NCBI RefSeq assembly: GCF_024748615.1
Contig: NZ_CP087168.1
Coordinates: forward strand, 2,852,001 to 2,916,000
Direction: 5' to 3'
From: Pseudomonas sp. B21-048
GTDB taxonomy: Bacteria > Pseudomonadota > Gammaproteobacteria > Pseudomonadales > Pseudomonadaceae
Length of the DNA: 64,000 nt
The notes beneath the pieces are model-generated. The model was given only the letters and a program-made list of their open reading frames with translations, made no database searches and had not been told where the DNA came from. Shown piece after piece: positions 1-64,000 of the stretch. Both the position numbers and the translations under genes were made by a program. The first letter of the stretch is position 1. Every line of letters begins with the position of its first letter.

Positions 1-1
1 G

Positions 2-901
2 ACGATTCGCCAACACACCCAGCGCCCGTTCAGCGTCAATTTTTTCTGCCATCAACCTCCGCCACCCGATGAGCAGCGCGCCCGGGACTGGAAGAACCTG
101 CTGGAACCGTACTATCGGGAATTGGGGGTCGATTTCGATGCACCAACGCCGGTATCCAATCGCGCGCCGTTCGATAATGCGGCCTGCGAAGTGCTCGAAG
201 AGTTTCGTCCTGAAGTCGTGAGTTTTCACTTCGGCTTGCCGGAAAAGTCGCTGCTGGATCGGGTAAAAGCCACTGGGGCGAAAATTCTCTCTTCGGCGAC
301 TACGGTCGAAGAAGCCATCTGGCTGGAGCAGCATGGTTGCGACGCAATCATTGCCATGGGTTACGAGGCTGGCGGTCATCGAGGGATGTTCCTCAGTGAT
401 GACCTGAGCAGCCAGGTGGGGACTTTCGCGCTAGTGCCACAAATCGTCGATGCGGTGAACGTGCCAGTGATAGCGGCGGGCGGAATTGGCGATGCGCGGG
501 GCGTCGCGGCGGCTTTTCTGCTGGGCGCTTCGGCGGTTCAGGTGGGTACGGCTTATTTGTTCACGCCGGAGGCCAAGGTCAGCGCTTCTCACCGCAAGGC
601 GTTGCGTACGGCCAAGGAAAGCGAGACGGCGGTCACCAACATTTTCACCGGGCGTCCGGCACGCGGGATTCTCAATCGGGTGATGCGTGAGCTGGGACCG
701 ATGAGCGCCAAAGCGCCGGCCTTCCCTTTGGCGGGCGGTGCGCTGATGCCATTGCGGGCCAAAGGGGAAGCGGATTTCAGCAGCCTTTGGGCCGGGCAGG
801 CGTTTACGCTGGGCGTTGAAATGACGTCGGCAGAGCTGACCCGGCGTTTGGCCGAGGAAGGACTAGCGAAGTTGGTCCGTCAGCAGGAAAGGTCCCTGTA
901 G
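2..901 (+). CDS. Nitronate monooxygenase, 5' truncated by window edge
   Basis: FMN-dependent oxidation of nitronates (propionate 3-nitronate type) to carbonyl compounds. The reading frame is open from base 2 to the TAG at 899-901, so the true start is upstream of the window. Visible family features in order: RPFSVNFFCH near the start, SSATTVEEA, then AGGHRG, which carries the family's catalytic histidine, then VPVIAAGGIGDARG, which matches the FMN-phosphate-binding glycine loop, and FTGRPARGI. These fit class I bacterial enzymes. It reads toward modA but ends in a palindrome before the mod promoter, so it is probably a separate transcript. Confidence 0.85.
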   Translation, partial: TIRQHTQRPFSVNFFCHQPPPPDEQRARDWKNLLEPYYRELGVDFDAPTPVSNRAPFDNAACEVLEEFRPEVVSFHFGLPEKSLLDRVKATGAKILSSATTVEEAIWLEQHGCDAIIAMGYEAGGHRGMFLSDDLSSQVGTFALVPQIVDAVNVPVIAAGGIGDARGVAAAFLLGASAVQVGTAYLFTPEAKVSASHRKALRTAKESETAVTNIFTGRPARGILNRVMRELGPMSAKAPAFPLAGGALMPLRAKGEADFSSLWAGQAFTLGVEMTSAELTRRLAEEGLAKLVRQQERSL

Positions 902-925
902 CAGCCTGCGGCAGCTGCTACAGGG
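894..925. repeat. REP-like palindrome, possible terminator
   Basis: Perfect 12-bp inverted repeat CCCTGTAGCAGC / GCTGCTACAGGG with an 8-bp loop. It overlaps the stop codon of the nitronate monooxygenase gene. No T-tract follows, so it looks more like a Pseudomonas REP-type element than a classical intrinsic terminator. It may still protect or end the upstream mRNA. Confidence 0.7.
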
Positions 926-935
926 GCGCGCATGA

Positions 936-1787
<852 letters not shown>

Positions 1788-2468
1788 ATGACGCTATCGA
1801 GTGCCGATTATTCCGCCATTTGGCTGACCCTGAAACTGGCGTCCCTGACGACCATGATCCTATTAGTCATCGGCACTCCAATTGCGTTATGGCTGTCGCG
1901 CACCCGTTCCTGGCTGCGCGGCCCGATCGGGGCGATCGTCGCCCTGCCCTTGGTGCTGCCGCCCACGGTGATTGGCTTTTACTTGTTGTTGGCACTCGGC
2001 CCGAACGGCTGGATCGGTCAGTTCACCCAATCGCTGGGGCTTGGCACCCTGACCTTCAGTTTTGCGGGGCTGGTGATCGGCTCGGTGCTGTATTCGATGC
2101 CGTTCGTGGTCCAACCACTGCAAAATGCTTTTTCCGCCATCGGCACTCGCCCACTGGAAGTGGCTGCCACCTTGCGCGCCAATCCCTTGGACACGTTTTT
2201 CAGCGTGATTGTGCCGCTGGCCCGCCCCGGCTTCATCACCGCAGCCATTCTCGGTTTCGCCCACACCGTCGGCGAATTCGGTGTGGTATTGATGATTGGC
2301 GGCAACATTCCCGACAAGACTCGCGTGGTCTCGGTGCAGATCTACGATCACGTCGAAGCCATGGAATATGCCCAGGCCCATTGGCTGGCCGGGTCGATGC
2401 TGGTGTTCTCGTTTGCGGTGTTGCTGGCGCTTTACTCCAGCCGAAAAACCAAAGCGGTCTGGAGCTGA
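1788..2468 (+). CDS. modB: Molybdate ABC transporter, inner-membrane permease
   Basis: Membrane channel of the molybdate importer. 226 aa with about five hydrophobic segments. The cytoplasmic coupling loop that contacts ModC is visible as the EAA-type motif [14 protein letters not shown] near residue 120. Length and motif fit ModB. The ATG is the first codon after the modA stop, so translation is probably coupled, and modC follows after 3 bp, making one modABC operon under the ModE-type operator. Confidence 0.95.
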
Positions 2469-2471
2469 TCG

Positions 2472-3551
2472 ATGATTCATGCGCGTTTGAAACTGAATTA
2501 CTCGGGATTCTCTCTGGATGTAGATCTGCAACTGCCCGGTCGCGGCGTGACGGCGCTTTACGGCCATTCCGGTTCGGGCAAAACCACCTGCCTGCGCTGC
2601 ATCGCCGGTCTGGAACAGGCCGAGCAAGGTTTTATCCAGGTCAATGACGAAGTCTGGCAGGACAGCGACAAACGGATTTTCGTCCCGCCGTATAAACGCG
2701 CTTTAGGTTACGTCTTCCAGGAAGCCAGCCTGTTCCCGCATTTATCGGTGCGGGCCAATCTGGAGTTCGGTCTCAGACGTATTCCCCACTCACAGCGCCG
2801 GGTCGACATGGTCCATGCCACGGAGTTGCTGGGGATCGCCCATTTGCTCGATCGTGATCCGCAGAACCTTTCTGGCGGTGAGCGCCAGCGGATCGGCATC
2901 GCTCGTGCCCTGCTCACCAGCCCGAAATTGTTGCTGATGGACGAACCGCTGGCGGCACTCGATACTCAGCGTAAAAACGAAATCCTGCCTTACCTGCAAC
3001 GGCTGCACGATGAGCTGGACATTCCCGTGCTGTACGTCAGCCATTCCCAGGATGAAGTCGCGCGGCTCGCCGATCACCTCGTACTGCTCGGCAACGGCAA
3101 GGCCCTGGCCAGCGGCCCCATCGGAGAAACCCTGGCCCGGCTCGATCTGCCGCTGGCGCTGGGCGATGACGCCGGCGTGGTGATCGAAGGGCACGTCAGC
3201 GCCTACGACGCTGATTATCAATTGTTGACCCTGCAACTGCCCAACACGGACCTGAGCATTCGGGTCGCCCATTCGCCGATGGCCGAAGGTCAGGCATTGC
3301 GCTGCAAGGTCCAGGCGCGGGATATCAGCCTGAGTCTGCAAGGCGTCGAGCAAAGCAGCATTCTCAACCGCCTGCCGGTCACGGTGATCAGTGAAATCGG
3401 CGCCGATAACGCCGCTCACGTACTGATCCGCCTGAACGCGGCCGGCACGCCGCTGTTGGCGCGGATCACACGCTATTCCCGGGATCAATTGGGCGTGCAC
3501 CCTGGACAGCAACTCTGGGCGCAGATCAAAGCGGTGGCGGTGCTGGCCTAA
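2472..3551 (+). CDS. modC: Molybdate ABC transporter, ATP-binding protein
   Basis: ATPase that drives molybdate import. 359 aa. Walker [10 protein letters not shown] at 31-39, Q-loop FQEASLFPH, signature LSGGERQR at 133-140, Walker B LLLMDEP at 153-159 and the H-loop VSHSQDE. The last ~110 residues resemble a Mop/TOBE domain, as in ModC proteins, where it binds molybdate and tunes activity. It is the last gene of the operon; no clear intrinsic terminator is visible in the 70 bp that follow. Confidence 0.95.
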
Positions 3552-3622
3552 AATCTGTCGACACTCTCCAGGCATTCTCCAGGCACCCCGGCATCGGCGC
3601 GCGGTCAATGGCTTAACGCCCC

Positions 3623-4687
3623 ATGATTCGTCGCCCGGGATTGCCTGCCATGCCAGATACCGCGTTGCCCGATGTTCTGCCGCCCGATCTGCATTACGTC
3701 GATGACAGCCAGCCCGGCATCACCCGCAAGCTCCTGCGCGGCAAGTTTTGCTACTTCGACCCGGCGGGTCAGCATATTAGCGATCCGGATGAAATCAAAC
3801 GCATCAACGCACTTGCGGTACCGCCTGCCTACACCGACGTGTGGATTTGCCCAGACCCGCGCGGTCATCTGCAAGCCACCGGCCGCGACGCTCGTGGCCG
3901 CAAGCAATACCGTTATCACCCACGCTGGCGAGAAGTGCGCGACGCCAATAAATACTCGCGCCTGCGGGAATTCGGCTTGGCGCTGCCAAAACTGCGCAAA
4001 AAACTCGAAGTGCTGCTGGCCGCACCCGGTTTCAGCCGCGACAAGGTCATGGCCACGGTGATTACCTTGCTCGATGCGACGCTCATTCGGGTCGGCAACA
4101 CTCAATACGCCCGGGACAATCGCTCCTACGGCCTGACGACTCTGCGCAGCCGTCATGTCGAGGTCAATGGCAGCGCGATCTTGTTTCAGTTTCGCGGCAA
4201 GAGCGGTATCGAGCACCAGATCACCCTAAAAGACCGGCGCCTGGCACGGATCATCAAGCGCTGCCTGGAACTCCCCGGGCAAAACCTCTTTCAATATCTG
4301 GACGAAAACGGCGAGCGGCACACCGTCAGTTCCTCCGACGTGAACGCCTACTTGCAGACGTTGACTGGCGCCGATTTCACCGCCAAGGATTACCGCACCT
4401 GGGCCGGCAGCGCGCTGGCCCTGGCGGTGCTGCGCGAGCTGCAGTGGGAATCGGAAGCCGATGCAAAGCGGCATGTGGTGGAAATGGTCAAGAATGTCGC
4501 TCGACAATTGGGTAATACTCCGGCGATTTGCCGCAAGTGCTATATCCACCCTGCGGTCGTCGATGGCTTCATGCAGGGCGCATTGTCCGAACTGCCGCGA
4601 TCGAGAGGGCGCAAAAGACTCAGGGCTGAAGAAGTCGCGCTGGCTGTGCTTCTGGAGAAACTCATCGAGACGGCCGAAATACCGTGA
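3623..4687 (+). CDS. DNA topoisomerase IB
   Basis: Relaxes supercoils by transient single-strand cleavage with a 3'-phosphotyrosyl link. 354 aa, typical for bacterial poxvirus-like enzymes. The active-site set is visible: Arg156 in LIRVGN, Lys193 in FRGKSG, Arg258 in KDYRTW, and nucleophile Tyr307 with His309 in CRKCYIHPAV. A start at 3650 (MPDTALPD) is also possible. It begins about 70 bp after modC on the same strand but is functionally unrelated to it. Confidence 0.93.
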   Translation: MIRRPGLPAMPDTALPDVLPPDLHYVDDSQPGITRKLLRGKFCYFDPAGQHISDPDEIKRINALAVPPAYTDVWICPDPRGHLQATGRDARGRKQYRYHPRWREVRDANKYSRLREFGLALPKLRKKLEVLLAAPGFSRDKVMATVITLLDATLIRVGNTQYARDNRSYGLTTLRSRHVEVNGSAILFQFRGKSGIEHQITLKDRRLARIIKRCLELPGQNLFQYLDENGERHTVSSSDVNAYLQTLTGADFTAKDYRTWAGSALALAVLRELQWESEADAKRHVVEMVKNVARQLGNTPAICRKCYIHPAVVDGFMQGALSELPRSRGRKRLRAEEVALAVLLEKLIETAEIP

Positions 4688-4756
4688 GACCTCTTCGAGG
4701 TGGACTAAACCGACGAACTGACCTGCCCATTCTGTGCACGATCGCAAAGGGCTTCT

Positions 4757-5014
4757 ATGCTTGATCTGAATACGAATAGCTTCGGTGACGCCATGGAAGA
4801 CATTTTCGTTGTGAAACGCTGCAACAAGATCATTATTCATGGCCGCCGGGCCGGAGAACCCGATCACCCACCACCCGACGCTGCCATCTGGTATCGCATC
4901 ACCGATACCCGCACTCGCGGCTTCATCGGTGACGGCTTCGATCTTGAAGAGGACGCCGCGCGCGAATGTCGGCGGCTTAACGCGGTCAGCTCACCGAAGT
5001 CCCGGCAGGCCTGA
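4757..5014 (+). CDS. Small conserved-looking hypothetical protein
   Basis: 85 aa, not recognised. Acidic C-terminal half with FIGDGFDLEEDAARECRRL, no signal peptide and no membrane segment. An internal ATG at 4793 (MEDIFVVKR) is a possible alternative start, because residues from there look more ordered. It sits alone between the topoisomerase and the convergent MarR gene. Base composition matches the surrounding core genes. Confidence 0.55.
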   Translation: MLDLNTNSFGDAMEDIFVVKRCNKIIIHGRRAGEPDHPPPDAAIWYRITDTRTRGFIGDGFDLEEDAARECRRLNAVSSPKSRQA

Positions 5015-5078
5015 AGCCGGTTGCTGTCATTTTGGGCGCCCCGCAGAATTCGGAATGACTGCCCCAATCCTGGCGCTT

Positions 5079-5555
5079 CTAACTATTGGACGAGTTCATC
5101 CCTGCCAGTCGTCCGAGTAGTGCTGATGCCGCCTCGATCTGTTCCGATGCAACCCATTCGGTTGCATCTTGTGCGACAGTGCGAACCGACGTAACTGCGT
5201 GGCCCAAGAGCTGACGCCCCGAATCTGTGAGTGTTGCGTAGCCCACTCGTGCATCCCTCGGGTCAGGCTGTCGTGATACCAGGCCCAATTTTTCCAGGGG
5301 AAGCAAACTGCGAGTGACACCTGAGGCGGTCAAGCCCAGCCGCTCAGCCAAGTCCACTCGACGCAGCCTGCCACCCGGCGCGCGCTCAAGGTAATAAAGG
5401 GTCATGAAATCGGCAAAACTGAGCCCGTGCAAGCCGGACAACACGTTATCAAGGCGCCGCGTCAAATTGGCATAGGCGCGCGACAATCTGATGCAAAACT
5501 CAAGACCTGCGTCCGCACTGCCATTGTTTTCATCTGTATTCACGACGGTGCTCAT
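5079..5555 (-). CDS. MarR-family transcriptional regulator
   Basis: Winged-helix regulator that typically represses nearby genes until a small ligand binds. 158 aa. The HTH region reads RVDLAERLGLTASGVTRSLLPLEKLGLV, followed by the wing DPRDARVGYATLTDSGRQLL, the classic MarR signature. Its ATG overlaps the TGA of the upstream gene by 4 bp, so the two are translationally coupled. The coupled kinase-like gene is the obvious candidate partner, but no operator was identified. Confidence 0.85.
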   Translation of the reverse strand: MSTVVNTDENNGSADAGLEFCIRLSRAYANLTRRLDNVLSGLHGLSFADFMTLYYLERAPGGRLRRVDLAERLGLTASGVTRSLLPLEKLGLVSRQPDPRDARVGYATLTDSGRQLLGHAVTSVRTVAQDATEWVASEQIEAASALLGRLAGMNSSNS

Positions 5556-6067
5556 TCTTGCAGTGCTCGCACAAGGTGCGAGTCCGACAGTTCACTGTCG
5601 GTCGGATGCTCAAAGCAGGACTCCATTGCCTCAAACATCCCCGGTGTCACATCGAACGAATAGGTTTCCCCCTTCTCCGAGTTCCTGCGAAGCACACGTT
5701 GTCTGCGAATTGGCAATGGCGCATCGACAAAGTGGAAAAGCGCCACATGCCCCGCTTGTTCAACCTTCGACTTGATCGAATCCCGATCCGTTTTTCGAAG
5801 CAAGCCAAGCTCCAGAATGACATCTGTTCCGGTGCCAAGAATTTGTTTTGCTACTGACCAGACCTGGGCCTGGCATCTGGCCACGCGGGGCATGACCCAC
5901 GACATGTCCATTCGTTCAGGCACGTCAGCCCCGAACATCGCCTGCATCCACTCGTCAATGGCGAAGCGAACACCGTTGACCTCTGTGGCAAGTGTGCGGG
6001 CAAAGGTTGATTTTCCTGCAGCAATCGGTCCGTAAATGAGGTGAGCGGTTCGCTGATCGTTATTCAT
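5552..6067 (-). CDS. P-loop kinase-like ATPase (AAA_33 / zeta-toxin-like fold)
   Basis: 171 aa starting at MNNDQRTAHLIYG; an upstream in-frame extension has no ribosome site and was not used. Walker A GPIAAGKST is at about residues 13-21. A conserved-looking RFAIDEW follows, then a lid-like stretch of basic residues (RRQRVLRRN). The size and layout fit small nucleoside or phosphotransferase kinases of the AAA_33 group. The substrate is unknown. It is the first gene of a two-gene operon with the MarR regulator. Confidence 0.65.
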   Translation of the reverse strand: MNNDQRTAHLIYGPIAAGKSTFARTLATEVNGVRFAIDEWMQAMFGADVPERMDMSWVMPRVARCQAQVWSVAKQILGTGTDVILELGLLRKTDRDSIKSKVEQAGHVALFHFVDAPLPIRRQRVLRRNSEKGETYSFDVTPGMFEAMESCFEHPTDSELSDSHLVRALQE

Positions 6068-6287
6068 GGTGGCTTCTGATTGATGATCAATGCTTGAGTA
6101 CACAACCATAGCACATGCATCTTGCAATAAAACCCTCAAGATTGATGTTCAGTGTTCAACTGGAAGACGAGATGTTCCACCGTTACGGCTGTCCGAAAAA
6201 ACCTTGCGCACGATTCTTGCGAATTCAGCGGGCTTCTTATCTGGGTCTATACTCAAAGGAGCTGAAGGATCAGCGACCCATCGGCAG

Positions 6288-6312
6288 AAAGCTCGCTCCT
6301 CGCGGGCTTTTT
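6288..6312 (+). terminator. Intrinsic terminator with no annotated gene before it
   Basis: Stem AAAGCTCGC / GCGGGCTTT with one G-T pair and a 5-base loop, running into a T-tract. The only gene to the left starts at 6067 and reads the other way, so a rightward transcript ending here would be a non-coding RNA of at most about 200 nt, or read-through of an unseen promoter. Confidence 0.6.
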
Positions 6313-6352
6313 GTTGCCCTTTACCCGATTTCTTTGAACGGAGGTGTATGTC

Positions 6353-6583
6353 ATGTCCGAGAAAGAGTCCATCACCACCCTGCTTACCCTGCTTGACTCC
6401 CGTCAGGCGCGCCTTGCCGCCGCGTGCAAGGAAATCGCCGACTGGGTTGATAATCAAGGGGGACATCCGACAGCCCTCAGGATTCGCGATCGTCTGAACG
6501 ACATCGAGAAAGATACGCCGCAGATTCGCAGCGCGCTGTCTTCGCTCAAACCTGTCGAGCCGCCGCTGCCTCGCTTCAGATGA
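6353..6583 (+). CDS. Small hypothetical protein
   Basis: 76 aa beginning MSEKESITTLLTLLDSRQAR. GGAG at 6340-6343 lies 9 bp before this ATG, so it is preferred to the GTG at 6344. Predicted to be mainly helical, soluble, with no cysteines. The function is not recognised. A hairpin at 6628-6657 and a stronger terminator at 6691-6716 follow. Confidence 0.55.
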   Translation: MSEKESITTLLTLLDSRQARLAAACKEIADWVDNQGGHPTALRIRDRLNDIEKDTPQIRSALSSLKPVEPPLPRFR

Positions 6584-6690
6584 GCCGAGCAAAGTATTCA
6601 AACCAGGGACAGAGCCCGAGTCAGGACGCCTGATCGGTGACATTATCGTCACCAGGCTTATACCTGTCTGCTTGTCATGCGCTACACACC

Positions 6691-6716
6691 AACCCGGCCA
6701 GGTTTGCCGGGTTTTT
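6691..6716 (+). terminator. Intrinsic terminator
   Basis: Perfect 8-bp stem AACCCGGC / GCCGGGTT with a 7-base loop, running into TTTT. Placed to end the transcript of the small gene at 6353-6583. The 313 bp from 6584 to 6896 hold this, a hairpin at 6628-6657 (GGTGAC / GTCACC core), and a second terminator, but no credible gene. Confidence 0.75.
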
Positions 6717-6799
6717 ATGTTTGTGTGTTTCTGACATTTCACACCGCGTTCACAACTACCCCCCTACAGTGCATCTACTCCTTTTCAAGAATGCCCATT

Positions 6800-6827
6800 G
6801 GCCCGCCCGCATGCGGGCCTTTTTTTG
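6800..6827 (+). terminator. Intrinsic terminator
   Basis: Perfect 7-bp stem GGCCCGC / GCGGGCC with a 6-base loop and an eight-T tract. The second terminator in a row in this gap; a short non-coding transcript between the two cannot be excluded. Confidence 0.75.
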
Positions 6828-6896
6828 CCTGCCATATAGCGAACGAACGCCCTCGTCCGCCTGTCGAACGATTACACGTCACGAAGGAGATGCATC

Positions 6897-7181
6897 GTGG
6901 TCACTCACTTCAAAGTCGGCGGGCACCTGGCCTGCGGGCACAAAGGCAGCAACCTGACTTCAAGCCGCATACTGACCCGGGTGAAATGCAGAAGCTGCCG
7001 CAACACCGATGCGTTCAAAGAAGCACGCAAAGCCGAACGCAACGCTGCACGTCGCGTTGCACGCAAGGCCAAAGTCGCCCACACCGTCACTGACTGGCGC
7101 GCAGCCTGGACCCAGCGGCTGATCGAAATGCCTGGCTTGCAAAGACTGCCGCGTGGTTTCACCGGCCAGCCATTCGTGTAG
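6897..7181 (+). CDS. Small basic protein with a zinc-ribbon-like N-terminus
   Basis: 94 aa, GTG start. The start is set by AAGGAGA at 6884-6890, about 6 bp upstream; an ATG two codons earlier is out of frame. Residues 13-33 contain CGH and a later CRSC, a possible metal-binding knuckle. The middle is strongly basic and helical (KEARKAERNAARRVARK). Nucleic-acid binding is plausible but is only inference; no family is recognised. Confidence 0.55.
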   Translation: MVTHFKVGGHLACGHKGSNLTSSRILTRVKCRSCRNTDAFKEARKAERNAARRVARKAKVAHTVTDWRAAWTQRLIEMPGLQRLPRGFTGQPFV

Positions 7182-7227
7182 CTGACTCCTTGCTACCCCC
7201 CGGGGCGCTATGGGAGAGGAAATATCG

Positions 7228-7712
7228 ATGAACAGACTTCTTCTGCTTCTGATCGTCAGCCTGTGCCCACGTGGGCGATGGCACAAGGGTGCGATGTCAA
7301 AACCCGATCCCAAAGCGCTTCAGTGCCGGTGATCGAAACCCACTCCTGCTATGAATACGAAGGCATGCCAGTGGACGCTATTGATTGGTCCTGCAGCAAC
7401 GAAAGCAAGGAAATGCTGACCAGCACCAAGACCAAAGTTGCGCAGTGCGGTGATCGCTATCGGGCCACCTGCCTGGGTACATTGACGCCAGAGGCGCTGG
7501 CCAACCCTCAATCCATCAGCAAAGACAAGAACAGCAAACCGCTGAACATTCCCGACAATGCCCAGGTCATCACGTATTACTACAGCATCGAGAACCTGCC
7601 GCAGGCCAGGATCGATTGCGAAACTGGGGGGGGGGAAATGGACGGAGAAGTAGCGGCGCTACATATGAACGATTGCGTGTGGACTCCTTCAACACCTATC
7701 GATCAAAAATAG
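7228..7712 (+). pseudogene. Secreted hypothetical protein, frameshifted inside signal peptide
   Basis: A good ribosome site (GGAGAGGAA) precedes ATG 7228, which opens a signal peptide MNRLLLLLIVSLC. That frame runs off into nonsense. The natural continuation (PTWAMAQ, a cleavage-like AMA-Q, then GCDVKTRSQ) lies in the frame one base back from 7266 and stays open to 7712. One base appears to be missing in the short C run at about 7265-7268. The mature part would be about 140 aa with six cysteines, possibly disulphide-bonded. A run of ten G lies in the same gene at 7626-7635. The break could be a real mutation or a sequencing error. Confidence 0.7.
7626..7635 (+). repeat. Ten-G homopolymer tract inside a coding frame
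   Basis: G10 encoding Gly-Gly-Gly plus the first base of Glu near the C-terminus of the frameshifted secreted protein. Such tracts are slippery during replication and are also a common source of assembly indels. Confidence 0.9.
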
Positions 7713-7727
7713 CGGAGCAGAAACGAA

Positions 7728-7770
7728 CAAGGGTTTGCATTAGCTTTCGCCAGCAAACCCTTGATTTTAA
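7728..7770 (+). terminator. Hairpin at the left edge of the integrated element
   Basis: Perfect 11-bp stem CAAGGGTTTGC / GCAAACCCTTG followed by ATTTTAAA. It lies directly beside the tRNA-derived fragment at 7772. It could be the original 3' flank (terminator) of the tRNA-Leu gene, read on the minus strand, and it could also end the gene on its left. Confidence 0.65.
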
Positions 7771-7771
7771 A

Positions 7772-7795
7772 TGGTGCCCGAAGCCGGGGTCGAAC
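7772..7795 (-). other. Left attachment-site remnant (tRNA-Leu 3' end fragment)
   Basis: TGGTGCCCGAAGCCGG is identical to the right-end sequence at 25536-25551. After two mismatches TCGAAC matches again. It reads as the reverse complement of a tRNA 3' end with CCA. It is the expected short displaced copy left at the integrase-distal end when an element inserts into a tRNA gene. The copy is too short and too diverged to be part of a functional tRNA. Confidence 0.65.
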
Positions 7796-7850
7796 ATACC
7801 GCCTACAGACCGCTATTTTACCGGATTTATCTATTATTAATCTCAGTATG

Positions 7851-7872
7851 TATACCTAAACGTATACCTAAA
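7851..7872 (+). repeat. Integrase arm-type site, left end
   Basis: Two tandem copies of TATACCTAAA separated by CG. An identical 22-bp block in the same orientation lies at 25404-25425, just upstream of the integrase gene. Paired repeats inside both ends of a tyrosine-recombinase element are what arm-binding sites look like. Confidence 0.65.
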
Positions 7873-8579
7873 ACGGGAAGTACCCTTATCTTCTCCGCCT
7901 CCAGCAGGGAACCTATCATGCCGACGCCCTCCCTCCCGTTTTGCCGTCTCCGGGTGACGCTTGTGATCATCATTACTCTCCCCGTTTTGGGATGGAAGAG
8001 ATGGAAAAATAGTTTGGGCGTGGGGGCGCCGATACTGCGAACGCTAATACTTTTGACGCAGCACCTCCAGCATTCCCCCAAATTCGTCCAAGACGGCGAT
8101 TTCCTAAAAAACTACGAATTAATGATCGAAACGGGCAGGGATCGGTCCTTCGGGCGAGGACTCCAGACTTTTGACCGCCCCCTACCCAATGGCTTTATCG
8201 AGCAGCACCAACTGCCCTAGTTGCGTTGCCCGATGGCGAGTTACGGATAAACAACCAATCAGGCACGCCCTGCCGTATGCAACCCTGCGCCGGGTCTCGA
8301 ATTACCCGCTAGGGGCGATTACAATCCGTCGTCGGAGTCCGCATTGATTATTGACTGAGAACGGCCAGAAGCAGGCATCCAGGTCAGCCAACTAACTGGA
8401 AGCTGCCGTAGGAATCCATTGTTATGAGCAGCCCTTACGTATAAAGGATCAATCGCGGCGGAACTCACGCAAAACCCCGTTGAGTTCTCGGTTTGCCACT
8501 CTACACGCCAGTGAGCAACCGTAAGCGCTCGCCGTCTCGAAACCTATATGAATTGGGAGATAGAGAAAGACCTACTGTG
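7873..8579. other. Gap at the left end of the element
   Basis: About 700 bp with no coding sequence I can support. Open frames here are short, lack ribosome sites and have no protein-like composition. It may hold decayed element DNA; no repeat or RNA gene was recognised. Confidence 0.5.
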
Positions 8580-9527
8580 CTAGCACTCTCTCAAATCAGC
8601 CACAAGCTGGTATTGGTCGATAGCTGTTCGAAGCATTTCTCGTACCAATTGTTCCATAAAGCTGTTAACCGTTTGAAGATCAATCAATTCCGGCGCATCG
8701 ATTCTAATATCGTAAATATTGCCATGCGCTATGCTGCTGCGCAGTGCATATAGTTTTTCCCATAATTTTTTGATGCCAAGAGGTTTAAAAAATTTTGTGT
8801 TTTGGGTGTCAAAACCAATGTAATTACATAAAAGCTCAGTTTTTCTCTGAAGTTGTTTTTGTATAGACAAAGCTGCTCCACTGGCATCCTGCCTAGTCAA
8901 CAAACATTCTAGAACAGCGAAGTAGGAGAGCGTTCTTAGCTCCGAAAAAAATGGCAAAGTATCAATATCATGATAGATAGTTATGGCCCGATTGATTCGA
9001 CGATCAACCGGCTTGGAATTGTCATTTATTTTAACGTAATAACCTCGCAACTCCTGAAGTTCATTCAATGGAATCGAAATTGAGCCTTTGTGAGTGAAAT
9101 CCTGTAGCAAATCCAGTTCGTAACTGTTAAATCCCTGGTGCATAGATACTGCTTTCTTGTTCGAGTCTTTAGCGTAGCCTGCGTGACCACCAACCCTGAA
9201 CTGAAACCTGGTTAATTTGCCAGCCATATTTATGGATTGAATATTTCTATTATACTCTGTTGTTTCAACCACCAATAGTTGAGAACTTTCAGGCGGCACG
9301 TATCTATTGTGAAAACTCCCTGGCGTTGTTTCCACTTTTTTCACTTCCGAGCCATGATCGACAATGAAAGTTGAAAATTGACCTGCAGCTTTCAAGAGGA
9401 ACTTATAGTGCTCTGCTTCGAAATGTGTTGCCCGCCTAATTACTGCACTCTCGCTTATTTCGAACGGCAACAAGTCATCAGCAATTTGTAGGTTATTTAG
9501 AACGATTGCAAACCCCGTATCATTCAT
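8580..9527 (-). CDS. Apea-like HEPN-domain protein
   Basis: 315 aa. The C-terminal third is a helical bundle ending in ALRSSIAHGN, with Arg263-x4-His268. This R-x4-6-H motif is the RNase active site of HEPN proteins and is seen with this flanking pattern in the Apea-like group. The N-terminal 200 residues are unassigned; WEKLY precedes the motif. HEPN proteins of this group occur as effectors or sensors in anti-phage loci. It is the leftmost cargo gene, same strand as the CHAT gene but separated from it by 456 bp holding one copy of the island palindrome. A+T-rich compared with the core genes, which suggests transfer. Confidence 0.7.
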   Translation of the reverse strand: MNDTGFAIVLNNLQIADDLLPFEISESAVIRRATHFEAEHYKFLLKAAGQFSTFIVDHGSEVKKVETTPGSFHNRYVPPESSQLLVVETTEYNRNIQSINMAGKLTRFQFRVGGHAGYAKDSNKKAVSMHQGFNSYELDLLQDFTHKGSISIPLNELQELRGYYVKINDNSKPVDRRINRAITIYHDIDTLPFFSELRTLSYFAVLECLLTRQDASGAALSIQKQLQRKTELLCNYIGFDTQNTKFFKPLGIKKLWEKLYALRSSIAHGNIYDIRIDAPELIDLQTVNSFMEQLVREMLRTAIDQYQLVADLREC

Positions 9528-9983
9528 TGAATTTGACCTTCTGTGTATAGATCTTGGAATAGGCCGAAGCCAAATTTTGCGCAGAATGACGTAACTGTAC
9601 TCAATTTTGAATCTGCTGCGTGTCGTAGCTTCGCGACAGTCAGCAATCGGCCAATAGCAGACGCTGACAACGCGATAGCTGGGGCACTATGGGGAGGCGA
9701 CTGAAAACGGTGATGCTGGCGCTACTCAACGCCAATGCCGAGAGCGGGTGACCAAGCAACCCAGCGAGAGGGCTATGGCGTAAGGTTAGTCGAGGGAGGG
9801 GCATGGTCTGATCTTCCAATCCAGGGTGGTTACCCCACGAAACTATGGTTTTTTGGAATTACACTAAGTCTTGAGCTAACGCAAATATCAATAATCTGGT
9901 TACCGTCCCCCTTGAACAAGCTAGGTATTCTATCTCGCCCGTAAGGAGCTGAATCCCCGCAGCTCCTGCGTGCTGACTGCCTC
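9528..9983. other. Gap with palindrome-family fragment
   Basis: 456 bp with no gene I can support. GACAGTCAGCAATCGGCCAA at about 9635-9654 is a half copy of the palindromic family that recurs between cargo genes at 13457, 14449, 15583 and 17022. It separates the HEPN gene from the PLD-CHAT pair. Confidence 0.6.
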
Positions 9984-11828
9984 TTAGGAGTATACTGAGA
10001 TACTCCCCAAGTTTTTGAACTGACGCATATCAAATTCTTTATCTTTGAGACACCTTTCTAGGGTATCGAAGGACTCTGCCAAACGTTTAGAGTTAGTAAT
10101 TATTGAGTTGTTTTCTTGGTCTAATGCCTCGTAAATCATCCTGGCAACATTTATAGGTGTGTTTCGCCGAGAAAAATATATTGCCAACATGCCGAAGCAT
10201 GCAGCATAAAGCGGGTTCACTGGCCACATATGGGATATGATGGTTTGATTGCCAGCAGCTAATGAAGCAGCAATCCCCCTTGAGTAAGGATTGCAACTTA
10301 TCTCCGTTGCCGCTCCATCGCAAATGTTCAAAATTATGTTCCGATTTGTACTTTTGCTATGTCGACACAACCATAGCTTTCCGACGGTGATCGTTGACCC
10401 TTCATTGAAGAAAATTTCATCTTCAATAGCCTTGCCCCAGTGGTTGTACTCGCCATGCGCCGATATATATATTACGTCGTGTTGCTCTGATGCAAGAATA
10501 TCGACAAAGAAATCTTCTTGGGGGTCTACATAAATCTCTGCCTCATCGCCAAATTCCGCAATAATAAATTCATGTTCTAACGTATAAGTGTGTGTATGGG
10601 TTGAAAGAAAGAAAACGAAACGCTTATCGTCCGGATCATCCAAGACTTCTTGGTGGCTGACGGATATGAGTGGAGCATTCTTCCCGAGGCTGAATAAAGC
10701 TGATTGCAAAGGAAAATTATGAGAAGGGAGAATCGTGAGAGAGTGAAATTCTCCATACAAAGGGTCATTCAGACCAAAGTGAGCAATTACAGTTCCTCTA
10801 AGTTCACTCAAATCATCGTCAACGGGCGGGGCTCCGCCTCGATCAGTATCGATGAACGCTCCATTGTCATCGAATGCCCCAAGAAGGGTAACATATGTGT
10901 TGGTTGCCCGATTGCACGCGTTTATTAGCTTGCTGTAACGCTCGTAGTTACCAAGCTCTTCAAATACGACTTGGCCTGATCTTGACAATATCATCAGTTT
11001 ACTACCGTTTGGCAGCAAGTAACCATGACCTACGCGAGAAACCCCTAGTCCAGTCACGTTTTTAAGCGAGGACACTAAAGAAAACAGAGCGTCATAATTG
11101 TTGTTTTCGTAAAGCTTCCCCAATAAAGGTTTCAGGAAGTCACAATGCCCTTTTTGAATTATTTCGCGCATTTGAGGGCCACTCAAGTAGCGTTTTAATT
11201 CACTTAGGACGCCATATTCCGATTTAATGTGGCAGTAGTAATTTATAAAGGCTGAGGCAGCATTTGCTCCAGTAAAGTGCCGACGGTTTTTATAAGCTCG
11301 TTTAATGGATGGAAGAAAATCAGGCTGCCCCATGTTAGATGCAGTGCAAAGAAAGAGCTCTCTAAGTCTCTTGGCGCGCCTATGCTCCAAGTGGGTTTTT
11401 TTCAAACTATCTAAATAGTCTGGGTAGTGCTCTCGCCCATAAAAGTAATCCCAGGCTACTAGCTGACACATTGCTTCGACAATTGCGGATTCATCTTTAA
11501 TCCTAGCCAAGTAAATGATTGCAGTGGCGCTGTTCCATGTGTCGCGTGCCACCTCTGGCATCGCACCTAGGCTCCGGAAATACAAATATATTACCGCTAC
11601 CCATTCTACAAAAATTTCTGGTTCAGCCCGAAAATAACTAACGATGGGTTCTTGAAAAATCATCTGGACGTGATGTGGCGAAACGTCTACTCGCCCCCCA
11701 GAATATTCTTGGCCACTGAAAAACCCAAAAACGTGCGTGCCAACTCCTTGGATATCATTCCTATGGGCGGAGTTCACAGCGTCATAAATTTTTTGGATAT
11801 AAAACTCGGGTGTATTGAATAGCACCAT
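9984..11828 (-). CDS. CHAT-domain (caspase-like) cysteine protease
   Basis: 614 aa. The C-terminal ~200 residues form a CHAT domain: catalytic His458 in YISAHGEYN and catalytic Cys503 in NICDGA, followed by SRGIAASLAAGNQTIISHMWPV, the usual helix-strand after the cysteine. The first ~350 residues are mostly helical, possibly TPR-like, and probably sense or hold the protease off. CHAT proteases are death effectors in several bacterial immune systems, cleaving a partner such as gasdermin; no gasdermin-like gene is nearby. It starts 66 bp after the PLD-family gene on the same strand, so the two probably form an operon. A+T-rich. Confidence 0.8.
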   Translation of the reverse strand: MVLFNTPEFYIQKIYDAVNSAHRNDIQGVGTHVFGFFSGQEYSGGRVDVSPHHVQMIFQEPIVSYFRAEPEIFVEWVAVIYLYFRSLGAMPEVARDTWNSATAIIYLARIKDESAIVEAMCQLVAWDYFYGREHYPDYLDSLKKTHLEHRRAKRLRELFLCTASNMGQPDFLPSIKRAYKNRRHFTGANAASAFINYYCHIKSEYGVLSELKRYLSGPQMREIIQKGHCDFLKPLLGKLYENNNYDALFSLVSSLKNVTGLGVSRVGHGYLLPNGSKLMILSRSGQVVFEELGNYERYSKLINACNRATNTYVTLLGAFDDNGAFIDTDRGGAPPVDDDLSELRGTVIAHFGLNDPLYGEFHSLTILPSHNFPLQSALFSLGKNAPLISVSHQEVLDDPDDKRFVFFLSTHTHTYTLEHEFIIAEFGDEAEIYVDPQEDFFVDILASEQHDVIYISAHGEYNHWGKAIEDEIFFNEGSTITVGKLWLCRHSKSTNRNIILNICDGAATEISCNPYSRGIAASLAAGNQTIISHMWPVNPLYAACFGMLAIYFSRRNTPINVARMIYEALDQENNSIITNSKRLAESFDTLERCLKDKEFDMRQFKNLGSISVYS

Positions 11829-11894
11829 GAACGTAGGCTCGGTAATTTTCGCTGGAAACTAAGTATGCCAGTCACTCGCGACAGCTGGCGTGCT

Positions 11895-13106
11895 TTAGCG
11901 CATTGAGGGATCGTAGCAAATGGCATCTAGCATCGCGGCTCTACCCATCCAAAGCTGCTGCTCGAACCCCTCGCTGGGCATTTCTTCCTGCCACCAAGGC
12001 ATCAGCTGCATCGGCGCCACGACGCGATCCCAGTAGTTGTCCAGGTTGAACGTCGAAAAAGACGTTGCGAACACATCAGCCAGTTGCCGCTTATTGGGAT
12101 TGCAGATACAGACGAAGTAGTCCGGTCTTTTAATCGCCAGCAGGCGGGTACCAAAGCCAATCCAAGTGGCCCTAGCCGTAGGGATACGCTGAAAAACTTC
12201 GACGAATGCCTCGTAGTGCCGGCGTTTGACAGGGCCCACTAGCGGGATTTTATCGAGGGCTTGAGACAGGAGAGGGGCGTGTTCTCTGAGTACTCTCTTG
12301 AAGCTGCCGTGGGCGCTCATCTGGCCAAAGTATCCCCAGTCCACGCCATCGAGCTCGGTAGGCTGCAGAAGTCCTGTTACGCACTGTTGCTCCGTGACGG
12401 TGAACTCCTGAACGGTGCGGCCGCTTGCGAACAGTTGCCTCGCCCTGGCGAGGAGCTCAAGTCGCATATCCTTGGCATTGTCCTCCTTCACCAACTGAAC
12501 AAACTGCTCCCACTCCGTCCCATTGAGATCACTGTGGAGTGAGGAGGAGGCAGTGTGTCTGGGTTTTTTGACCCACGTGAAATTGTCGAGGTCATCAAGT
12601 GCGTCCTGGTTGAGCTTTTTGTTGGCCGTATAGGACTCAATGAGTGGATCGTTTATGTCCAGGGCTCGGGCCGCCTGCTGCTTGATGAAGGTGAAGAACG
12701 ATTGGAGGTTGGGGTCGAGATGGTCACCGCTGAGGAAGACGCCGGCCTCGATGTTCTTGTTCAAGCCAGCATTGGTGCAGTTGGCGCTGCCCACGTAGAT
12801 GGTGACCTTCTTCTCATGTCGGAAGGCGTAAAGCTTGGGGTGAAACAGAGGCCCGGAGTCGGGCAGCAGAACCTTGGCCTGGGGGATGTCGACGCACATC
12901 TGCAAGCAGAGTGGATCAGTGATGTACATGTGAGTGCCGATGACGAGGCTCTCAAGCTTCGCCTTGGCTTTAATCGCAGCCTCAAACGCTTTATTGGGCG
13001 TAATCCATGCGCTGGCCCAAGCAAACGACTGGCACTGAGCTATGAGCTGCTGGAGCTTTTTCCCGGTCTCTTTGGAGCCAACAACAGAGGTGATTTCGAC
13101 AGACAT
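11895..13106 (-). CDS. Phospholipase-D-family (HKD) nuclease-like protein
   Basis: 403 aa from MSVEITSVVG; an in-frame extension to 13304 was rejected because it is low-complexity and lacks a ribosome site. One HKD-type half is visible: LFHPKLYAF (His89, Lys91) then YVGSANCTNAGL at 104-115. A single motif implies a dimeric active site, as in PLD-type restriction nucleases. The ~200 C-terminal residues are unassigned and rich in tryptophan. DNA cleavage or binding is the likely role, by family. It is the upstream partner of the CHAT protease; palindromic repeats bound the pair on both sides. Confidence 0.7.
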   Translation of the reverse strand: MSVEITSVVGSKETGKKLQQLIAQCQSFAWASAWITPNKAFEAAIKAKAKLESLVIGTHMYITDPLCLQMCVDIPQAKVLLPDSGPLFHPKLYAFRHEKKVTIYVGSANCTNAGLNKNIEAGVFLSGDHLDPNLQSFFTFIKQQAARALDINDPLIESYTANKKLNQDALDDLDNFTWVKKPRHTASSSLHSDLNGTEWEQFVQLVKEDNAKDMRLELLARARQLFASGRTVQEFTVTEQQCVTGLLQPTELDGVDWGYFGQMSAHGSFKRVLREHAPLLSQALDKIPLVGPVKRRHYEAFVEVFQRIPTARATWIGFGTRLLAIKRPDYFVCICNPNKRQLADVFATSFSTFNLDNYWDRVVAPMQLMPWWQEEMPSEGFEQQLWMGRAAMLDAICYDPSMR

Positions 13107-13639
13107 CGTAGGGCGTTCCTTGCGGGCTATGTGCAGCGGTAAGTTAACCGTATTCATGCCAACTGCATCGAGTGGCAAAATAAAAAACGCGGTAGCAGGG
13201 TTAGGTTCGCCTAGGGCCATCTCGTAGTTCTCGTCGTCTCGACGTGCCGGCACACAGCGCCGGGACAGTCTCGGAGTCGTTGATCCGAGAAATAATGCGG
13301 ACATCGCATGTACGGAGGCGGAGGCAGCTAGGGAGGAGCCCAGTAGGGTTTTGCTAGCTTAATTCGGCTCCGTTGATGATGAGTTCCTTGATTACCTTTA
13401 GCACTACCTAGGCTTCGGTAAAGGCCACTTAGGAGTGTTAGCCTGCATCGGAGAAAGTCTGCTTTTGGCCGTCCCCTGCCTGTCGTGACCGGCTGGAGGC
13501 GACCGATTATTAACGGTGGCTACAGGCAGCAATCGGCCAAATTTTTGGACACGGGCTATTCTTTGATCTGCTTGAGTAAGTACATAAACCTTACTACTCC
13601 CTTTGTTGCCGCACCTGAATCGCCATGCCCGGTGGTGAA
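13107..13639. other. Divergent promoter gap with palindrome repeat
   Basis: 533 bp between the leftward PLD gene and the rightward UDG-like gene. It holds the repeat at 13457-13541 and presumably both promoters. No credible gene. Confidence 0.5.
13457..13541. repeat. Island palindromic repeat, copy 2
   Basis: Arms GTCTGCTTTTGGCCG (13457-13471) and GGCAGCAATCGGCCAAA (13525-13541), with CTGCCTGTCGTGACCGGCTG between. Same family as the clearer copy at 14449-14502. Confidence 0.75.
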
Positions 13640-14299
13640 ATGAAGCCTTGTAGTGAACTGCTGACAATTATCGAACCCGCCTATGCGCCTTGCAGAAACT
13701 TTGCTGACGCATGCAGCTCTCTCGTTTGGGCACCTGACAAAGGGCACGTTCCTCGTGGCTTTCTCGGAGCGACTGGCACCCTTGGGGAGGTGGAACTGGT
13801 GCTTGTGTTTGCAGAACCGGGCGATCCGCATGATGTAGAAAAGGACGAAACGATGGATACCTCACTGGAGTACACCTACCAATGCATGAAGCTTGGAACG
13901 GACCTGTTTCATCGCAATGTTCGGTACATTTTGAATCTTTGCTTTCCTGAAGACTCATTCGACAGCCAGCTCCGCAAAACATGGATGACAGAATCACTCT
14001 TATGTTCTGCACCAAAGGAAGGTGGCTCAGTGAAGGCATCATCTTGGCGAGCTTGCACTAATTGCTACTTGAAACCGCAGTTGGATTTGCTTTCTCAGGC
14101 ATTTGTAGTCGCGTTGGGCAGCAAGGCCAAGTCCCGCTTGAAGTCCATTGGCATACCATTTTTTCCAGCTGGTGCCGCAGCCCCACCAGGCTGCAATTTT
14201 TTAGGTGTAAGAAATTCGTGGAACGAGGCAGCGATGATTTTACGTGAGCGCCGCATCACTAAACGCTCCCGTTATTCGTCAAAGACAGATTCTGCATAA
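13640..14299 (+). CDS. Uracil-DNA-glycosylase-like protein
   Basis: 219 aa from MKPCSELL (a start at 13625 is also possible). Features that recall family 4 UDGs: an N-terminal cysteine pair (CRNFADAC), a GEVELVLVFAEPGDP block in the place of the usual GEAPG motif, a cysteine pair CTNCYL followed by KPQLDLL, and VVALGSKA, the typical strand-turn of this fold. The catalytic motif is altered, so activity on uracil is uncertain. It could excise modified bases or act as a decoy. It stands alone, between two palindrome copies, on the opposite strand from its neighbours. Confidence 0.5.
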   Translation: MKPCSELLTIIEPAYAPCRNFADACSSLVWAPDKGHVPRGFLGATGTLGEVELVLVFAEPGDPHDVEKDETMDTSLEYTYQCMKLGTDLFHRNVRYILNLCFPEDSFDSQLRKTWMTESLLCSAPKEGGSVKASSWRACTNCYLKPQLDLLSQAFVVALGSKAKSRLKSIGIPFFPAGAAAPPGCNFLGVRNSWNEAAMILRERRITKRSRYSSKTDSA

Positions 14300-14448
14300 G
14301 TTGATTACGGGCTGTCGCAGTCGAATCTTGAAAGACTGCCAGCTATCGGCACCAACTATTCCCGATCGGTACCCACTCAGGGTAAAAATCTGGAGTCGCA
14401 GAGAAGCACGCTGGCGAGTTTATGCCTGTCAGGACTGACCGGAAAGGG

Positions 14449-14502
14449 CCGCTTCTGGCCGATTTCTGACTGTTATGACAGGCAGAAATCGGCCAAAAGC
14501 GG
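14449..14502. repeat. Island palindromic repeat, best copy
   Basis: Arms CCGCTTCTGGCCGATTTCTG and its near-perfect complement CAGAAATCGGCCAAAAGCGG, one mismatch in 20, with a loop of about 14 bp. Fragments of the same sequence lie at 9635, 13457, 15583 and 17022, each in a gap between cargo genes. Could act as a bidirectional terminator or as a recombination target. Confidence 0.85.
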
Positions 14503-14546
14503 ACTGTGCAGAGCATCACCCATACAGCCGTTAATTGATGTGTAGT

Positions 14547-15473
14547 CTAAACAAGACTAACCAGCTCGACTTTCTTAATTCTTTGAGCCGAGTGAACAGT
14601 ATCGAACTCGCGATCGCTCGTTTGCGGTGTGATGCCGTCAACAACTTCAATGCCAAGAAGATTCCTCAGCGGTATCAGTGATTGAGGAAATGTGGATTCC
14701 AATACAAGGATCGCTCTCGCGATTTGAGGGCGTGCTTCAGCGAGCAGCACTGCGTCCATAACAGCTCTGTATTTAACGCATTGGAATAGCCCCCTTACAA
14801 TGTCAGATTCCGCAGAGACTGCAGATTTGACCTCCGCAGCTACCCAAACCGCTTTGCTATTGAACGAGACGTCAAGGCTGTCACCGGATGGTAACCGGTA
14901 TTCGGTCACTCCCACTGGGATGTTAGAGCTGAGTCCGATGACGCGCGGGTTACATGCAACATAGTCTTTGAGCGCCTTATGATCCTCGCTCTCTCCAGCG
15001 CCGTAGCCCTCACTGGCTTTTTTTAAGACAGGTGAAAAGTCGCACGTTACTGGCTCAAGCGAAAGCGCTTTAAGAACTTCGTCCCATCGAGAAAAGGAAA
15101 AGACGTGCGCAAGTTCTGCCTCAACAATGACACGCTTCTGGCGAAGCGGAAGTGCTGAAAAGTCCTCTTTTTTCACGAGAAACCAACCAATGCCCTCTCC
15201 TGGTAGGCCGGTGTTTTTGTTGATCACGAGACACTGAAGAGGTGGAACCTTGACCTTCCATATCTTTGAGAGACGTTCTAACGATTGGCCAATGCTCCCA
15301 AGAACATAATTAAGGTTGCGCGGGTTAGGCATCCCCAGTTCTTCGGCAAGATCGGAATAAAAAACTGGGACACCCGCCTTCGCTTGACGAACAAGCAGAG
15401 GAAGCGCGGCGCGGGCACGTATCTGGTAGGCCTTATCACCTGAAATTGGCTCAGAAATTTTCGCGGTACTCAT
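14547..15473 (-). CDS. PD-(D/E)XK nuclease-fold protein
   Basis: 308 aa. Start fixed by AAGGAGA five bases before the ATG at 15473. The N-terminal ~90 residues resemble a small helical DNA-binding region (YSDLAEELGMPNPRNLNYVLG). The core motif is LPSGDSLDVSF (Asp201) followed by VAAEVKS (Glu214, Lys216), then a helix DIVRGLFQCVKYRAVMD. That is the arrangement of restriction-endonuclease-like folds. No methyltransferase is adjacent, so it may target modified DNA or act alone. Confidence 0.6.
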   Translation of the reverse strand: MSTAKISEPISGDKAYQIRARAALPLLVRQAKAGVPVFYSDLAEELGMPNPRNLNYVLGSIGQSLERLSKIWKVKVPPLQCLVINKNTGLPGEGIGWFLVKKEDFSALPLRQKRVIVEAELAHVFSFSRWDEVLKALSLEPVTCDFSPVLKKASEGYGAGESEDHKALKDYVACNPRVIGLSSNIPVGVTEYRLPSGDSLDVSFNSKAVWVAAEVKSAVSAESDIVRGLFQCVKYRAVMDAVLLAEARPQIARAILVLESTFPQSLIPLRNLLGIEVVDGITPQTSDREFDTVHSAQRIKKVELVSLV

Positions 15474-15582
15474 TTCTCTCCTTGAATATATAACTGATTG
15501 GAAGTCATGTCTCGGAAGACAGTTATGAGTGTATACAATTATTCGGGATCGAGAGTAGCCTATGGCCATCATTTGCAGCAAG

Positions 15583-15638
15583 GTCCGCCTTGGGTCGTTT
15601 TTTTGCCAGTCGCGACCGGCTGAAAACCGCCCAAAGCT
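15583..15638. repeat. Island palindromic repeat, degenerate copy
   Basis: Arms GTCCGCCTTGGGTCG and AACCGCCCAAAGC around GCCAGTCGCGACCGGCTG. Recognisable as the same family but more diverged. It lies upstream of the PD-(D/E)XK gene, in the divergent gap before the second HEPN gene. Confidence 0.65.
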
Positions 15639-15753
15639 GCCGCTCAGCATCAACACCGTGTGTCTGTACCTGATTTTATACGGATGTTAGAGTGACCCAG
15701 TCCCATACAATAAACCCACCCCCTCGCACACACCTAAGGAAGCAGGTAAAAAT

Positions 15754-16743
15754 ATGGCGGAAACATTTAGAAGCTTTATCATGCTAACAAATGCCAACGT
15801 CGCAGGAAAATACATATACAGAGATGAATTTCAGATATTACCTGCGCCTGACCACTTCCCTCGGGCGCCTTACTCTGAAGCGCACCACCCCTGCCTCCTA
15901 GAAGTAAAATACAACTTCAACCCTGACTCAAACAAGACAATGCCTGACCAAACAGAGGTTCCCGACTGGATACAAAGAAAAGACCATGAAAAAAAATTAA
16001 TTCACGAAATAGCGCGCTTATTTGACGTATTTTCTTTTTCAAAATTCGTCTTTACACAAGACCAACATAGCTGGACTATTCGAACAGACGACAACATTGC
16101 AATTGAACCAGAGTGGCGTCAACTCTCATACTTCGTTCGCGGACATCAGCATGAAATCAGCGAGTTCACAAACTCTCCAGTCGCGCAAATTGATGAAATA
16201 AAAACGGCAAAATTCTACAACTTCGGTGCAAGATATACCGGCTCTGATTTTTCCGTCCCTGACTTATTCAGCGACATTCTGGATGCTTACTACAGCCTAG
16301 ACCAAGACAACAAGAACGCATTTTTAAAGTCAGCAACCTTATTCAATAATGCAATAAGAATCAAGCCAATATCACCCTCTATATCATTTGCCTGCTTTGT
16401 CTCCTCAATAGAAACGCTTGTTGATCACCTCCATAAAGGCGTTAAAATTGAAAAATGCAAAGAATGCAGTGCGCCGCGTTACGCCGTTACAAGAAAATTC
16501 ACAGACTTTCTTAAAAAATATAGCTCCGAATCAGATGAGGTAATAAGATTTTATAAACAATCGTATAGCCAGCGCTCAAAAATACTTCATGCAGGCGCTC
16601 TTTTTACAGGCGAACATATACCGGTAGAGTGGGCTGAAAGTGACTGGGAGGCCTACCATATGAACTCAGGAATTGAGCGAATCTGCCGCATCGCGTTTAC
16701 CAACTGGATACTGGAGAAACACAGCTTTCCGCTCTCCCCTTGA
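15754..16743 (+). CDS. Second Apea-like HEPN-domain protein
   Basis: 329 aa. HEPN motif QRSKILHAG (Arg274-x4-His279) near the C-terminus, preceded by a CxxC pair (Cys235, Cys238) and a helical stretch AVTRKFTDFLKKY, an arrangement typical of Apea-like HEPN proteins. The N-terminal half is unassigned. Little similarity by eye to the HEPN protein at 8580 outside the motif, so it is not a recent duplicate. Strongly A+T-rich codon use. AGGAAGCAGG precedes the ATG. Confidence 0.65.
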   Translation: MAETFRSFIMLTNANVAGKYIYRDEFQILPAPDHFPRAPYSEAHHPCLLEVKYNFNPDSNKTMPDQTEVPDWIQRKDHEKKLIHEIARLFDVFSFSKFVFTQDQHSWTIRTDDNIAIEPEWRQLSYFVRGHQHEISEFTNSPVAQIDEIKTAKFYNFGARYTGSDFSVPDLFSDILDAYYSLDQDNKNAFLKSATLFNNAIRIKPISPSISFACFVSSIETLVDHLHKGVKIEKCKECSAPRYAVTRKFTDFLKKYSSESDEVIRFYKQSYSQRSKILHAGALFTGEHIPVEWAESDWEAYHMNSGIERICRIAFTNWILEKHSFPLSP

Positions 16744-16839
16744 ATCATGGTATTCGACTGGACATCAGGGGCAGACCAAGGAGTTGAAGTTGAGTGGCTA
16801 GTTCATAGCCGTTTTCTGTCTGTCGCAAACGTCTGCTTT

Positions 16840-17007
16840 GGGTCCAGGCTGTCTGAAAACGTTTTTGAGCGCTACGGGTGCCCAAAACAGGACTGAAAAT
16901 CGCGTTTCTACGTAAAATCCGGGTCTGCTAACCATCCGATAAATTTCAGATTTCGCATAGAAGCACGCACTTTAATTTTTGATCAGGGTTTTCACACAGC
17001 CTGGGTC
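16840..17007. mobile_element. MITE-like element, copy A
   Basis: About 168 bp with imperfect terminal inverted repeats: left GGTCCAGGCTGTCTGAAAAC, right complement of GTTTTCACACAGCCTGG. The interior shares GAAAATCGCGTT, CTACGTAAA and TCTGCT-like blocks with the element at 19398-19566 in the opposite orientation. No coding capacity. The ends look like transposase recognition sites. Confidence 0.65.
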
Positions 17008-17021
17008 GGTTGCTGCCCTTG

Positions 17022-17047
17022 GTGACAGGCAGAAATCGGCCAAAAGC
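17022..17047. repeat. Island palindromic repeat, half copy
   Basis: GACAGGCAGAAATCGGCCAA followed by AAGC, identical over this length to the right arm of the best copy at 14449-14502. The matching left arm is missing, apparently displaced by the MITE-like element just before it. The 490-bp gap 16744-17233 has no credible gene. Confidence 0.7.
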
Positions 17048-17233
17048 AATGGGATGGACTCCTCCTCACCTCGGTATCTTGAGTGCCAGACTGAAGGTGC
17101 GAACCACAGTCAACCGTGAGAAGGAGTCCACACATGAAGCTTACCCGTATGCAAAATTATTTCCTGGCCCACTCAAGCGATGAGTTGGATAAAACGGCTC
17201 ATGCGAGATATGCATGAGCCTGATATACCAGTC

Positions 17234-19243
17234 TCATTTCAGTGCGGAATTGATCGCGTTAATGAGACTCGCACAACCCTCAATTTCGTTTTCAGTCAAA
17301 TCTGACGCCGAGTGATCGCGCGACCACTTCAAGAAAGCCTTGGCTAGCTTGTACTTCGAGAATTCCTTACCAATGTGCTTCTGGAATGTATCTATGATGG
17401 GTTTGTCGGGAGTGCTTGCTATGGCTGACGTGATGTCCCAGCCAAACTCAGACTTCGCGATTTCAATGAGTGTGTCCCTAAGTAGATCTTCGATTTCGGC
17501 CTTATCGATCTTTGGTACCGAGTAATCTGAGGTGCGAAGAATCCTTTTGTTGCTGAGTCGGTGTACTAGCACTTCTTGTTGAGCAGCCTGGTTACCCGCA
17601 TTATCAGAGTCAAGAAGTGCAGCTACCTTCAGATTGTGCGACGTTAGGATCGTCGCGAAATACACTACCTTGCTGGCGGTATTGGCGGGAACGAGTGAGA
17701 TCTTGTCATTCAGTGCCGCGTTCCCTCCATCTTTGAGCAGGCCAGAAATAGCCTCGATGTACCAATAGTCAGTCAACCCTTCGAGAATAAGATTACGTTG
17801 GTTTGCAAACAGGCTCTGGGCCAAGTCGTAGCCAAGCGCCTCCTGTAGCGGCAGGAGTGCTGCTGGGTCGGTGGAGGACACAGTCGTATGTACCTTAGTG
17901 CCGATTTTCCTATCCGTCAGCTCCACCACCCTAACCATGTCAAGCTCATCCGGGCCCACTAAAAATGGCGAATGGGTTGAATATATTGTTTGGTTTTCAT
18001 CGGCGAGCATTGAAATGGTTTTTCTGAACTCTCGCTGCTTCAAAGCATGTAGGCTCACACCGGGCTCATCCAGTAGAAGGATGGTGTTTTTGTGTTTTCC
18101 TTTTGCCTCGGCAAAGAAGACGATGAAGAACGAGACCAGCCATTGAAAGCCCTCGGAGCGCTGGTCGAGCTCAACTTCGACACCAATGTTGTCTTCAACC
18201 ACAACTTTCAGATACTGACCGTCTGCAGTCAGCTTTAGCTTGCTAGCTTCCGCCTTGTTTTCATCCGGATTCCACACTTTAATAATCTGCTGAGTAAGTT
18301 CTACGCTTGCGGCATTTAGCTGGTAGCTGCGTTTATCGAGCTTCTCTCGATATTGCTCAAGATCAGTTGTTGTATGACTAGGATCGGAGGCTCTTCCGAG
18401 ATCAGAGAGCTCTTTTGCAGTGAAACCGAGAAGCTTAAGCAAGCAGTTGTTACCGTAATCATATGCATCATCATCCAAGATATTTGACTCCAAGCGTCTA
18501 GCGAGGCTGTCCAAATGGATGATTGGCTTAACGCGGAAATAATTGCTATAGAGAACAAAGGTTGGCTTATTTTTATCAAGATAAGCTAAGAAGTTTTTCA
18601 GCTCAATAGCATAATCTAAAATTCCATCTATCTTTTCCCAGCGCTCATTCTCTTTCGCATCGTCTTCGTCAATGGCTGAAAGTTTTTCTTCCAGCCATTG
18701 TTTAAGCACGGAAGCATCCGATGAAAGTGGTCTATGAGGAAACCAAGATTTCGTGATTTTGTTGAGACTCTCGGTGTGAACCTTAACTAATCCGTCAGTA
18801 ATACCCCTGTCGAGATGGGCGACAAGCCTTATTAGGTCATTCTTGATCTCTGAGTATGTTGGTAGTTGAACATTATTAAGGCTGTGTGTGGCTGAATTAT
18901 CTAAGTAGCGTGTAAAACTATAGGTGAATAATCTTGTTTTTATTTGATTCGGGGCATGCTCAAGATCAGAGGTATCGAGGGTGAAAGTCCCGGTGACCAC
19001 GGGCACATCTTCAGGATCGATCTCCCCGCGGCTAATTTTAGTATATATAGATCTTGGATAATCTCGCAGGGGATTAAACTTTGCTATATCACTGGGGGCA
19101 TTTATTTGCTGAACTGCTTGAAGAATTGCTGTTTTGCCTGCCTCGTTGGGGCCGACTAGTATTGTTTTAAGGTGTTCGACCTCAAATTCGCCGGTATCTA
19201 AAATGCTCCGATAGTTTTGAACTCGCAACTTACTCAAACGCAT
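17234..19243 (-). CDS. OLD-family ATPase/TOPRIM nuclease
   Basis: 669 aa. N-terminal SMC/ABC-like ATPase: Walker A GPNEAGKT at 31-38, Walker B ILLLDEP at 388-394, H-loop STHSPF about 422-427. C-terminal TOPRIM domain: Glu488 in LILEGLTDYWY and Asp545/Asp547 in LLDSDNAG. This is the layout of overcoming-lysogenization-defect nucleases, which block phages after sensing recombination inhibition or other cues. No UvrD-like helicase follows, so it is a stand-alone (class 1-like) OLD rather than a Gabija pair. Flanked on both sides by inverted copies of the same ~168-bp element. Confidence 0.88.
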   Translation of the reverse strand: MRLSKLRVQNYRSILDTGEFEVEHLKTILVGPNEAGKTAILQAVQQINAPSDIAKFNPLRDYPRSIYTKISRGEIDPEDVPVVTGTFTLDTSDLEHAPNQIKTRLFTYSFTRYLDNSATHSLNNVQLPTYSEIKNDLIRLVAHLDRGITDGLVKVHTESLNKITKSWFPHRPLSSDASVLKQWLEEKLSAIDEDDAKENERWEKIDGILDYAIELKNFLAYLDKNKPTFVLYSNYFRVKPIIHLDSLARRLESNILDDDAYDYGNNCLLKLLGFTAKELSDLGRASDPSHTTTDLEQYREKLDKRSYQLNAASVELTQQIIKVWNPDENKAEASKLKLTADGQYLKVVVEDNIGVEVELDQRSEGFQWLVSFFIVFFAEAKGKHKNTILLLDEPGVSLHALKQREFRKTISMLADENQTIYSTHSPFLVGPDELDMVRVVELTDRKIGTKVHTTVSSTDPAALLPLQEALGYDLAQSLFANQRNLILEGLTDYWYIEAISGLLKDGGNAALNDKISLVPANTASKVVYFATILTSHNLKVAALLDSDNAGNQAAQQEVLVHRLSNKRILRTSDYSVPKIDKAEIEDLLRDTLIEIAKSEFGWDITSAIASTPDKPIIDTFQKHIGKEFSKYKLAKAFLKWSRDHSASDLTENEIEGCASLINAINSALK

Positions 19244-19397
19244 GGTCAGTCCCTTTGCAGCATATGAATGAAGGTCATTTAGGCACGATAGCCTAATGCT
19301 ATACTGAGGAGAAGAGGTCGACCTTGGGGCGTTTTGATTTCAACGGCACTTACGAGCGTCCGCTTGCCCAGAAAGCAGCTTGGGCGAACGTCCGCTT

Positions 19398-19566
19398 CTG
19401 GCCCAGGCTGTGAAAACGCATGCACCGTTTTTTAGTCTGCGTTGCTACGTAAAATCTGTCGGCGTTTGGTTAGTAAGCAGATCTAAAATTTACGTAGGAA
19501 CGCGATTTTCGTTCCGATCCTGACTGTCAAACTTGTTCTAAAGCGTTTTCACACAGCCTGGGCCAG
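19398..19566. mobile_element. MITE-like element, copy B (inverted)
   Basis: About 169 bp with terminal inverted repeats CTGGCCCAGGCTGTG (left) and CACAGCCTGGGCCAG (right), each continuing into AAAACGC / GCGTTTT. The reverse complement aligns through its interior with the element at 16840-17007. The two copies therefore bracket the OLD gene as inverted repeats. No coding capacity. Confidence 0.7.
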
Positions 19567-19610
19567 CTCCCGATAGACGCGTTCCAGAGCAGCCAAGGCC
19601 ACCTTGGTGA

Positions 19611-19964
19611 TCAGAACAAATGGGGTCCTGCTGGGAGCGGATGCCAGCCACCTTTGCTCAGCCGCTTCTCCACTAAAGCCTTGTACTCCTGCGGCTCAGG
19701 CGCGTCCTTGCGCTTATGACGGCGCTGATTGCACCGCTGGCAGGCGGCAGCAATATTGGACTGGGTATCTCTTCCGCCATCCTGCCTGGCGACTAGATGC
19801 TCGGCTGTGCACTGGAAGTGCCTAGCTTGCCGAAGGGAAAGGTCATGGCGGCGGGCGAAGGCCTCAGGAGTATCGCGCCACATCTGGAAGCCGCAGTAAT
19901 AGCAGCGGCCACCTTGGCGATCGAACGCAGCGAAACGATGTTTGATAACTGATTTATGGGCCAT
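19611..19964 (-). CDS. HNH endonuclease
   Basis: 117 aa. HNH core: zinc-knuckle CYYCG, then CTAEHLVARQDGG with the catalytic histidine, then NIAAACQRCNQRR with the second cysteine pair. AGGAGG lies 5-6 bp before the ATG. Small phage- or element-encoded HNH enzymes nick DNA and often aid packaging or homing. It closes the backbone gene set next to the primase genes and has the same strand. Confidence 0.8.
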   Translation of the reverse strand: MAHKSVIKHRFAAFDRQGGRCYYCGFQMWRDTPEAFARRHDLSLRQARHFQCTAEHLVARQDGGRDTQSNIAAACQRCNQRRHKRKDAPEPQEYKALVEKRLSKGGWHPLPAGPHLF

Positions 19965-20193
19965 GGCGGCCTCCTGTATGAAAAAGGAAGTCCGCTGCGC
20001 CTAAAGGCAAGAAACGGTACCAGTCGACTCACTCGAACCGGCCCAACATCGCCCCCTTAAGGGAACGACAAGAGCAAATCTACGCCAAATCAAAAGCAGT
20101 GATCAAGTAGTCTGGAGGCAACCTGAGCTGGTCAAGTATTCCCGGATACCCATGCAGGCGAAATCATCACCAATCAACTGCGTAAAAGAATAA

Positions 20194-20214
20194 AGCCCGG
20201 TAGTTATCCGGGCT
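20194..20214 (-). terminator. Intrinsic terminator
   Basis: Stem AGCCCGG / CCGGGCT with a 7-base loop; on the minus strand it runs into TTTA. It lies just after the small gene at 20220-20510 and would end the primase operon. Confidence 0.7.
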
Positions 20215-20219
20215 AAACG

Positions 20220-20510
20220 TCACTCTATCTTTGCGTTAGGCCATCGCGTTCGGGCTTCAACCAAGGCTTCGGCATGAGTCATTGGCTCACCGATCATTGT
20301 GAAGGGACCGTACCCTGTCACGGACACTGTCCAGTGACTGCGTCGGGCTTCACCATCGTTGGCCGCCACTTCGACCATCAGCTCCAAACGGTGCAACTTG
20401 ATATAGCGGCGCTCCTCCTGTGTCAGCCTGATAGATGGCCAGACGATTAAGCGGTTACCCACCACCTTGGCACTGAACCCGCGATCACGGAGATAGTCGA
20501 TAACTTTCAT
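20220..20510 (-). CDS. Small hypothetical protein downstream of the primase
   Basis: 96 aa. N-terminal 50 residues (DYLRDRGFSAKVVGNRLIVWP then LTQEERRYIKLHRLELM) resemble the TubC-like docking fold often encoded beside element primases. Its ATG overlaps the primase stop by one base (TGATG), so translation is coupled. A role as an accessory factor of the primase is inference from context. Confidence 0.55.
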   Translation of the reverse strand: MKVIDYLRDRGFSAKVVGNRLIVWPSIRLTQEERRYIKLHRLELMVEVAANDGEARRSHWTVSVTGYGPFTMIGEPMTHAEALVEARTRWPNAKIE

Positions 20511-22984
20511 CAGAAGGCCTCCGCGTCGGATTCATCGAAGACCATGTCCGGCGAAGTACCGGTGTTGTCGGGGGATAGTTGCCGACTCGAAGTCCTGCAA
20601 GTCCCAATGTCCTGCTCGGGGTGATCGTCTGGCAGGACATCAGGACTTGCAGGACATTGCTTCGATAACTTTCTCCCGATACCCCATTTCACCGCCCCCC
20701 CAGATTTACCCAGAGACTTGCACTCGATGCCTATCTGCCGAAGAGCGGGAGCAGCACGTCGCAGGGCGTCCCCTAGCCCCTTAGCGGAACGGGGCCACGA
20801 ATCGCAGCCGGTTGGACGGTACTGTTCCAGGGTACGCAGAATATCCTTTGCCGGGGCGGTCACGCCGTGCGGACGCGCCTCGACCAGTTCCACTACGGCG
20901 GCAGCTACCGGGCTAGCGTCAATGGTGCGAGCCAGACTTTCCTGCCGACTGGCTTTGAACTCGCGCAGGAAGTCCTCGGGCTCATGACCTGCTGCGGCGG
21001 CGACAGCCATACCGAGGCGAGCAAATTCAACCAGCCGCGGACGATCGTCGGCGGGGATTTGCATCTGCGGCAACAACTCCAGCGCCTTGGCGAATATATC
21101 CAGCAGCGCCCCCAGCAAACACGGACGCTCGGCTTCGTACTCCCGCCAAAGGTCTGTTACTTCCAGCCGCTCGCTGATAACCGGCGTCTCGATAGTGATC
21201 GTTCTGTCCACCAGATCTTGCGCCGTGACTGCCGCAGATATGCCGTTCAACACGACGGGGCGCTTCACGCTGATAACACTTTCGTCGGCATCCGAGTACA
21301 GCTTGCGCTTGGCAAAGCCGCCTCCGGTTGCCAATACGCACATGGCATCCTGAGTTGCTGCGGGCAAGTGCGAGACGTTCTCCAGGCTCACTACCGCACA
21401 CACACCAGCTGAAACGAATAGGTCCTCCGACGACCTCGGAGCACTGCGCAAAGGGCAGGAATTCGGATCAATGAGCTGGCGCAGCGCTGTTTGTGTCGTG
21501 CTCTTCGCACTACCCTGCTCGCCCAGCAGCTCCAGCACTGGATAAGGCGTATCAGGACGCAGGCATTCGATCAGCCAAGCCAGGGCCAGCAGACGGGAGC
21601 CGTGCGGGATGTTCGCCACGTGCCAAAGTTGCTCGATCGATCCACCAGGAACTGGAGCTGGAATCGGCTGCATGGATTCAGGTCGAACGAACATGGCCTC
21701 GGGTGACTCGGCGATCTCCCACTTACCCGGCCGAATGCGAACCGCTCGGCTACTGCCTAGTACAGCCAGGTCGAGAAAGTAATCACCAGCGGCACCAGCA
21801 GTGCGCAGGTGTACCTCCTGACAGTCTCCATGGAATCGGCCGAGGCCGCTCAGGGTGCCCAGCGCCTCCCGGACCGATTGATCTCGGGGCGCCTTTCCGC
21901 TGTCCGAGTAAAATCCGGCGACCAGTGCATCTCGGAACTGGCGCGCGGCTAGATTACGCACTTCGCCCGTCGTACGATCCCGGGCGAAGACGTCCTTGTT
22001 TTCATCGTGGAACAGCTCGAAGCGTTGCTCCACGAACTTCACCAGTAGAGACGCCTGGCTCTGCTTTTCCTCGGCATCATCACCGGGCTCGAAGTGTTCC
22101 TCGACTGGCTGCTGATCGTCGTCTTCGAACTGGTGATTGCAGGGAGCATCCACCATTTGCAGCAGTTGCTCGACGGTGCCACCCGCGTCCAACCAGTCGG
22201 ACACGTCGCCCTTCGGCAGCAACCCTGGAAGGCAGAGCACGCGAACTTCGGCCTCTGCCAGACTCAGCGCCCGACAAACCTTGTCAGCGTGCTTATGTCC
22301 CGGTTCGTCGTTATCCGCCAGAATCACTACGCGGCGGCGCGCAAAGGGTTCATTGAGAGCATCAGGCCACTTGCCAGCGCCACCGGCATTGCAGGTTGCG
22401 ACCAGCCCCAGCGATTCCAGGCGAAGAACGTCCTTCTCGCCCTCCACGACAAACACTGGCGTATCCCACGGCGCGTCCAGCAATTGCGGCAGATGGAAGG
22501 GAACCTGACGCACGCCCTTCACCGACCACAACCAGCCACCTTTTCCGTCGGGGCGGCACTGGCGAAAGTCCTTTGGCTCGAAACGGACAACCTGATACAG
22601 AACGTTGCCGTCCTCGTCGGTATAGTCATAACGAGCCGACACTTGGCCCCTGACCGGAAGGACATCAGGACTTTCAGGACTTGGGGCCGGATGTTTTTCT
22701 TTTAGGCCGTGCTGCTCAAGCCAGGCCATTTGCTCGGCCCGACTTGTGATGCCGGTTTCCCTGGCAATCAAATCCAACACGCCGCCACCGCTTCCGTCTT
22801 CGTGCGAGTGCCATACCCCCTTTTCCAGATCAACAGATAACGAGCCATGCGCTCCGAACCGAAGCTCGGTTTGCTTGCTCATTGCGGTATTTGGCTCGCC
22901 AAGAAGGTACCGGGCTACTGGCCCAATCATGGATTTCAGCCAAGCCGATCCCGTCGGCGCATGGGCGCCGTTTTGACTTTTCAT
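20510..22984 (-). CDS. TOPRIM primase fused to a P-loop ATPase/helicase-like domain
   Basis: 824 aa, element replication protein. The N-terminal region has HSHEDGSGGGVLDLIARE, a primase zinc-domain-like segment lacking cysteines. TOPRIM signature FVVEGEKDVLRLE at about 178-190 and VVILADNDEPG at about 219-229. A second half carries Walker A LGEQGSAKST near 488-496 and a sensor-like SLENVSHL, recalling DUF927/D5-type ATPases. Such fusions start replication of P4-like satellites and related elements. Whether this element replicates autonomously after excision is not shown. Confidence 0.75.
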   Translation of the reverse strand: MKSQNGAHAPTGSAWLKSMIGPVARYLLGEPNTAMSKQTELRFGAHGSLSVDLEKGVWHSHEDGSGGGVLDLIARETGITSRAEQMAWLEQHGLKEKHPAPSPESPDVLPVRGQVSARYDYTDEDGNVLYQVVRFEPKDFRQCRPDGKGGWLWSVKGVRQVPFHLPQLLDAPWDTPVFVVEGEKDVLRLESLGLVATCNAGGAGKWPDALNEPFARRRVVILADNDEPGHKHADKVCRALSLAEAEVRVLCLPGLLPKGDVSDWLDAGGTVEQLLQMVDAPCNHQFEDDDQQPVEEHFEPGDDAEEKQSQASLLVKFVEQRFELFHDENKDVFARDRTTGEVRNLAARQFRDALVAGFYSDSGKAPRDQSVREALGTLSGLGRFHGDCQEVHLRTAGAAGDYFLDLAVLGSSRAVRIRPGKWEIAESPEAMFVRPESMQPIPAPVPGGSIEQLWHVANIPHGSRLLALAWLIECLRPDTPYPVLELLGEQGSAKSTTQTALRQLIDPNSCPLRSAPRSSEDLFVSAGVCAVVSLENVSHLPAATQDAMCVLATGGGFAKRKLYSDADESVISVKRPVVLNGISAAVTAQDLVDRTITIETPVISERLEVTDLWREYEAERPCLLGALLDIFAKALELLPQMQIPADDRPRLVEFARLGMAVAAAAGHEPEDFLREFKASRQESLARTIDASPVAAAVVELVEARPHGVTAPAKDILRTLEQYRPTGCDSWPRSAKGLGDALRRAAPALRQIGIECKSLGKSGGAVKWGIGRKLSKQCPASPDVLPDDHPEQDIGTCRTSSRQLSPDNTGTSPDMVFDESDAEAF

Positions 22985-23106
22985 GGGTTACACCCCGCGC
23001 TGCTTGGCTTTGCGCCAGGACCAGTTAGAAGGAGACGGGAAGGAATCAACGTGCAGGGCGGCCATTACGCGAAGCTTCCAGGAAGCTGTAAGCGATGATG
23101 AATGGC

Positions 23107-23328
23107 TCATACTGCGTCTCTCGCTTCAATCTTGGTCCGTAACCAAGCCTCCACCTCAGCCAAGACGTAATAAGCCGCGGCTTGTCGGCTTTCGTTGGCC
23201 TTAATTGGCTTCGGGAACGTCGGGTCTTTCTTGCGGAGTTTGTCTAGACCAGAGCGGGACAGGTCCAGCCATAGACAGAGCGCTGGCTGACGGATGAGAG
23301 CTTTCGGGGGAATTGTTGCTGGCTGCAT
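23107..23328 (-). CDS. AlpA-family regulator / excisionase
   Basis: 73 aa, MerR-like winged helix. The pattern LWLDLSRSGLDKLRKKDPTFPKPIK and a C-terminal ALAE-like VLAEVEAWLRTKIEAR is the AlpA signature. GGAG lies about 9 bp before the ATG. In P4-like elements such proteins activate integrase or act as excisionase. It sits between the integrase and primase genes, as usual. The 122 bp to the primase start hold no gene. Confidence 0.8.
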   Translation of the reverse strand: MQPATIPPKALIRQPALCLWLDLSRSGLDKLRKKDPTFPKPIKANESRQAAAYYVLAEVEAWLRTKIEARDAV

Positions 23329-23405
23329 TTGAGTGACTCCGTATCGGGTACAGAGTCATTTTTGTTGAACCCCCGATTGCTGTCGCAGTGCTCAAAAGAG
23401 ATTAG

Positions 23406-24065
23406 TTAGAGGCTTATTTCCCCCCTTTTTGCACGTCGGATCAATTTTTCATATTCGACAATGTCCGCTGGCACCTCGACTCCTGCAGCAACGAGAAGCT
23501 CTCGGGCGAGCTCTGCTGCTTTGCGTTTGGTCATCTTCGCTAAGGAAGACTGCCGTAGCTTGTCCGCGGTATCAGCCAACAAATCATCTCGCGGATACTT
23601 CGGCTTCACGCCACGAATAGTTGGAGCCGCCTCCAACTTCTGCTCGGTAATGTCCAACACATCGGACACCATGGCGGCCTTCGCCATAAGGTCAGAAAGC
23701 AAGCCACCGCTGAAAAAGCACCCATGGCTTCGCCAGCAGGCGTCGTTGATGTAACCCTCGGCGAAAGGAGGGAGATTGTTTAGCCCCCGTAACGTTTCCT
23801 GAAGATGCAGTTGCACCTGCCGCACATGGCGAAGTTCTTCGTGGCGCGCGGGGCCTTTTTCCGTTTCGCGGATGACCGCTCTGTAGGACCCAAGCCTTTC
23901 CTTGAACCATTCCTGAAGATCGCCGTCGTGATGTCCGGCCAAGTCAGCGATAATTGCCCGCGCAGCATCAGACAGGCTTTCATCGACCAAATCACCTGTA
24001 CCCCATTCGGGTTGATTGTCGAATACTGGAAGTGCCTTTGATCGCTTGCCCCTTTTTATTTCCAT
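23406..24065 (-). CDS. Hypothetical protein of element backbone
   Basis: 219 aa, not recognised. Charged and helical, with a lysine/arginine-rich N-terminus (MEIKRGKRSK) and C-terminus (KMTKRKAAELAREL). It overlaps the integrase 3' end by 10 bp and has its own purine-rich ribosome site (AGAGGGGG), so it is co-expressed with the integrase. No catalytic motif. Confidence 0.55.
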   Translation of the reverse strand: MEIKRGKRSKALPVFDNQPEWGTGDLVDESLSDAARAIIADLAGHHDGDLQEWFKERLGSYRAVIRETEKGPARHEELRHVRQVQLHLQETLRGLNNLPPFAEGYINDACWRSHGCFFSGGLLSDLMAKAAMVSDVLDITEQKLEAAPTIRGVKPKYPRDDLLADTADKLRQSSLAKMTKRKAAELARELLVAAGVEVPADIVEYEKLIRRAKRGEISL

Positions 24066-25375
24066 GCTTGTAGCCCCCTCTCCACGCTCACCACATCAGT
24101 GTTCCGGTGTGCAAAATCATAGGGCGTGATGTGCTTTTCCCGGTTGGCGTCCAGGTAGTCAGCCCACCACGTCATCATCAGCCGACGCTCTTCCAGGTGC
24201 TCAGCCTTGTGGATATAGGCCGCGCGCACGCCGTTGCGCTCTTGGTGGCTCATTTGCCGTTCAACCGCGTCACGCGACCATAGGCCGGACTCGACCAACG
24301 CGGAACAGGCCATAGTGCGGAAACCGTGCCCGCAAACCTCTATCTTGGTGTCGTACCCCATACGGCGCAGTGACTTGTTTACGGTGTTCTCCGACATTGG
24401 CCGCCAGTAGTAGTGATCGCCCGGCAACACCAGATCAAAACGCCCGCTTAGCCGGCGTATCTGCTCTAGCACTTCAAGCGTCTGGCGTGACAACGGGACA
24501 AGGTGCGGAGTCCCCATCTTGGCTCCTCGGTGCGACCTCTTGACGCCCTCGATTGGTGCCCGTTCACCGGGAATCGTCCACATGCTCCGGGTAAAGTCGA
24601 ACTCAGACCAGCGGGCAAAGCGCAGCTCACTAGAACGAATGAACACCAGTAGAGCGAGGCTTACAGCAAGACAGGTAAGCGGTCGTCCGGTGTCAGCCTC
24701 GCAGCGTTGCAACAACTCCGGCAACCGCTCAAGGGGCAAGGCCGGGCGGTGTTTGGTCTTGCGGGTGGCAGTCCCGCCCACCAGATCAAGCGCCGGGTTG
24801 TATTCGATAAACTCGCGCTGAACGGCGATTCGCATGATTCCGGCGATGCGCTGGCGCAGTCGCCCAACCACATCAAGCGCGCCGCGCTTCTCTACCGCCT
24901 TCAGACAGGCCAGCAGGTCGCGGGTTTTCAGGTCGGATACGGGGCGTTTGCCCAGCATGGGGAAAAGATCAACCTCAATCTCTTTCAGCACCCTGACCGC
25001 GTGATCCTTCGACCATTTGCCGGCCATGCTGGCGTGCCATTCCAGGGCCAGCGCTTCAAAGGTGTTCCCCGCCTCATTGGCCGCCTCGATCTTTGCTTGC
25101 TTAGCGCTCTCGATGGGGTCTTGGCCATGCGCCAGCAACTCGAGTGCATCGGCTCGACGCGCGCGGGCGGCTTTCAGACCGAGAGCCGGGTAGTTGCCGA
25201 ACGTTGCCAGACCAGGCTTACCGCTTGGCTTTTTATACTTGAAGCGCCAGACCTTCGTGCCGGTAGCCTTTACAAGCAAAAAAAGCCCTTGCCCGTCGAA
25301 CAGGGTGTAGTCCTTTGCGCGGGGCTTGGCGGCCTCGCATTTGGGGTCGGTAAGGGGGGTTACGGTGCGCGCCAT
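24056..25375 (-). CDS. P4-type tyrosine integrase
   Basis: 439 aa. The N-terminal DUF4102-like arm-binding region is seen in LFDGQGLFLLVKATGTKVWRF. The central SAM-like core binding domain follows. The catalytic set includes Arg in FIRSSELRFARW, His-x-x-Arg in GHGFRTMA, a later His in MSHQERN, and the nucleophile Tyr in AAYIHKAEHLEERR. It reads away from the tRNA-Leu-derived site 160 bp upstream, the canonical arrangement of a tRNA-targeting island integrase. Confidence 0.93.
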   Translation of the reverse strand: MARTVTPLTDPKCEAAKPRAKDYTLFDGQGLFLLVKATGTKVWRFKYKKPSGKPGLATFGNYPALGLKAARARRADALELLAHGQDPIESAKQAKIEAANEAGNTFEALALEWHASMAGKWSKDHAVRVLKEIEVDLFPMLGKRPVSDLKTRDLLACLKAVEKRGALDVVGRLRQRIAGIMRIAVQREFIEYNPALDLVGGTATRKTKHRPALPLERLPELLQRCEADTGRPLTCLAVSLALLVFIRSSELRFARWSEFDFTRSMWTIPGERAPIEGVKRSHRGAKMGTPHLVPLSRQTLEVLEQIRRLSGRFDLVLPGDHYYWRPMSENTVNKSLRRMGYDTKIEVCGHGFRTMACSALVESGLWSRDAVERQMSHQERNGVRAAYIHKAEHLEERRLMMTWWADYLDANREKHITPYDFAHRNTDVVSVERGLQAWK

Positions 25376-25403
25376 AGGTATACGCCTCGATATCGAACCG
25401 ATA

Positions 25404-25425
25404 TATACCTAAACGTATACCTAAA
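25404..25425 (+). repeat. Integrase arm-type site, right end
   Basis: Identical to the 22-bp block at 7851-7872: two copies of TATACCTAAA separated by CG. It sits about 30 bp upstream of the integrase start, where Int binding could also repress its own promoter. Confidence 0.65.
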
Positions 25426-25465
25426 TCTTGGGGCTGTACAGGAACATACGGGGATATTCAGACAC

Positions 25466-25490
25466 AAAAAAACCGGCTATAAGGCCGGTT
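25466..25490 (-). terminator. Intrinsic terminator between tRNA remnant and integrase
   Basis: Stem AACCGGC / GCCGGTT with a 6-base loop; on the minus strand it ends in a T-tract. It would end transcripts coming from the tRNA side before they enter the integrase gene. Confidence 0.75.
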
Positions 25491-25535
25491 TCTCTAGGTT
25501 TCAGGTGTTTACGGGAACATCTGAAATCATACTAT

Positions 25536-25594
25536 TGGTGCCCGAAGCCGGAATCGAACCGGCACGCCCTTACGAGCGGGGGATTTTAAGTCCC
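25536..25594 (-). pseudogene. 3' half of tRNA-Leu(UAA), right attachment site
   Basis: On the minus strand this gives the anticodon loop CTTAAAA with UAA anticodon, a long variable arm as in leucine tRNAs, a good T-arm (GCCGG TTCGATT CCGGC) and a CCA 3' end. To the right of 25594 the expected D-arm and acceptor 5' strand are not found, so the tRNA is not intact. The first 16 bp plus a nearby 6 bp repeat at 7772-7795. I infer this is attR with a tRNA half carried or left by the element. Confidence 0.7.
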
Positions 25595-26042
25595 AAGGGA
25601 AAATCAATCAGGCTGCGCTCTCCAATAGTTTTTCCGGGTCGCAATTACGCCTAATTGGCTGCCATACGGCCCAATGTTTCCGCATACCCTTCAGAGATTG
25701 CGGCCCGGAAAAACCACCTATTTCAGCGTCAAAGTACGCTCTTTGCCCGAAGCGATTTACACCGCAGGTATGCCGATTACGCATACTTCAGTGCTTCCCC
25801 GCGTGCTTTCTAGGTCCCTAGCACCCCATGCTGGGGGCTGTAGCAGCCTAACCTATTGTTTCTAAACAAATATAGCCACTTATAAGGGTGGCAAAACACC
25901 CGCTTTTTTGTGCTTATGCAAACGGAAACACGCGGCCTCCAGAGGAGGTTTTGCGCAAGCCGACCCAACAAAAGCGCCTCCAGGTTTACTAGGCATAAGC
26001 GGACACCACAATCGCACCACTCATACGGCCGGAAGAGAAATG
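25595..26042. other. Gap right of the element
   Basis: About 450 bp without a credible gene. A plus-strand hairpin GGGTG / CACCC followed by six T at 25886-25909 looks like an intrinsic terminator. No second tRNA was recognised. Confidence 0.5.
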
Positions 26043-26864
26043 TCACCCTCTCGAATTATGGACGAGTCGGTCAACGAAGAACTCCATATGCCCTCTGGGG
26101 GTGGTCAGCAAAGGCCAAGCGTCGACCTTTAAAGCGATTTTCTGAAATGCTTCGGCGCACTTGGAGCGCGGAAAGTGTTCGTAGACTGCTCGCTGCTTCT
26201 GCACTGCCCTACGCGCACATACATCGTACGGAACCGCTCCCACATACCGCAGGGTTACGTCGAGGAAGCGATCGGTGACTTTGGCCAATTTAGCGAACAG
26301 CGCGCGACCTTCATTCGGGCTCTGCACCATATTGACCAGCACCCGAAAACAGTCCATTCCGTAATCACGATTAAGCAGTTTGATCAGTGCGTAGGCATCG
26401 GTGATCGAGGTCGGTTCGTCGCAGACCACCAGCAAGACTTCGTGGGCCGCCCGGACGAGACTGACCACCGACGAGCCGATGCCCGCAGCTGTGTCAATCA
26501 CCAGCACAGCGAGACTGTCACCGATTTCACTGAAGGCCTGAATCAGGCCTGCGTGCTGAGCCAGAGACAAATGCACCATGCTCTGGAAGCCTGAAGCCGC
26601 GGGGACGATTCGTATCCCGCCCGGACCGCGCAAAAGTACATCGGATAGCTCACAGCGACCTTCGATTAAATCGGCAAGCGTGTACTGCGGGGAAAGCCCC
26701 AACAGGACATCGATATTCGCCTAGCCAAGATCGCCATCAAGCAATACGACTTGCCTTCCAAGTTTCGCCAGCTCCAATGAAAGATTTACAGCCACAGTCG
26801 TCTTGCCGACGCCGCTCTTTCCGCCGCTCACGGCGATAACTTGTACAGAACGCACACCATCCAT
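26043..26864 (-). pseudogene. FleN-like flagellar-number ATPase, one in-frame amber codon
   Basis: Read from ATG 26864, the protein begins [20 protein letters not shown] (deviant Walker A of MinD/FleN type) and continues [20 protein letters not shown], then DGDLG-stop-ANIDVLLG. The stop at 26721-26723 replaces the Leu of the family motif DLGLAN by a TAG. After it the frame stays open and FleN-like to the end (CDEPTSITDAYALIKLLNRD, FPRSKCAEAF). FleN normally limits flagella through FleQ. This is a second, decayed or read-through copy outside any flagellar cluster; Walker A also differs from FleN (GGKSG rather than GGKGG). Confidence 0.85.
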
Positions 26865-27295
26865 GTTTTTGATTCCCTTCCATGTGCAACGCTTGCAAGT
26901 AGTCGCTAACTATTCCTAAATACGCAACTGTAACTGAAAAGTACAGACACATAGCCCCTAGCTGTAGCACAGAATCACCAGAAACGATGTAACCCACTAC
27001 ATGGCAATCACGCGAACCAGAACTGCCACTGCTGCGATGCCCTCATCCGCCGTTCCTGCGGCACAGTATCAGGCGGATACTCCGCCGCCGCCCTGCATGT
27101 CGTTGGTGGCGGAGCCGTCTGGCGCTTTTAACCGGTGCGATTGTCAGATTCGGGCGTGCTGATTTCTGCTATCAACGAACGCTTTGAATCTGAGACCGGA
27201 TGAATGGTCGGGCAAAATACGGCGAAGCAATCATGATGCGACTAGCATTATGTATCCGTACTGCCATCTCAGCATACATATAGCGGTGACTTGCA
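26865..27295. other. Divergent intergenic region
   Basis: 431 bp between the leftward fleN-like pseudogene and the rightward DUF2092 gene. No gene, repeat or clear terminator seen. It should carry the promoter of the DUF2092 gene. Confidence 0.5.
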
Positions 27296-28105
27296 ATGGA
27301 TAAGATCGCCCGAAAATTGATCATCCCCTCCGTAGCCCGTATTACCGGAGCAGGACTTGCCCTAATCGCCGGATTGGGCATAACTCAAGCGGCACATGCC
27401 GATGAGGCCTATGCCAAAAGTCAACTCAAGAACATGTCCGACTACATGTCAGCGCAAAAAAACATATCGTTCAATTATGACACCATTCTTGAAGTCGTCA
27501 CTAAAGATCAGCAAAGACTGGCCCTGGCGGGCTCCGGTGCTGTGTCGATCAACCGGCCTGACAAGCTGCACACTACACGTTCCAGCGGCTTTGCAGACAT
27601 GGAAATGTTGTTTGATGGCAAGATGCTCACGTTGATTGGTAAAGGTAAAAACATTTACACGCAGATCGAAGTTCCGGGCACGCTTGACCATCTGTTCGAT
27701 GTACTACGGGATAAATACGACAGGCCACTTCCCGGCGCTGACCTGCTCATGTCAAACCCTCAAGATCAATTGATGGCAGACGTGACCAACATCAAAGACC
27801 TGGGCAGCGGTGTTATTGGCGGTGTCGAATGCGATCACCTGGCTTTCAGGAAGAAAGAGGTGGATTGGCAAATATGGATTGCCCAGGGCGAGCGGCCCTA
27901 CCCTTGCCGTTACTCCGTTACGTCAAAAAAGGTTGCTGGTGGTCCACAGTACAGCATTCAGCTGAGCGACTGGAAAAGCGGCGATGCCGTTGCGCCTGAA
28001 GATTTCGCTTTTAATAACTCAACGAATGCCAAAAAAATGGAGTTGAAAGACCTGCCCAACGCCGAGGACTTACCGAGCAACTTTGTGCGAGGAAAAACCA
28101 AATGA
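27296..28105 (+). CDS. DUF2092-family periplasmic protein
   Basis: 269 aa. A signal peptide with a long basic start ends near ITQAAHA-DEAYAK (about residue 35). The mature part has the lipoprotein-carrier-like beta pattern of DUF2092 proteins (SGAVSINRPDKLHTTRSSGF, MLFDGKMLTLIGKG), a fold that binds lipids in LolA relatives. The role is not known. The small downstream gene overlaps its stop by 4 bp, so the two are coupled. Confidence 0.7.
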   Translation: MDKIARKLIIPSVARITGAGLALIAGLGITQAAHADEAYAKSQLKNMSDYMSAQKNISFNYDTILEVVTKDQQRLALAGSGAVSINRPDKLHTTRSSGFADMEMLFDGKMLTLIGKGKNIYTQIEVPGTLDHLFDVLRDKYDRPLPGADLLMSNPQDQLMADVTNIKDLGSGVIGGVECDHLAFRKKEVDWQIWIAQGERPYPCRYSVTSKKVAGGPQYSIQLSDWKSGDAVAPEDFAFNNSTNAKKMELKDLPNAEDLPSNFVRGKTK

Positions 28106-28293
28106 ACCTCTTGATGAAATCATGCGGCTTTCTTCTGGCTGGATTCGTTCTGATGTGTGCGCTGGAGCTGGGAGAGACCTTGTCGATCCCAGGAGTACAC
28201 AGTTTGATTCCCCAGGCAGAGGCTGTGGTCGGGCGTCCACTCACACCCGTAAGTGTTGCCGGCGTAGCGAGGCGCACGGCACGGCGAAATTAA
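28102..28293 (+). CDS. Small exported hypothetical protein
   Basis: 63 aa with a hydrophobic N-terminus (CGFLLAGFVLMCAL) that may be a signal peptide or anchor, and a basic C-terminus ending ARRTARRN. It starts within the end of the DUF2092 gene (ATGA overlap), so it is probably its partner. This is the last chromosomal gene before the prophage. Confidence 0.6.
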   Translation: MNLLMKSCGFLLAGFVLMCALELGETLSIPGVHSLIPQAEAVVGRPLTPVSVAGVARRTARRN

Positions 28294-28358
28294 GGCACGT
28301 TCCAACGGGATTCTTCTCGTCGTCACCTCTCCGGTGTCCTGCCGATCGAACACAATCC

Positions 28359-28880
28359 CTACTTCTGATTCACCAAAGCATCATAGGCCGCCGTGCACGT
28401 CATGCCCCGTCCGCGGGCTTGATCAGCATTTGCCGCCATGACTCCCGCTGCTGCATCAGCCATATTGAGCACGTCGGCAAGCACTCTGGCGGAGTGGGCA
28501 GCTGCCTTGCTTGCGGCGGCAGTGCAGGAATTGCCGCTGGCTTCACTGGCTGCGAGTCGACGGGCAAGGTTGCCGGCGGCGAGCTGCACGCCGCCAGCAA
28601 AAGCACGAGCGGAAGCAGCATCAGCCGTTGCTTGATCGATGATCTGTTGGCCATTCTGGATCGCCTTATTGATTGACTGTTGGTAGGCCTGCTCTTTGGT
28701 ACGCTCGGCGGCTTCATTCTGGGCTTTTGCCTCTGCGTCCCGAGTGTCGCGAGCATTCCACTCGCCCTGCCACTTCTCCTCCGTGACCGTCACTCCGTGG
28801 TGATAGGCTCCGAACAGCGTGCCGGCGACCAGAAGCATCGCAGCTACATAGGGAAGGATGCGCAACCAGGTTGAAGTCAT
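28359..28880 (-). CDS. Rz-like inner-membrane spanin (DUF2514 type)
   Basis: 173 aa. One N-terminal membrane segment (residues ~9-27) and a long alanine/glutamine-rich coiled coil in the periplasm, as in i-spanins. It would bridge to an outer-membrane partner to fuse the membranes in the last step of lysis. A lipoprotein frame with the o-spanin pattern is nested inside it. It is the final late gene, so the prophage left end and attachment site should lie between 28294 and 28358. Confidence 0.8.
   Translation of the reverse strand: MTSTWLRILPYVAAMLLVAGTLFGAYHHGVTVTEEKWQGEWNARDTRDAEAKAQNEAAERTKEQAYQQSINKAIQNGQQIIDQATADAASARAFAGGVQLAAGNLARRLAASEASGNSCTAAASKAAAHSARVLADVLNMADAAAGVMAANADQARGRGMTCTAAYDALVNQK
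28400..28654 (-). CDS. Rz1-like outer-membrane spanin, nested inside Rz
   Basis: 84 aa in another frame, wholly inside the Rz-like gene. Lipobox LLLAAC with the lipidated Cys23 if it starts at MANRSSIKQR, then a proline-rich mature part (SSPPATLPVDSQPVKPAAIP). Nested Rz1 genes of just this kind are known from lambda. The start may instead be the ATG at 28621. Confidence 0.75.
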   Translation of the reverse strand: MANRSSIKQRLMLLPLVLLLAACSSPPATLPVDSQPVKPAAIPALPPQARQLPTPPECLPTCSIWLMQQRESWRQMLIKPADGA

Positions 28881-29188
28881 GCCTCATCCTCCCAAGGCGG
28901 AAGATCAACCGTTTGTCCGGCCAGGGCATGAGTGCAATCGCACAAGAATTGGATACGGCCATCGGTGACGAACGAGTGACAGACCCGATCGCCATCAGAC
29001 CAGTGATAACGCACCAACACTGAAGGCGTGAAGGTAGGTTTCTCGGTGCTTCCATTCCAGCCCCAGCGCGGACCAGGTCCGGGGCCGTGCATGACGCGGT
29101 GCACCATCGCGCAGCCAGGGCACTCAAACCAAAGGCTACCTTCCTCGGTAGTGGCCAGAACTCGAGACACTCTGCTGAAGGCGGTCAT
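28877..29188 (-). CDS. DUF6527-type phage protein
   Basis: 103 aa. Recognisable pattern: LWFECPGCAMVHRV, then WGWNGSTEKPTFTPS, then CHSFVTDGRIQFLCDCTHAL. Cysteines and histidines could bind zinc. Found in phage lysis cassettes; function unknown. Overlaps both neighbours by 4 bp, so it is tightly coupled to endolysin and spanin. Confidence 0.7.
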   Translation of the reverse strand: MTAFSRVSRVLATTEEGSLWFECPGCAMVHRVMHGPGPGPRWGWNGSTEKPTFTPSVLVRYHWSDGDRVCHSFVTDGRIQFLCDCTHALAGQTVDLPPWEDEA

Positions 29189-29610
29189 GGCACATCCTTG
29201 AAGAAAACGTGGTGACCAAGCTTCAGCGTCTGCTTCGCTCTTACAGCCCAGGCCGGCGCTTTCGGCATCGTGGTCGCGTAATAGTGCGTAGCGCCGCCGG
29301 TGGGGTCCGGCACCTTCCCGTCAACCACTTGGTCAGCGGCGATCCTGGCTTGGGCCAACTCTCGGAACGGGATCGGCTTTGCACCACTCAGGTAGGCGTA
29401 GTTCGGATCGTTCCTATTCCAGCAGCTGAACTGGTACGGCTTTTGGCACACACCGGCATAACCTTCGCCCCACCACGATTTATCTTTGCCGTCGTTAACA
29501 CGGTTGCGAATGGTCCAGGCTACGGCGATCTGGCCGACAAGACTTTCTCCGCGAGCTTCCCCCCACAACGTGCGGGCGAGAATGTCTCGATCCTTTTCGG
29601 TGACAGGCAT
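29185..29610 (-). CDS. Endolysin, SleB-like cell-wall hydrolase
   Basis: 141 aa from MPVTEKDRD (GGAG 6-7 bp upstream). The family pattern DILARTLWGEARGE, with the catalytic glutamate, is followed by AVAWTIRNRVND, CQKPYQFSCWN and GATHYYATTMPKAPAWA. It cuts the peptidoglycan glycan backbone (lytic transglycosylase or hydrolase, by family). No signal peptide, so it needs the holin encoded at 52455-52787. A terminator lies between its start and the tail-fibre chaperone gene. Confidence 0.85.
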   Translation of the reverse strand: MPVTEKDRDILARTLWGEARGESLVGQIAVAWTIRNRVNDGKDKSWWGEGYAGVCQKPYQFSCWNRNDPNYAYLSGAKPIPFRELAQARIAADQVVDGKVPDPTGGATHYYATTMPKAPAWAVRAKQTLKLGHHVFFKDVP

Positions 29611-29625
29611 ACTTTTCTCCAAGCG

Positions 29626-29649
29626 AAAAAAAGCCCGCACTTGGCGGGC
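29626..29649 (-). terminator. Intrinsic terminator after the tail-fibre genes
   Basis: Stem GCCCGC / GCGGGC, 5-base loop, followed on the minus strand by seven T. It lies between the tail-fibre chaperone and endolysin genes, so lysis genes need read-through (antitermination) or their own promoter. Confidence 0.8.
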
Positions 29650-29668
29650 ATCGGAGTTACGGGTTCGG

Positions 29669-30127
29669 TTAGGGAGAGGTCGGCCACGTCAGCACTGGCA
29701 GACTGCACTCAGGGAAGCCATCAGCTTTTGGCAGATCGCGGAGCGCTTGACGATAATCCAATGCGGCTTTGAGCTTGGTGGCTGTGAGTGTTGGTGTTGC
29801 GCCGGCCAGCAACTCGTCTTGATGCCTGATTACCATCCAGTCCGACGAATACAGAAGTTGTACGCGCTCATTCAAAAGGGCAGACACCTTTGCAGCGTGG
29901 ATGTCTTCTGGCGTTGGGACCGGGTCTGGCTCGGGCAACGGACGATCGGTAAGAGTCCAGTCAGCACCATTGAATGTGCAGATTTGAGTGACGCTATCAA
30001 AGTCAGGCGGGGCAACTTCTGTAGAGTTTGCTGGGAGAAGAAAAACACCCGGTTCCAGTGGGGATTCAAAGGCGTCTGTTACCCCGACAAACTCCATACT
30101 TGTTGGGTCAAAGCTGTAAACAATCAT
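29669..30127 (-). CDS. Tail-fibre assembly chaperone-like protein
   Basis: 152 aa, next after the tail-fibre gene as usual for such chaperones. The C-terminal half (LYSSDWMVIRHQDE, then ALDYRQALRDLP) matches the common tail-fibre assembly pattern in which the Tyr-Arg-Gln-Ala-Leu segment is conserved. Confidence 0.75.
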   Translation of the reverse strand: MIVYSFDPTSMEFVGVTDAFESPLEPGVFLLPANSTEVAPPDFDSVTQICTFNGADWTLTDRPLPEPDPVPTPEDIHAAKVSALLNERVQLLYSSDWMVIRHQDELLAGATPTLTATKLKAALDYRQALRDLPKADGFPECSLPVLTWPTSP

Positions 30128-30139
30128 TTTTCTTTATCC

Positions 30140-31336
30140 TCAATATTTAATGCAAGCCAGCAACGCAATGTTCTTCATCCGCGTTTCTGAACCACTACCC
30201 GCCGGGCCCGTGCTGCCAGAAGCCCAGTTAGCAACTGTGGTGCTACCACCGCCGGTGGCTGTAGTGAAGAATGTCGCAGAGCCATACGTGTGGGTGTGAA
30301 CAGGGAATTGATCTCCCTGCAGGCTACCGAACACACGACCAGGGTCGAGGCCAACGCCGCCATCCCAGCCGCGAGGAGCTCTGGCACGAACATCAGGAAC
30401 GTTAAACGTGGTTGATCCGTCACCAACACCAAATGGGCAGATGACAACGGTTGTTGTAGAGGTGGCCGTGGCGTTTGAAGACAGCGTGATGGTGCTGGCA
30501 CCGACAGCAGTGATAGTCGCGCCAGCGGGAATACCAGGGCCGCTAATCGGCATGCCGACCCACATAGCTTGCGGGCTGGCCACGCTTGAAATGCTGTTGC
30601 TGCCCGATGTAACCGTACCCGTCACTTGTGCCGTTATCGCGGCGAACAGCGTAGCGTAGGTGTTACGCGATACTGCTGTGCCATACGCCGGCAAATATCC
30701 ACTTGGTGGAGACATTGTTGCAAACCAATCGACGCGTCCCGGCTGACTAAGCAAAGTCATCGCTTGACCAAGCGGCAGCGCGTGCTGGCTTTGGGTGGCC
30801 TGCGCAACTTGCTCGGCAGCCCCGGTGCAAAACAGCAAGATGTAAGAGCCGCCGTCAACGGAGCTACTCCACTGAGCCCATGCCTCGCCGTTAGCAACAA
30901 TTTCGCCACCCTGGAGAGCGGAGTGAGCCCTCCCGACGAGCGCTACGACACCAAGGCCATCATTGATTGTGCAGGACCCAGTATTAGCGTTGGTCGCTTT
31001 GAAGCGGATCGGAACGCTTCCGCCACGGGAAGTAATGGCAGGCGTAAAGTTGCACACATAAGCATTGGCCGCTCCGGTATCGACGGCGAAAAAGCTCGCA
31101 CTGACGGCATCCCGCAGCATGGAGTCCAGCGCCCCCATATCCAGCCAGGCTGTATTCGTACTGTTGCGCTTTTTCATGCGACCCGTGCCAGTATCCGCCC
31201 ACACTTGGCACGGGAATGTCGGGTTTGGCGTTGCTGCCCCGCTGCTCTGAGACGCGAGCGCCTGCAGTGCAGCATTCATATCGGTTCTGAACGTAAGGCC
31301 AGGCCCATTGGCAACGTCCATATCATGCTGCGACAT
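30140..31336 (-). CDS. Tail fibre with phage collar domain
   Basis: 398 aa. The C-terminal collar-like region has GDGSTTFNVPDVRARAPRG and QFPVHTHTYGSA, the usual tail-collar signature. The N-terminus would attach to the tail tip. A serine/threonine-rich linker (SSNATATSTTTV) separates attachment and receptor-binding parts. It probably binds a host surface receptor. Confidence 0.8.
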   Translation of the reverse strand: MSQHDMDVANGPGLTFRTDMNAALQALASQSSGAATPNPTFPCQVWADTGTGRMKKRNSTNTAWLDMGALDSMLRDAVSASFFAVDTGAANAYVCNFTPAITSRGGSVPIRFKATNANTGSCTINDGLGVVALVGRAHSALQGGEIVANGEAWAQWSSSVDGGSYILLFCTGAAEQVAQATQSQHALPLGQAMTLLSQPGRVDWFATMSPPSGYLPAYGTAVSRNTYATLFAAITAQVTGTVTSGSNSISSVASPQAMWVGMPISGPGIPAGATITAVGASTITLSSNATATSTTTVVICPFGVGDGSTTFNVPDVRARAPRGWDGGVGLDPGRVFGSLQGDQFPVHTHTYGSATFFTTATGGGSTTVANWASGSTGPAGSGSETRMKNIALLACIKY

Positions 31337-31339
31337 AGG

Positions 31340-34300
31340 TCAGTATCCCTTTGAGATGTAGTCGATAGAGCGGCCCGACTGGGCGACTCCGCCGGAATTG
31401 CGGATGAAGACGATGAATCCGGTAGCCGTCTTTGCCGAGACGTCCAGGTAGTCGCCTGGGGAAAGCCCTTGCGCGGTCAGGCTGACCGCAGGGGGTGCGT
31501 TGAACGGCGGCGAATAGCTGATGACCAACCCGCCCACGGGAACCGGAAGGTCATTTCCGCTATCAATGCGATCGGGCATGTCGATCACCACCTCAAGCTT
31601 GGAAACGTCCATCCAGTGCGAGGTCAGCTGTACGGATCCGCGCAATTGGAAGTCGAACAGGCGCGCGCGATAGTCGCCGACGACAAACGGCTTCCAGGCC
31701 GACCACACTGGCGGGGAAACGTCCGATGTGCGCACCCAGAGCGACAGCGAGGCGCCGCTAGGCGGATCACCATCAATGCCGAGGAGCACATCGAAGTCCA
31801 CCACTGTGTCGATGTAGGTGCCGTCGTCATACAGCGCGGCCTCTACATCAGCGGTCAGTCGGCAGTCATAGACATAGCCGAGATCCGCCGCCGCAGCGAA
31901 GCTGTACGTCGCCGACAGCAACGAGCCGCCGAACTTATCAATCTCGCCAAGCAGCGCATCAACATCCGTCACATCATCCACGAACCCAGCACCCGACAGC
32001 TTCAGCACCCCATCTGCTGCGGCTGCATTGACCGCCATCCCGGCGAAGGCAGGCGACTCGGTAATGGTCAGCACCACGTTGGACGGCAGAGTTGCCTGCG
32101 CATCCGACCAGACCTCGGTGATAGGCCCGCCGACTCCCGAGGAGTCGACCGCACGCGCCAGGTACTTGCCCGGCAGCAACGCCACCACGGACGATGTTGA
32201 GCGCCCCGCTACCTCGATCAGCGGCAAAGCGGCATCCCAAGTGGCAGCCGTATTGCGCGCATGACGAATGGCGATACTGCCGCCAAGCTTCACGTCCAGC
32301 TCTGGAACGGGATCCCACGCCAGCGTTGCTACGCTGTTGATTACGTCGAGCCTCAGCCCGGCTAAAGCCGATGGAGGCATCAGCAGTGCCTGAGCGGTAT
32401 AGGTCTGAATGGAAGCCGCACCGGAAAGGCCAAGGGCCGATTTCGGCGTAACGCGAACCGACCACAAACCCGAGGATGCAGAGTCAAAGTCGATGCTGGG
32501 CGTCGACACTTCCCCGACATACTCCCAGTTGCCCCCTGGTTTCATTACCTCGATCTGATAGCGCATCGCCCGCACCGGCTGGGTCCAGCTGACCGAAAGT
32601 CGTGCGGCAGCCAGACCGGTACCGGTGTCATAGAGTGATTCGAAAAATGTCAGCTGACCGACTGCATCTGGCTTGGCCAGGTTGACGATGCTGGTCGGGT
32701 TGTCGACATCCGGTGTGCCGTACTCAACCTGGTTGAACTTATCCGAGTCAAACGCCACGGCGCTGATCGCGTAGGTACCGTCGTCACCTTCGCTGATGCC
32801 TATGACGCGAAACTTCTGCGTCTCCAGTGCAGCTGTTGAGAACACCCATGGAGCAGAGGCCAGGGGCGCAGAGGCCAGCGGTGGCGATACGTTGATCTGT
32901 GTCGCGCCGACCGTCACCGTGACATTCGCGCTGGCATAGCTGCCATCGCTCATGATCACGCCGACCACACCTGCGCCCACCACACCGATGGGGGCATCCA
33001 GTAGTAGTGTGGAGGCTGTGCTCCCCGCCAGCAGTCGCCCGCCATTGCGTGCGCCGGCCCGATTGGCATCGGCGACGTCGATGATGTCGCCCGGCAGAGG
33101 TAGCGCGCCGTCTGCACCGACGGCAAAGGTCACGGCCTCCGATTCGGCATACAATAACCAGCGGCCCAAACGACGGGCCTGTCCGCGAGAGGTGCAGCCA
33201 ACAGCCACAACGTCGCTCTGCTGGATTCGCCCCCACTTCGCGATCAGCTCGGGGCGCTCGACCACCTCGACCGTCTGCTTATATTGCTGGTTCGGGTCGT
33301 TCCAGGTGACAGCGGCGACGTTATAGCGCTGATCCGATGCGACCGACTGATAGCTGAAGTCGCCACCAACCACGTTGGCATTGTTGAACAGGTATCTACT
33401 GGAGCGTGGCGCGTCCTGCACTGCGGTCAGCGTCCCGCCCGCCCAAAAGCAAATAGCGCGGAACACGGAAACCATATCGTTGACCAGCTTCCAGGCATCC
33501 TGCTGAGTGGTCAGCGCGAGGTTGCAGGTAAAGCGCGGCTCCCAAGCGCCGTAACCGTTTGGAACCATCGCATCGCAATACTGGGCGATGTTGTACAGCG
33601 ACCACTTATCGACCAGCGCGGTATCGAGCAATCCCCCCAACCCATAGCGGGTGTTGGTCAGCATGTCATACCAGACCCAGGCCGGATTATCAGACCATGC
33701 ACGCTTGAAGGCGCCATTCCAGGAGCCACTGTACGTGCGCGTCGCAGGGTTGTAGTTGCTCGGAACCAGAACCTTGAGCCCGCGCACCATGAAGGCCATG
33801 CGCGGGATGCTGGCGAACTGCTGAGCATCAATGCTGACGCCGCACAGCGCAGTATTTGGATAGCGCAGCTTCTCGTCCCACAACAGGGTCATGCTGTCGA
33901 AGAAGGTGCGGTTCTGGATCGTAGAACTGGTCGAATCGCCCCCCATTCGGGTGGCGCGGATATAGCGCGGCAGGCCGCCAGATGCCGGCAAACGCAGATA
34001 GTACGAAAACTGCGTGCGGCTCATGGTTTTGCCATTGATCAAGATGTCTTCGCACATCTGATACCACGCGCCGCTGCCGTGCTTTGCCTCCAGGCGAAAC
34101 AGCGCGGAAGAGCCGCCCGTGTCGCCGTTCTGCGTATTCTGTGAGAACAGTTGCGGAACGCTGACCGTCACCCGAACTGCATCAGCATCGGTATCGGTGA
34201 TGGCGCGCTCGATGGGAATCCATCCTTTCAGCTCGACACCGACGGACTGCTCGGCCTCAAGCCCGGTGATCGGCATATAGCCCTGCCACTGGGTGCCGGT

Positions 34301-34555
34301 GCGCTTATCGATGCTGACGCTGGAAAAGTTGTAGCTGCCGTCGGAGTTCTGCAGTGGCACATCGTCGAAGAAAACCCCCTGATCGCCGCCGACGAAGCCT
34401 TCTATCTCCCCCTCGCAGATTGCATGCAGTACCCGCACATGCTGACGCGAACGCAGGCTTTCAGGTGCCTCTACGGCGGCGCGCACGGAACCACTGCTAC
34501 TGCTGCTTCCGCCACTCTTCCCGCCACCCTTTCTACCGACAATTACTTCACTCAT
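31340..34555 (-). CDS. Tail-tip host-specificity protein (lambda gpJ type)
   Basis: 1071 aa from MSEVIVGRKGGGKSGG, an ATG whose TGA-overlap with the upstream gpI-like gene supports this start; the longer in-frame reading is not protein-like. The N-terminal glycine/serine stretch, then LRSRQHVRVLHAICEGEIEG, and later fibronectin-like repeats are typical of gpJ. It forms the distal tail tip and determines receptor use together with the fibre gene below. Confidence 0.9.
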   Translation of the reverse strand: MSEVIVGRKGGGKSGGSSSSSGSVRAAVEAPESLRSRQHVRVLHAICEGEIEGFVGGDQGVFFDDVPLQNSDGSYNFSSVSIDKRTGTQWQGYMPITGLEAEQSVGVELKGWIPIERAITDTDADAVRVTVSVPQLFSQNTQNGDTGGSSALFRLEAKHGSGAWYQMCEDILINGKTMSRTQFSYYLRLPASGGLPRYIRATRMGGDSTSSTIQNRTFFDSMTLLWDEKLRYPNTALCGVSIDAQQFASIPRMAFMVRGLKVLVPSNYNPATRTYSGSWNGAFKRAWSDNPAWVWYDMLTNTRYGLGGLLDTALVDKWSLYNIAQYCDAMVPNGYGAWEPRFTCNLALTTQQDAWKLVNDMVSVFRAICFWAGGTLTAVQDAPRSSRYLFNNANVVGGDFSYQSVASDQRYNVAAVTWNDPNQQYKQTVEVVERPELIAKWGRIQQSDVVAVGCTSRGQARRLGRWLLYAESEAVTFAVGADGALPLPGDIIDVADANRAGARNGGRLLAGSTASTLLLDAPIGVVGAGVVGVIMSDGSYASANVTVTVGATQINVSPPLASAPLASAPWVFSTAALETQKFRVIGISEGDDGTYAISAVAFDSDKFNQVEYGTPDVDNPTSIVNLAKPDAVGQLTFFESLYDTGTGLAAARLSVSWTQPVRAMRYQIEVMKPGGNWEYVGEVSTPSIDFDSASSGLWSVRVTPKSALGLSGAASIQTYTAQALLMPPSALAGLRLDVINSVATLAWDPVPELDVKLGGSIAIRHARNTAATWDAALPLIEVAGRSTSSVVALLPGKYLARAVDSSGVGGPITEVWSDAQATLPSNVVLTITESPAFAGMAVNAAAADGVLKLSGAGFVDDVTDVDALLGEIDKFGGSLLSATYSFAAAADLGYVYDCRLTADVEAALYDDGTYIDTVVDFDVLLGIDGDPPSGASLSLWVRTSDVSPPVWSAWKPFVVGDYRARLFDFQLRGSVQLTSHWMDVSKLEVVIDMPDRIDSGNDLPVPVGGLVISYSPPFNAPPAVSLTAQGLSPGDYLDVSAKTATGFIVFIRNSGGVAQSGRSIDYISKGY

Positions 34556-35172
34556 ACCGGTAGAGCCTCCGTCCAGGTGCCGACTGTGATAACGCTGGAG
34601 CCGACTAGCATCTGGCCGTAAATGACGGGCACAGGAAGCCCCTGCTGCGTAGAGTTGAACGCGCCGTTGAACAGGTACGAAGGCTTGTTTTCGGTGCTGG
34701 CCTGCTCTTGCTGGCTGCCTGACTTCGAACTTGGGACCGGCGTGAGCATTTGCACGACACCGCCAATGACCATGGCGGCCCCCACCTGCATCATTGGTAC
34801 GCCTATCCACCCCTGGCCGAAGCCGGAGAGCACCGCGCCAGCGACGATCAATACGACACCGACGATGGTTTGAAACACTCCGCCGTTCTTGCTACCCGCA
34901 ATGACCGGCACGATGCGAATTTCTGTGGTTCCGCTGAGGGTAAATTCACCCTCGCTGACGTTCTCGCGGTTGCGAAATATGGCGTAACGAAGGCCTTTGC
35001 GCGCCGAGCCGCGAATGAAATCCTCGAAGCCCGGAATGGTGTGTTTTAGCGCGCTGAAAGCCTCAACGGTTGTCCCAGCCTCAAGCTGGCGGAAATGCTC
35101 GCGACCAAAGGCTTGAGCTAAGCTGCCGGAGAGCAAAATTCTGGTCATGGCCTTGCTTTGGGCGGCTGTCAT
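34552..35172 (-). CDS. Tail assembly protein I (lambda gpI type)
   Basis: 206 aa. N-terminal ubiquitin-like region, then a hydrophobic stretch (VGVVLIVAGAVLSGF), then SYLFNGAFNSTQQGLPVPVIYGQMLVGS, a pattern conserved in lambda gpI relatives. Acts in tail-tip assembly between K and J. GGAG upstream supports the start at 35172. It is preceded by a terminator and a lipoprotein gene, which interrupt the usual K-I adjacency. Confidence 0.85.
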   Translation of the reverse strand: MTAAQSKAMTRILLSGSLAQAFGREHFRQLEAGTTVEAFSALKHTIPGFEDFIRGSARKGLRYAIFRNRENVSEGEFTLSGTTEIRIVPVIAGSKNGGVFQTIVGVVLIVAGAVLSGFGQGWIGVPMMQVGAAMVIGGVVQMLTPVPSSKSGSQQEQASTENKPSYLFNGAFNSTQQGLPVPVIYGQMLVGSSVITVGTWTEALPV

Positions 35173-35188
35173 ACTTTTCTCCGGGCAA

Positions 35189-35210
35189 TAAAAAACCGCC
35201 CCGTGGGCGG
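35189..35210 (-). terminator. Terminator after the lipoprotein gene
   Basis: Stem CCGCCC / GGGCGG with a 3-base loop; T-tract on the minus strand. It lies between the lipoprotein gene and the gpI-like gene, so the lipoprotein unit can be ended independently. Confidence 0.8.
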
Positions 35211-35229
35211 CTTTGCTGGTCTGTGCTAG

Positions 35230-35649
35230 TTAGAGGCTGGTTGGCCGAACATCTAATCCTGAATCTGGGGATGAGAAAACCCTAAGGTACTTCTCCTGGC
35301 CTTGCTTCAATATCGTTTCTGTCTCTGTGCGCTTCTCATTCGCACCACAAAGCCCGGAACCCTCAAGGGCCGCGCCGACAACCCATTCTCCCGACGGGAG
35401 TATAAAAGTCGCTTTTTCTTTTGGGTCGAGCTTAGCAACGCGATCGCCGTTCAGAAAAATAGTGGCATAGCAGGCGCTGCCAATAAATCCGCTATCTCTG
35501 ATAACTGTGATTTTTCCAGCGCCTTGTAGCTCAGCCTGGTACGCAAACACGCGATCAGCGGGAGCGCTTACAGCTTGAGCATTCGGAACTGGTGAGGTGG
35601 CGCACCCGGCCAAGGAAATCAGCGCCAAGGCTGTGAGAATCTTCCGCAT
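35230..35649 (-). CDS. Lipoprotein, probable moron in the tail operon
   Basis: 139 aa. Signal with lipobox SLAGC; the mature part has FLNGDRVAKLDPKEKATFILPSG, similar in feel to DUF2846-like lipoproteins. It sits between the K and I tail genes and has its own terminator, the hallmark of a moron expressed from the lysogen. Phage-borne lipoproteins often modify the host surface, for example to block superinfection; that role is inference. Confidence 0.7.
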   Translation of the reverse strand: MRKILTALALISLAGCATSPVPNAQAVSAPADRVFAYQAELQGAGKITVIRDSGFIGSACYATIFLNGDRVAKLDPKEKATFILPSGEWVVGAALEGSGLCGANEKRTETETILKQGQEKYLRVFSSPDSGLDVRPTSL

Positions 35650-35706
35650 GTTGAGCCTCCAATGTTTTGGCGACTCTAACAGGGAGATTGCGCATAAATA
35701 CAGGGC

Positions 35707-36414
35707 CTATCGCGTGTAGCGCATGATATGCGTCGTGCACTCACGGTAGGCGCGGCCATAGACCTCGCGGCAGCTCAGGCGGCCATACAGGTGATGCAGT
35801 AAGACATCGCCATCCAGCCAAATCGCGCCGTGGCACGGTGTTGCGCTGCCGATCGCCATGACGATCAAGTCGCCTTGCTCGGGCGTATCAACCGGAACAA
35901 AGCCGGTGCGGGCGAAGTTGTCGACATACAGGCTCTCGCCGTTATGCCACCAGTCGTCCTTGCGATGGAAGTCCATCAGCGTGATACCGAGTACCTGGCG
36001 GTAGTAGTCGCGTACCAGGGTGTAGCAGTCGATGACGCCATGGACGAAGACGCGGCCTTCCAGCGGCAGCTCGCCGGCGGCGGGCATCTCATGCCAGGTC
36101 GCAGCGCCATCCTTCAGCCCAACAATCCACCAGGTCATGCGACTGGCGGCGTGGCTGGCGATGTCATGCAGGCTCGGCTCGGGACCGGCGTCAGGGTGCG
36201 AATGAACAACCACGACGATATCGCCCATGTCTTCTGCCGTCGCGTAGTCCTCAGGGTGCAGGATGAAGTGGTCCGGTTCTTCTGACTGGTTGCGACACGG
36301 CACGTAGGACGGCTTGCCGCGCACACTGACGACCAGGCCCACCGCCTCACGCGGATAGTCGGCGCGAGCATGCGCTTCAGCATCAGTCCGACACTTGTTG
36401 AATAGTTCGCTCAT
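35707..36414 (-). CDS. Tail-tip peptidase, MPN/JAMM plus NlpC/P60 (lambda gpK type)
   Basis: 235 aa from MSELFNKCRT. The first domain carries the JAMM zinc motif HSHPDAGPEPSLHD (His71, His73, Asp84) with an upstream Glu23. The second, NlpC/P60, has nucleophile Cys130 in DCYTLVRDYY and His195 in CHGAIWL. Probably digests peptidoglycan during DNA entry and matures the tail tip. Confidence 0.9.
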   Translation of the reverse strand: MSELFNKCRTDAEAHARADYPREAVGLVVSVRGKPSYVPCRNQSEEPDHFILHPEDYATAEDMGDIVVVVHSHPDAGPEPSLHDIASHAASRMTWWIVGLKDGAATWHEMPAAGELPLEGRVFVHGVIDCYTLVRDYYRQVLGITLMDFHRKDDWWHNGESLYVDNFARTGFVPVDTPEQGDLIVMAIGSATPCHGAIWLDGDVLLHHLYGRLSCREVYGRAYRECTTHIMRYTR

Positions 36415-36416
36415 GA

Positions 36417-37109
36417 TCAGAGTCTCGGAACGCGGGCAATGCCCGGAAAGCCGCCAAATGGCAACTCGCCGTTTGCGCCGAAGCGCATCTTGCAACCGGT
36501 CATTGTGCGGCTGCACTGATCTAGCGCGGGATTGCTAGTCGGCCGGTTGGCGTAGTCCGCCACCGGGCCGCCGCCGTATCCGCACTCGCCCGAGCGATAA
36601 GCCCACAGGCAAGTGCCAGCGACCACCTGTCGCCGCGGCAACTTCACGCCCTGCAGGTCCAGCGGCGAGCCCAGTTCGAACTCGATCGCGGCCGGCGTTT
36701 CGTTGACCTTGCGCGTGATAATCCAGGTTTCGACCGGATACTCTTCAGCCGGGTTGGCTGTAGGGTTGCCGTCGGCAAAGTTCACCGCGTCCATGTATTT
36801 GACCAGCGTGCGGCGGCGCTTGAGCTTGACCGCGAGCAGGTCTTCGTACTGACGGCACAGCGCCGAAATGGTGCCGCCGAAGTTACCGACCTGCAGCTTT
36901 GGCCTGGCCGGCGATCCTTGGCTCGGCGTAGCGAACTCGGTACCGTTGAGTGGCCAAGGCGTGTAGACGTTCCCCTGCCAGACCACTGAATTCAACTTTT
37001 CGTTGGTTCCGGCGTGAAAGCGGATCGTCTGGTCTGGCAGCACCAGCTCGAACCCTTCCCAGATGGAAAGTCCTGTCGCCAGCGAAAGTTGACCTTGTAG
37101 TTCACTCAT
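36417..37109 (-). CDS. Minor tail protein L
   Basis: 230 aa. N-terminal region ends in a conserved CRQYEDLL; the C-terminal part carries the cysteines CLWAYRSGECGYGG and QCSRTMTGC, which in lambda gpL bind an iron-sulphur cluster. Start overlaps the M gene stop by 4 bp. Tail-tip component. Confidence 0.85.
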   Translation of the reverse strand: MSELQGQLSLATGLSIWEGFELVLPDQTIRFHAGTNEKLNSVVWQGNVYTPWPLNGTEFATPSQGSPARPKLQVGNFGGTISALCRQYEDLLAVKLKRRRTLVKYMDAVNFADGNPTANPAEEYPVETWIITRKVNETPAAIEFELGSPLDLQGVKLPRRQVVAGTCLWAYRSGECGYGGGPVADYANRPTSNPALDQCSRTMTGCKMRFGANGELPFGGFPGIARVPRL

Positions 37110-37435
37110 TCGTAAACCTCCTCAAAGGTCACGGACAGCCCATCAATGCCCTTGGCGATGTTGGTGCGAGTCCATTCTCGGCAAACAAAAACCCCGATCG
37201 ATTGACCGGAATGCGTGTAGGTGAAAGCCTCGATAGCGCCCCGAGCCTTAAGGAATGCATCAATGGCTTCGATCTCCGCCTTGGGCCGCTTGAAGGTCAG
37301 GGCGAGCTTGCGCGGCTGTCGGTTGATGCCGGTTCCCTGCCGCTGCTCATACCCATCACCGAACTTGATGACCTTGACCGTCGGCGTGATCGTCTTGGTG
37401 GCGTCGTAGGTCGGAACCCATGTGAATGCCAGCAT
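37106..37435 (-). CDS. Minor tail protein M
   Basis: 109 aa. The pattern VKVIKFGDGYEQRQGTGIN and LALTFKRPKAEIEAIDAFL is typical of lambda gpM relatives. It caps the tail-tip end of the tape measure; gene position right after the tape measure fits. Confidence 0.85.
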   Translation of the reverse strand: MLAFTWVPTYDATKTITPTVKVIKFGDGYEQRQGTGINRQPRKLALTFKRPKAEIEAIDAFLKARGAIEAFTYTHSGQSIGVFVCREWTRTNIAKGIDGLSVTFEEVYE

Positions 37436-37444
37436 GATTCCTCC

Positions 37445-40438
37445 TTAGGCGAGTTGCCCGCCATTACGGCGCGCGGTTGCGATTTCCTGACGGCAGACGA
37501 CCTTGATGGCTTCGGCCAGACGAGCAGGATCGGGGGATGCGCCGCCACCTTCGGAGGCGTCCACTGTCACGCTGACGTTGACCGTGCTCGAATTGGCGCC
37601 ACCCCGAACCCCGAGACGACCTTGTGAGTCTCGTGCCAGCGGCACGATTGCCTCTGGGCCAGCCTCACCCATCACGCCGGTCTTGCCGTTGGCCATTCCG
37701 AACGCGGTCGGCGTGCTGACCACGCTGTCGGAGAACGCGCCGCCATTAGCGAACATCTGCACGTCGCCGGACCATGCGCCCCCCTTCGCTTGCGGGAAGT
37801 AGGTCGAGGAATAGCCGGCCTGAGATGCGCCAAGCGAAGTTGACGAGCTGCCACCGAAGTACGAACTAGCTGCAGAAGCAGCCAGGCCGAACAGACCGCT
37901 CAGCGCCGAGGAACTGGCCTGCCGAGTAGCGATACGCGCCATATCGGCGAGTATCGACTTGGCGAAGTCACCAAACGACAGTTTCCCGGTCATGGCGAAC
38001 TGGACAACGGCGTCTTCCATAGAGCTGAACGCATTGGTGAACAGGCTCTTCGTCTGCCCGGCCACGTCGCGCGACGACTCCAGGTAGTTCTCCCAGGCCG
38101 ACGATGCGCCGGCAGTCCAACTACCTTGTGCCGATGTCATGTCGTCGTAGTTGGCGACCACCACATTGCGCAGCTCCTGCTGGCTCTGCGCAACGGCTTT
38201 CAGCTTGGCGTTGTACTCATCGAGGCTCATACCACGCGAGCCATCGCCATACTGGTTGGCCAGGTCGATGCGCTGAGCGTTGGCCTTGTCGTCGATTCCG
38301 TTTTGCTGCTCAGTCAGCCCACGTTGCCGATCACCCTGGCCAAGGCCAGAAGCCGCTCGCAGACCCTGCTGCCGAAGTGTCTCGACCTGTTGCTGAAGAG
38401 CGCTGGTGTACGTGCTGACCGCCAGTGTCTGCTTGCGCAGCCGACCTTCTTCATTGGTCGCAATGATTGCCAGTTCGCTGTCGCTGCCCTGCTGCGCCTT
38501 GACCATGGCGGAGCGCGCATCCGAGATTTTTTGATCAATCTGGATGACCTGCGCCGCAGTGGTTCCCTTCTTGGTCTTGACCGCTTCGAGCGCATCGATT
38601 TCCGACTGATAGCTCTGGGCAACTTCGGTGGCTTCCTGCTGAAGCAGGCCGACACGCTGCTCGGTAAAACTCGCCTGAGAGATGACGCCGGCGCGCTGGG
38701 AGGCTTCCAGTTCCTTCTCGGCGTTTTTGTAATAGGCCAGGGTTTCGGCCAGGGCGTTTTTCGCGTTGTTGAAACCTGTCAGGTCAACGCTTCCCGCAAC
38801 GGCGGCCGGGTCCTTGTTCTTGTCCTTTATGTTTTGGATGTTTTTGGTAACAACATCAGCCTGGACAGAGGGATCATTGGGAGTTGCCTTTCGGATCGCC
38901 TCTACGTCACGCAAATACTCCTTGATGAGCTTGTTACGCTTTTCTTCGTTCGTGAGGTTTGAATCAGAGAGCGCTTTGACTCGGCGCTGTGCATCTTGCG
39001 CCTTGTCCTGAGTCTGCTGATACAGTCCTGCGGCAGAAGCAATTGCTGCTTGGGTATCCCGTTGCTTGGTAAGGAATTCGAGCTCTTGCTGAGAGTTCTG
39101 CAGCTTCTTTTTGGCGTCGGTGTCATCAGGGTCTGCGGCCAAAGCGCTGCGTGCGAAGGCGACACTCTGGGTCAGTTCAACAATTCGCTTCGCCGATTCC
39201 TCGGCTCGACCTATATCCTTGAAAGCATCCAGAGTTTTCTGGGTTTCAGATGCCACCCCCTTCCAGGCCTTCTCCCAGAGACTTAGGTTGCTGATGATTT
39301 GCCCAGATCGGGACTGAATCGTATCGGCATATGTGTCGGTGAGCAGCTTGGTTGCACCGATCTCATCGCCCTGCTCTTTCAGGGCAACGATTTGCGAGTA
39401 CACCGACGCGGTAAGGAAGTGGTACTGCTCGTTCAGCGACTTGGCTGCCGCCACCGGGTCATCAGCAATCTTCACAAACTCAGCGACTGTTGCATCCACC
39501 GATTTACCGGTGGCTTTTTCCATCGCCAACGCCGCCTCGGCGATCTCGACGAAACTGCCACTTGCAAGTTTTCCGCTACCGGCCAACGTAGCCAACACGT
39601 CTGCGGCTGCACCCGTTGTACCCACCGTTGCGCTGACCTGACGGGCCATCTCGGAAAGCTGCCCGGCGCTGGTACCGGCAAAGTTGCCGGTGAGTGTCAG
39701 CGCCTTGTTGTACTCGCTGGTTTCTTTGGTGCCCTGGTAATACGCATTTGTGAGAGCCGCAATACCGGCAGCGGCCAACGCAATAGGAGCAGCAACGGCA
39801 GCGAAGCCAATCGCGGCGCTACCAGCCCCAGCACCCAGTTGTGCCACTGCACGAACGCCACTGCCCCAGTCACCTGACGACAGAGCGTTGCCCAATTGAA
39901 CGACGTTTTCCTGCGCTTGGCGGGTTCCGAGCTTCAGTTTGTCGAACCCGGTGGCGGTTTTTTCGAGCTTGGCGTAATCCTTGTCGATTTTGCTCAGTGA
40001 CGAATTGTACTGGTCTTGACTGATGCGACCGGCATCGAGGTGCTTACCCAGTTGCTCAACCTGAGTGTCCAGCTTGGACATTGCCGCCTTGGCCGGATCG
40101 ATCGCGCCGAGCAGGCTGTTCAGGGCCTTCTGCTCATCCAGTGTCGACTTGGCCAGGGCCACCTGCTGCTTATCGAGCTGCGCGGTGATATTGGTGAATT
40201 CAGCCTCGCCGTAGGCGCCGGTTTTGGTGAGTTTCGCCAGACTCTCACGCTGCTTGGCCAGCTCTTGCGTGGTGGTTGCGCCTTTCGACAGCGACTTCTC
40301 CAGCGCCTCCATCTCTTTCATCAGGCCGACAGCGGATTGCTCTGCCCGCTCGCCGGACTTGGTCAGCTTGTCGAGATCGGTCGCAGCCTGGGCAGCATCA
40401 GCCGAGTCGATCTTAATGCCGAGTTCTGCAATGTTCAT
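37445..40438 (-). CDS. Tape measure protein (lambda gpH type)
   Basis: 997 aa. N-terminal coiled coil (LDKLTKSGERAEQSAVGLMK), a hydrophobic stretch around AAIGFAAVAAPIALAAAGI, and the C-terminal SMEDAVVQFAMTGKLSFGDF pattern seen in lambda-type tape measures. Sets tail length and takes part in genome ejection. Its length implies a tail of roughly 150 nm by the usual 1.5 A per residue. Confidence 0.9.
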   Translation of the reverse strand: MNIAELGIKIDSADAAQAATDLDKLTKSGERAEQSAVGLMKEMEALEKSLSKGATTTQELAKQRESLAKLTKTGAYGEAEFTNITAQLDKQQVALAKSTLDEQKALNSLLGAIDPAKAAMSKLDTQVEQLGKHLDAGRISQDQYNSSLSKIDKDYAKLEKTATGFDKLKLGTRQAQENVVQLGNALSSGDWGSGVRAVAQLGAGAGSAAIGFAAVAAPIALAAAGIAALTNAYYQGTKETSEYNKALTLTGNFAGTSAGQLSEMARQVSATVGTTGAAADVLATLAGSGKLASGSFVEIAEAALAMEKATGKSVDATVAEFVKIADDPVAAAKSLNEQYHFLTASVYSQIVALKEQGDEIGATKLLTDTYADTIQSRSGQIISNLSLWEKAWKGVASETQKTLDAFKDIGRAEESAKRIVELTQSVAFARSALAADPDDTDAKKKLQNSQQELEFLTKQRDTQAAIASAAGLYQQTQDKAQDAQRRVKALSDSNLTNEEKRNKLIKEYLRDVEAIRKATPNDPSVQADVVTKNIQNIKDKNKDPAAVAGSVDLTGFNNAKNALAETLAYYKNAEKELEASQRAGVISQASFTEQRVGLLQQEATEVAQSYQSEIDALEAVKTKKGTTAAQVIQIDQKISDARSAMVKAQQGSDSELAIIATNEEGRLRKQTLAVSTYTSALQQQVETLRQQGLRAASGLGQGDRQRGLTEQQNGIDDKANAQRIDLANQYGDGSRGMSLDEYNAKLKAVAQSQQELRNVVVANYDDMTSAQGSWTAGASSAWENYLESSRDVAGQTKSLFTNAFSSMEDAVVQFAMTGKLSFGDFAKSILADMARIATRQASSSALSGLFGLAASAASSYFGGSSSTSLGASQAGYSSTYFPQAKGGAWSGDVQMFANGGAFSDSVVSTPTAFGMANGKTGVMGEAGPEAIVPLARDSQGRLGVRGGANSSTVNVSVTVDASEGGGASPDPARLAEAIKVVCRQEIATARRNGGQLA

Positions 40439-40465
40439 CGACTCACCTTGAATAAGTGCCCGTCT

Positions 40466-40788
40466 TCACGGGCTGTTGTCGCGGGCTTCAGCCATGACTG
40501 CGATGGCTTCCGACTCCATGACGCGGATGTCCTGAAATACGCTGGGGCGATCCTTCGCCGGTACGCCGACGAGTCGCATTACATTCGGCAGGACGCCGTA
40601 ATCGAGGCCAGTTGCGCCGCATGCACCCGTACGCCACTGAGTCCCCATCGAATCCATGACGAGGAACGCCTTCCAGTTGTCCGGCCAGACTTCGAAAGTC
40701 TCGTCATAGTCGTCCGGAGATAGTCCGAATAACGCCAACTGTTCGGCCGAAACTGAAGGCTCGTATAGCGCACGAGCGGCGGCGGTTA
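40466..40788 (-). CDS. Tail assembly chaperone, frameshift extension (gpT part, DUF1799)
   Basis: The region from MALFGLSPDDYD (TTG 40738) to the stop matches the DUF1799 phage family. The frame is open upstream through LTAAARALYEPSVSAEQ to the end of the G-like gene, with no good ribosome site of its own. It is therefore best read as the second half of a G-T fusion made by a -1 frameshift at 40789-40795, as in lambda. Confidence 0.8.
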
Positions 40789-41169
40789 GTTTCCCAGGCG
40801 GGCCTTCCCGAAGGCTTCGCTGTAGGCCTTAACCACTTCATCCGATACGCCGATGCAGCTCTTCACCAGAGCAGTGATCGACTCGTCGTTGAGTTCATCG
40901 TCGAAGCCCCACGACACGACCAAGTCTTTGATTTGACCAGCGCCCTGCTCGACTTCGGCCGCGGTTACTTCGGAAAGAGAGGGCTGCGTCCCCTTGAAGC
41001 GCTCGCCGATGGCCTCCGCCTTTTCCTTCCATGAGTCAAACAGCTCAGCAAGCGCCGTACGGTCGCGGTATTTGAACGTGAACGGCACCATTGCCGGCGT
41101 GCCGCCAACCTGCGGAATGGAAACATCAACGGTGAACGTCGGTTTCGGCGCGATGGAAAACTTTGCCAT
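40786..41169 (-). CDS. Tail assembly chaperone (gpG-like)
   Basis: 127 aa starting MAKFSIAPKPTF. Chaperone that coats the tape measure during tail assembly. The position between tail tube and tape measure and the frameshift signal at its end fit gpG. Ends EAFGKARLGN-stop; GGA and AAC are the last two codons and form the slippery site. Confidence 0.85.
   Translation of the reverse strand: MAKFSIAPKPTFTVDVSIPQVGGTPAMVPFTFKYRDRTALAELFDSWKEKAEAIGERFKGTQPSLSEVTAAEVEQGAGQIKDLVVSWGFDDELNDESITALVKSCIGVSDEVVKAYSEAFGKARLGN
40789..40795 (-). promoter_or_regulatory. -1 ribosomal frameshift slippery site
   Basis: G GGA AAC in the zero frame (minus strand), immediately before the TAA of the G-like gene. 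Shifting back one base lets both tRNAs re-pair on GGG AAA and continue into the T-like frame. Lambda uses the near-identical GGGAAAG at the same place. Confidence 0.85.
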
Positions 41170-41178
41170 GAGGATTCC

Positions 41179-41826
41179 TTACGACAGGTAGCGGGTAGGT
41201 GCTGCTTGCAGCGCCAGGGAGACGGTGCGAGTCAGCAAGTTGTTGCGAGATACCGCAGGCTGGAGCGAGAACGAGGTGTAGGCGCCGTAATACAACTTGT
41301 CGGTACCTGGCAGATTCAGGCGAGCGGCTTGCATCGACTTCGCAGAATCGGCGGCCGTAACGATGGCGACATAGGGCAGAGACGGGTCATCGGCGACAGT
41401 CAGCACCATGCTGGCGGCGGATTTGTCGGTCGGCAGCTGGCGGCCTTGCTGGTCTTCAAGGAAGACGATGTCGGCGTAATTTTGATCTCCGCCGGAGAAG
41501 GCAACATCGGTGATCTGAGGGATTTGAGCCCAGGTCAGTACCTTCGTCAGCGTGCCCGCGCCGGAGCCGGCAGGGAATATCTGGGTGCTGGTGGTGTCGA
41601 TCGCTTCCAGGGTAATCGCGGTCGCGGTCGCGGTTTTCACGCGGACCACTTTGCCGTTAAGCGGAGTCCAACCAGAAGTGAGCTGAACGATGTCGCCGGT
41701 CACCAGCGTGGCACCGACAGTGGTGCAGATGGCTTCAGCTGCGTTGGAGATGGCCGAGAATGCGAGCGGAGCGGCGTAGGTAGCGGCATGCTCGAACGTC
41801 GCGCCATTCGGGAGTTTGTAGCCCAT
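41179..41826 (-). CDS. Major tail tube protein
   Basis: 215 aa, position and size of a siphoviral tail-tube subunit. Contains SGWTPLNGKVVRVKTATATA and QPAVSRNNLLTRTVSLALQ, a beta-rich layout without signal or membrane segment. Ends just before the tail chaperones, as in lambda V-G-T-H order. Assignment is mainly positional. Confidence 0.75.
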   Translation of the reverse strand: MGYKLPNGATFEHAATYAAPLAFSAISNAAEAICTTVGATLVTGDIVQLTSGWTPLNGKVVRVKTATATAITLEAIDTTSTQIFPAGSGAGTLTKVLTWAQIPQITDVAFSGGDQNYADIVFLEDQQGRQLPTDKSAASMVLTVADDPSLPYVAIVTAADSAKSMQAARLNLPGTDKLYYGAYTSFSLQPAVSRNNLLTRTVSLALQAAPTRYLS

Positions 41827-41852
41827 GGGGGGTTCCTCTTTTCAGAAATGAC

Positions 41853-41874
41853 AAAACCCGCTCAAAGGCGGGTT
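41853..41874 (-). terminator. Intrinsic terminator before the tail-tube gene
   Basis: Stem AACCCGC / GCGGGTT, 6-base loop; on the minus strand it runs into TTTTG. It sits between the tail terminator gene and the tail-tube gene and may lower expression of one relative to the other. Confidence 0.65.
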
Positions 41875-41897
41875 CTGGGTTTGCCCAACGGGCTAAT

Positions 41898-42314
41898 TCA
41901 GTTGGTGTCGGCTCGGTACAAAAACGAAACCGGCACCGTATAGGTGGTGTTGTCTGGAATGCCGGGGCCCGGGTCAACCGGCGTCATCGTCACAACGGTC
42001 AGCGCTCCCTTGGTGTTCCGCTCGTACAGCGGGAACAGCGCGGCGATCTGGTCGGCGATCACACCCGCCGCACCGCGGTACTTACCCGATGGCGTCACGA
42101 TGCTGACCTGAAACACACCGGTGTACAGCTTGTGGTCACCGCCGAGTGTGTTGCTCGCAGTATCGGCCGGCAGCGTGAATGCCTTCAGGTAGGTCGCGCC
42201 GTTCACGGGCGTATAGGTCTCGTTCTCGACGACGACCTTCAATGGCACCGACAAGGCTTTCGCCCAATTGATCAGCTTGGCCTCGTAGATCGAAGCGATG
42301 AGGTTATGGCTCAT
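41898..42314 (-). CDS. Tail terminator-like protein (DUF4128)
   Basis: 138 aa. Segments VSFLYRADTN at the end and GAAGVIADQIAALFP in the middle match phage DUF4128 proteins, lambda gpU-like in position. It probably caps the head-proximal end of the tail. Overlaps the next upstream gene stop by 4 bp. Confidence 0.7.
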   Translation of the reverse strand: MSHNLIASIYEAKLINWAKALSVPLKVVVENETYTPVNGATYLKAFTLPADTASNTLGGDHKLYTGVFQVSIVTPSGKYRGAAGVIADQIAALFPLYERNTKGALTVVTMTPVDPGPGIPDNTTYTVPVSFLYRADTN

Positions 42315-42907
42315 ACCTGGTTGTTCCTGATGGCTTCATCGACGATCTGCTGGAACCGGGCCACAGTGATGCGGACCATGCCGCCCGGTGCCTGGGTCGA
42401 ATGTCCGAACTCGAGCGGGATGGCGTACGGCAGGTTGTTGATGAGGTAGGCAGTCTGTCCGGCAGTGAAGTCACTGACAGCCGAAACCAATGCAGCGATT
42501 GTTGCTTGCCCGCCTGGATCAACCTCGTCAAAGGTCACGTTCTCCACTACATCGATCGAGAGGTGCCAATTCGCTCGGAACCGCCCGCCGACGTAGCCTT
42601 CAGGGGCAACGATATCCATGCCGTCGTTCAGCTTGCGCCCAGGCTTAAGTCGACCAGCCTTCGTCAGGTTGGCCGGATCGCTGCGCAAATCGCTGTTGTG
42701 ATCGTCCACGGCCTTGTTGTACTGGCTGGCCACGGCGTTCTGCGCCCAGATCTCGGGGTTACCCACCGGTGACATGCGGATAACGCTGCTGCCGATCTCA
42801 ATGATGATCTCGCGCAGACTGGCGTCGATGGCTTCTGTGGCCTGGGCCGCAAACTCGGCGAGGCTTAGGGCGAAACTGCCGGGCTGGCCGGATCCGGCGC
42901 GACTCAC
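42311..42907 (-). CDS. HK97 gp10-like tail completion protein
   Basis: 198 aa. Contains SVIRMSPVGNPEIWAQN, GGRFRANWHLSID and YAIPLEFGHSTQAPGGMVR, the usual gp10/gpZ pattern with the ...YxxxxEfGts... segment. Joins head and tail. Coupled by ATGA overlaps to neighbours on both sides. Confidence 0.8.
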   Translation of the reverse strand: MSRAGSGQPGSFALSLAEFAAQATEAIDASLREIIIEIGSSVIRMSPVGNPEIWAQNAVASQYNKAVDDHNSDLRSDPANLTKAGRLKPGRKLNDGMDIVAPEGYVGGRFRANWHLSIDVVENVTFDEVDPGGQATIAALVSAVSDFTAGQTAYLINNLPYAIPLEFGHSTQAPGGMVRITVARFQQIVDEAIRNNQV

Positions 42908-43272
42908 GACCGCACCTGCAGCTCATACAAAATCGGTGTGCCAGCCGGGTTGATCTCTTTCAGCGGAGGGACAATTGACCAGGTGCGCCCCTGAATGATC
43001 ACCTTGTTCAGCAAATCCGGAACCCACTCCAGCCCCTGAGCGGCGATTTTCAATTTCTTGTCGCCCTGCTTGATGAGGCTGTTGTTCTGGAACTCTTGGC
43101 CGGTGAAGTCGAGCAGGATGCCTTGGGCGATTTGCTCAATGGTGGCGCCCGGTGACTCGCCAACCGTCTCAGGGTCATACTCGCCCGGTTCCGTCTTGCT
43201 GATGGTCACGGACTGGCCGAACTCTGTGATCATATCCAGAGCCATCACGGCCATTTCTTCATAGAAAGCCAC
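42904..43272 (-). CDS. Head-tail connector (stopper-like) protein
   Basis: 122 aa with GILLDFTGQEFQNNSLIKQGDKK and IIQGRTWSIVPPLKEINPAG, typical of small head-closure proteins. Function assigned by position between the capsid and gp10-like genes. Confidence 0.65.
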   Translation of the reverse strand: MAFYEEMAVMALDMITEFGQSVTISKTEPGEYDPETVGESPGATIEQIAQGILLDFTGQEFQNNSLIKQGDKKLKIAAQGLEWVPDLLNKVIIQGRTWSIVPPLKEINPAGTPILYELQVRS

Positions 43273-43299
43273 AAGCAGCCTCGCTCAAGGAAAGGATTC

Positions 43300-43644
43300 A
43301 TGAATAACCTGGACCGTGCACAACTTATCTTCGTAGCACTGCAGAATTACCTAGCATGTCGCTCGGATCTAAAGCGCTTTTATCGCTATGAATTGATGGC
43401 AACGATTCAGGAGACATTTGAGAGGACTGACATTCAAGGGTACGCAGCGATAGCCAAAAATCGTTGCTGCCCTTCTTCGAACGATGAAAGCCTTCATGTC
43501 AATTATGAAGCAACAATTCATCTAGTCATTTTGATAGGAAGTGCAAATCAGCTTTTACCGCAAGACCTTTTCTTTAACTGGTGGTGGTATGACCTATTGA
43601 ATTTCGGATCAAGCTCTAACTGCAAAAAGACCACGCTTCAATAG
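43300..43644 (+). CDS. Opposite-strand small gene inside the structural operon
   Basis: 114 aa, not recognised. AAGGAAAGGA lies upstream of its ATG, so translation is credible. It reads against the late genes and overlaps the end of the next leftward gene by 36 bp. More A+T-rich than the flanking structural genes. Contains a tryptophan cluster (FFNWWWYDLL) that may insert in a membrane or pack as a hydrophobic core. The pattern is that of a moron, expressed from its own promoter in the lysogen. Confidence 0.65.
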   Translation: MNNLDRAQLIFVALQNYLACRSDLKRFYRYELMATIQETFERTDIQGYAAIAKNRCCPSSNDESLHVNYEATIHLVILIGSANQLLPQDLFFNWWWYDLLNFGSSSNCKKTTLQ

Positions 43645-44109
43645 ATAATCCGCAAACTGCGTTGCACTCGGCCGGTCCGGCGCCGCCGGCAACAGTCGGC
43701 CGCTGGTGTTTGGGATCGTTGCATACTCGCGAGTTACTGCGCCTTCGACACGCTCCAGGGTGATTGCGCCTTTGCGCTTCTCCACCGGATCGATGTCGTC
43801 GGTGTGGATCTCGGCGGCCAAGGCCATCTGGCCGTACTGGATGCGCGCCGGTAGGTAGTTGTCAGGTTTGATCTGACAGTCCAGCTCAACCCCTCGACGC
43901 GGCCAGGCCAAGGCCTGATCGCTGTCCGTCTTGCGCCCCTTCCAGGTCATGCCATCCATCGCCAAGGCGGACCGACGAAGCAGTGCTTCTTGCGTAGGCT
44001 CATCCACAGGAATGGTCACACCGAACTTTCCGGCATACATGACCAAGTCTGCGGCGCTCGCGTAGCTTTCGGCGTCAGGCTTGCCGGTACCGTCCTCGAT
44101 GATGAGCAT
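43609..44109 (-). CDS. DnaT-like head-tail adaptor
   Basis: 166 aa. MLIIEDGTGKPDAESYASAA and the later LAWPRRGVELD match the phage DnaT-like adaptor family, which joins portal and tail. Its position in the head-completion block fits. The C-terminal coding end is overlapped by the convergent small gene. Confidence 0.75.
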   Translation of the reverse strand: MLIIEDGTGKPDAESYASAADLVMYAGKFGVTIPVDEPTQEALLRRSALAMDGMTWKGRKTDSDQALAWPRRGVELDCQIKPDNYLPARIQYGQMALAAEIHTDDIDPVEKRKGAITLERVEGAVTREYATIPNTSGRLLPAAPDRPSATQFADYLLKRGLFAVRA

Positions 44110-44112
44110 GTG

Positions 44113-44424
44113 TCAGTCCTGGTCTTTCAGCAGTTGCAGAAGGGTTGGCTGATCGGAGTTACTGTCGAAGGCTACGCCTTTCTTCGTCAGCGCGGCCTGG
44201 AGTTCTTCGAGCTTCAGTTTATCGCGCGGATCTGCGGTTGAGGCCTTCGAGGCTGGGCGGTACTCGGGTTTCAGCTTCGCCCTCGGTGGTTTCTCAACTT
44301 CGCCACCACGGTCTTCCGTGACATTGGCATCGATGATGATCAGGCCTTCCTTTTTGGCGATTGCCTTCACGTCATCTTCGTAGCGGTGAAACGGGCCCGG
44401 CAGATACCAGATGTTATCAGTCAT
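44113..44424 (-). CDS. Small hypothetical phage protein
   Basis: 103 aa from MTDNIWYLPGP; GGAG lies 8 bp upstream. Acidic/basic mixed with KLKLEELQAALTKKGVAFDS, resembling a SAP-like or HeH-like helical end found in small capsid-neighbour proteins. Lies between major capsid and adaptor genes. Could be a head decoration protein. Confidence 0.55.
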   Translation of the reverse strand: MTDNIWYLPGPFHRYEDDVKAIAKKEGLIIIDANVTEDRGGEVEKPPRAKLKPEYRPASKASTADPRDKLKLEELQAALTKKGVAFDSNSDQPTLLQLLKDQD

Positions 44425-44477
44425 CACTGTTACTCCGCTGGGCCAGGGCATTATGCCCCGGCGCAGTCATCGAATGG

Positions 44478-45446
44478 TTACTTGGAGGCGTCGCCGATCA
44501 GAGCAACACCAGCGGTGTCCTTGATGCTGGCTGCGGTTTTGTCCCAGTTGGTGCCGGTGGCGAGCGCGGCGCTGGATGGCGACTTGCCGCCGTTCGCGAC
44601 ATCCCAGGTGTAACCCTTGATGCCGAGACCGAAGGTGTAGTCCACCTGGATGGTCGTGGTGATGCGCTCGTTACCGTTGTTGGTCTGCACGTTCGAGATG
44701 ATGTCTCGGTTGTCGTGCACCAGCGCCGCGCCAGCGGCCAGACCCAAGATGATCTCCTTGTTCGGCGTACCGGCTTGAGCGAGAGCCGGCGCATCAGTGA
44801 CGATCGAGGTCTTGCCGAGGATGTCGACAACACGAACGTTGCCGGCCTGGAACAGGTTGTTCGGGTTCGCGAGGCCCTGGCCGACCAGCTTGTGCCAGGT
44901 GGTGCCCTGCATGACCTGAGCTACCAGGTTCTGACTGGCATCGCCGAATTTCGCGTGCGCGCTGTTTAGGCCCGACTGGGTGATACCGGCGGTTGCCGAC
45001 ACATCGTTGACCGCAGCTGCTTGCGCAGTGATGGCCGCCACCAGTGCAGCGATGGCAGTGTTCAACTGATCCTTCAGCAGCACTTCAGCAAACGCGCGGC
45101 TAGCGACTTCAACGCCTTGAGCGGTTGGACGCTGCAGCCATGTCATTTGAGACGGCTCGTAGCGAATCGGACCGAAGCCACCCGCCACTTTCACAGTGGT
45201 GTCTTGCAGTTCGGTCAGGTCGACCGGAGTCACCGCGGCGTTGGCGCCGTAGCGGTTCACGCGACGCTGAGCTGCACCGAGGTTCTGGAAGAACGACTCT
45301 TGCAGGAAGTCACCGGTGAAGCCGTTCGGCGACAGCACAATCGCGCCGTTGCTGGCTGCGTTGAACGCCTCCAGCATTTGATCCAGCGTCTCGAGAGTCG
45401 CCGGCATGATGTAATCGTTGAAAACCTGCATTTGAGACAGGGACAT
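44478..45446 (-). CDS. Major capsid protein
   Basis: 322 aa, HK97-like capsid by position after the scaffold gene and by size. N-terminal MSLSQMQVFNDYIMPATLET and later GTTWHKLVGQGL / AALVHDNRDIIS match a group of Pseudomonas and enterobacterial phage capsids. No protease domain is fused. Confidence 0.8.
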   Translation of the reverse strand: MSLSQMQVFNDYIMPATLETLDQMLEAFNAASNGAIVLSPNGFTGDFLQESFFQNLGAAQRRVNRYGANAAVTPVDLTELQDTTVKVAGGFGPIRYEPSQMTWLQRPTAQGVEVASRAFAEVLLKDQLNTAIAALVAAITAQAAAVNDVSATAGITQSGLNSAHAKFGDASQNLVAQVMQGTTWHKLVGQGLANPNNLFQAGNVRVVDILGKTSIVTDAPALAQAGTPNKEIILGLAAGAALVHDNRDIISNVQTNNGNERITTTIQVDYTFGLGIKGYTWDVANGGKSPSSAALATGTNWDKTAASIKDTAGVALIGDASK

Positions 45447-45457
45447 GGGTCAAATCC

Positions 45458-46165
45458 TTAATTTAGGGGGAGATCAGAGAACCGAGAGGCGATTGCCGCC
45501 GTGCGCTCCGCTTTGGTACCGCCGATGTTTCCTTTTGCGGCCCCGCCGCCACCTCCAGCACCGCCAGCCCCGCCGCCAGATGCCTTACTGCCCGCGATCA
45601 ACGGCGCGAACGCCGTGTCGTTTGCGAATTCTGCTTTCAGCTCATCCAGCGTTGCCGCCGAGAGCTTGCCCTGCTGGTCGAGAACGACCACAACAGGCTT
45701 CCCGTCGCGCTGCTCGACGCTCAGACGGCGTTCGATGTGCGGCAACAGGGCTTTGGCGCTGCCCGGGATTGCCAGGGCAGACGCGATATCAGTAGCGGTA
45801 CGGCCGACAGTCAGATCCCGGATCTGCGCGCTCAGCGTTCCACGCTCCTGCTCCAGCGTGCCGTTCAGCTCAGCTTCGCGGCGGTTGTACTTCTCGGACC
45901 AGGAGCGCTCGAGCTCTTCGACGTTACCGGACTTCCGGGCATTCTCCTCACGCTCCAGGCGCGCCTGATCTTCGGCGTCCTTGCGGGCCTTGTCGGCGGC
46001 CTTCTTCTCATCAAGCAGTTCCTGAACCTTGGATTTCAGGCCAGAGACATCCTCAGGCTGAGGCAGACCTTCAATGCCGAGGACGTACTTGCCGTCCTTC
46101 TCGGTGTAAAGAGCGCGCACGGTGTCATCCACCCCATCCAGAGTGTCCAGCTGATATTTCAAACC
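45458..46165 (-). CDS. Capsid scaffold protein
   Basis: 235 aa from MGLKYQLDTLDGVD; GGAG lies 8 bp upstream. Long charged coiled coil (KSKVQELLDEKKAADKARKD) and a glycine-rich tail (GGGAGGAGGGGG), typical of phage scaffolds. Immediately before the major capsid gene. Confidence 0.75.
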   Translation of the reverse strand, partial: GLKYQLDTLDGVDDTVRALYTEKDGKYVLGIEGLPQPEDVSGLKSKVQELLDEKKAADKARKDAEDQARLEREENARKSGNVEELERSWSEKYNRREAELNGTLEQERGTLSAQIRDLTVGRTATDIASALAIPGSAKALLPHIERRLSVEQRDGKPVVVVLDQQGKLSAATLDELKAEFANDTAFAPLIAGSKASGGGAGGAGGGGGAAKGNIGGTKAERTAAIASRFSDLPLN

Positions 46166-46212
46166 CATTTGCTTGTCTCCCAGAGACGATTTGCAGGCCC
46201 TGCCTGCGGGCA

Positions 46213-46237
46213 TAAAAAAACCCGCCGGAGCGGGTTT
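46213..46237 (-). terminator. Intrinsic terminator
   Basis: Stem AAACCCGC / GCGGGTTT with a 4-base loop and a long T-tract on the minus strand. It follows the small gene at 46255-46518 and lies just before the scaffold gene. Confidence 0.8.
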
Positions 46238-46254
46238 GATGTAGTAAATGTAAT

Positions 46255-46518
46255 TCAGAGGCCTAGGGCGACCTCAAGACGCAGCCCATTTCGACTCCTT
46301 TCAGTCATTTCATTGACCTCCAAAGCGGTAGCCATGGGTGCGTCTGCCGCAGCGATATGCTCACTAATTGCATCGCTATGGCTGAGCGATTTCTCCAGCG
46401 CTCTGTAGAAGTCACCTTCGCCGATGAAGGTCTGGAGTTTGTTGAGATGTTCAGCAGGCGATAATCCAGCCGCACTGGCCTTTGCGGCGGCTTTGAAAAT
46501 AGAACTGATTGTTTGCAA
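46255..46518 (-). CDS. Small hypothetical gene with its own terminator
   Basis: 87 aa, helical, starting MQTISSIFKAAAKASAAG. No family recognised. It separates the minor head and scaffold genes, which are usually adjacent, and a strong terminator follows. Probably a later insertion (moron-like). Confidence 0.55.
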   Translation of the reverse strand: MQTISSIFKAAAKASAAGLSPAEHLNKLQTFIGEGDFYRALEKSLSHSDAISEHIAAADAPMATALEVNEMTERSRNGLRLEVALGL

Positions 46519-46535
46519 GAGCTGTTCCTCTGTGT

Positions 46536-47627
46536 TTAGAGGGACAATCCTGCCCTCTCAAATGCCAAAGGTTCAAGCTTCTTCATCTGCACAAGGGTCA
46601 GAGGTGAAAAGTTGCGATCCAGCTGCAGCTCTGAGAATCGTTCGATGCTCAGACCGCCTTCGCGGAACAACTTGGCGCGGACCGGGCCGATAGCCCTGTC
46701 CTGAAACGCGGCCGGCTGTTGCTTGAGCCAGTCGTAGTAACTGAGGTCCGCCCTCACCTGCTGAGGACCACCGTCGCCGATGGATGCTCGCGTGGCGTCC
46801 TTCGCGAACAGAGCGCTGAAACGGGTGACCGCCACCACCGTCGAACGACAGTTGATGTGGATCGGCGGCCGGGGCCCCTCGGTCAACTTGAAGCGCTGCT
46901 TGTCGAGCGACCGGCACTGACTGGTCGTCTTCGTATCCAGGGTGCTGACCCACTCCACCGCCTGCACGACGTCGGAGTTCTCTTTCAGCGTCTCCATACG
47001 TGCTTGGGTGGCGACATGCTGCACTGCTGTCCGTACCACGGCGCCGGCGTTGCGATTGGTCGTGGCCAGGATGCCGTCGTTGTACTGGAGCGCCTTTGTC
47101 CCGCGAATGTTCTTGATGATCTGGAAGTTCGTCTGGCCTTCGAAGAAGCCCTGCCGGATCGCGCCTGTGAGGCGTTGTCGCTCGGTGGCGGTGAAGCCAT
47201 CGATGAACGTCTTGAGCAGCTTGCCGCCGTCAGCACCTCGCACGCTGAGTGGGTTGCCGAGGATTGCCGTCCTGATTGCAGCAGCACCTGGTACCGCCGC
47301 ATCAAACGAGACGCCAACCGGTGCCGCCCGGGTCAGGCTGGTCGCCTCGAACTCAGCCTCGTAGTTCGCAATGTCAATTAGATCGAGGTTCAGCTTGTCG
47401 CTGTAGCGGTTGAAGATGCCCAGAAGCAGGCTATCGACCTCACTCAGCAGCCGCTCCAGCCGGACGATGGTGTAGTCCGTCAGGTCCGCCCGGGTCAGTC
47501 GCTCACGGATCGAACGATCGATCTCCTTGAGGAAAGGTCCGAACTTCGCGACCTCCCCCGACTTCAGTTGCTCGAGGAAAACGGCGTGCCGAATCGTGGC
47601 ATCAAGGATCGCTTGGTTTGCCGCCAT
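46536..47627 (-). CDS. Minor head protein (Mu gpF / SPP1 gp7-like)
   Basis: 363 aa. The C-terminal part has EWVSTLDTKTTSQCRSLDKQRF and PPIHINCRSTVVAV, the cysteine-containing Mu-F signature. It overlaps the portal gene end by 26 bp. Takes part in capsid morphogenesis at the portal vertex; some relatives are also toxins, but no such domain is seen here. Confidence 0.85.
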   Translation of the reverse strand: MAANQAILDATIRHAVFLEQLKSGEVAKFGPFLKEIDRSIRERLTRADLTDYTIVRLERLLSEVDSLLLGIFNRYSDKLNLDLIDIANYEAEFEATSLTRAAPVGVSFDAAVPGAAAIRTAILGNPLSVRGADGGKLLKTFIDGFTATERQRLTGAIRQGFFEGQTNFQIIKNIRGTKALQYNDGILATTNRNAGAVVRTAVQHVATQARMETLKENSDVVQAVEWVSTLDTKTTSQCRSLDKQRFKLTEGPRPPIHINCRSTVVAVTRFSALFAKDATRASIGDGGPQQVRADLSYYDWLKQQPAAFQDRAIGPVRAKLFREGGLSIERFSELQLDRNFSPLTLVQMKKLEPLAFERAGLSL

Positions 47628-49062
47628 TCGGGATTACCTCGTCGTCATCCAGATCAATCACCGGATTCTCTGTTTCCAGTTCGTCGCGGATCTGGTCGTC
47701 GGTCTTCTCGGGATCGATCACCCCGCGATCACGCAGGTACTGCCAGAAGTCGCCCGCCGGCAACTTGCCGCCCTGCACTGCGTTGAACAGTGCCGAAAGG
47801 ATCGTCGCGTCCAGGGTGATCTGGCTGAAGTCCTGATTGAGTTTGTAGAGGGTTTCGCCGGGGGCGTTTACGAACTCAGCCATCCAGACCAGGCACTGGC
47901 TGTAGGCCTCGCTGACGTTGCTCACCACCAGCGAAAGGACGCTGTGTTCGGCGGCGCTGTCGTTGTCGGCCTGGGTTGCGGTCTTCACCGCGCTGCCTCG
48001 TTCGATCAGTCGGGCGCCGAGTGACACCATGTCCTCTTTCTTGCCGTCCATTGCCTCTTTGGCCACGGTATTGGGCTGAGCTTGCCAGACGCCGCACGTG
48101 CCGCTGACCGGAAGCAACCAAGGCGCACGGGAGCCGAGGAAGATGCCGCCCTTCTCCATGTGATCGCGCCACTGCTCATCAAGGCCGGCCATCCATGGCT
48201 GAGGCTGACCCACCAGGTAGGCCGCCTCTTCGTAGTCAGCACTGTTGCGGTAATGGCCGATGTTGACTTCAGCCATGTCGTAAAGCGGCGAATCGTCGAT
48301 GCTGGTGTCGTTGTTCTCGCTGCCCAGAAACTGAAACGGGATCACTCGCCAAGGCTGACCGAGGCCATTCAGTGGAGTGAAGGGTGCGATGGTCATTGCC
48401 GTTTCGCTGGAGCCCTCTTCCCACACTTCCTGCGTGTAGACGCCGGCGGCATCCAGGCGCAGCACCCGGTATTGAACAACCTGCTCGCTACCAAAGCCGT
48501 CATCGGTGTCGACATCGACCGTCTCGCGCAGCACGACCAGGCACAGCAGATGCTGGCCGCCGACTTGGCGCGTCTTCCAATTGATGATCGCCTCGGCCGG
48601 GTAGCTGGCGATGTTCGCCCGGGCTCGACCTGCTTGTTCGTCTGCCTTGCTCACCGAGCCGGCCACCACAGCCGCGTAATCCACCAGTAACCCGTGGCGG
48701 CCGACTTCGAGCAGATGCCCGATGACCGATTGCGACTGTTGGTAGACGCTTACGCCTTGCCCGTCGATGTCCTTCGACACGTAGTCGAGTGCGCCGGGGA
48801 CGGTCAGCGTTGGCCAGGTGCGGAACACTGCACCCACTAGACTGTGTTTTGTCCGGCCCGTTGCGTTGTAGAACACGGCGCGTTTCTTGTACGCATCGTA
48901 GCGATCCTTGTTGTCCTTGCTGGTGTCCGAAGCATTCGGTCGAGGCAGGTACTGATCACCGGCAGCCTTAATGGTTTCCGAACCCTTGCAGACGTCGCGC
49001 ACCAAGCGCCACCGGTACTGCGCCGCCTTGTACTCGGGACGGGTAAAAGTGACGTCCGTCAT
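47602..49062 (-). CDS. Portal protein (DUF4055)
   Basis: 486 aa. Recognised by YDAYKKRAVFYNATGRTKHSLVGAVF near the start and by the DUF4055-like run YPAEAIINWKTRQVGGQHLL. Forms the dodecameric gate for DNA packaging. Its start overlaps the terminase stop (ATGA). Confidence 0.85.
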   Translation of the reverse strand: MTDVTFTRPEYKAAQYRWRLVRDVCKGSETIKAAGDQYLPRPNASDTSKDNKDRYDAYKKRAVFYNATGRTKHSLVGAVFRTWPTLTVPGALDYVSKDIDGQGVSVYQQSQSVIGHLLEVGRHGLLVDYAAVVAGSVSKADEQAGRARANIASYPAEAIINWKTRQVGGQHLLCLVVLRETVDVDTDDGFGSEQVVQYRVLRLDAAGVYTQEVWEEGSSETAMTIAPFTPLNGLGQPWRVIPFQFLGSENNDTSIDDSPLYDMAEVNIGHYRNSADYEEAAYLVGQPQPWMAGLDEQWRDHMEKGGIFLGSRAPWLLPVSGTCGVWQAQPNTVAKEAMDGKKEDMVSLGARLIERGSAVKTATQADNDSAAEHSVLSLVVSNVSEAYSQCLVWMAEFVNAPGETLYKLNQDFSQITLDATILSALFNAVQGGKLPAGDFWQYLRDRGVIDPEKTDDQIRDELETENPVIDLDDDEVIPNGGKPSDP

Positions 49063-50360
49063 CGGGCGACTCCCATTTTCATTGTGGTGACCGGTTTAAC
49101 GATCGGGTACTCGCGATGAATGAAGTAACCGCCGCCATCGTTGGCGTGGTCGTTGCCCTGGCTCTTGTCCGGCTCGCCGTTGGGCGCCCAGATTTGCTGC
49201 TCAAGGCCGTCGGCGTAAGTCGGGCATGTGAATGGGTTGACCAGGTAACGCCGCTCACCCTGCGCGTTGCAGAACATGGCGTTCATGGCGTTGATCCGAT
49301 CCTTGACTGGCGGGTTGGCCGCCGGCGCGATGACTGTGAAGCCCGCCTGCTTGAGCATGGCGATATCGGTGACGCTGGCGTTGACAGACTTGCGCGAATC
49401 ACCAGAGGCGTCCGGGTAGATTCGGATCTCGCAGGTCTTCTTGTAGTCGTTGCCGGTGTGCTCCCAGTAGCGCTCCTTGATGCGACGGATCATGTCCGGC
49501 GTGTCGTAGCCATCCATCAACTCATCGACTGCGCGGGGCAGACCTTGGTCGCGTTTGACATGAGTGATCGCCGCCATCTTGCCGACGTTGAAGTCCATGC
49601 CGATGAACAGCGGCTCACCCGTCTGCACAGTGTCGAAACACTGATTCAGCTTGCGGTCGTACGTGTGGTAGATCGAGCCGGACGTCAGGTTGACGAACTG
49701 GCCGTTCAGGTAAGCGAGGATCAGCTGCGGCGGATACGACTCCATCAACGATTCGATGTAGTCGCTTGGCAGGTTCAGTTCGTTGTCGAACGTGCTCGCC
49801 TGCACCAGGCCGTACATCTCATTCAGCTTCGGCTTATCGCGGAGCTGCTTCACGAACTGCAAGAAGACGAACTTGAAGCCTTCCGGCGTCGTGGTTACGT
49901 CCACACCGTTCTTCAACCCCGGCAGGTTGTAACGCATCCGGGCAATGATCTTGCGCCAGGCTTGCTGAGCCTTGATCGACGTCAACACGTCCAGCTCATC
50001 CACCAGAGCATGGCCAATCTTGAAACCGACAATCGTCTGCGGCTTCTCCATCGACCGGCAAATCACAGTGCCGCGATACTGCCGGCCGCTGTAGATGTGA
50101 ACCTCATGGTTCGCCTGGTTGATCTTGGTCTTCAGTCCCCAGTCGTAGGCCACCTCTTCCACCGTCGGATAGAAGATGTCCCGGATCTGCGGGTAAGTCG
50201 GTGCGAAGTAACCAGCGTTTACACCTGGCCACTCCATGAAGTGCTTGCACAGCGCCGAACATCCGACCCAGGTCTTCCCTGAGCCGAAGCCAGCAACGAA
50301 TGCGCGGAATTTGTTGGGGAGAGTGAGGAACTGAGCCTGCGGAACGTTAAGGCTCGGCAT
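49059..50360 (-). CDS. Terminase large subunit
   Basis: 433 aa from MPSLNVPQAQF. Walker A GFGSGKT at 24-30, Walker B-like HALVDELDVL, and C-terminal nuclease acidic residues GMDFNVGKMAAI and YPDASG. Powers DNA packaging and cuts concatemers. Overlaps the small-subunit gene by 14 bp. Confidence 0.92.
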   Translation of the reverse strand: MPSLNVPQAQFLTLPNKFRAFVAGFGSGKTWVGCSALCKHFMEWPGVNAGYFAPTYPQIRDIFYPTVEEVAYDWGLKTKINQANHEVHIYSGRQYRGTVICRSMEKPQTIVGFKIGHALVDELDVLTSIKAQQAWRKIIARMRYNLPGLKNGVDVTTTPEGFKFVFLQFVKQLRDKPKLNEMYGLVQASTFDNELNLPSDYIESLMESYPPQLILAYLNGQFVNLTSGSIYHTYDRKLNQCFDTVQTGEPLFIGMDFNVGKMAAITHVKRDQGLPRAVDELMDGYDTPDMIRRIKERYWEHTGNDYKKTCEIRIYPDASGDSRKSVNASVTDIAMLKQAGFTVIAPAANPPVKDRINAMNAMFCNAQGERRYLVNPFTCPTYADGLEQQIWAPNGEPDKSQGNDHANDGGGYFIHREYPIVKPVTTMKMGVAR

Positions 50361-50808
50361 TCGGCTTCCTCGCATCCACTACGTCGACCTGTATGCGGGT
50401 CGGGATTGCCGGCTCGTCGCCAGGTTCGTCCTTCCGGTGCCGGTTGACGTACATGTCGCCGGTTTCTTTCGCGGCCTGCTCCAAGATCTGCATGGCCAGG
50501 CCGATGTTCTTCATCGTCTCGGCCTTCTCCACGAATCGGTTCATGGCGCGGAGTCGGAAGGCGCGGTTGGCGATCGGAATCTCTGCCGTCTCTTCGCGGA
50601 AGCGCTTGCGGGTGTCTTCGAACATCGTCACCCAGCGCTTCGCCAGGCACTTCCCTGAGGTCTTTGTGGGATCGTGTGTTTCAACCTGCTGACGCGTGAT
50701 CGATACCCCATATTCTTTCTGGACAGCCTCAACAACCTGTGACGGCGTGTCGAAGCACGCCAGGGCCTGAACGATAAAGGCCTTCACGTCATTTTGAAGG
50801 GCCGCCAT
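50347..50808 (-). CDS. Terminase small subunit (DUF2280)
   Basis: 153 aa. N-terminal helix-turn-helix (TPSQVVEAVQKEYGVSITRQQVE) recognises packaging sites; the pattern matches DUF2280 small terminases. Packaging type (cos or pac) is not evident. Confidence 0.8.
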   Translation of the reverse strand: MAALQNDVKAFIVQALACFDTPSQVVEAVQKEYGVSITRQQVETHDPTKTSGKCLAKRWVTMFEDTRKRFREETAEIPIANRAFRLRAMNRFVEKAETMKNIGLAMQILEQAAKETGDMYVNRHRKDEPGDEPAIPTRIQVDVVDARKPNAEP

Positions 50809-50839
50809 AAATTCTCATCCGTCCAATGCCTGTCCAGAA

Positions 50840-51463
50840 TCAGGCCGACTTGAGCAGACAGGTTCCGCAGGCCCTCGATATGTTCATTTTCCCTACCTCA
50901 GCAGGTTTGTTTGCAGCATCCACCAGCTCTTGCACATCAGGGCTCGCCCCATAGCGGCGAACCACACCGACGAACTCTTCGACGTCGTGGCCGCGCATCT
51001 CAAGCTTGGGCAATCCTTCCTGTGTGAACTTGGGAGCGCCGTACTGATCTTTGGCCTGAGCGATGTGGTACAGCTCATGCTCTACCAGCGCGCAGAAGTC
51101 TGCATCGGTGCACTGTGAGCAGTAATCAGCTGCCAGCGTGATGATGTAGGCCGGCACATCGCCGAACCAATCCATCATCTGCTGCTCCATCCGAGCCTTC
51201 TGCCAGCCACCTGCACGGAACGCCACTTGCTCGGCCTGACCTACGACCGTGCGACCCTTCTTGCTGAATGCGGCCGATGCCCACATCACTCGGATGTCAG
51301 CGTCGATCAGATGGGCATGGTCTTCGTTGTGAATGCTGCCGGTGTCGGCGAGGATCTCGGTACTCAGCCACTCCCACACCTCAGGGGCTGGAGTGAGGCG
51401 AATACCGAAGTCGGAGAGGTTGGACAGTTCAAGCAGCGACTCAGGCGGCATTGGTCTATCCAT
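50840..51463 (-). CDS. Phage zinc metallopeptidase-like protein
   Basis: 207 aa. Zinc motif EHELYHIAQ (His129, Glu130, His133). A cysteine pair CSQC comes shortly before it. The same pattern is known in putative phage metallopeptidases encoded next to terminase. Role unknown; anti-host or capsid maturation activity are guesses. Starts 74 bp from a divergent small gene. Confidence 0.75.
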   Translation of the reverse strand: MDRPMPPESLLELSNLSDFGIRLTPAPEVWEWLSTEILADTGSIHNEDHAHLIDADIRVMWASAAFSKKGRTVVGQAEQVAFRAGGWQKARMEQQMMDWFGDVPAYIITLAADYCSQCTDADFCALVEHELYHIAQAKDQYGAPKFTQEGLPKLEMRGHDVEEFVGVVRRYGASPDVQELVDAANKPAEVGKMNISRACGTCLLKSA

Positions 51464-51537
51464 GAATCACCTGGCTCTTGAAATAATGGTTCGCTTCCGG
51501 TATTGGTAAGGTTCATCTCATAAGCAAGGAAAGCTAT

Positions 51538-51738
51538 ATGTCCGCAACAATCCACGCAGCAATGAACAACTCCGCCAATCCCGGCTTTGGTGCGAATGAT
51601 AAACGAGCATTCGCTGTTGCAGCCGCTCTTGAAACCATCAACGCATATGTTGCGTCAAACTCCGGGGTTAACCTTGAGTCGGAGATGAGAAGCCTTTCAA
51701 TTTACGCCGACAAAATTCAGGAAGCACTGAAAGTTTAA
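51538..51738 (+). CDS. Opposite-strand 66-aa protein
   Basis: 66 aa with AAGGAAAG upstream of the ATG. Begins MSATIHAAMNNSANPGFG, helical, soluble. Reads against the late operon between the metallopeptidase gene and a small gene block. Not recognised. Followed by an 8-bp hairpin. Likely a lysogen-expressed insertion. Confidence 0.55.
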   Translation: MSATIHAAMNNSANPGFGANDKRAFAVAAALETINAYVASNSGVNLESEMRSLSIYADKIQEALKV

Positions 51739-51748
51739 ATTCCCCCCC

Positions 51749-51770
51749 GTGCCGCACTCTCCTGCGGCAC
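51749..51770. terminator. Hairpin between convergent genes
   Basis: Perfect stem GTGCCGCA / TGCGGCAC with a 6-base loop, lying between the rightward 66-aa gene and the leftward small gene. No strong T-tract on either strand, so it is a weak terminator candidate. Confidence 0.5.
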
Positions 51771-51772
51771 AC

Positions 51773-52027
51773 CTACCTTTCCGCGTCCTCCAGAATAATT
51801 TCGATCAGCTTTTGCTCACCCAAGCGAAACAGAGCAAGCGACTGCATGTCATCGGCCTTCGGACCAAACCCGAACACGTCAATGCGACCGCTCTCTGTGC
51901 GCATGCCGATCACACCGACCGAGCAGGTTCCCCGCTCACCCGACTCAAGGTCATCGGCGATCTTGCGCAGCGTGCTGACGGCGTCTCGCCAGCCTTCACG
52001 CTTGAACTCAACGATCTTCATGCTCAT
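51773..52027 (-). CDS. Small hypothetical phage protein
   Basis: 84 aa from MSMKIVEFKREGWRD; the ATG overlaps the upstream stop (ATGA). Has STLRKIADDLESGERGTCSVG, a helix-turn layout often seen in small phage proteins near the holin. Not recognised. Confidence 0.6.
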   Translation of the reverse strand: MSMKIVEFKREGWRDAVSTLRKIADDLESGERGTCSVGVIGMRTESGRIDVFGFGPKADDMQSLALFRLGEQKLIEIILEDAER

Positions 52028-52212
52028 GCCGTCACTCGCTCCGTCCACTCTTCAATGATTCGACGCAGTACAGGCTCGGTCAGGATGCTTGAGGACTTGT
52101 CGCCCACTATCACTTCCCGCACCAACGCATGAGGCACTACATGGACACCGTCATCAGCCACGATCACTAGGTGAGGCCTTTGGTCGGCCAGGTCGTGTAT
52201 CTCTGCAGCCAT
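52024..52212 (-). CDS. Small hypothetical phage protein
   Basis: 62 aa, acidic, with VPHALVREVIVGDKSSSIL. Coupled by a 4-bp overlap to the next gene. Not recognised. Confidence 0.55.
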   Translation of the reverse strand: MAAEIHDLADQRPHLVIVADDGVHVVPHALVREVIVGDKSSSILTEPVLRRIIEEWTERVTA

Positions 52213-52401
52213 TCAGCTCACCATGATGTTGGTCTGCACCTGGGCGTGCCCGTGCAAGAGAGATACGACCAAGCCCTGAGGCAGGCCGGCAACCTTGGCG
52301 GCACCTACCGCCTTGGCAATGGCTCTATCCAGATCGGCTACGGCCTTATTGATGTCTGGGCTCATTGGTAGAGCCTGGCGCAAGCGGGTGACGTTGCTCA
52401 T
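52213..52401 (-). CDS. Small hypothetical phage protein
   Basis: 62 aa from MSNVTRLRQALPMS, with GAGAGG upstream supporting this start. Helical, no motif. It abuts the next small gene. The palindromic sites at 52414-52453 lie just before it, so it may head its own transcript. Confidence 0.55.
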   Translation of the reverse strand: MSNVTRLRQALPMSPDINKAVADLDRAIAKAVGAAKVAGLPQGLVVSLLHGHAQVQTNIMVS

Positions 52402-52413
52402 GCACCTCTCCAA

Positions 52414-52453
52414 TGTCGCGACACAATTTGCTGATTCGCGAAACGTGTCGCGA
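52414..52453. promoter_or_regulatory. Paired GTGTCGCGA sites, possible operator
   Basis: Palindrome TGTCGCGACA at 52414-52423 and AAACGTGTCGCGA at 52441-52453, between the holin gene and the small-gene block. The 13-base word AAACGTGTCGCGA recurs at 59259-59271 inside rha, where it forms an inverted pair. A phage regulator site is inferred. Confidence 0.5.
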
Positions 52454-52454
52454 T

Positions 52455-52787
52455 TTACTCTGGCTTGCGGCTGGGCAGCTTGAAGTCAGTCACCCGATCA
52501 GCAATTGCGCGGATCTTCTCAACGCCCAGGAAGCCAACCCAGCCACCGGCAAAGGTCGCCATGCTCTGCGGGAGGCCGAAGAAGTCCAGACCACTGATGA
52601 TGGTGAGGGTCAGACCACCGCAGATCGCGCCTTCCACAATCATCTGGCGCCGTGTTCCGCCGCCGTAGGTGATTCGCAGGACAGCCATTGCGCAAGACAA
52701 TGCAGCCGCATATAGGACTGGTGAATGCTGGCTCAACCACGCAAGCGCAATCGCCCAGGTGTCTGGTTTGTCTGGCATGTTTGGCAT
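52455..52787 (-). CDS. Phage holin
   Basis: 110 aa with about three hydrophobic segments (SPVLYAAALSCAMAVL, EGAICGGLTLTIISGL, AGGWVGFLGVEKI) and a charged tail, as in lambda-family LydA-like holins. Forms membrane holes so that the endolysin can reach the wall. It lies 23 kb from the endolysin gene, at the start of the late operon, an arrangement known in several Pseudomonas phages. Confidence 0.8.
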   Translation of the reverse strand: MPNMPDKPDTWAIALAWLSQHSPVLYAAALSCAMAVLRITYGGGTRRQMIVEGAICGGLTLTIISGLDFFGLPQSMATFAGGWVGFLGVEKIRAIADRVTDFKLPSRKPE

Positions 52788-52903
52788 CTCGGTTCCTCCC
52801 CGTCAGGGAGTGGTGGTCGGTTGGCAGGTAATCACCTGCGAACTTGAATCGGCTCCAGCAGTACGCCCAGCTCGAAGCGATGGGGTGCGAGAAGCCGAAA
52901 ACG

Positions 52904-52930
52904 AAAAAGCCCCAGCGGATGCCGAGGCTT
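52904..52930 (-). terminator. Imperfect terminator after the RelA/SpoT-domain gene
   Basis: Hairpin with arms AGCCCCAGC / GCCGAGGCT, two mismatched pairs, and a five-T run on the minus strand. It would end the transcript of the gene at 53039-54046 before the holin. Confidence 0.55.
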
Positions 52931-53038
52931 GGATCGCGAAAGATCTAACATTCTTGCGCAGCGATTAATTCAACGTGCGTAATAATGACATGATGGGGAA
53001 GAATCGATTAGCCGGTCAGCTAAAGTGAGAATTTGGGT

Positions 53039-54046
53039 CTAACTGTTCCGCTTTTTCTCAAATAACTCTGACATAACATCATCTCCAAACTCTAGCCTAA
53101 GGGCTTGCCGCCCCATTCCAACGTGCCGAAAATAAACTCCTGGTCGATGGCTCCCCACTTGTCCTTTCCCTCGCGAACTTACGTAGAAATGTTCTTTCTT
53201 CATGACATCTCCATAATGTTTATCAAAGATTTCACGGACTTGCAAAGAGCCGGCAACACCCAATTGATTTATATCATCTAAAAGATCTGAATAATCTTCG
53301 AACTCAGCTTTATTTTTCGATGGAAATACATCACCCAAAATCACAGCCAGGTTATCCACATTCAAAGGCTCATCGAGACTTGCACCATGACGAGATTGAG
53401 CCAACATATCATCAGTATAACTTCCCCTCTCTTCTAAAACCCGCTGAAGCTCCAGATCCACAGTTTCAAGTAATGCTGAAACCCTGTTAATTGATCGGCG
53501 AATAGGCGGCGGCACACCAGCTTCTTGTTTATATTGCAGCTTATGTGATGCTGCCGCCCATATATGCTGCGCCAGCGTCCTAACCTGAAACTCCATCGTA
53601 AACTCCCCTAGCCCAGCCAAAGTGGGCACGGAAAGCCAGCTCTGGGGTACCTTTACAGAGTAATGATGAGATTGATAACCAAATTCAGAATCCCCGAGCC
53701 GGTCACCTGTATCTTCAGATGAAATTAAATCGAAGTTTTTTGAAATAATATCTTTAACGCGCTCTAAGTCCTTCCGAAAAAGCAGAACAACCCGAACACC
53801 CACTAAATCAGAAAGATCGATTACCGATGTCAAATCGATACTTTTACGAACAAGTTTCTCGGATATTGAACTCCACTGTTTAACCCGACTTTCAATAGGA
53901 AAGCCCAGAGCTACATCGGCCTTAATGAAGAGTTCATTGAGCTCTGCCACAACGGCAGACCTCAATCTATCCGCCCTTGGCAAAAGCTCCTGATAGTTTA
54001 CATTTAAAGCCTTTAGCGATTCCACAATCGAAGCCCACCTATCCAT
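53039..54046 (-). CDS. RelA/SpoT-domain protein (small alarmone or toxic synthetase-like)
   Basis: 335 aa. Residues ~50-175 form a nucleotide pyrophosphotransferase synthetase domain: RVKQWSSISEKL, DLVGVRVVLLF, G-loop FGYQSHHYS with Tyr124, and EFQVRTLAQHIWA with Glu152 and Gln154. No hydrolase HD domain. The 130-residue C-terminal part (from about 200) is unassigned. It could make (p)ppGpp, or, like toxSAS/CapRel proteins, modify tRNA or other targets to stop phage growth. It sits between terminators in the late region and is A+T-rich, so it is a lysogen-expressed moron by appearance. Confidence 0.8.
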   Translation of the reverse strand: MDRWASIVESLKALNVNYQELLPRADRLRSAVVAELNELFIKADVALGFPIESRVKQWSSISEKLVRKSIDLTSVIDLSDLVGVRVVLLFRKDLERVKDIISKNFDLISSEDTGDRLGDSEFGYQSHHYSVKVPQSWLSVPTLAGLGEFTMEFQVRTLAQHIWAAASHKLQYKQEAGVPPPIRRSINRVSALLETVDLELQRVLEERGSYTDDMLAQSRHGASLDEPLNVDNLAVILGDVFPSKNKAEFEDYSDLLDDINQLGVAGSLQVREIFDKHYGDVMKKEHFYVSSRGKGQVGSHRPGVYFRHVGMGRQALRLEFGDDVMSELFEKKRNS

Positions 54047-54151
54047 GTCCTTTACGCCAACTGTATCACCCAGCGTGCAGGAGTTGAACTGTAGCTAGCT
54101 CTGTAAGCCCCTGGGCACATAGCTGTGGATTTGCATCGAATGCTCCTCAAC

Positions 54152-54178
54152 GAAAAAGCCCCTGCAAGTGCAGAGGCT
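54152..54178 (-). terminator. Intrinsic terminator upstream of the RelA/SpoT-domain gene
   Basis: Arms AGCCCCTGCA / TGCAGAGGCT with one mismatch and a 2-base loop, running into TTTTTC on the minus strand. It shields the RelA/SpoT-domain gene from upstream transcription. The 415 bp 54047-54461 hold this and the tandem terminators but no credible gene. Confidence 0.75.
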
Positions 54179-54400
54179 CTGAATAGATGCGCTCGTCTTT
54201 CCGAGCAGTCTGCCAAAGGCCTTCTCAATGTCGACGTCCCTTTGCATCGATCTCGCTGATCCAGTCTCGCGCCACCCCGGAAGCAATGTGAGGTCAGAGT
54301 GCACGGGCTGCCGGTGTTGATTCCGTACGTCGCACTATCCGGCTATCGACGTCCAGGCGTTCCCGAGGGCCTTCCTGGCTACAGGTAAAATCGAGGCAAC

Positions 54401-54451
54401 AAAAAACCCGCACAGGGCGGGTTTAAAAGAAACCCCGCACTAGGCGGGGCT
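54401..54451 (-). terminator. Tandem intrinsic terminators
   Basis: Two hairpins in a row, AACCCGC / GCGGGTT and CCCCGC / GCGGGG, both oriented to stop leftward transcription after the small gene at 54462. In lambdoid phages such terminators before late genes are overcome by the Q protein. Confidence 0.75.
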
Positions 54452-54461
54452 CTGTGAGCCG

Positions 54462-54560
54462 TTAGGCTCGAATCAGACCGGCAATGATGAGGCTGGAGAC
54501 GAGACCGGCACCGACAGCGTGAATTGTGTTAAGGAACGCCATGTCAGTTTTTTTCACCAT
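54462..54560 (-). CDS. 32-residue hydrophobic peptide
   Basis: MVKKTDMAFLNTIHAVGAG followed by a hydrophobic stretch to the end. AAGGAGG lies 8 bp before the ATG, a very good ribosome site. One predicted membrane segment. The frame is open upstream to 54677 with a second hydrophobic segment, so a 71-aa protein from a GTG is the alternative. It precedes the tandem terminators; antiholin-like or toxin-like peptides are possibilities. Confidence 0.5.
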   Translation of the reverse strand: MVKKTDMAFLNTIHAVGAGLVSSLIIAGLIRA

Positions 54561-54787
54561 CTCGTTATCCTCCTTCGTAGTCGAGGCCGCTACGGTCGGC
54601 TCTTGCACCTTGAGATACAGCATGTTTACAGCTACCAATGCCATGAATCCTACGGTGCCGGCTACGACTCCAGCCACAACAACGGATGCCGCTGCTCCAG
54701 GGAGAAGTTTTGTCGATCCCTAACGCGAAAGATCGACAGGATGGGGGAATACTCTCTCACTTTCTCACTCGATGCAATGGCTATTTG

Positions 54788-55333
54788 CTACGCCGCGCAA
54801 CTTTCGATCAGACCCTCTGTATCGAGCAGCTCCTGAGCAGCAGTAAGCGCTTCGTTCACCTGGTCATCCAGTGCCTTGCGGATGTTCGATCGCCACCTGT
54901 ACCGAGTCGATTCCGGCTTGCCGTCGTTGTCCCAGTTGGTGATGTCGTACCAGGCAGCAGGCAGGACCGCGGCGGACCGCTTGCCCTCTGTACCAGCCAC
55001 TTGCGGGATTGCCCAGGTCAGCACTGCACATTCCCGGAAGCGTTGCGGTGCTGGAGACTGCGCCGTCTTGATCAGCTCAAGGATCGCCCCATGCTTGCGC
55101 TCGTCATGCGTTGAGTACTTCGCCACCAACGCGCGCCAATGCGCCGCCGACAGCGACTTGTGCAGCCGACCGAACACCCAGCAGTCAGTGAGGAACGCAG
55201 CCTCCTTGCCGACGATCTCCCCCTTCTGCTTGGCGCACTGTACCTTTGGCTCAAAGTCGCAGCCGCCGGCAGAGGTGATGGTTTCGGCGGCGAGCGCCCG
55301 AACTACTGCGGATACCACGTTGCGATATGTCAT
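54788..55333 (-). CDS. Q-position phage protein, possible late antiterminator
   Basis: 181 aa from MTYRNVVSAVV (ATG overlaps the ninG stop). Contains WRALVAKYSTHDERKH and YRWRSNIRKALDDQV. Not confidently recognised; it lies where lambda Q lies, after ninG and before terminators and late genes, so an antiterminator role is inferred from position only. Confidence 0.5.
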   Translation of the reverse strand: MTYRNVVSAVVRALAAETITSAGGCDFEPKVQCAKQKGEIVGKEAAFLTDCWVFGRLHKSLSAAHWRALVAKYSTHDERKHGAILELIKTAQSPAPQRFRECAVLTWAIPQVAGTEGKRSAAVLPAAWYDITNWDNDGKPESTRYRWRSNIRKALDDQVNEALTAAQELLDTEGLIESCAA

Positions 55334-55914
55334 GCCCCTCTCCCCTTCAGCTCTCTTGTCTTTGCCCGGTAGTCGGCGGTCATCGCCTTCAGTTCTTCGA
55401 TGGTGTACTTCTTCGGCTCGTGCGGGCCTTCGAGCCAATCGAGCCTTTCAGGTCCGATCTTCTCCAGCAGGCGCGGACGATAGGAAACGATGTTCCCGGA
55501 CTTCTCCAAGTTGCAGTTCTTGTTGCATTGGAGATGTACGTTCAGCGGCTCGAATCGAAGCTCTGGGCATGAACCAACTGTTCGATAGTGACCGGCGCAG
55601 AACTGGACGTTTGCTGTCGTTCCGCATGAGATGCATGGATTCCCAGCGTCGCGCTCACGCACCCAGGCGTTGAAGGCCTGCTGCGTGTCCTTGAGGTGGT
55701 CGGCCCGGCTCTTCAGCTTCTCCTTGCGGACCTTGATCTCTTTGCGCTCGATCTGGGCCAGCGACTTGCGGGCCTTTTCCTGGTTCACTTCCTTGATGGC
55801 CAGACCGCACTTGGGACTGCACACGGCTTGACCGAGGCGCTGAGGCGGGAAGCTGATGCCGCATGCTGGGTTCTTGCACTTCTTCGGTCGAGGTTGTTTG
55901 GCGGGCAGGCTCAT
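55330..55914 (-). CDS. ninG: NinG recombination-associated protein
   Basis: 194 aa. N-terminal zinc knuckle KKCKNPACGISFPPQR and CSPKC; C-terminal NPCISCG, then FCAGHYRTVGSCPELRFEP and LQCNKNCNLEKSGN, the NinG signature with HNH-like residues. In lambda it aids Red-mediated recombination. ATG overlaps the preceding stop. Confidence 0.88.
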   Translation of the reverse strand: MSLPAKQPRPKKCKNPACGISFPPQRLGQAVCSPKCGLAIKEVNQEKARKSLAQIERKEIKVRKEKLKSRADHLKDTQQAFNAWVRERDAGNPCISCGTTANVQFCAGHYRTVGSCPELRFEPLNVHLQCNKNCNLEKSGNIVSYRPRLLEKIGPERLDWLEGPHEPKKYTIEELKAMTADYRAKTRELKGRGA

Positions 55915-56180
55915 ATCCACACCGCCTTGGATTTCTGCTGCTCATGGGAGAAGTCGCCGCGCAGGGGCATCAAGTGTTCAGGCTTAAAGAACTCACAGCC
56001 AACACCATCCCGCCAAATCGACCACCCGTCGAAAGGGGCAGTAAAAACCTTGCCTGATGGGTCTACGGCCCTCTCGCCCAGCTTTAGGAAGACGTCGATC
56101 TCAACCTCCGCCATCGCAGGAATCACCACACCCGCGAGCAAGGTCAGCGCCAGGTCGCCCTGCTTTAATTGATTGCTCAT
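55911..56180 (-). CDS. Small hypothetical phage protein
   Basis: 89 aa. Contains FTAPFDGWSIWRDGVGCEFF and EHLMPLRGDF, a short beta-rich layout seen in small proteins beside ninG. ATGA overlaps on both sides. Not recognised further. Confidence 0.55.
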   Translation of the reverse strand: MSNQLKQGDLALTLLAGVVIPAMAEVEIDVFLKLGERAVDPSGKVFTAPFDGWSIWRDGVGCEFFKPEHLMPLRGDFSHEQQKSKAVWI

Positions 56181-56764
56181 GCGTAACTCCCCAACTGATC
56201 GGCGGCAGAAAGCGCGTCAGCTTCATTCTCAAAGTGTGCGGACAGCACCAACCGCCAGCAGGCGTTGAAGACGTCGCGGTAAAGTGGCTCGAAAGCGGTG
56301 TCATCCATGTTTGCCCAACTAATCGACTTGGCCTCTTTGCGGATTCCCTCAGGCGTGTGCACCAGGTGGAAATGGCCGGCCTCGATCGTCACCCACTCAC
56401 GAAAGGCTTCCCGACTCTTGTCCACCGCCGGGAAACGCTCAGCACGAGCCAGCTCAAGACCGGTGATGTAAGCCGCAACCGCGTGCGAGAGCTGCCCCGG
56501 CTTTCCGCTTTGCGCCTCGAAGAACTTGGCCAGTCCCTGAATGCCACGCATCTCCTGACGTGGAATCAACCCACCGACCGGCTCCCAGTACTCCCAAGCC
56601 AGATCGAGCATCGAGAAGAACTTGCCGTGGAACTTGCCATTGCGCATGCGGGTGAATTTACCGTGAATGATCTGACCAGCCTTCCACTTCTGGACAGTTT
56701 CACGGTCAGCTTCGGTGGCCGGTACCAAACCCTGGGCGGTGCGAATCAATGCGAGCTCAGCCAT
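56177..56764 (-). CDS. DUF1367-family phage protein
   Basis: 195 aa. Starts MAELALIRTAQGLVPATE; the pattern RMRNGKFHGKFFSMLDLAWEYW is the DUF1367 hallmark. Common in the replication/recombination block of lambdoid phages; function unknown. Overlaps the upstream gene by 8 bp. Confidence 0.8.
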   Translation of the reverse strand: MAELALIRTAQGLVPATEADRETVQKWKAGQIIHGKFTRMRNGKFHGKFFSMLDLAWEYWEPVGGLIPRQEMRGIQGLAKFFEAQSGKPGQLSHAVAAYITGLELARAERFPAVDKSREAFREWVTIEAGHFHLVHTPEGIRKEAKSISWANMDDTAFEPLYRDVFNACWRLVLSAHFENEADALSAADQLGSYA

Positions 56765-57545
56765 GGGATGCCCTCTCCGACTCCAGTACCTCGATCTGCT
56801 TCAGTAGCAGAGCCCGGCGATCTACCAACTCATTGGCTGCTTCAATCCGTATTTCCTCCTTCCTTTCTGCGGAGGCCGCTCGCATTTCCAACATGGAAGT
56901 CTTCACGCCTTGGAGCTTTTCACGCACTGCCGATGTTGGCCGGGTCACTTCACCAGTAATCAGGCCCGCCAACGCGCGGCCGTCTTCGGTGACCGGAACC
57001 ACTCGCATATCGGCCAAGTACTTCTGGCCGTGTTCGTGGGGAATCCGCTGCATTTGCACGGCCTTAGCGATCGCCTCAACTCTGCGATTGGCGTCGAACC
57101 CCACAGATACGTGCCAGTTGACCACCTTGCGGTCTTCGCGAGCCTGGCTGACTAGTCGCTCATAAGCGCTGTTGAACGCCATGCGCGCGCCGATCTTGTC
57201 GCCGGCGTCGAAGACAGGTTTTGCAGCACCCAACGCCAGTTGGATTTCATCGGTTATCACCACCGTCTCGAACTCATCGTTCGAAGTCAGGGCAATGGCC
57301 CAGGCCTCATCCTTGCCCGGGCGGCCATCGGCAGCCTGAACCAGATCGAGGATGGCTTTCAGGGTGAGCTTGCCGGTCAACCCGCGACGGCAAGCCCAGA
57401 GGGCATTGGTGATCACGTCCATCGGATATTCAGCAAGGTCCTCAGCCATCAGCTCGGCAGCCGAAGCGCTCAGGGTCTGGCCGGCGGTTTCAGCCGTTGC
57501 GCAGAGGGCGGCAGAAAGATCAGCGAGTTGGTCGTAAGAAAGCAT
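56757..57545 (-). CDS. Replication-associated protein, possible helicase loader
   Basis: 262 aa. Segment AEYPMDVITNALWACRRGLT then LKAILDLVQAADGRPGKDEA, resembling the helical front of phage helicase-loader proteins. Ends in a long coiled coil. Overlaps the O-like gene by 26 bp, the position of lambda P. Function is inferred from this context. Confidence 0.55.
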   Translation of the reverse strand: MLSYDQLADLSAALCATAETAGQTLSASAAELMAEDLAEYPMDVITNALWACRRGLTGKLTLKAILDLVQAADGRPGKDEAWAIALTSNDEFETVVITDEIQLALGAAKPVFDAGDKIGARMAFNSAYERLVSQAREDRKVVNWHVSVGFDANRRVEAIAKAVQMQRIPHEHGQKYLADMRVVPVTEDGRALAGLITGEVTRPTSAVREKLQGVKTSMLEMRAASAERKEEIRIEAANELVDRRALLLKQIEVLESERASHG

Positions 57546-58503
57546 TTCGCTTACCCCCTTCGCGGATGTTCCGGGCAGCTTCCTGCGCGGCGTTGATGTT
57601 GGCCTGGGTGTCTTCTTGCTGGCGGGCGGTGCGGCCGTTGATTTGGGTCTGGGTGACCCATTGGGTGTGGTAGCTCTCAGCGTTGGCCAGCAGTTCGTTG
57701 AAACTGTGGCACTTGCGGATCAACTGGGCGTCGTTGATGCCGAGGTAGTACGCCGCGACGCTGTGAGCCACCTCTATGCCGAGGCGGCCGATCAGTAAAC
57801 CGACCTGCCCTCCCACCTTGGCATTCCAAACTGGCCATGCCTTGTAGCGCTTGCGGTAGGACATGGCGTAGTTCGCCCAGGTTTTGAAGGTCTTGCAGGT
57901 CTGGTCTTTGGGGCCTGGCATGTCGGCGGGGATCTCAACCCGCGGTGCTTCGATGCGGTCAACGACCAAGACCAATCCGCCGGACCGGTTCGGCTTGTCC
58001 GAGCCGTCCTGCAAATCCTGATTACTGGTTACCTGATTGGTAACCTGATTATTGGTACCCTGATTTGTCGGAGATTTTTCCGACCCTGCATCGGATTTTT
58101 TTCCGACTTTGCTCGGAGATTTATCCGAGGTAGATCGGATTTTTTTCCGACCATCAATAGCATCAGAGGTCGGATATTTTTCCGACCCATCCAGTTTGCG
58201 GTTCCACTCTTTCGCCTTTTCAGTCAGGCGGATCAGCGTGATGCTCGATGTGCTGGAAAGCTCAATCAGACCGGCATCACGCAGGGCCTTCAGTAGTCGG
58301 TAAGCGGTGTCCGGCTTGTCAGTGAGCAGCGGCAGTTCTTCAACGATTTTGCTCTTGCTCAGAGCGAAGTAAATCCCGGTGCCCGTCTTGATTGGATTGG
58401 CCCAGCTCGGGCTCTCGTAGACGAAGGCAAACAGCAGGGCCTGCTGAGAATTCAGCCCCCACTCCAGCGCTTTCACCTGATTGATCGTGACGGTGTATTG
58501 CAT
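57520..58503 (-). CDS. Replication initiation protein (lambda O-like), contains the origin
   Basis: 327 aa. N-terminal winged helix (LNSQQALLFAFVYESPSW, KSKIVEELPLLTDKPDTAYRLLKAL). The middle is a low-complexity linker of Ser, Lys, Asn and Gln, encoded by five DNA iterons at 58068-58186, just as lambda ori lies inside O. The C-terminal part contains NYAMSYRKRYKAWPVWNAKV, the segment that contacts the loader in relatives. It probably binds the iterons and recruits the next gene product. Confidence 0.75.
   Translation of the reverse strand: MQYTVTINQVKALEWGLNSQQALLFAFVYESPSWANPIKTGTGIYFALSKSKIVEELPLLTDKPDTAYRLLKALRDAGLIELSSTSSITLIRLTEKAKEWNRKLDGSEKYPTSDAIDGRKKIRSTSDKSPSKVGKKSDAGSEKSPTNQGTNNQVTNQVTSNQDLQDGSDKPNRSGGLVLVVDRIEAPRVEIPADMPGPKDQTCKTFKTWANYAMSYRKRYKAWPVWNAKVGGQVGLLIGRLGIEVAHSVAAYYLGINDAQLIRKCHSFNELLANAESYHTQWVTQTQINGRTARQQEDTQANINAAQEAARNIREGGKRNAFLRPTR
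58068..58186. repeat. Iteron array, putative phage replication origin
   Basis: Five 17-bp repeats starting at 58068, 58091, 58113, 58135 and 58170, each of form TCGGA-N7-TCCGA plus one base, for example TCGGATATTTTTCCGAC. Spacing 23, 22, 22 and 35 bp, close to two helical turns. A separate repeat block with GGTTACC / GGTAACC lies just left at 58027-58045. AT-rich cores suit strand opening. Confidence 0.85.
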
Positions 58504-58504
58504 G

Positions 58505-59311
58505 TCAGGCCTTCCCGACCAGTTTGGCCAGTTCGAGGAAACGATCGACGTACCAGTGAGGCTGCGTCTCGCGGGGTGACTGAGGATTGGTCAAATTCTT
58601 GCCGAAACGAAGGCCCTGCTCAGTCACCGACCAGAAATCGACCATTTCCTGCTTGGAGTTCTTGCGTTGTAGCTGCTTGAGGAAGCCCTTTGCGGCCAAG
58701 GCGCGGTTGAATGCCGCCGGCGCCACACGGATGCCGTTGTCTTTCAACAAGGCAGTGGCTGACTTGGTGGGCATCGAGGAACCGTCAGCAGCATCCGGTG
58801 CAGCGTCTACGGCGTAGCCCGGGAGAAACTTCGGGTCCAGGCCGTTGTTCTGGGCGATCTTGGTGAGCATGGCCATCTGGCAAGATGGGGCGGGCTTCAG
58901 CAGGCGCGTGAAGCACTCCATGATGGCGATCTCGCCGACGACCTTGGTGCCATTGAGCATGACCTGCTCGCGGGCGCCCTGCTGCTGTTCCAGCTCTCGC
59001 CAGCGGCGAATCACCTTCATGCGCATTGGGGCGCTGTAGCCGGTGAGCAGGCAGTCGGTGTGCTCGCGGTCGAGCAGATACTGGACCTGCTCGCGGTTTT
59101 GACCATCCAGATAGATGTGCTCAAAACTGAGTACATCTAATTTCAGCTCTTTCAGCATCGCTGCGATGTCGCGCTTCACGTTGGCGTGACGCTTGCCGGT
59201 GACATTGGCGATCTCGCGGGAAGACATCGTGGTCCGCGACACGTTTTCCGAATTAACAAAACGTGTCGCGACATGGTTCGGGGTATTGCTTGAATTGGGT
59301 TGGCTCTGCAT
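58505..59311 (-). CDS. Rha-family phage regulatory protein
   Basis: 268 aa from MQSQPNSSNTPN, with GAGG about 7 bp upstream. Rha domain: TTMSSREIANVTGKRHANVKRD, then DREHTDCLLTGYSAPMRMKVIRRW. The C-terminal half resembles antirepressor/KilA-like additions. Rha interferes with phage growth when host IHF is missing. An inverted repeat lies within codons ~14-26. Confidence 0.82.
   Translation of the reverse strand: MQSQPNSSNTPNHVATRFVNSENVSRTTMSSREIANVTGKRHANVKRDIAAMLKELKLDVLSFEHIYLDGQNREQVQYLLDREHTDCLLTGYSAPMRMKVIRRWRELEQQQGAREQVMLNGTKVVGEIAIMECFTRLLKPAPSCQMAMLTKIAQNNGLDPKFLPGYAVDAAPDAADGSSMPTKSATALLKDNGIRVAPAAFNRALAAKGFLKQLQRKNSKQEMVDFWSVTEQGLRFGKNLTNPQSPRETQPHWYVDRFLELAKLVGKA
59235..59270. 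promoter_or_regulatory. 13-bp perfect inverted repeat in the start of rha
   Basis: CGCGACACGTTTT and AAAACGTGTCGCG separated by 10 bp. Located within the first 90 bases of the rha coding region. Same core as the sites at 52414-52453. Likely a protein-binding site, perhaps autoregulatory. Confidence 0.6.
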
Positions 59312-59376
59312 AATCGGCCTCATCGAGTGGTAATGAATCAGCCGGGGCGCAATCCCGGCTTTTTTGTGCCCGGGAT

Positions 59377-59991
59377 TCAGGCGATTTTTAGTTTTGGTCG
59401 GTGTTTGTCGAGCAGTGCTTCTGCCTTCCGGCCGAGCTCCCCTGCCCGCGCTTCAACCTGGCGGCATTGCGTGGCGAACGCCGGCAGATGCGGCAAGTCC
59501 TCTTCGCACATCACCTGGTCGTCAAAGACGTCACTGCCGGTGTCGATCACATCACCCAAAGCACGGATCAGCGCGCCGAAGCTTTTGTTTGCGCATTGGT
59601 CGCTGATCATCTGTCGGGCGCCGATCAATCCGTGGCGTCCGGCCAGTTCGTTGATGCAGTGGTCGCGAAACTCAGGTTCGAGTGCGTTCACCCACGACTC
59701 TTCCAGCCAGGACGGCATGTCTTGATCGCCAGAAAGCCAGCGCTGAACACGCTTAAGCCAGCGACCGGTCGCTTTCACGAACTCACCAACATCGTTTTGC
59801 TCAGTCAGCGCGCCGAAGTCCGGCACCTCTTTGGCCGTGGCCTTTTCCGGGCACGCCAAGTGCAATTCGCGACTCAGTGCCTGGGCGAAATCGTCCTGAC
59901 TCAGGCTGGTACGGGCGATCTGGTTTGCCGCGTGCGCGACCAGAACCTGGTCACGGGTTTGGGCGCTGTGTCTTGGACTGGACGTTTCCAT
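59377..59991 (-). CDS. CII/YdaT-position regulatory protein
   Basis: 204 aa, next gene after Cro. Contains ATGRWLKRVQRWLSGDQDMPSWLEE and later CINELAGRHGLI, an arrangement like YdaT-type proteins that accompany YdaS/Cro in lambdoid prophages. Function not established; may control lysis-lysogeny choice. Confidence 0.5.
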   Translation of the reverse strand: METSSPRHSAQTRDQVLVAHAANQIARTSLSQDDFAQALSRELHLACPEKATAKEVPDFGALTEQNDVGEFVKATGRWLKRVQRWLSGDQDMPSWLEESWVNALEPEFRDHCINELAGRHGLIGARQMISDQCANKSFGALIRALGDVIDTGSDVFDDQVMCEEDLPHLPAFATQCRQVEARAGELGRKAEALLDKHRPKLKIA

Positions 59992-60044
59992 GGGGACTGC
60001 TCTCTTCTAATCTCGCTTCAACGGGTTAGCGACGGTGCTGGCTG

Positions 60045-60284
60045 TCAGGCGGCTACTTGGGGTTTTGATTCGGTGAGAAGCTCGTACAGATCGGGCCGCA
60101 GGCCAGACATAGTCAGATCTCCACTTGTTGCGGCTTGAAGCTTTTTCGAAAGTTCCAGGGAAGGCTTCCGATGACCGCCCGCAATTTGATAGAGGTAGCC
60201 GACGCTGGTGCCTGCCGCTGCCGCAACTCGATCGCGCTCCGGTGCGGTCGCCTTCTTGAGCCACTCTTGCATTTGGGTGGTCAT
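60045..60284 (-). CDS. Cro/YdaS-like repressor
   Basis: 79 aa from MTTQMQEWLKKA; GGAG is upstream. HTH RVAAAAGTSVGYLYQIAGGHRKPS matches YdaS/Cro. Divergent from the cI-like gene with shared operators between them. Expected to bind TTTAGC-N5-GCTAAA sites and drive lytic development. Confidence 0.82.
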   Translation of the reverse strand: MTTQMQEWLKKATAPERDRVAAAAGTSVGYLYQIAGGHRKPSLELSKKLQAATSGDLTMSGLRPDLYELLTESKPQVAA

Positions 60285-60312
60285 GGGTATTCTCCGTTTG
60301 TCTCGCACAGAG

Positions 60313-60387
60313 TTTAGCCTCTAGCTAAATTATTTAGCAAGCATGAGTTTAGCTCGGAGAATATTTATCATTTAGCTAAGAGCTGCA
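60313..60387. promoter_or_regulatory. OR-type operator region between cro and cI
   Basis: Perfect operator TTTAGC-CTCTA-GCTAAA at 60313-60329 and a second, TTTAGC-TAAGA-GCTGCA, at 60371-60387. Two more TTTAGC half-sites at 60333 and 60348. A minus-strand promoter TTGCTA-N17-TAAACT overlaps the first, fitting pR for cro. The rightward promoter for cI would use the other side. Confidence 0.8.
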
Positions 60388-60398
60388 ATCATTAGCGC

Positions 60399-61133
60399 AT
60401 GGATATCTACGCGATCAGAAAGCGCAACCTGGAAGCCCTTGCAGGCAACAGAAAGCGAAAAGAATGTGCGGAGAAATGGGGAACATCGTCTTCGGTGTTG
60501 AGCCAGATACTCTCCAAAAACCCGGTCAGGAACTTGGGGGATGAGCTCGCGCGCAGAATTGAGGCGGCCGAAGACCTGCCGAAGGGCTACCTGGATAACG
60601 TCAGAGATATGTCGCTGGTTGCAGAGTCGATGCCTGAGTCTCAGCACGCCGATCTGAAGGATATTCAGCTCTGGGACGATTCCACGCCTATTGATGACGA
60701 TGAGGTATCCGTCCCCTTCCTTAGAGAGGTCGAGCTCGCCGCCGGCTCTGGCCGCTTCGTCATAGAGGTAAGCTCCAATTCGTTCCTGCGGTTCGGAAAG
60801 CGAAGCCTTCGACAGAACGGCGTCCAGTTCTCAAATGCAAAATGCGTGACCATTCGTGGCAACAGCATGCTTCCGATACTGAGAGATGGGGCTACGGTGG
60901 GAATCAACACCGGCATCACCTCGATCTCCGATGTCACCGATGGCGACCTGTACGCGTTAATTCACAATGGACAGCTGCGCGTAAAGCAGCTCTACAGACT
61001 CCCGTCAGGTGTTCGCCTGCGCAGCTTTAACCGCGAAGAACACCCGGATGAGGACTACACGTTCCAGGACATCCAGGATGAGCAGATCAGCATTCTTGGA
61101 CATGTGTTTTGGTGGGGTATGTACGCACGATAA
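60399..61133 (+). CDS. CI-type repressor with LexA-like autoprotease
   Basis: 244 aa. N-terminal HTH (CAEKWGTSSSVLSQILSK). C-terminal peptidase S24: cleavage-site-like LAAGSG (Ala115-Gly116), catalytic Ser156 in GNSMLP and Lys196 in LRVKQLYR. RecA-stimulated self-cleavage and induction by DNA damage are expected. Starts at the edge of the operator region, so it is autoregulated and maintains lysogeny. Confidence 0.9.
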   Translation: MDIYAIRKRNLEALAGNRKRKECAEKWGTSSSVLSQILSKNPVRNLGDELARRIEAAEDLPKGYLDNVRDMSLVAESMPESQHADLKDIQLWDDSTPIDDDEVSVPFLREVELAAGSGRFVIEVSSNSFLRFGKRSLRQNGVQFSNAKCVTIRGNSMLPILRDGATVGINTGITSISDVTDGDLYALIHNGQLRVKQLYRLPSGVRLRSFNREEHPDEDYTFQDIQDEQISILGHVFWWGMYAR

Positions 61134-61157
61134 CGAAATCAGCTTAGGGATTGAGCA

Positions 61158-61739
61158 ATGGGAATAAGATTTCAGAAGCGGATCCAGATACTTCCCTGGG
61201 TTTGGCTGAACATCAGCAAGTCCGGCTTCAGCTTTTCTTTTGGCCCATCAGGACTGAGCGTTAACGTCGGCAAGAAAGGAACAAAGGTTACCGTCGGGCT
61301 ACCAGGCACAGGCCTGTCGACAAGCCATTTGATCACAGCGGAGTCTGCGCAGATCCAGGATTACGAAGAGGCACGAGCGGAAGCATTGGCAAGCGCAGAT
61401 AAAACGATTTCCGAGATTGATGTATTACTCACCGAGTGCCGCTTCGCTGGATGGCTGGAGAACTATCTGGATCAAGAAAGCTACGCGGCTGATCCGATGT
61501 ACGGCAGAGCTGTGATAGCAGCGCTCACAGGCAATCACCTTACTGCAGCTTTTGTTGCTCGGCATTTGGGTGTAGACCTTAGCCGTGGCAGAAAGCTTAT
61601 TCAGCTGATGGAGGCTGACGGCATTGCGCCATCGGAACCTGGATCAATAACTCCTGAGTCGCCGCTGGATATAGCCGCACTCAAGGAAGCGTTCGACAGA
61701 TACGAGTGCGAGTCGGGCGAATGGCAGTCAGCACACTAG
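61158..61739 (+). CDS. DUF4236-like plus FtsK-gamma-like protein, rex position
   Basis: 193 aa, 24 bp after cI and therefore probably on the lysogenic transcript. Residues 1-55 have the DUF4236 pattern (WLNISKSGFSFSFGPSGLS, VGKKGTKVTVGLPGTGLS). Residues ~112-157 (DPMYGRAVIAALTG, then RGRKLIQLMEADGI) resemble the winged helix of FtsK gamma, which in FtsK reads KOPS DNA. The join is unusual. A lysogen-expressed DNA-binding protein, possibly an exclusion factor, is inference. Confidence 0.65.
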   Translation: MGIRFQKRIQILPWVWLNISKSGFSFSFGPSGLSVNVGKKGTKVTVGLPGTGLSTSHLITAESAQIQDYEEARAEALASADKTISEIDVLLTECRFAGWLENYLDQESYAADPMYGRAVIAALTGNHLTAAFVARHLGVDLSRGRKLIQLMEADGIAPSEPGSITPESPLDIAALKEAFDRYECESGEWQSAH

Positions 61740-61749
61740 AAGGTGTCTC

Positions 61750-61989
61750 ATGCCCCTCACCAAACCAAATCAGCAGCTCCGGCGTGACCTGAAAAAGGCT
61801 GCCGCTCTTCTCAAGTGGTCCGGCGTCGATCTGATGCAGGCAGCCGTGCGACTCTCAGAGGCAGGGCGCGAAGACGAAGCCAAAGAGCTGCTGAGGATCG
61901 CGTCGAGCTACCAGGATATCGAGGATCGGCTGGCCGACTATGCTGACGAGGTGAGAGCAGGAAGGATTGCTCGAGAAAAATATCAGTAA
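61750..61989 (+). CDS. Small helical protein, rex position
   Basis: 79 aa, charged and helical (DEAKELLRIASSYQDIEDRLADY). 10 bp after the DUF4236-like gene; AAGGTGTC lies before the ATG. Not recognised. Likely co-expressed with cI. Confidence 0.6.
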   Translation: MPLTKPNQQLRRDLKKAAALLKWSGVDLMQAAVRLSEAGREDEAKELLRIASSYQDIEDRLADYADEVRAGRIAREKYQ

Positions 61990-62152
61990 GCGTTTCCACT
62001 CTATATGTTGCCGAGTTGGTCGATACGATTGAATCAGGTATTTCTGCTGTCGTGAGCTATACCGAATACAACTCAATCGTGTAATGCCTTGACCTGCCCC
62101 TCCCCAACTCATAATGTTCAGAAGTAAAAAATATTCGTCTCTCTAGGATTTT

Positions 62153-62431
62153 ATGGCTATTTTTTTGGTAATCCCATCCACCCCTTTTACTGAAGGCGTC
62201 AAAGCTAGCATTGAAACTCAAGCTGGCGCTGATACCATAAAATTCCTCGAGCTACCTCGAGGGGAGTTCTTTGTGAGCTTCAGGGGGACCAGTGTGGAGC
62301 TTAGCGATCTTCTGACAATCACACCGGGAGGGGAATCCAGCGTCCCTCCGTGCATTGTCGTATCAGTGGGGAGCTACTACGGTCGAGCCAACTCTAATGT
62401 CTGGGAGTGGGTTCAAACCCATTCGGTGTAG
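62153..62431 (+). CDS. Small hypothetical protein, rex position
   Basis: 92 aa, starts MAIFLVIPSTPFTEGVKAS; ends SYYGRANSNVWEWVQTHSV. Beta-rich, no signal. Not recognised. A 163-bp gap precedes it, so it might also have its own promoter. Confidence 0.55.
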   Translation: MAIFLVIPSTPFTEGVKASIETQAGADTIKFLELPRGEFFVSFRGTSVELSDLLTITPGGESSVPPCIVVSVGSYYGRANSNVWEWVQTHSV

Positions 62432-62433
62432 TC

Positions 62434-62814
62434 ATGGAAAATAGAAACGACGGGCAGGTAACCCCTTCACCCATCATCTCGACGCCACCGCCCTCTGAGC
62501 CCACATGGACTATGCAGGCGATCAACCGCCTCGACCTCAATATTGTCAGCCTGACGCATGCCGTAGAAACACTGGTCAAGCAGGCAGATGCAGCTGAGAA
62601 AAAAAGCGATGAGGCTGCCAAATCCCTAGTGAAAATCGAGAGGACCATATACGCAGCGGGTGCGATAGTGGCTCTCTTAGTAGTGGTTGGCGGCTTCATT
62701 GTGAATAAGGCTGTTGATTTCGGAATGACCATGGCTAAAGATGCCTTGAAGGCTCAGGCCCAAGTCGTGGCGCCGCCTATGCCAGTAGACCCCCCGTTCC
62801 AAAAAAGAAAGTAG
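62434..62814 (+). CDS. Small inner-membrane protein, rex position
   Basis: 126 aa with one strong membrane segment (residues ~70-88, AAGAIVALLVVVGGFIV) between a helical coiled N-terminal part and a short proline-rich tail. Begins 2 bp after the preceding stop; GTG 62407 is an alternative start. Membrane location and place before the terminator recall lambda RexB, but there is no sequence similarity to claim. Confidence 0.6.
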   Translation: MENRNDGQVTPSPIISTPPPSEPTWTMQAINRLDLNIVSLTHAVETLVKQADAAEKKSDEAAKSLVKIERTIYAAGAIVALLVVVGGFIVNKAVDFGMTMAKDALKAQAQVVAPPMPVDPPFQKRK

Positions 62815-62853
62815 TAAGAGGCAAGACACCTCCTACCGAAAATGTATGCCCGC

Positions 62854-62878
62854 AGCCCGCCAATGAGCGGGCTTTTTT
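62854..62878 (+). terminator. Terminator of the cI operon
   Basis: Perfect stem AGCCCGC / GCGGGCT, 6-base loop, six-T tract. It closes the cI-plus-four-gene unit and separates it from the second operator cluster. Confidence 0.88.
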
Positions 62879-62919
62879 GTGCCTGAAATTCCGCCTCCCC
62901 TTACCCCTACGACAACAAA

Positions 62920-62994
62920 GAGCTAAACAAAATATGCGCAAGCTAAATTTTTAGCATAAAGCTATTGACGCAATGTTTAGCTCAGAGCTAAATT
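62920..62994 (+). promoter_or_regulatory. OL-type operators and pL-like promoter
   Basis: Operators TTTAGC-ATAAA-GCTATT (62950-62966) and the perfect TTTAGC-TCAGA-GCTAAA (62976-62992), with a GAGCTAAA half-site at 62920-62927. TTGACG at 62965-62970 and TAAATT at 62989-62994 give a rightward promoter with 18-bp spacing, lying across the operators. Same sequence family as the cro-cI operators. Confidence 0.8.
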
Positions 62995-63102
62995 ATGTTC
63001 AAGCCATCAAGCAATACCAGCCCAGCAGCGAAAGCCGCGCCGTTCTTTAGCGATACAGCTTCACCTTGCCGGATCACCACCGGCCCAGATTTAAAGGCAG
63101 CG

Positions 63103-63237
63103 ATGAACCGGCCTCAACGGTTCAGAGGGTTGGCAACTGACCCGGGCGTGCAGCGTAAAACGCCAAGAACAGTTATTCAGCGGGAGAACAAGCCGAAAGG
63201 CCCGCGGCTGGAAGAACAATTTGAGACAGGCCGGTGA
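63103..63237 (+). CDS. Small basic protein, first gene after pL
   Basis: 44 aa from MNRPQRFRGLATD with AAAGG upstream. The frame is open back to an ATG at 62995, but transcripts from the pL-like promoter would start after that codon, so the internal start is preferred. Rich in Arg and Lys (RKTPRTVIQRENKPKG). The place of lambda N; an antiterminator is a possibility, not shown. Confidence 0.45.
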   Translation: MNRPQRFRGLATDPGVQRKTPRTVIQRENKPKGPRLEEQFETGR

Positions 63238-63325
63238 CCGACGCCAGTAGCGGGTCACGGCGGAAAGCATCACTGAGCAGCCTTCTCGCGAGGGCTGCTT
63301 GGGATGACAACCGAGGGATATAGAT

Positions 63326-63514
63326 ATGAAATCTGGAAAAGAAATGGTGGTGGGACCTGCAGAACAGCAGGGAGCAACAGCCGACTATGGAGGCTCTAAA
63401 AAAGTCTCACCAGGTGCATCTATAAGAAACTTCGATAGTGGTCCGGCCGTTCCAAGTCGAGATTGGCGCTACCATCAACATATTGATCCTAACCTCAAAG
63501 AACCGGATCGTTAA
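63326..63514 (+). CDS. Small hypothetical phage protein
   Basis: 62 aa starting MKSGKEMVVGPAEQQGA, with GAGGGATATAG upstream. Polar, no motif. Its end overlaps the convergent gene by 20 bp. An imperfect hairpin GCAGCC / GGCTGC lies before it at about 63280-63301. Confidence 0.5.
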   Translation: MKSGKEMVVGPAEQQGATADYGGSKKVSPGASIRNFDSGPAVPSRDWRYHQHIDPNLKEPDR

Positions 63515-63986
63515 CAAATCCTATCTGGCGCTCCAGGCGTATCGGGCTGTCGGTCAAGATTTCCGCTGCAACACCCCAAGCTCCATTCGCCCCTATGCGC
63601 ACCTGAGGGGGATTGGCCCAATAGTCCTTGGCCTGCCCCTCATGCAACTCTATGAAAGATATCTGTTGTTGAAGGGTGTGATCTTGAAACATAGAAAAAT
63701 CACCCCGATGAATCTTCGCGTCCTGATTGACGATCGATGCCTCATAAATAACGCCAGACGTATAGATGTAATGCCCAAACCTCCGGACATCCTCATAACT
63801 TTCGAAAAGGAAGCACGCCTCAAATCGAGACACTTTTTCAGGGTGGTATTGATTTCTGACACTCTCGAAAATCAGCTCTCTGGCCAAGTTAAGAAAATGA
63901 CCTTCCGGACCTCTCGGACCAACTGAGTAAGCCTTCAAGTTTCGACCGAAATTTCCTGGCAGTACAACAGTTCCTTCTCCAAGCAT
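63495..63986 (-). CDS. DUF2441-like protein, possibly running off the window
   Basis: 163 aa from ATG 63986; the frame is open to the window edge and no ribosome site is visible, so the true start may be upstream. Contains LARELIFESVRNQYHPEKVSR and FLFESYEDVRRFG, recalling DUF2441 proteins, some of which occur in phage-related or defence loci. Opposite strand from the putative left operon and A+T-rich. Function unknown. Confidence 0.5.
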   Translation of the reverse strand: MLGEGTVVLPGNFGRNLKAYSVGPRGPEGHFLNLARELIFESVRNQYHPEKVSRFEACFLFESYEDVRRFGHYIYTSGVIYEASIVNQDAKIHRGDFSMFQDHTLQQQISFIELHEGQAKDYWANPPQVRIGANGAWGVAAEILTDSPIRLERQIGFVNDPVL

Positions 63987-64000
63987 GTTGGGAGCAATAT

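Follow-up and report, generated by a model that had tools for sequence, protein, structure and literature searches.

Pseudomonas sp. B21-048 carries, within the window (the whole 64-kb stretch of DNA that was analysed), a gene for an HKD/PLD-fold nuclease-like protein next to a gene for a CHAT protease, and the question that this locus raises is whether the two form a defence system of their own or are separate genes sharing one vehicle. The PLD gene (11895-13106, minus strand) encodes 403 aa from an ATG at 13106, its open frame extending upstream of that codon as far as 13304. Downstream on the same strand, after a spacer of 66 nt (11829-11894), lies the gene for a 614-aa protein of BovA (Borvo) type that combines helical repeats with a CHAT protease (9984-11828). 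The coordinates, strand, 66-nt gap, 614-aa length and residues given in the preliminary description were all correct against the ORF list and a motif check. That description had proposed a two-gene candidate defence system; its motifs and mobility stood, and the pair does lie in defence-type company, while the unnamed effector and, for the most part, the conserved pairing of the genes did not hold. The best explanation, to which we assign a probability of about 0.6, is that a Borvo gene and an independent accessory HKD nuclease gene share one mobile cassette.

By family profile, the downstream gene belongs recognisably to the Borvo (BovA) family. Its product matches the PADLOC BovA model at E 4.6e-79 (265 bits) over positions 80-710 of 711, and the same profile is matched by all 20 proteins of the CHAT alignment, made up of the window protein and 19 of the 24 homologues found; the effector is therefore not an unnamed one, as had been supposed. 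His458, in SAHG, and Cys503, in NICDGA, are invariant in all 20 aligned proteins, so that the dyad described earlier holds as a pair of residues, but the Pfam CHAT model (PF12770) matches neither the window protein nor anything else in its genome and performs weakly across the alignment (five of the 20 proteins reach E ≤0.1, best 0.0041). NCBIfam gave no match for the protein (P0002), and sequence searches of the PDB returned no CHAT relative of it. Since the Pfam model fails on the window protein, it is the BovA profile, the invariant His and Cys and the predicted fold that support the CHAT label. In the model, helices occupy residues ~1-255 and the protease fold residues ~355-614, with His458 in a strand at 452-460 and Cys503 in another at 496-503; residues 505-517, beside Cys503, have pLDDT values below 50. 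The predicted fold resembles Csx29 and separase by Foldseek, the top chain being the anti-sigma factor DdvA (E 4.0e-08), narrowly above Csx29. Csx29/Craspase TPR-CHAT and separase thus have the same helical-repeat and CHAT architecture and predicted fold as the window protein, at a sequence identity of ~10%, but the window gene, in contrast to Csx29, showed no type III-E effector as a neighbour.

The upstream product has one HKD motif per chain, with HPK at residues 89-91 and GSANCT at 106, in a PLD domain of residues ~1-160 that is followed by a helical C-terminal part (~195-403). Both the HxK...GSxN motif, from the alignment, and a predicted PLD fold are present. His89 and Lys91, together with Gly106, Ser107 and Asn109, are invariant in 30/30 aligned rows (the window protein and 29 of the 101 homologues found), which bears out the HKD motif first described from His89/Lys91 and GSANCT, and relatives down to 27% identity still keep the active-site motifs. 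Pfam PLDc_2 scores 25.6 bits, just below its 27-bit cut-off. The N-terminal domain is SauUSI/Nuc/BfiI-like, the whole protein being much shorter than SauUSI (403 versus 953 aa); Nuc and BfiI are dimers with one HKD motif per chain. The upstream gene product resembles a DNA-cleaving enzyme, one that mostly occurs with no BovA-like neighbour. Between its two parts lies a stretch that varies across the aligned family, and residues 186-189 of the model, located there, have pLDDT below 50. Two named PLD components were considered and rejected. The PLD domain weakly matches ZacB of Azaca (E 2.7e-11, PADLOC profile scan), but covers only profile positions 298-428 of 586, which rules out a full-length ZacB; no ZacA or ZacC was among the matches listed for the seven proteins at 8580-19243 (for that at 17234-19243, the best 25 of 114). 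A weak match to DrmC of DISARM (E 8e-07) spans part of the profile only, and DrmC was ruled out at 26 bits against a curated cut-off of 133.

The founding Borvo paper, that of Millman et al. in 2022, reportedly introduced BovA, in agreement with its citation in PMC10952713. The window protein resembles Borvo in its near full-length BovA match, its CHAT His and Cys, its helical N-terminal half and the other defence-type genes that accompany the pair; it differs in having an HKD nuclease gene 66 nt upstream, whereas the passage describing the original form gives it a single BovA gene, and a ‘Borvo-like’ system acting on one streptococcal phage genus has two BovA genes in place of one (PMC12322248). 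Passages elsewhere list a CHAT protease under Borvo (PMC10952713), report that mutations in the phage DNA polymerase lead to escape from a system called poorly understood, with its activation unclear (PMC11348598), and count Borvo among the systems that phage replication components activate (PMC10732053). Borvo is also listed in Pseudomonas island hotspots (PMC12629846) and is merely mentioned in the passages of PMC11514479 and PMC10286901. The literature passages on Borvo name no protease target. In line with the preliminary description, searches of the open-licence PubMed Central literature turned up no named system that pairs PLD with CHAT.

Under the preferred reading of a Borvo gene with an independent nuclease, the helical N-terminal half of BovA (~1-255) would sense a phage product, for which the Borvo passages point to the phage DNA polymerase, and sensing would unlock the C-terminal His458/Cys503 protease, whose cleavage of a protein target would arrest either the cell or the phage. 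The product of the upstream gene would be, by analogy, an HKD nuclease like SauUSI, Nuc and BfiI that acts independently and as a dimer, with target choice perhaps falling to its C-terminal part, and neither gene would depend on the other.

The cassette has moved between at least two Pseudomonas genomes as one unit. One 3606-column alignment, at 92% identity, joins window 13486-9881 (the cassette at 9881-13486, minus strand) to positions 4355-7948 of a Pseudomonas sp. GD04091 locus (L018); it spans both genes with short margins, 3.6 kb in all, and lies there between unrelated genes. The spacer is identical at 65/66 positions, and nothing further in the rest of L018 matches the window. The one chromosomal control stretch tested, taken from within window 942-4687, shares 73% identity with GD04091, so the cassette was apparently transferred after the hosts diverged. 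The earlier proposal that the pair moves as one unit is thus upheld, by this comparison rather than by the flanking repeats on which it had been based. The PLD cluster nearest to the window protein (95%) and one of the near CHAT clusters (88%) represent one case with GD04091, not two, and the window's own genome contains no further copy of the cassette. Purifying selection acts on both genes, with dN/dS between the cassettes of 0.22 for PLD and 0.18 for CHAT. Within the CHAT protein, dN against the GD04091 copy is 0.093 in residues 62-310 and 0.027 in 311-614, and mean pairwise identity in the aligned set is 43% for residues 62-260 and 55% for 355-614. This pattern fits a fast-changing sensing half joined to a constrained protease half; dS is also high in residues 62-310 (0.433), which makes a recombined segment an alternative.

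The strongest rival reading makes the pair a two-gene variant of Borvo, with the PLD protein serving as sensor or second effector in partnership with this BovA subclade alone. It draws on the intact pair, whose order and spacer are shared by two Pseudomonas genomes that have diverged in their core DNA, and on the position of the genes on one strand, 66 nt apart. Retention of both genes and of the 65/66 spacer, against 73% for the core stretch, tells against an account of separate genes, since a functional link fits it too; so does the pairing at two of the few BovA loci, four in all, that are full length and came with context. The two genes differ, however, in base composition and in synonymous divergence. 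The PLD gene has a GC content of 55.6% (GC3 70.5%) and the CHAT gene 43.4% (GC3 43.2%), and dS between the two cassettes is 0.116 for PLD (bootstrap 0.07-0.167) and 0.317 for CHAT (0.257-0.402), ranges that do not overlap. These differences are signs of separate histories for the two genes.

The distribution of the pair points the same way: the PLD-BovA pairing is narrow and mostly not conserved. A BovA-like neighbour was found at two of 30 PLD-family loci of full or nearly full length, the window and GD04091, or at 2/28 of those with downstream sequence (L030 and L085 have almost none). PLD relatives retain the motifs down to 27% identity, and the available sequence of the other 28 of the 30 loci shows no BovA-like gene. 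The 30 loci comprise seven from Pseudomonas (window, L018, G120, G016, G052, G105, G282), two from other members of the class (G490, G506), 12 viral contigs (L021-L032) and nine plasmids (L052-L055, L057-L061); G105 and L054 are interrupted, and L023 is cut by a contig end. The count omits partial domain matches (for example L010, L011, L013-L015, L017, L033-L042, L086-L112, L129), repeated loci of one place and five of 14 plasmid records (H4-H6, H13, H14), which repeat H3 and H12. Conversely, a PLD gene is present at 2/8 BovA-like loci and at two of the four that are full length (window, L018, L019, L020), the remaining four being partial or decayed (L048, L049, L056, L114); these were found with profile A1 at E 1e-3, a search that more distant CHAT genes would escape. 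In L019 and L020, BovA stands without an adjoining PLD gene, and neither genome holds a full-length PLD relative elsewhere. No PLD-BovA fusion occurs among the matches listed (24 clusters, all 614-649 aa). The conserved adjacency that had been set beforehand as the check on the pair is thus largely lacking, and a true two-gene variant, though possible, is unlikely and is not favoured over a Borvo gene with an independent nuclease.

Further sampling shows BovA to be rare in the genus. In the genus sample, P0001 was matched in 12/298 genomes and P0002 in 3/298 (E 0.001), several only partly, and profile A1 matches four of 398 sampled genomes (E 1e-10), of which the window's own is the sole full-length case. 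In four genomes of the class (G329, G572, G600, G640) both profiles find weak matches at the level of domains, on separate contigs. Phage records contained no relatives of either protein; viral contigs gave 22 PLD matches and no confirmed BovA relative, and plasmids gave two weak partial CHAT matches, one in Priestia (H2).

It is improbable that the two are chance neighbours, the PLD protein being a plasmid or island maintenance nuclease with no defence role and co-transfer being hitchhiking. Some PLD relatives are indeed plasmid-borne and surrounded by ordinary plasmid and metabolic genes, but others keep defence-like company, near genes annotated as UvrD-helicase, McrC, restriction endonuclease or ABC-three-component, or beside UvrD/AddAB-like genes. 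By eye, a PLD-family gene directly follows genes for a UvrD/AddA-like protein of 1071 aa and an AddB-like protein in L044, L045 and L046, possibly as a three-gene module, and a PLD fragment follows UvrD/AddAB-like genes in L050, which makes four Pseudomonas genomes in all. Less probable still is that the PLD protein is the substrate of BovA, cut in the inter-domain linker so that the nuclease is released or killed, as Csx29 cuts Csx30: a type III-E CHAT protease does cleave Csx30, according to the passage on it (PMC10952713), and the low-confidence stretch at 186-189 would offer a site, but the variable stretch is family-wide and most loci carry no BovA-like gene, so it is not specific to the pair. 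Taken together, the partner or second-effector reading and the far smaller share of the substrate reading leave it doubtful that nuclease and BovA act in this subclade as one transferable anti-phage module. What appeared to be a new system is instead an opportunity to test a known one that is poorly understood: the Borvo gene here is naturally mobile, and a candidate partner adjoins it. Should the nuclease prove to be its partner or its substrate, Borvo would gain a mechanism; if it were neither, the cassette would exemplify defence genes bundled for transfer.

Copies of a repeat family are present on each side of the pair, as first described: at the 5′ cassette edge (13456-13540, no strand assigned) and ~220 nt past the 3′ edge (9635-9662, likewise), and the window has five matches where shuffled sequence gives a mean of 0.04. 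Repeats lie between the modules of the surrounding island at 8363, 9637, 13456-13540, 14449-14502, 16830, 17026 and 19389; that at 14449-14502 is a near-perfect palindrome of 54 nt, and those at 8363, 16830 and 19389 are looser matches listed without a chance estimate. At up to one mismatch, CAGNCAGNAATCGGCCAA has seven copies in the genome, five of them in this window, and the longer repeat pattern has 22 genomic matches versus two for its control. The short core GGCCAAAAGCRGAC, also at up to one mismatch, has 13 matches versus 21 genome-wide for the reversed control and so is not enriched by itself; six of the 13 fall at C1:3747568-3766041. A role of the flanking repeats as recombination sites is weakened by this, by related repeats at other Pseudomonas loci (L043, L044, L049) and by the distance of ~220 nt between the 3′ edge (9881) and the nearest copy; the 5′ edge (13486) falls inside the repeat region. 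Promoter- and terminator-like sites showed no excess over shuffles.

The presence of other defence-type genes around the pair is supported by an accessory gene run at 8580-19243, with a GC content of 40-55% compared with 59% for window 1-5500. It includes an OLD-family ATPase with a Toprim region (17234-19243; Old/GajA/AriA-like in PADLOC). Two of its proteins, each without a significant Pfam match, carry RxxxxH motifs that we take to be of HEPN type: RSSIAH at 8580-9527, a protein that also matches DzbB weakly (E 0.0088), and RSKILH at 15754-16743. The product of 13625-14299 is possibly uracil-DNA glycosylase-like, a match that is not significant (E 0.13). An integrase-like gene was recognised by eye at 24056-25375, and this gene and a perfect 22-nt direct repeat (7851-7872 and 25404-25425) suggest that the accessory region is one integrated element, with the direct repeats as possible attachment sites; a 16-nt repeat (7772-7787 and 25536-25551) also brackets the accessory region and the integrase-like gene. 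ARAGORN found no tRNA in the 64-kb window. Further along, at 54306-54384, a Proteo-phage-1 RNA (Rfam RF03044) lies inside what appears by eye to be a prophage.
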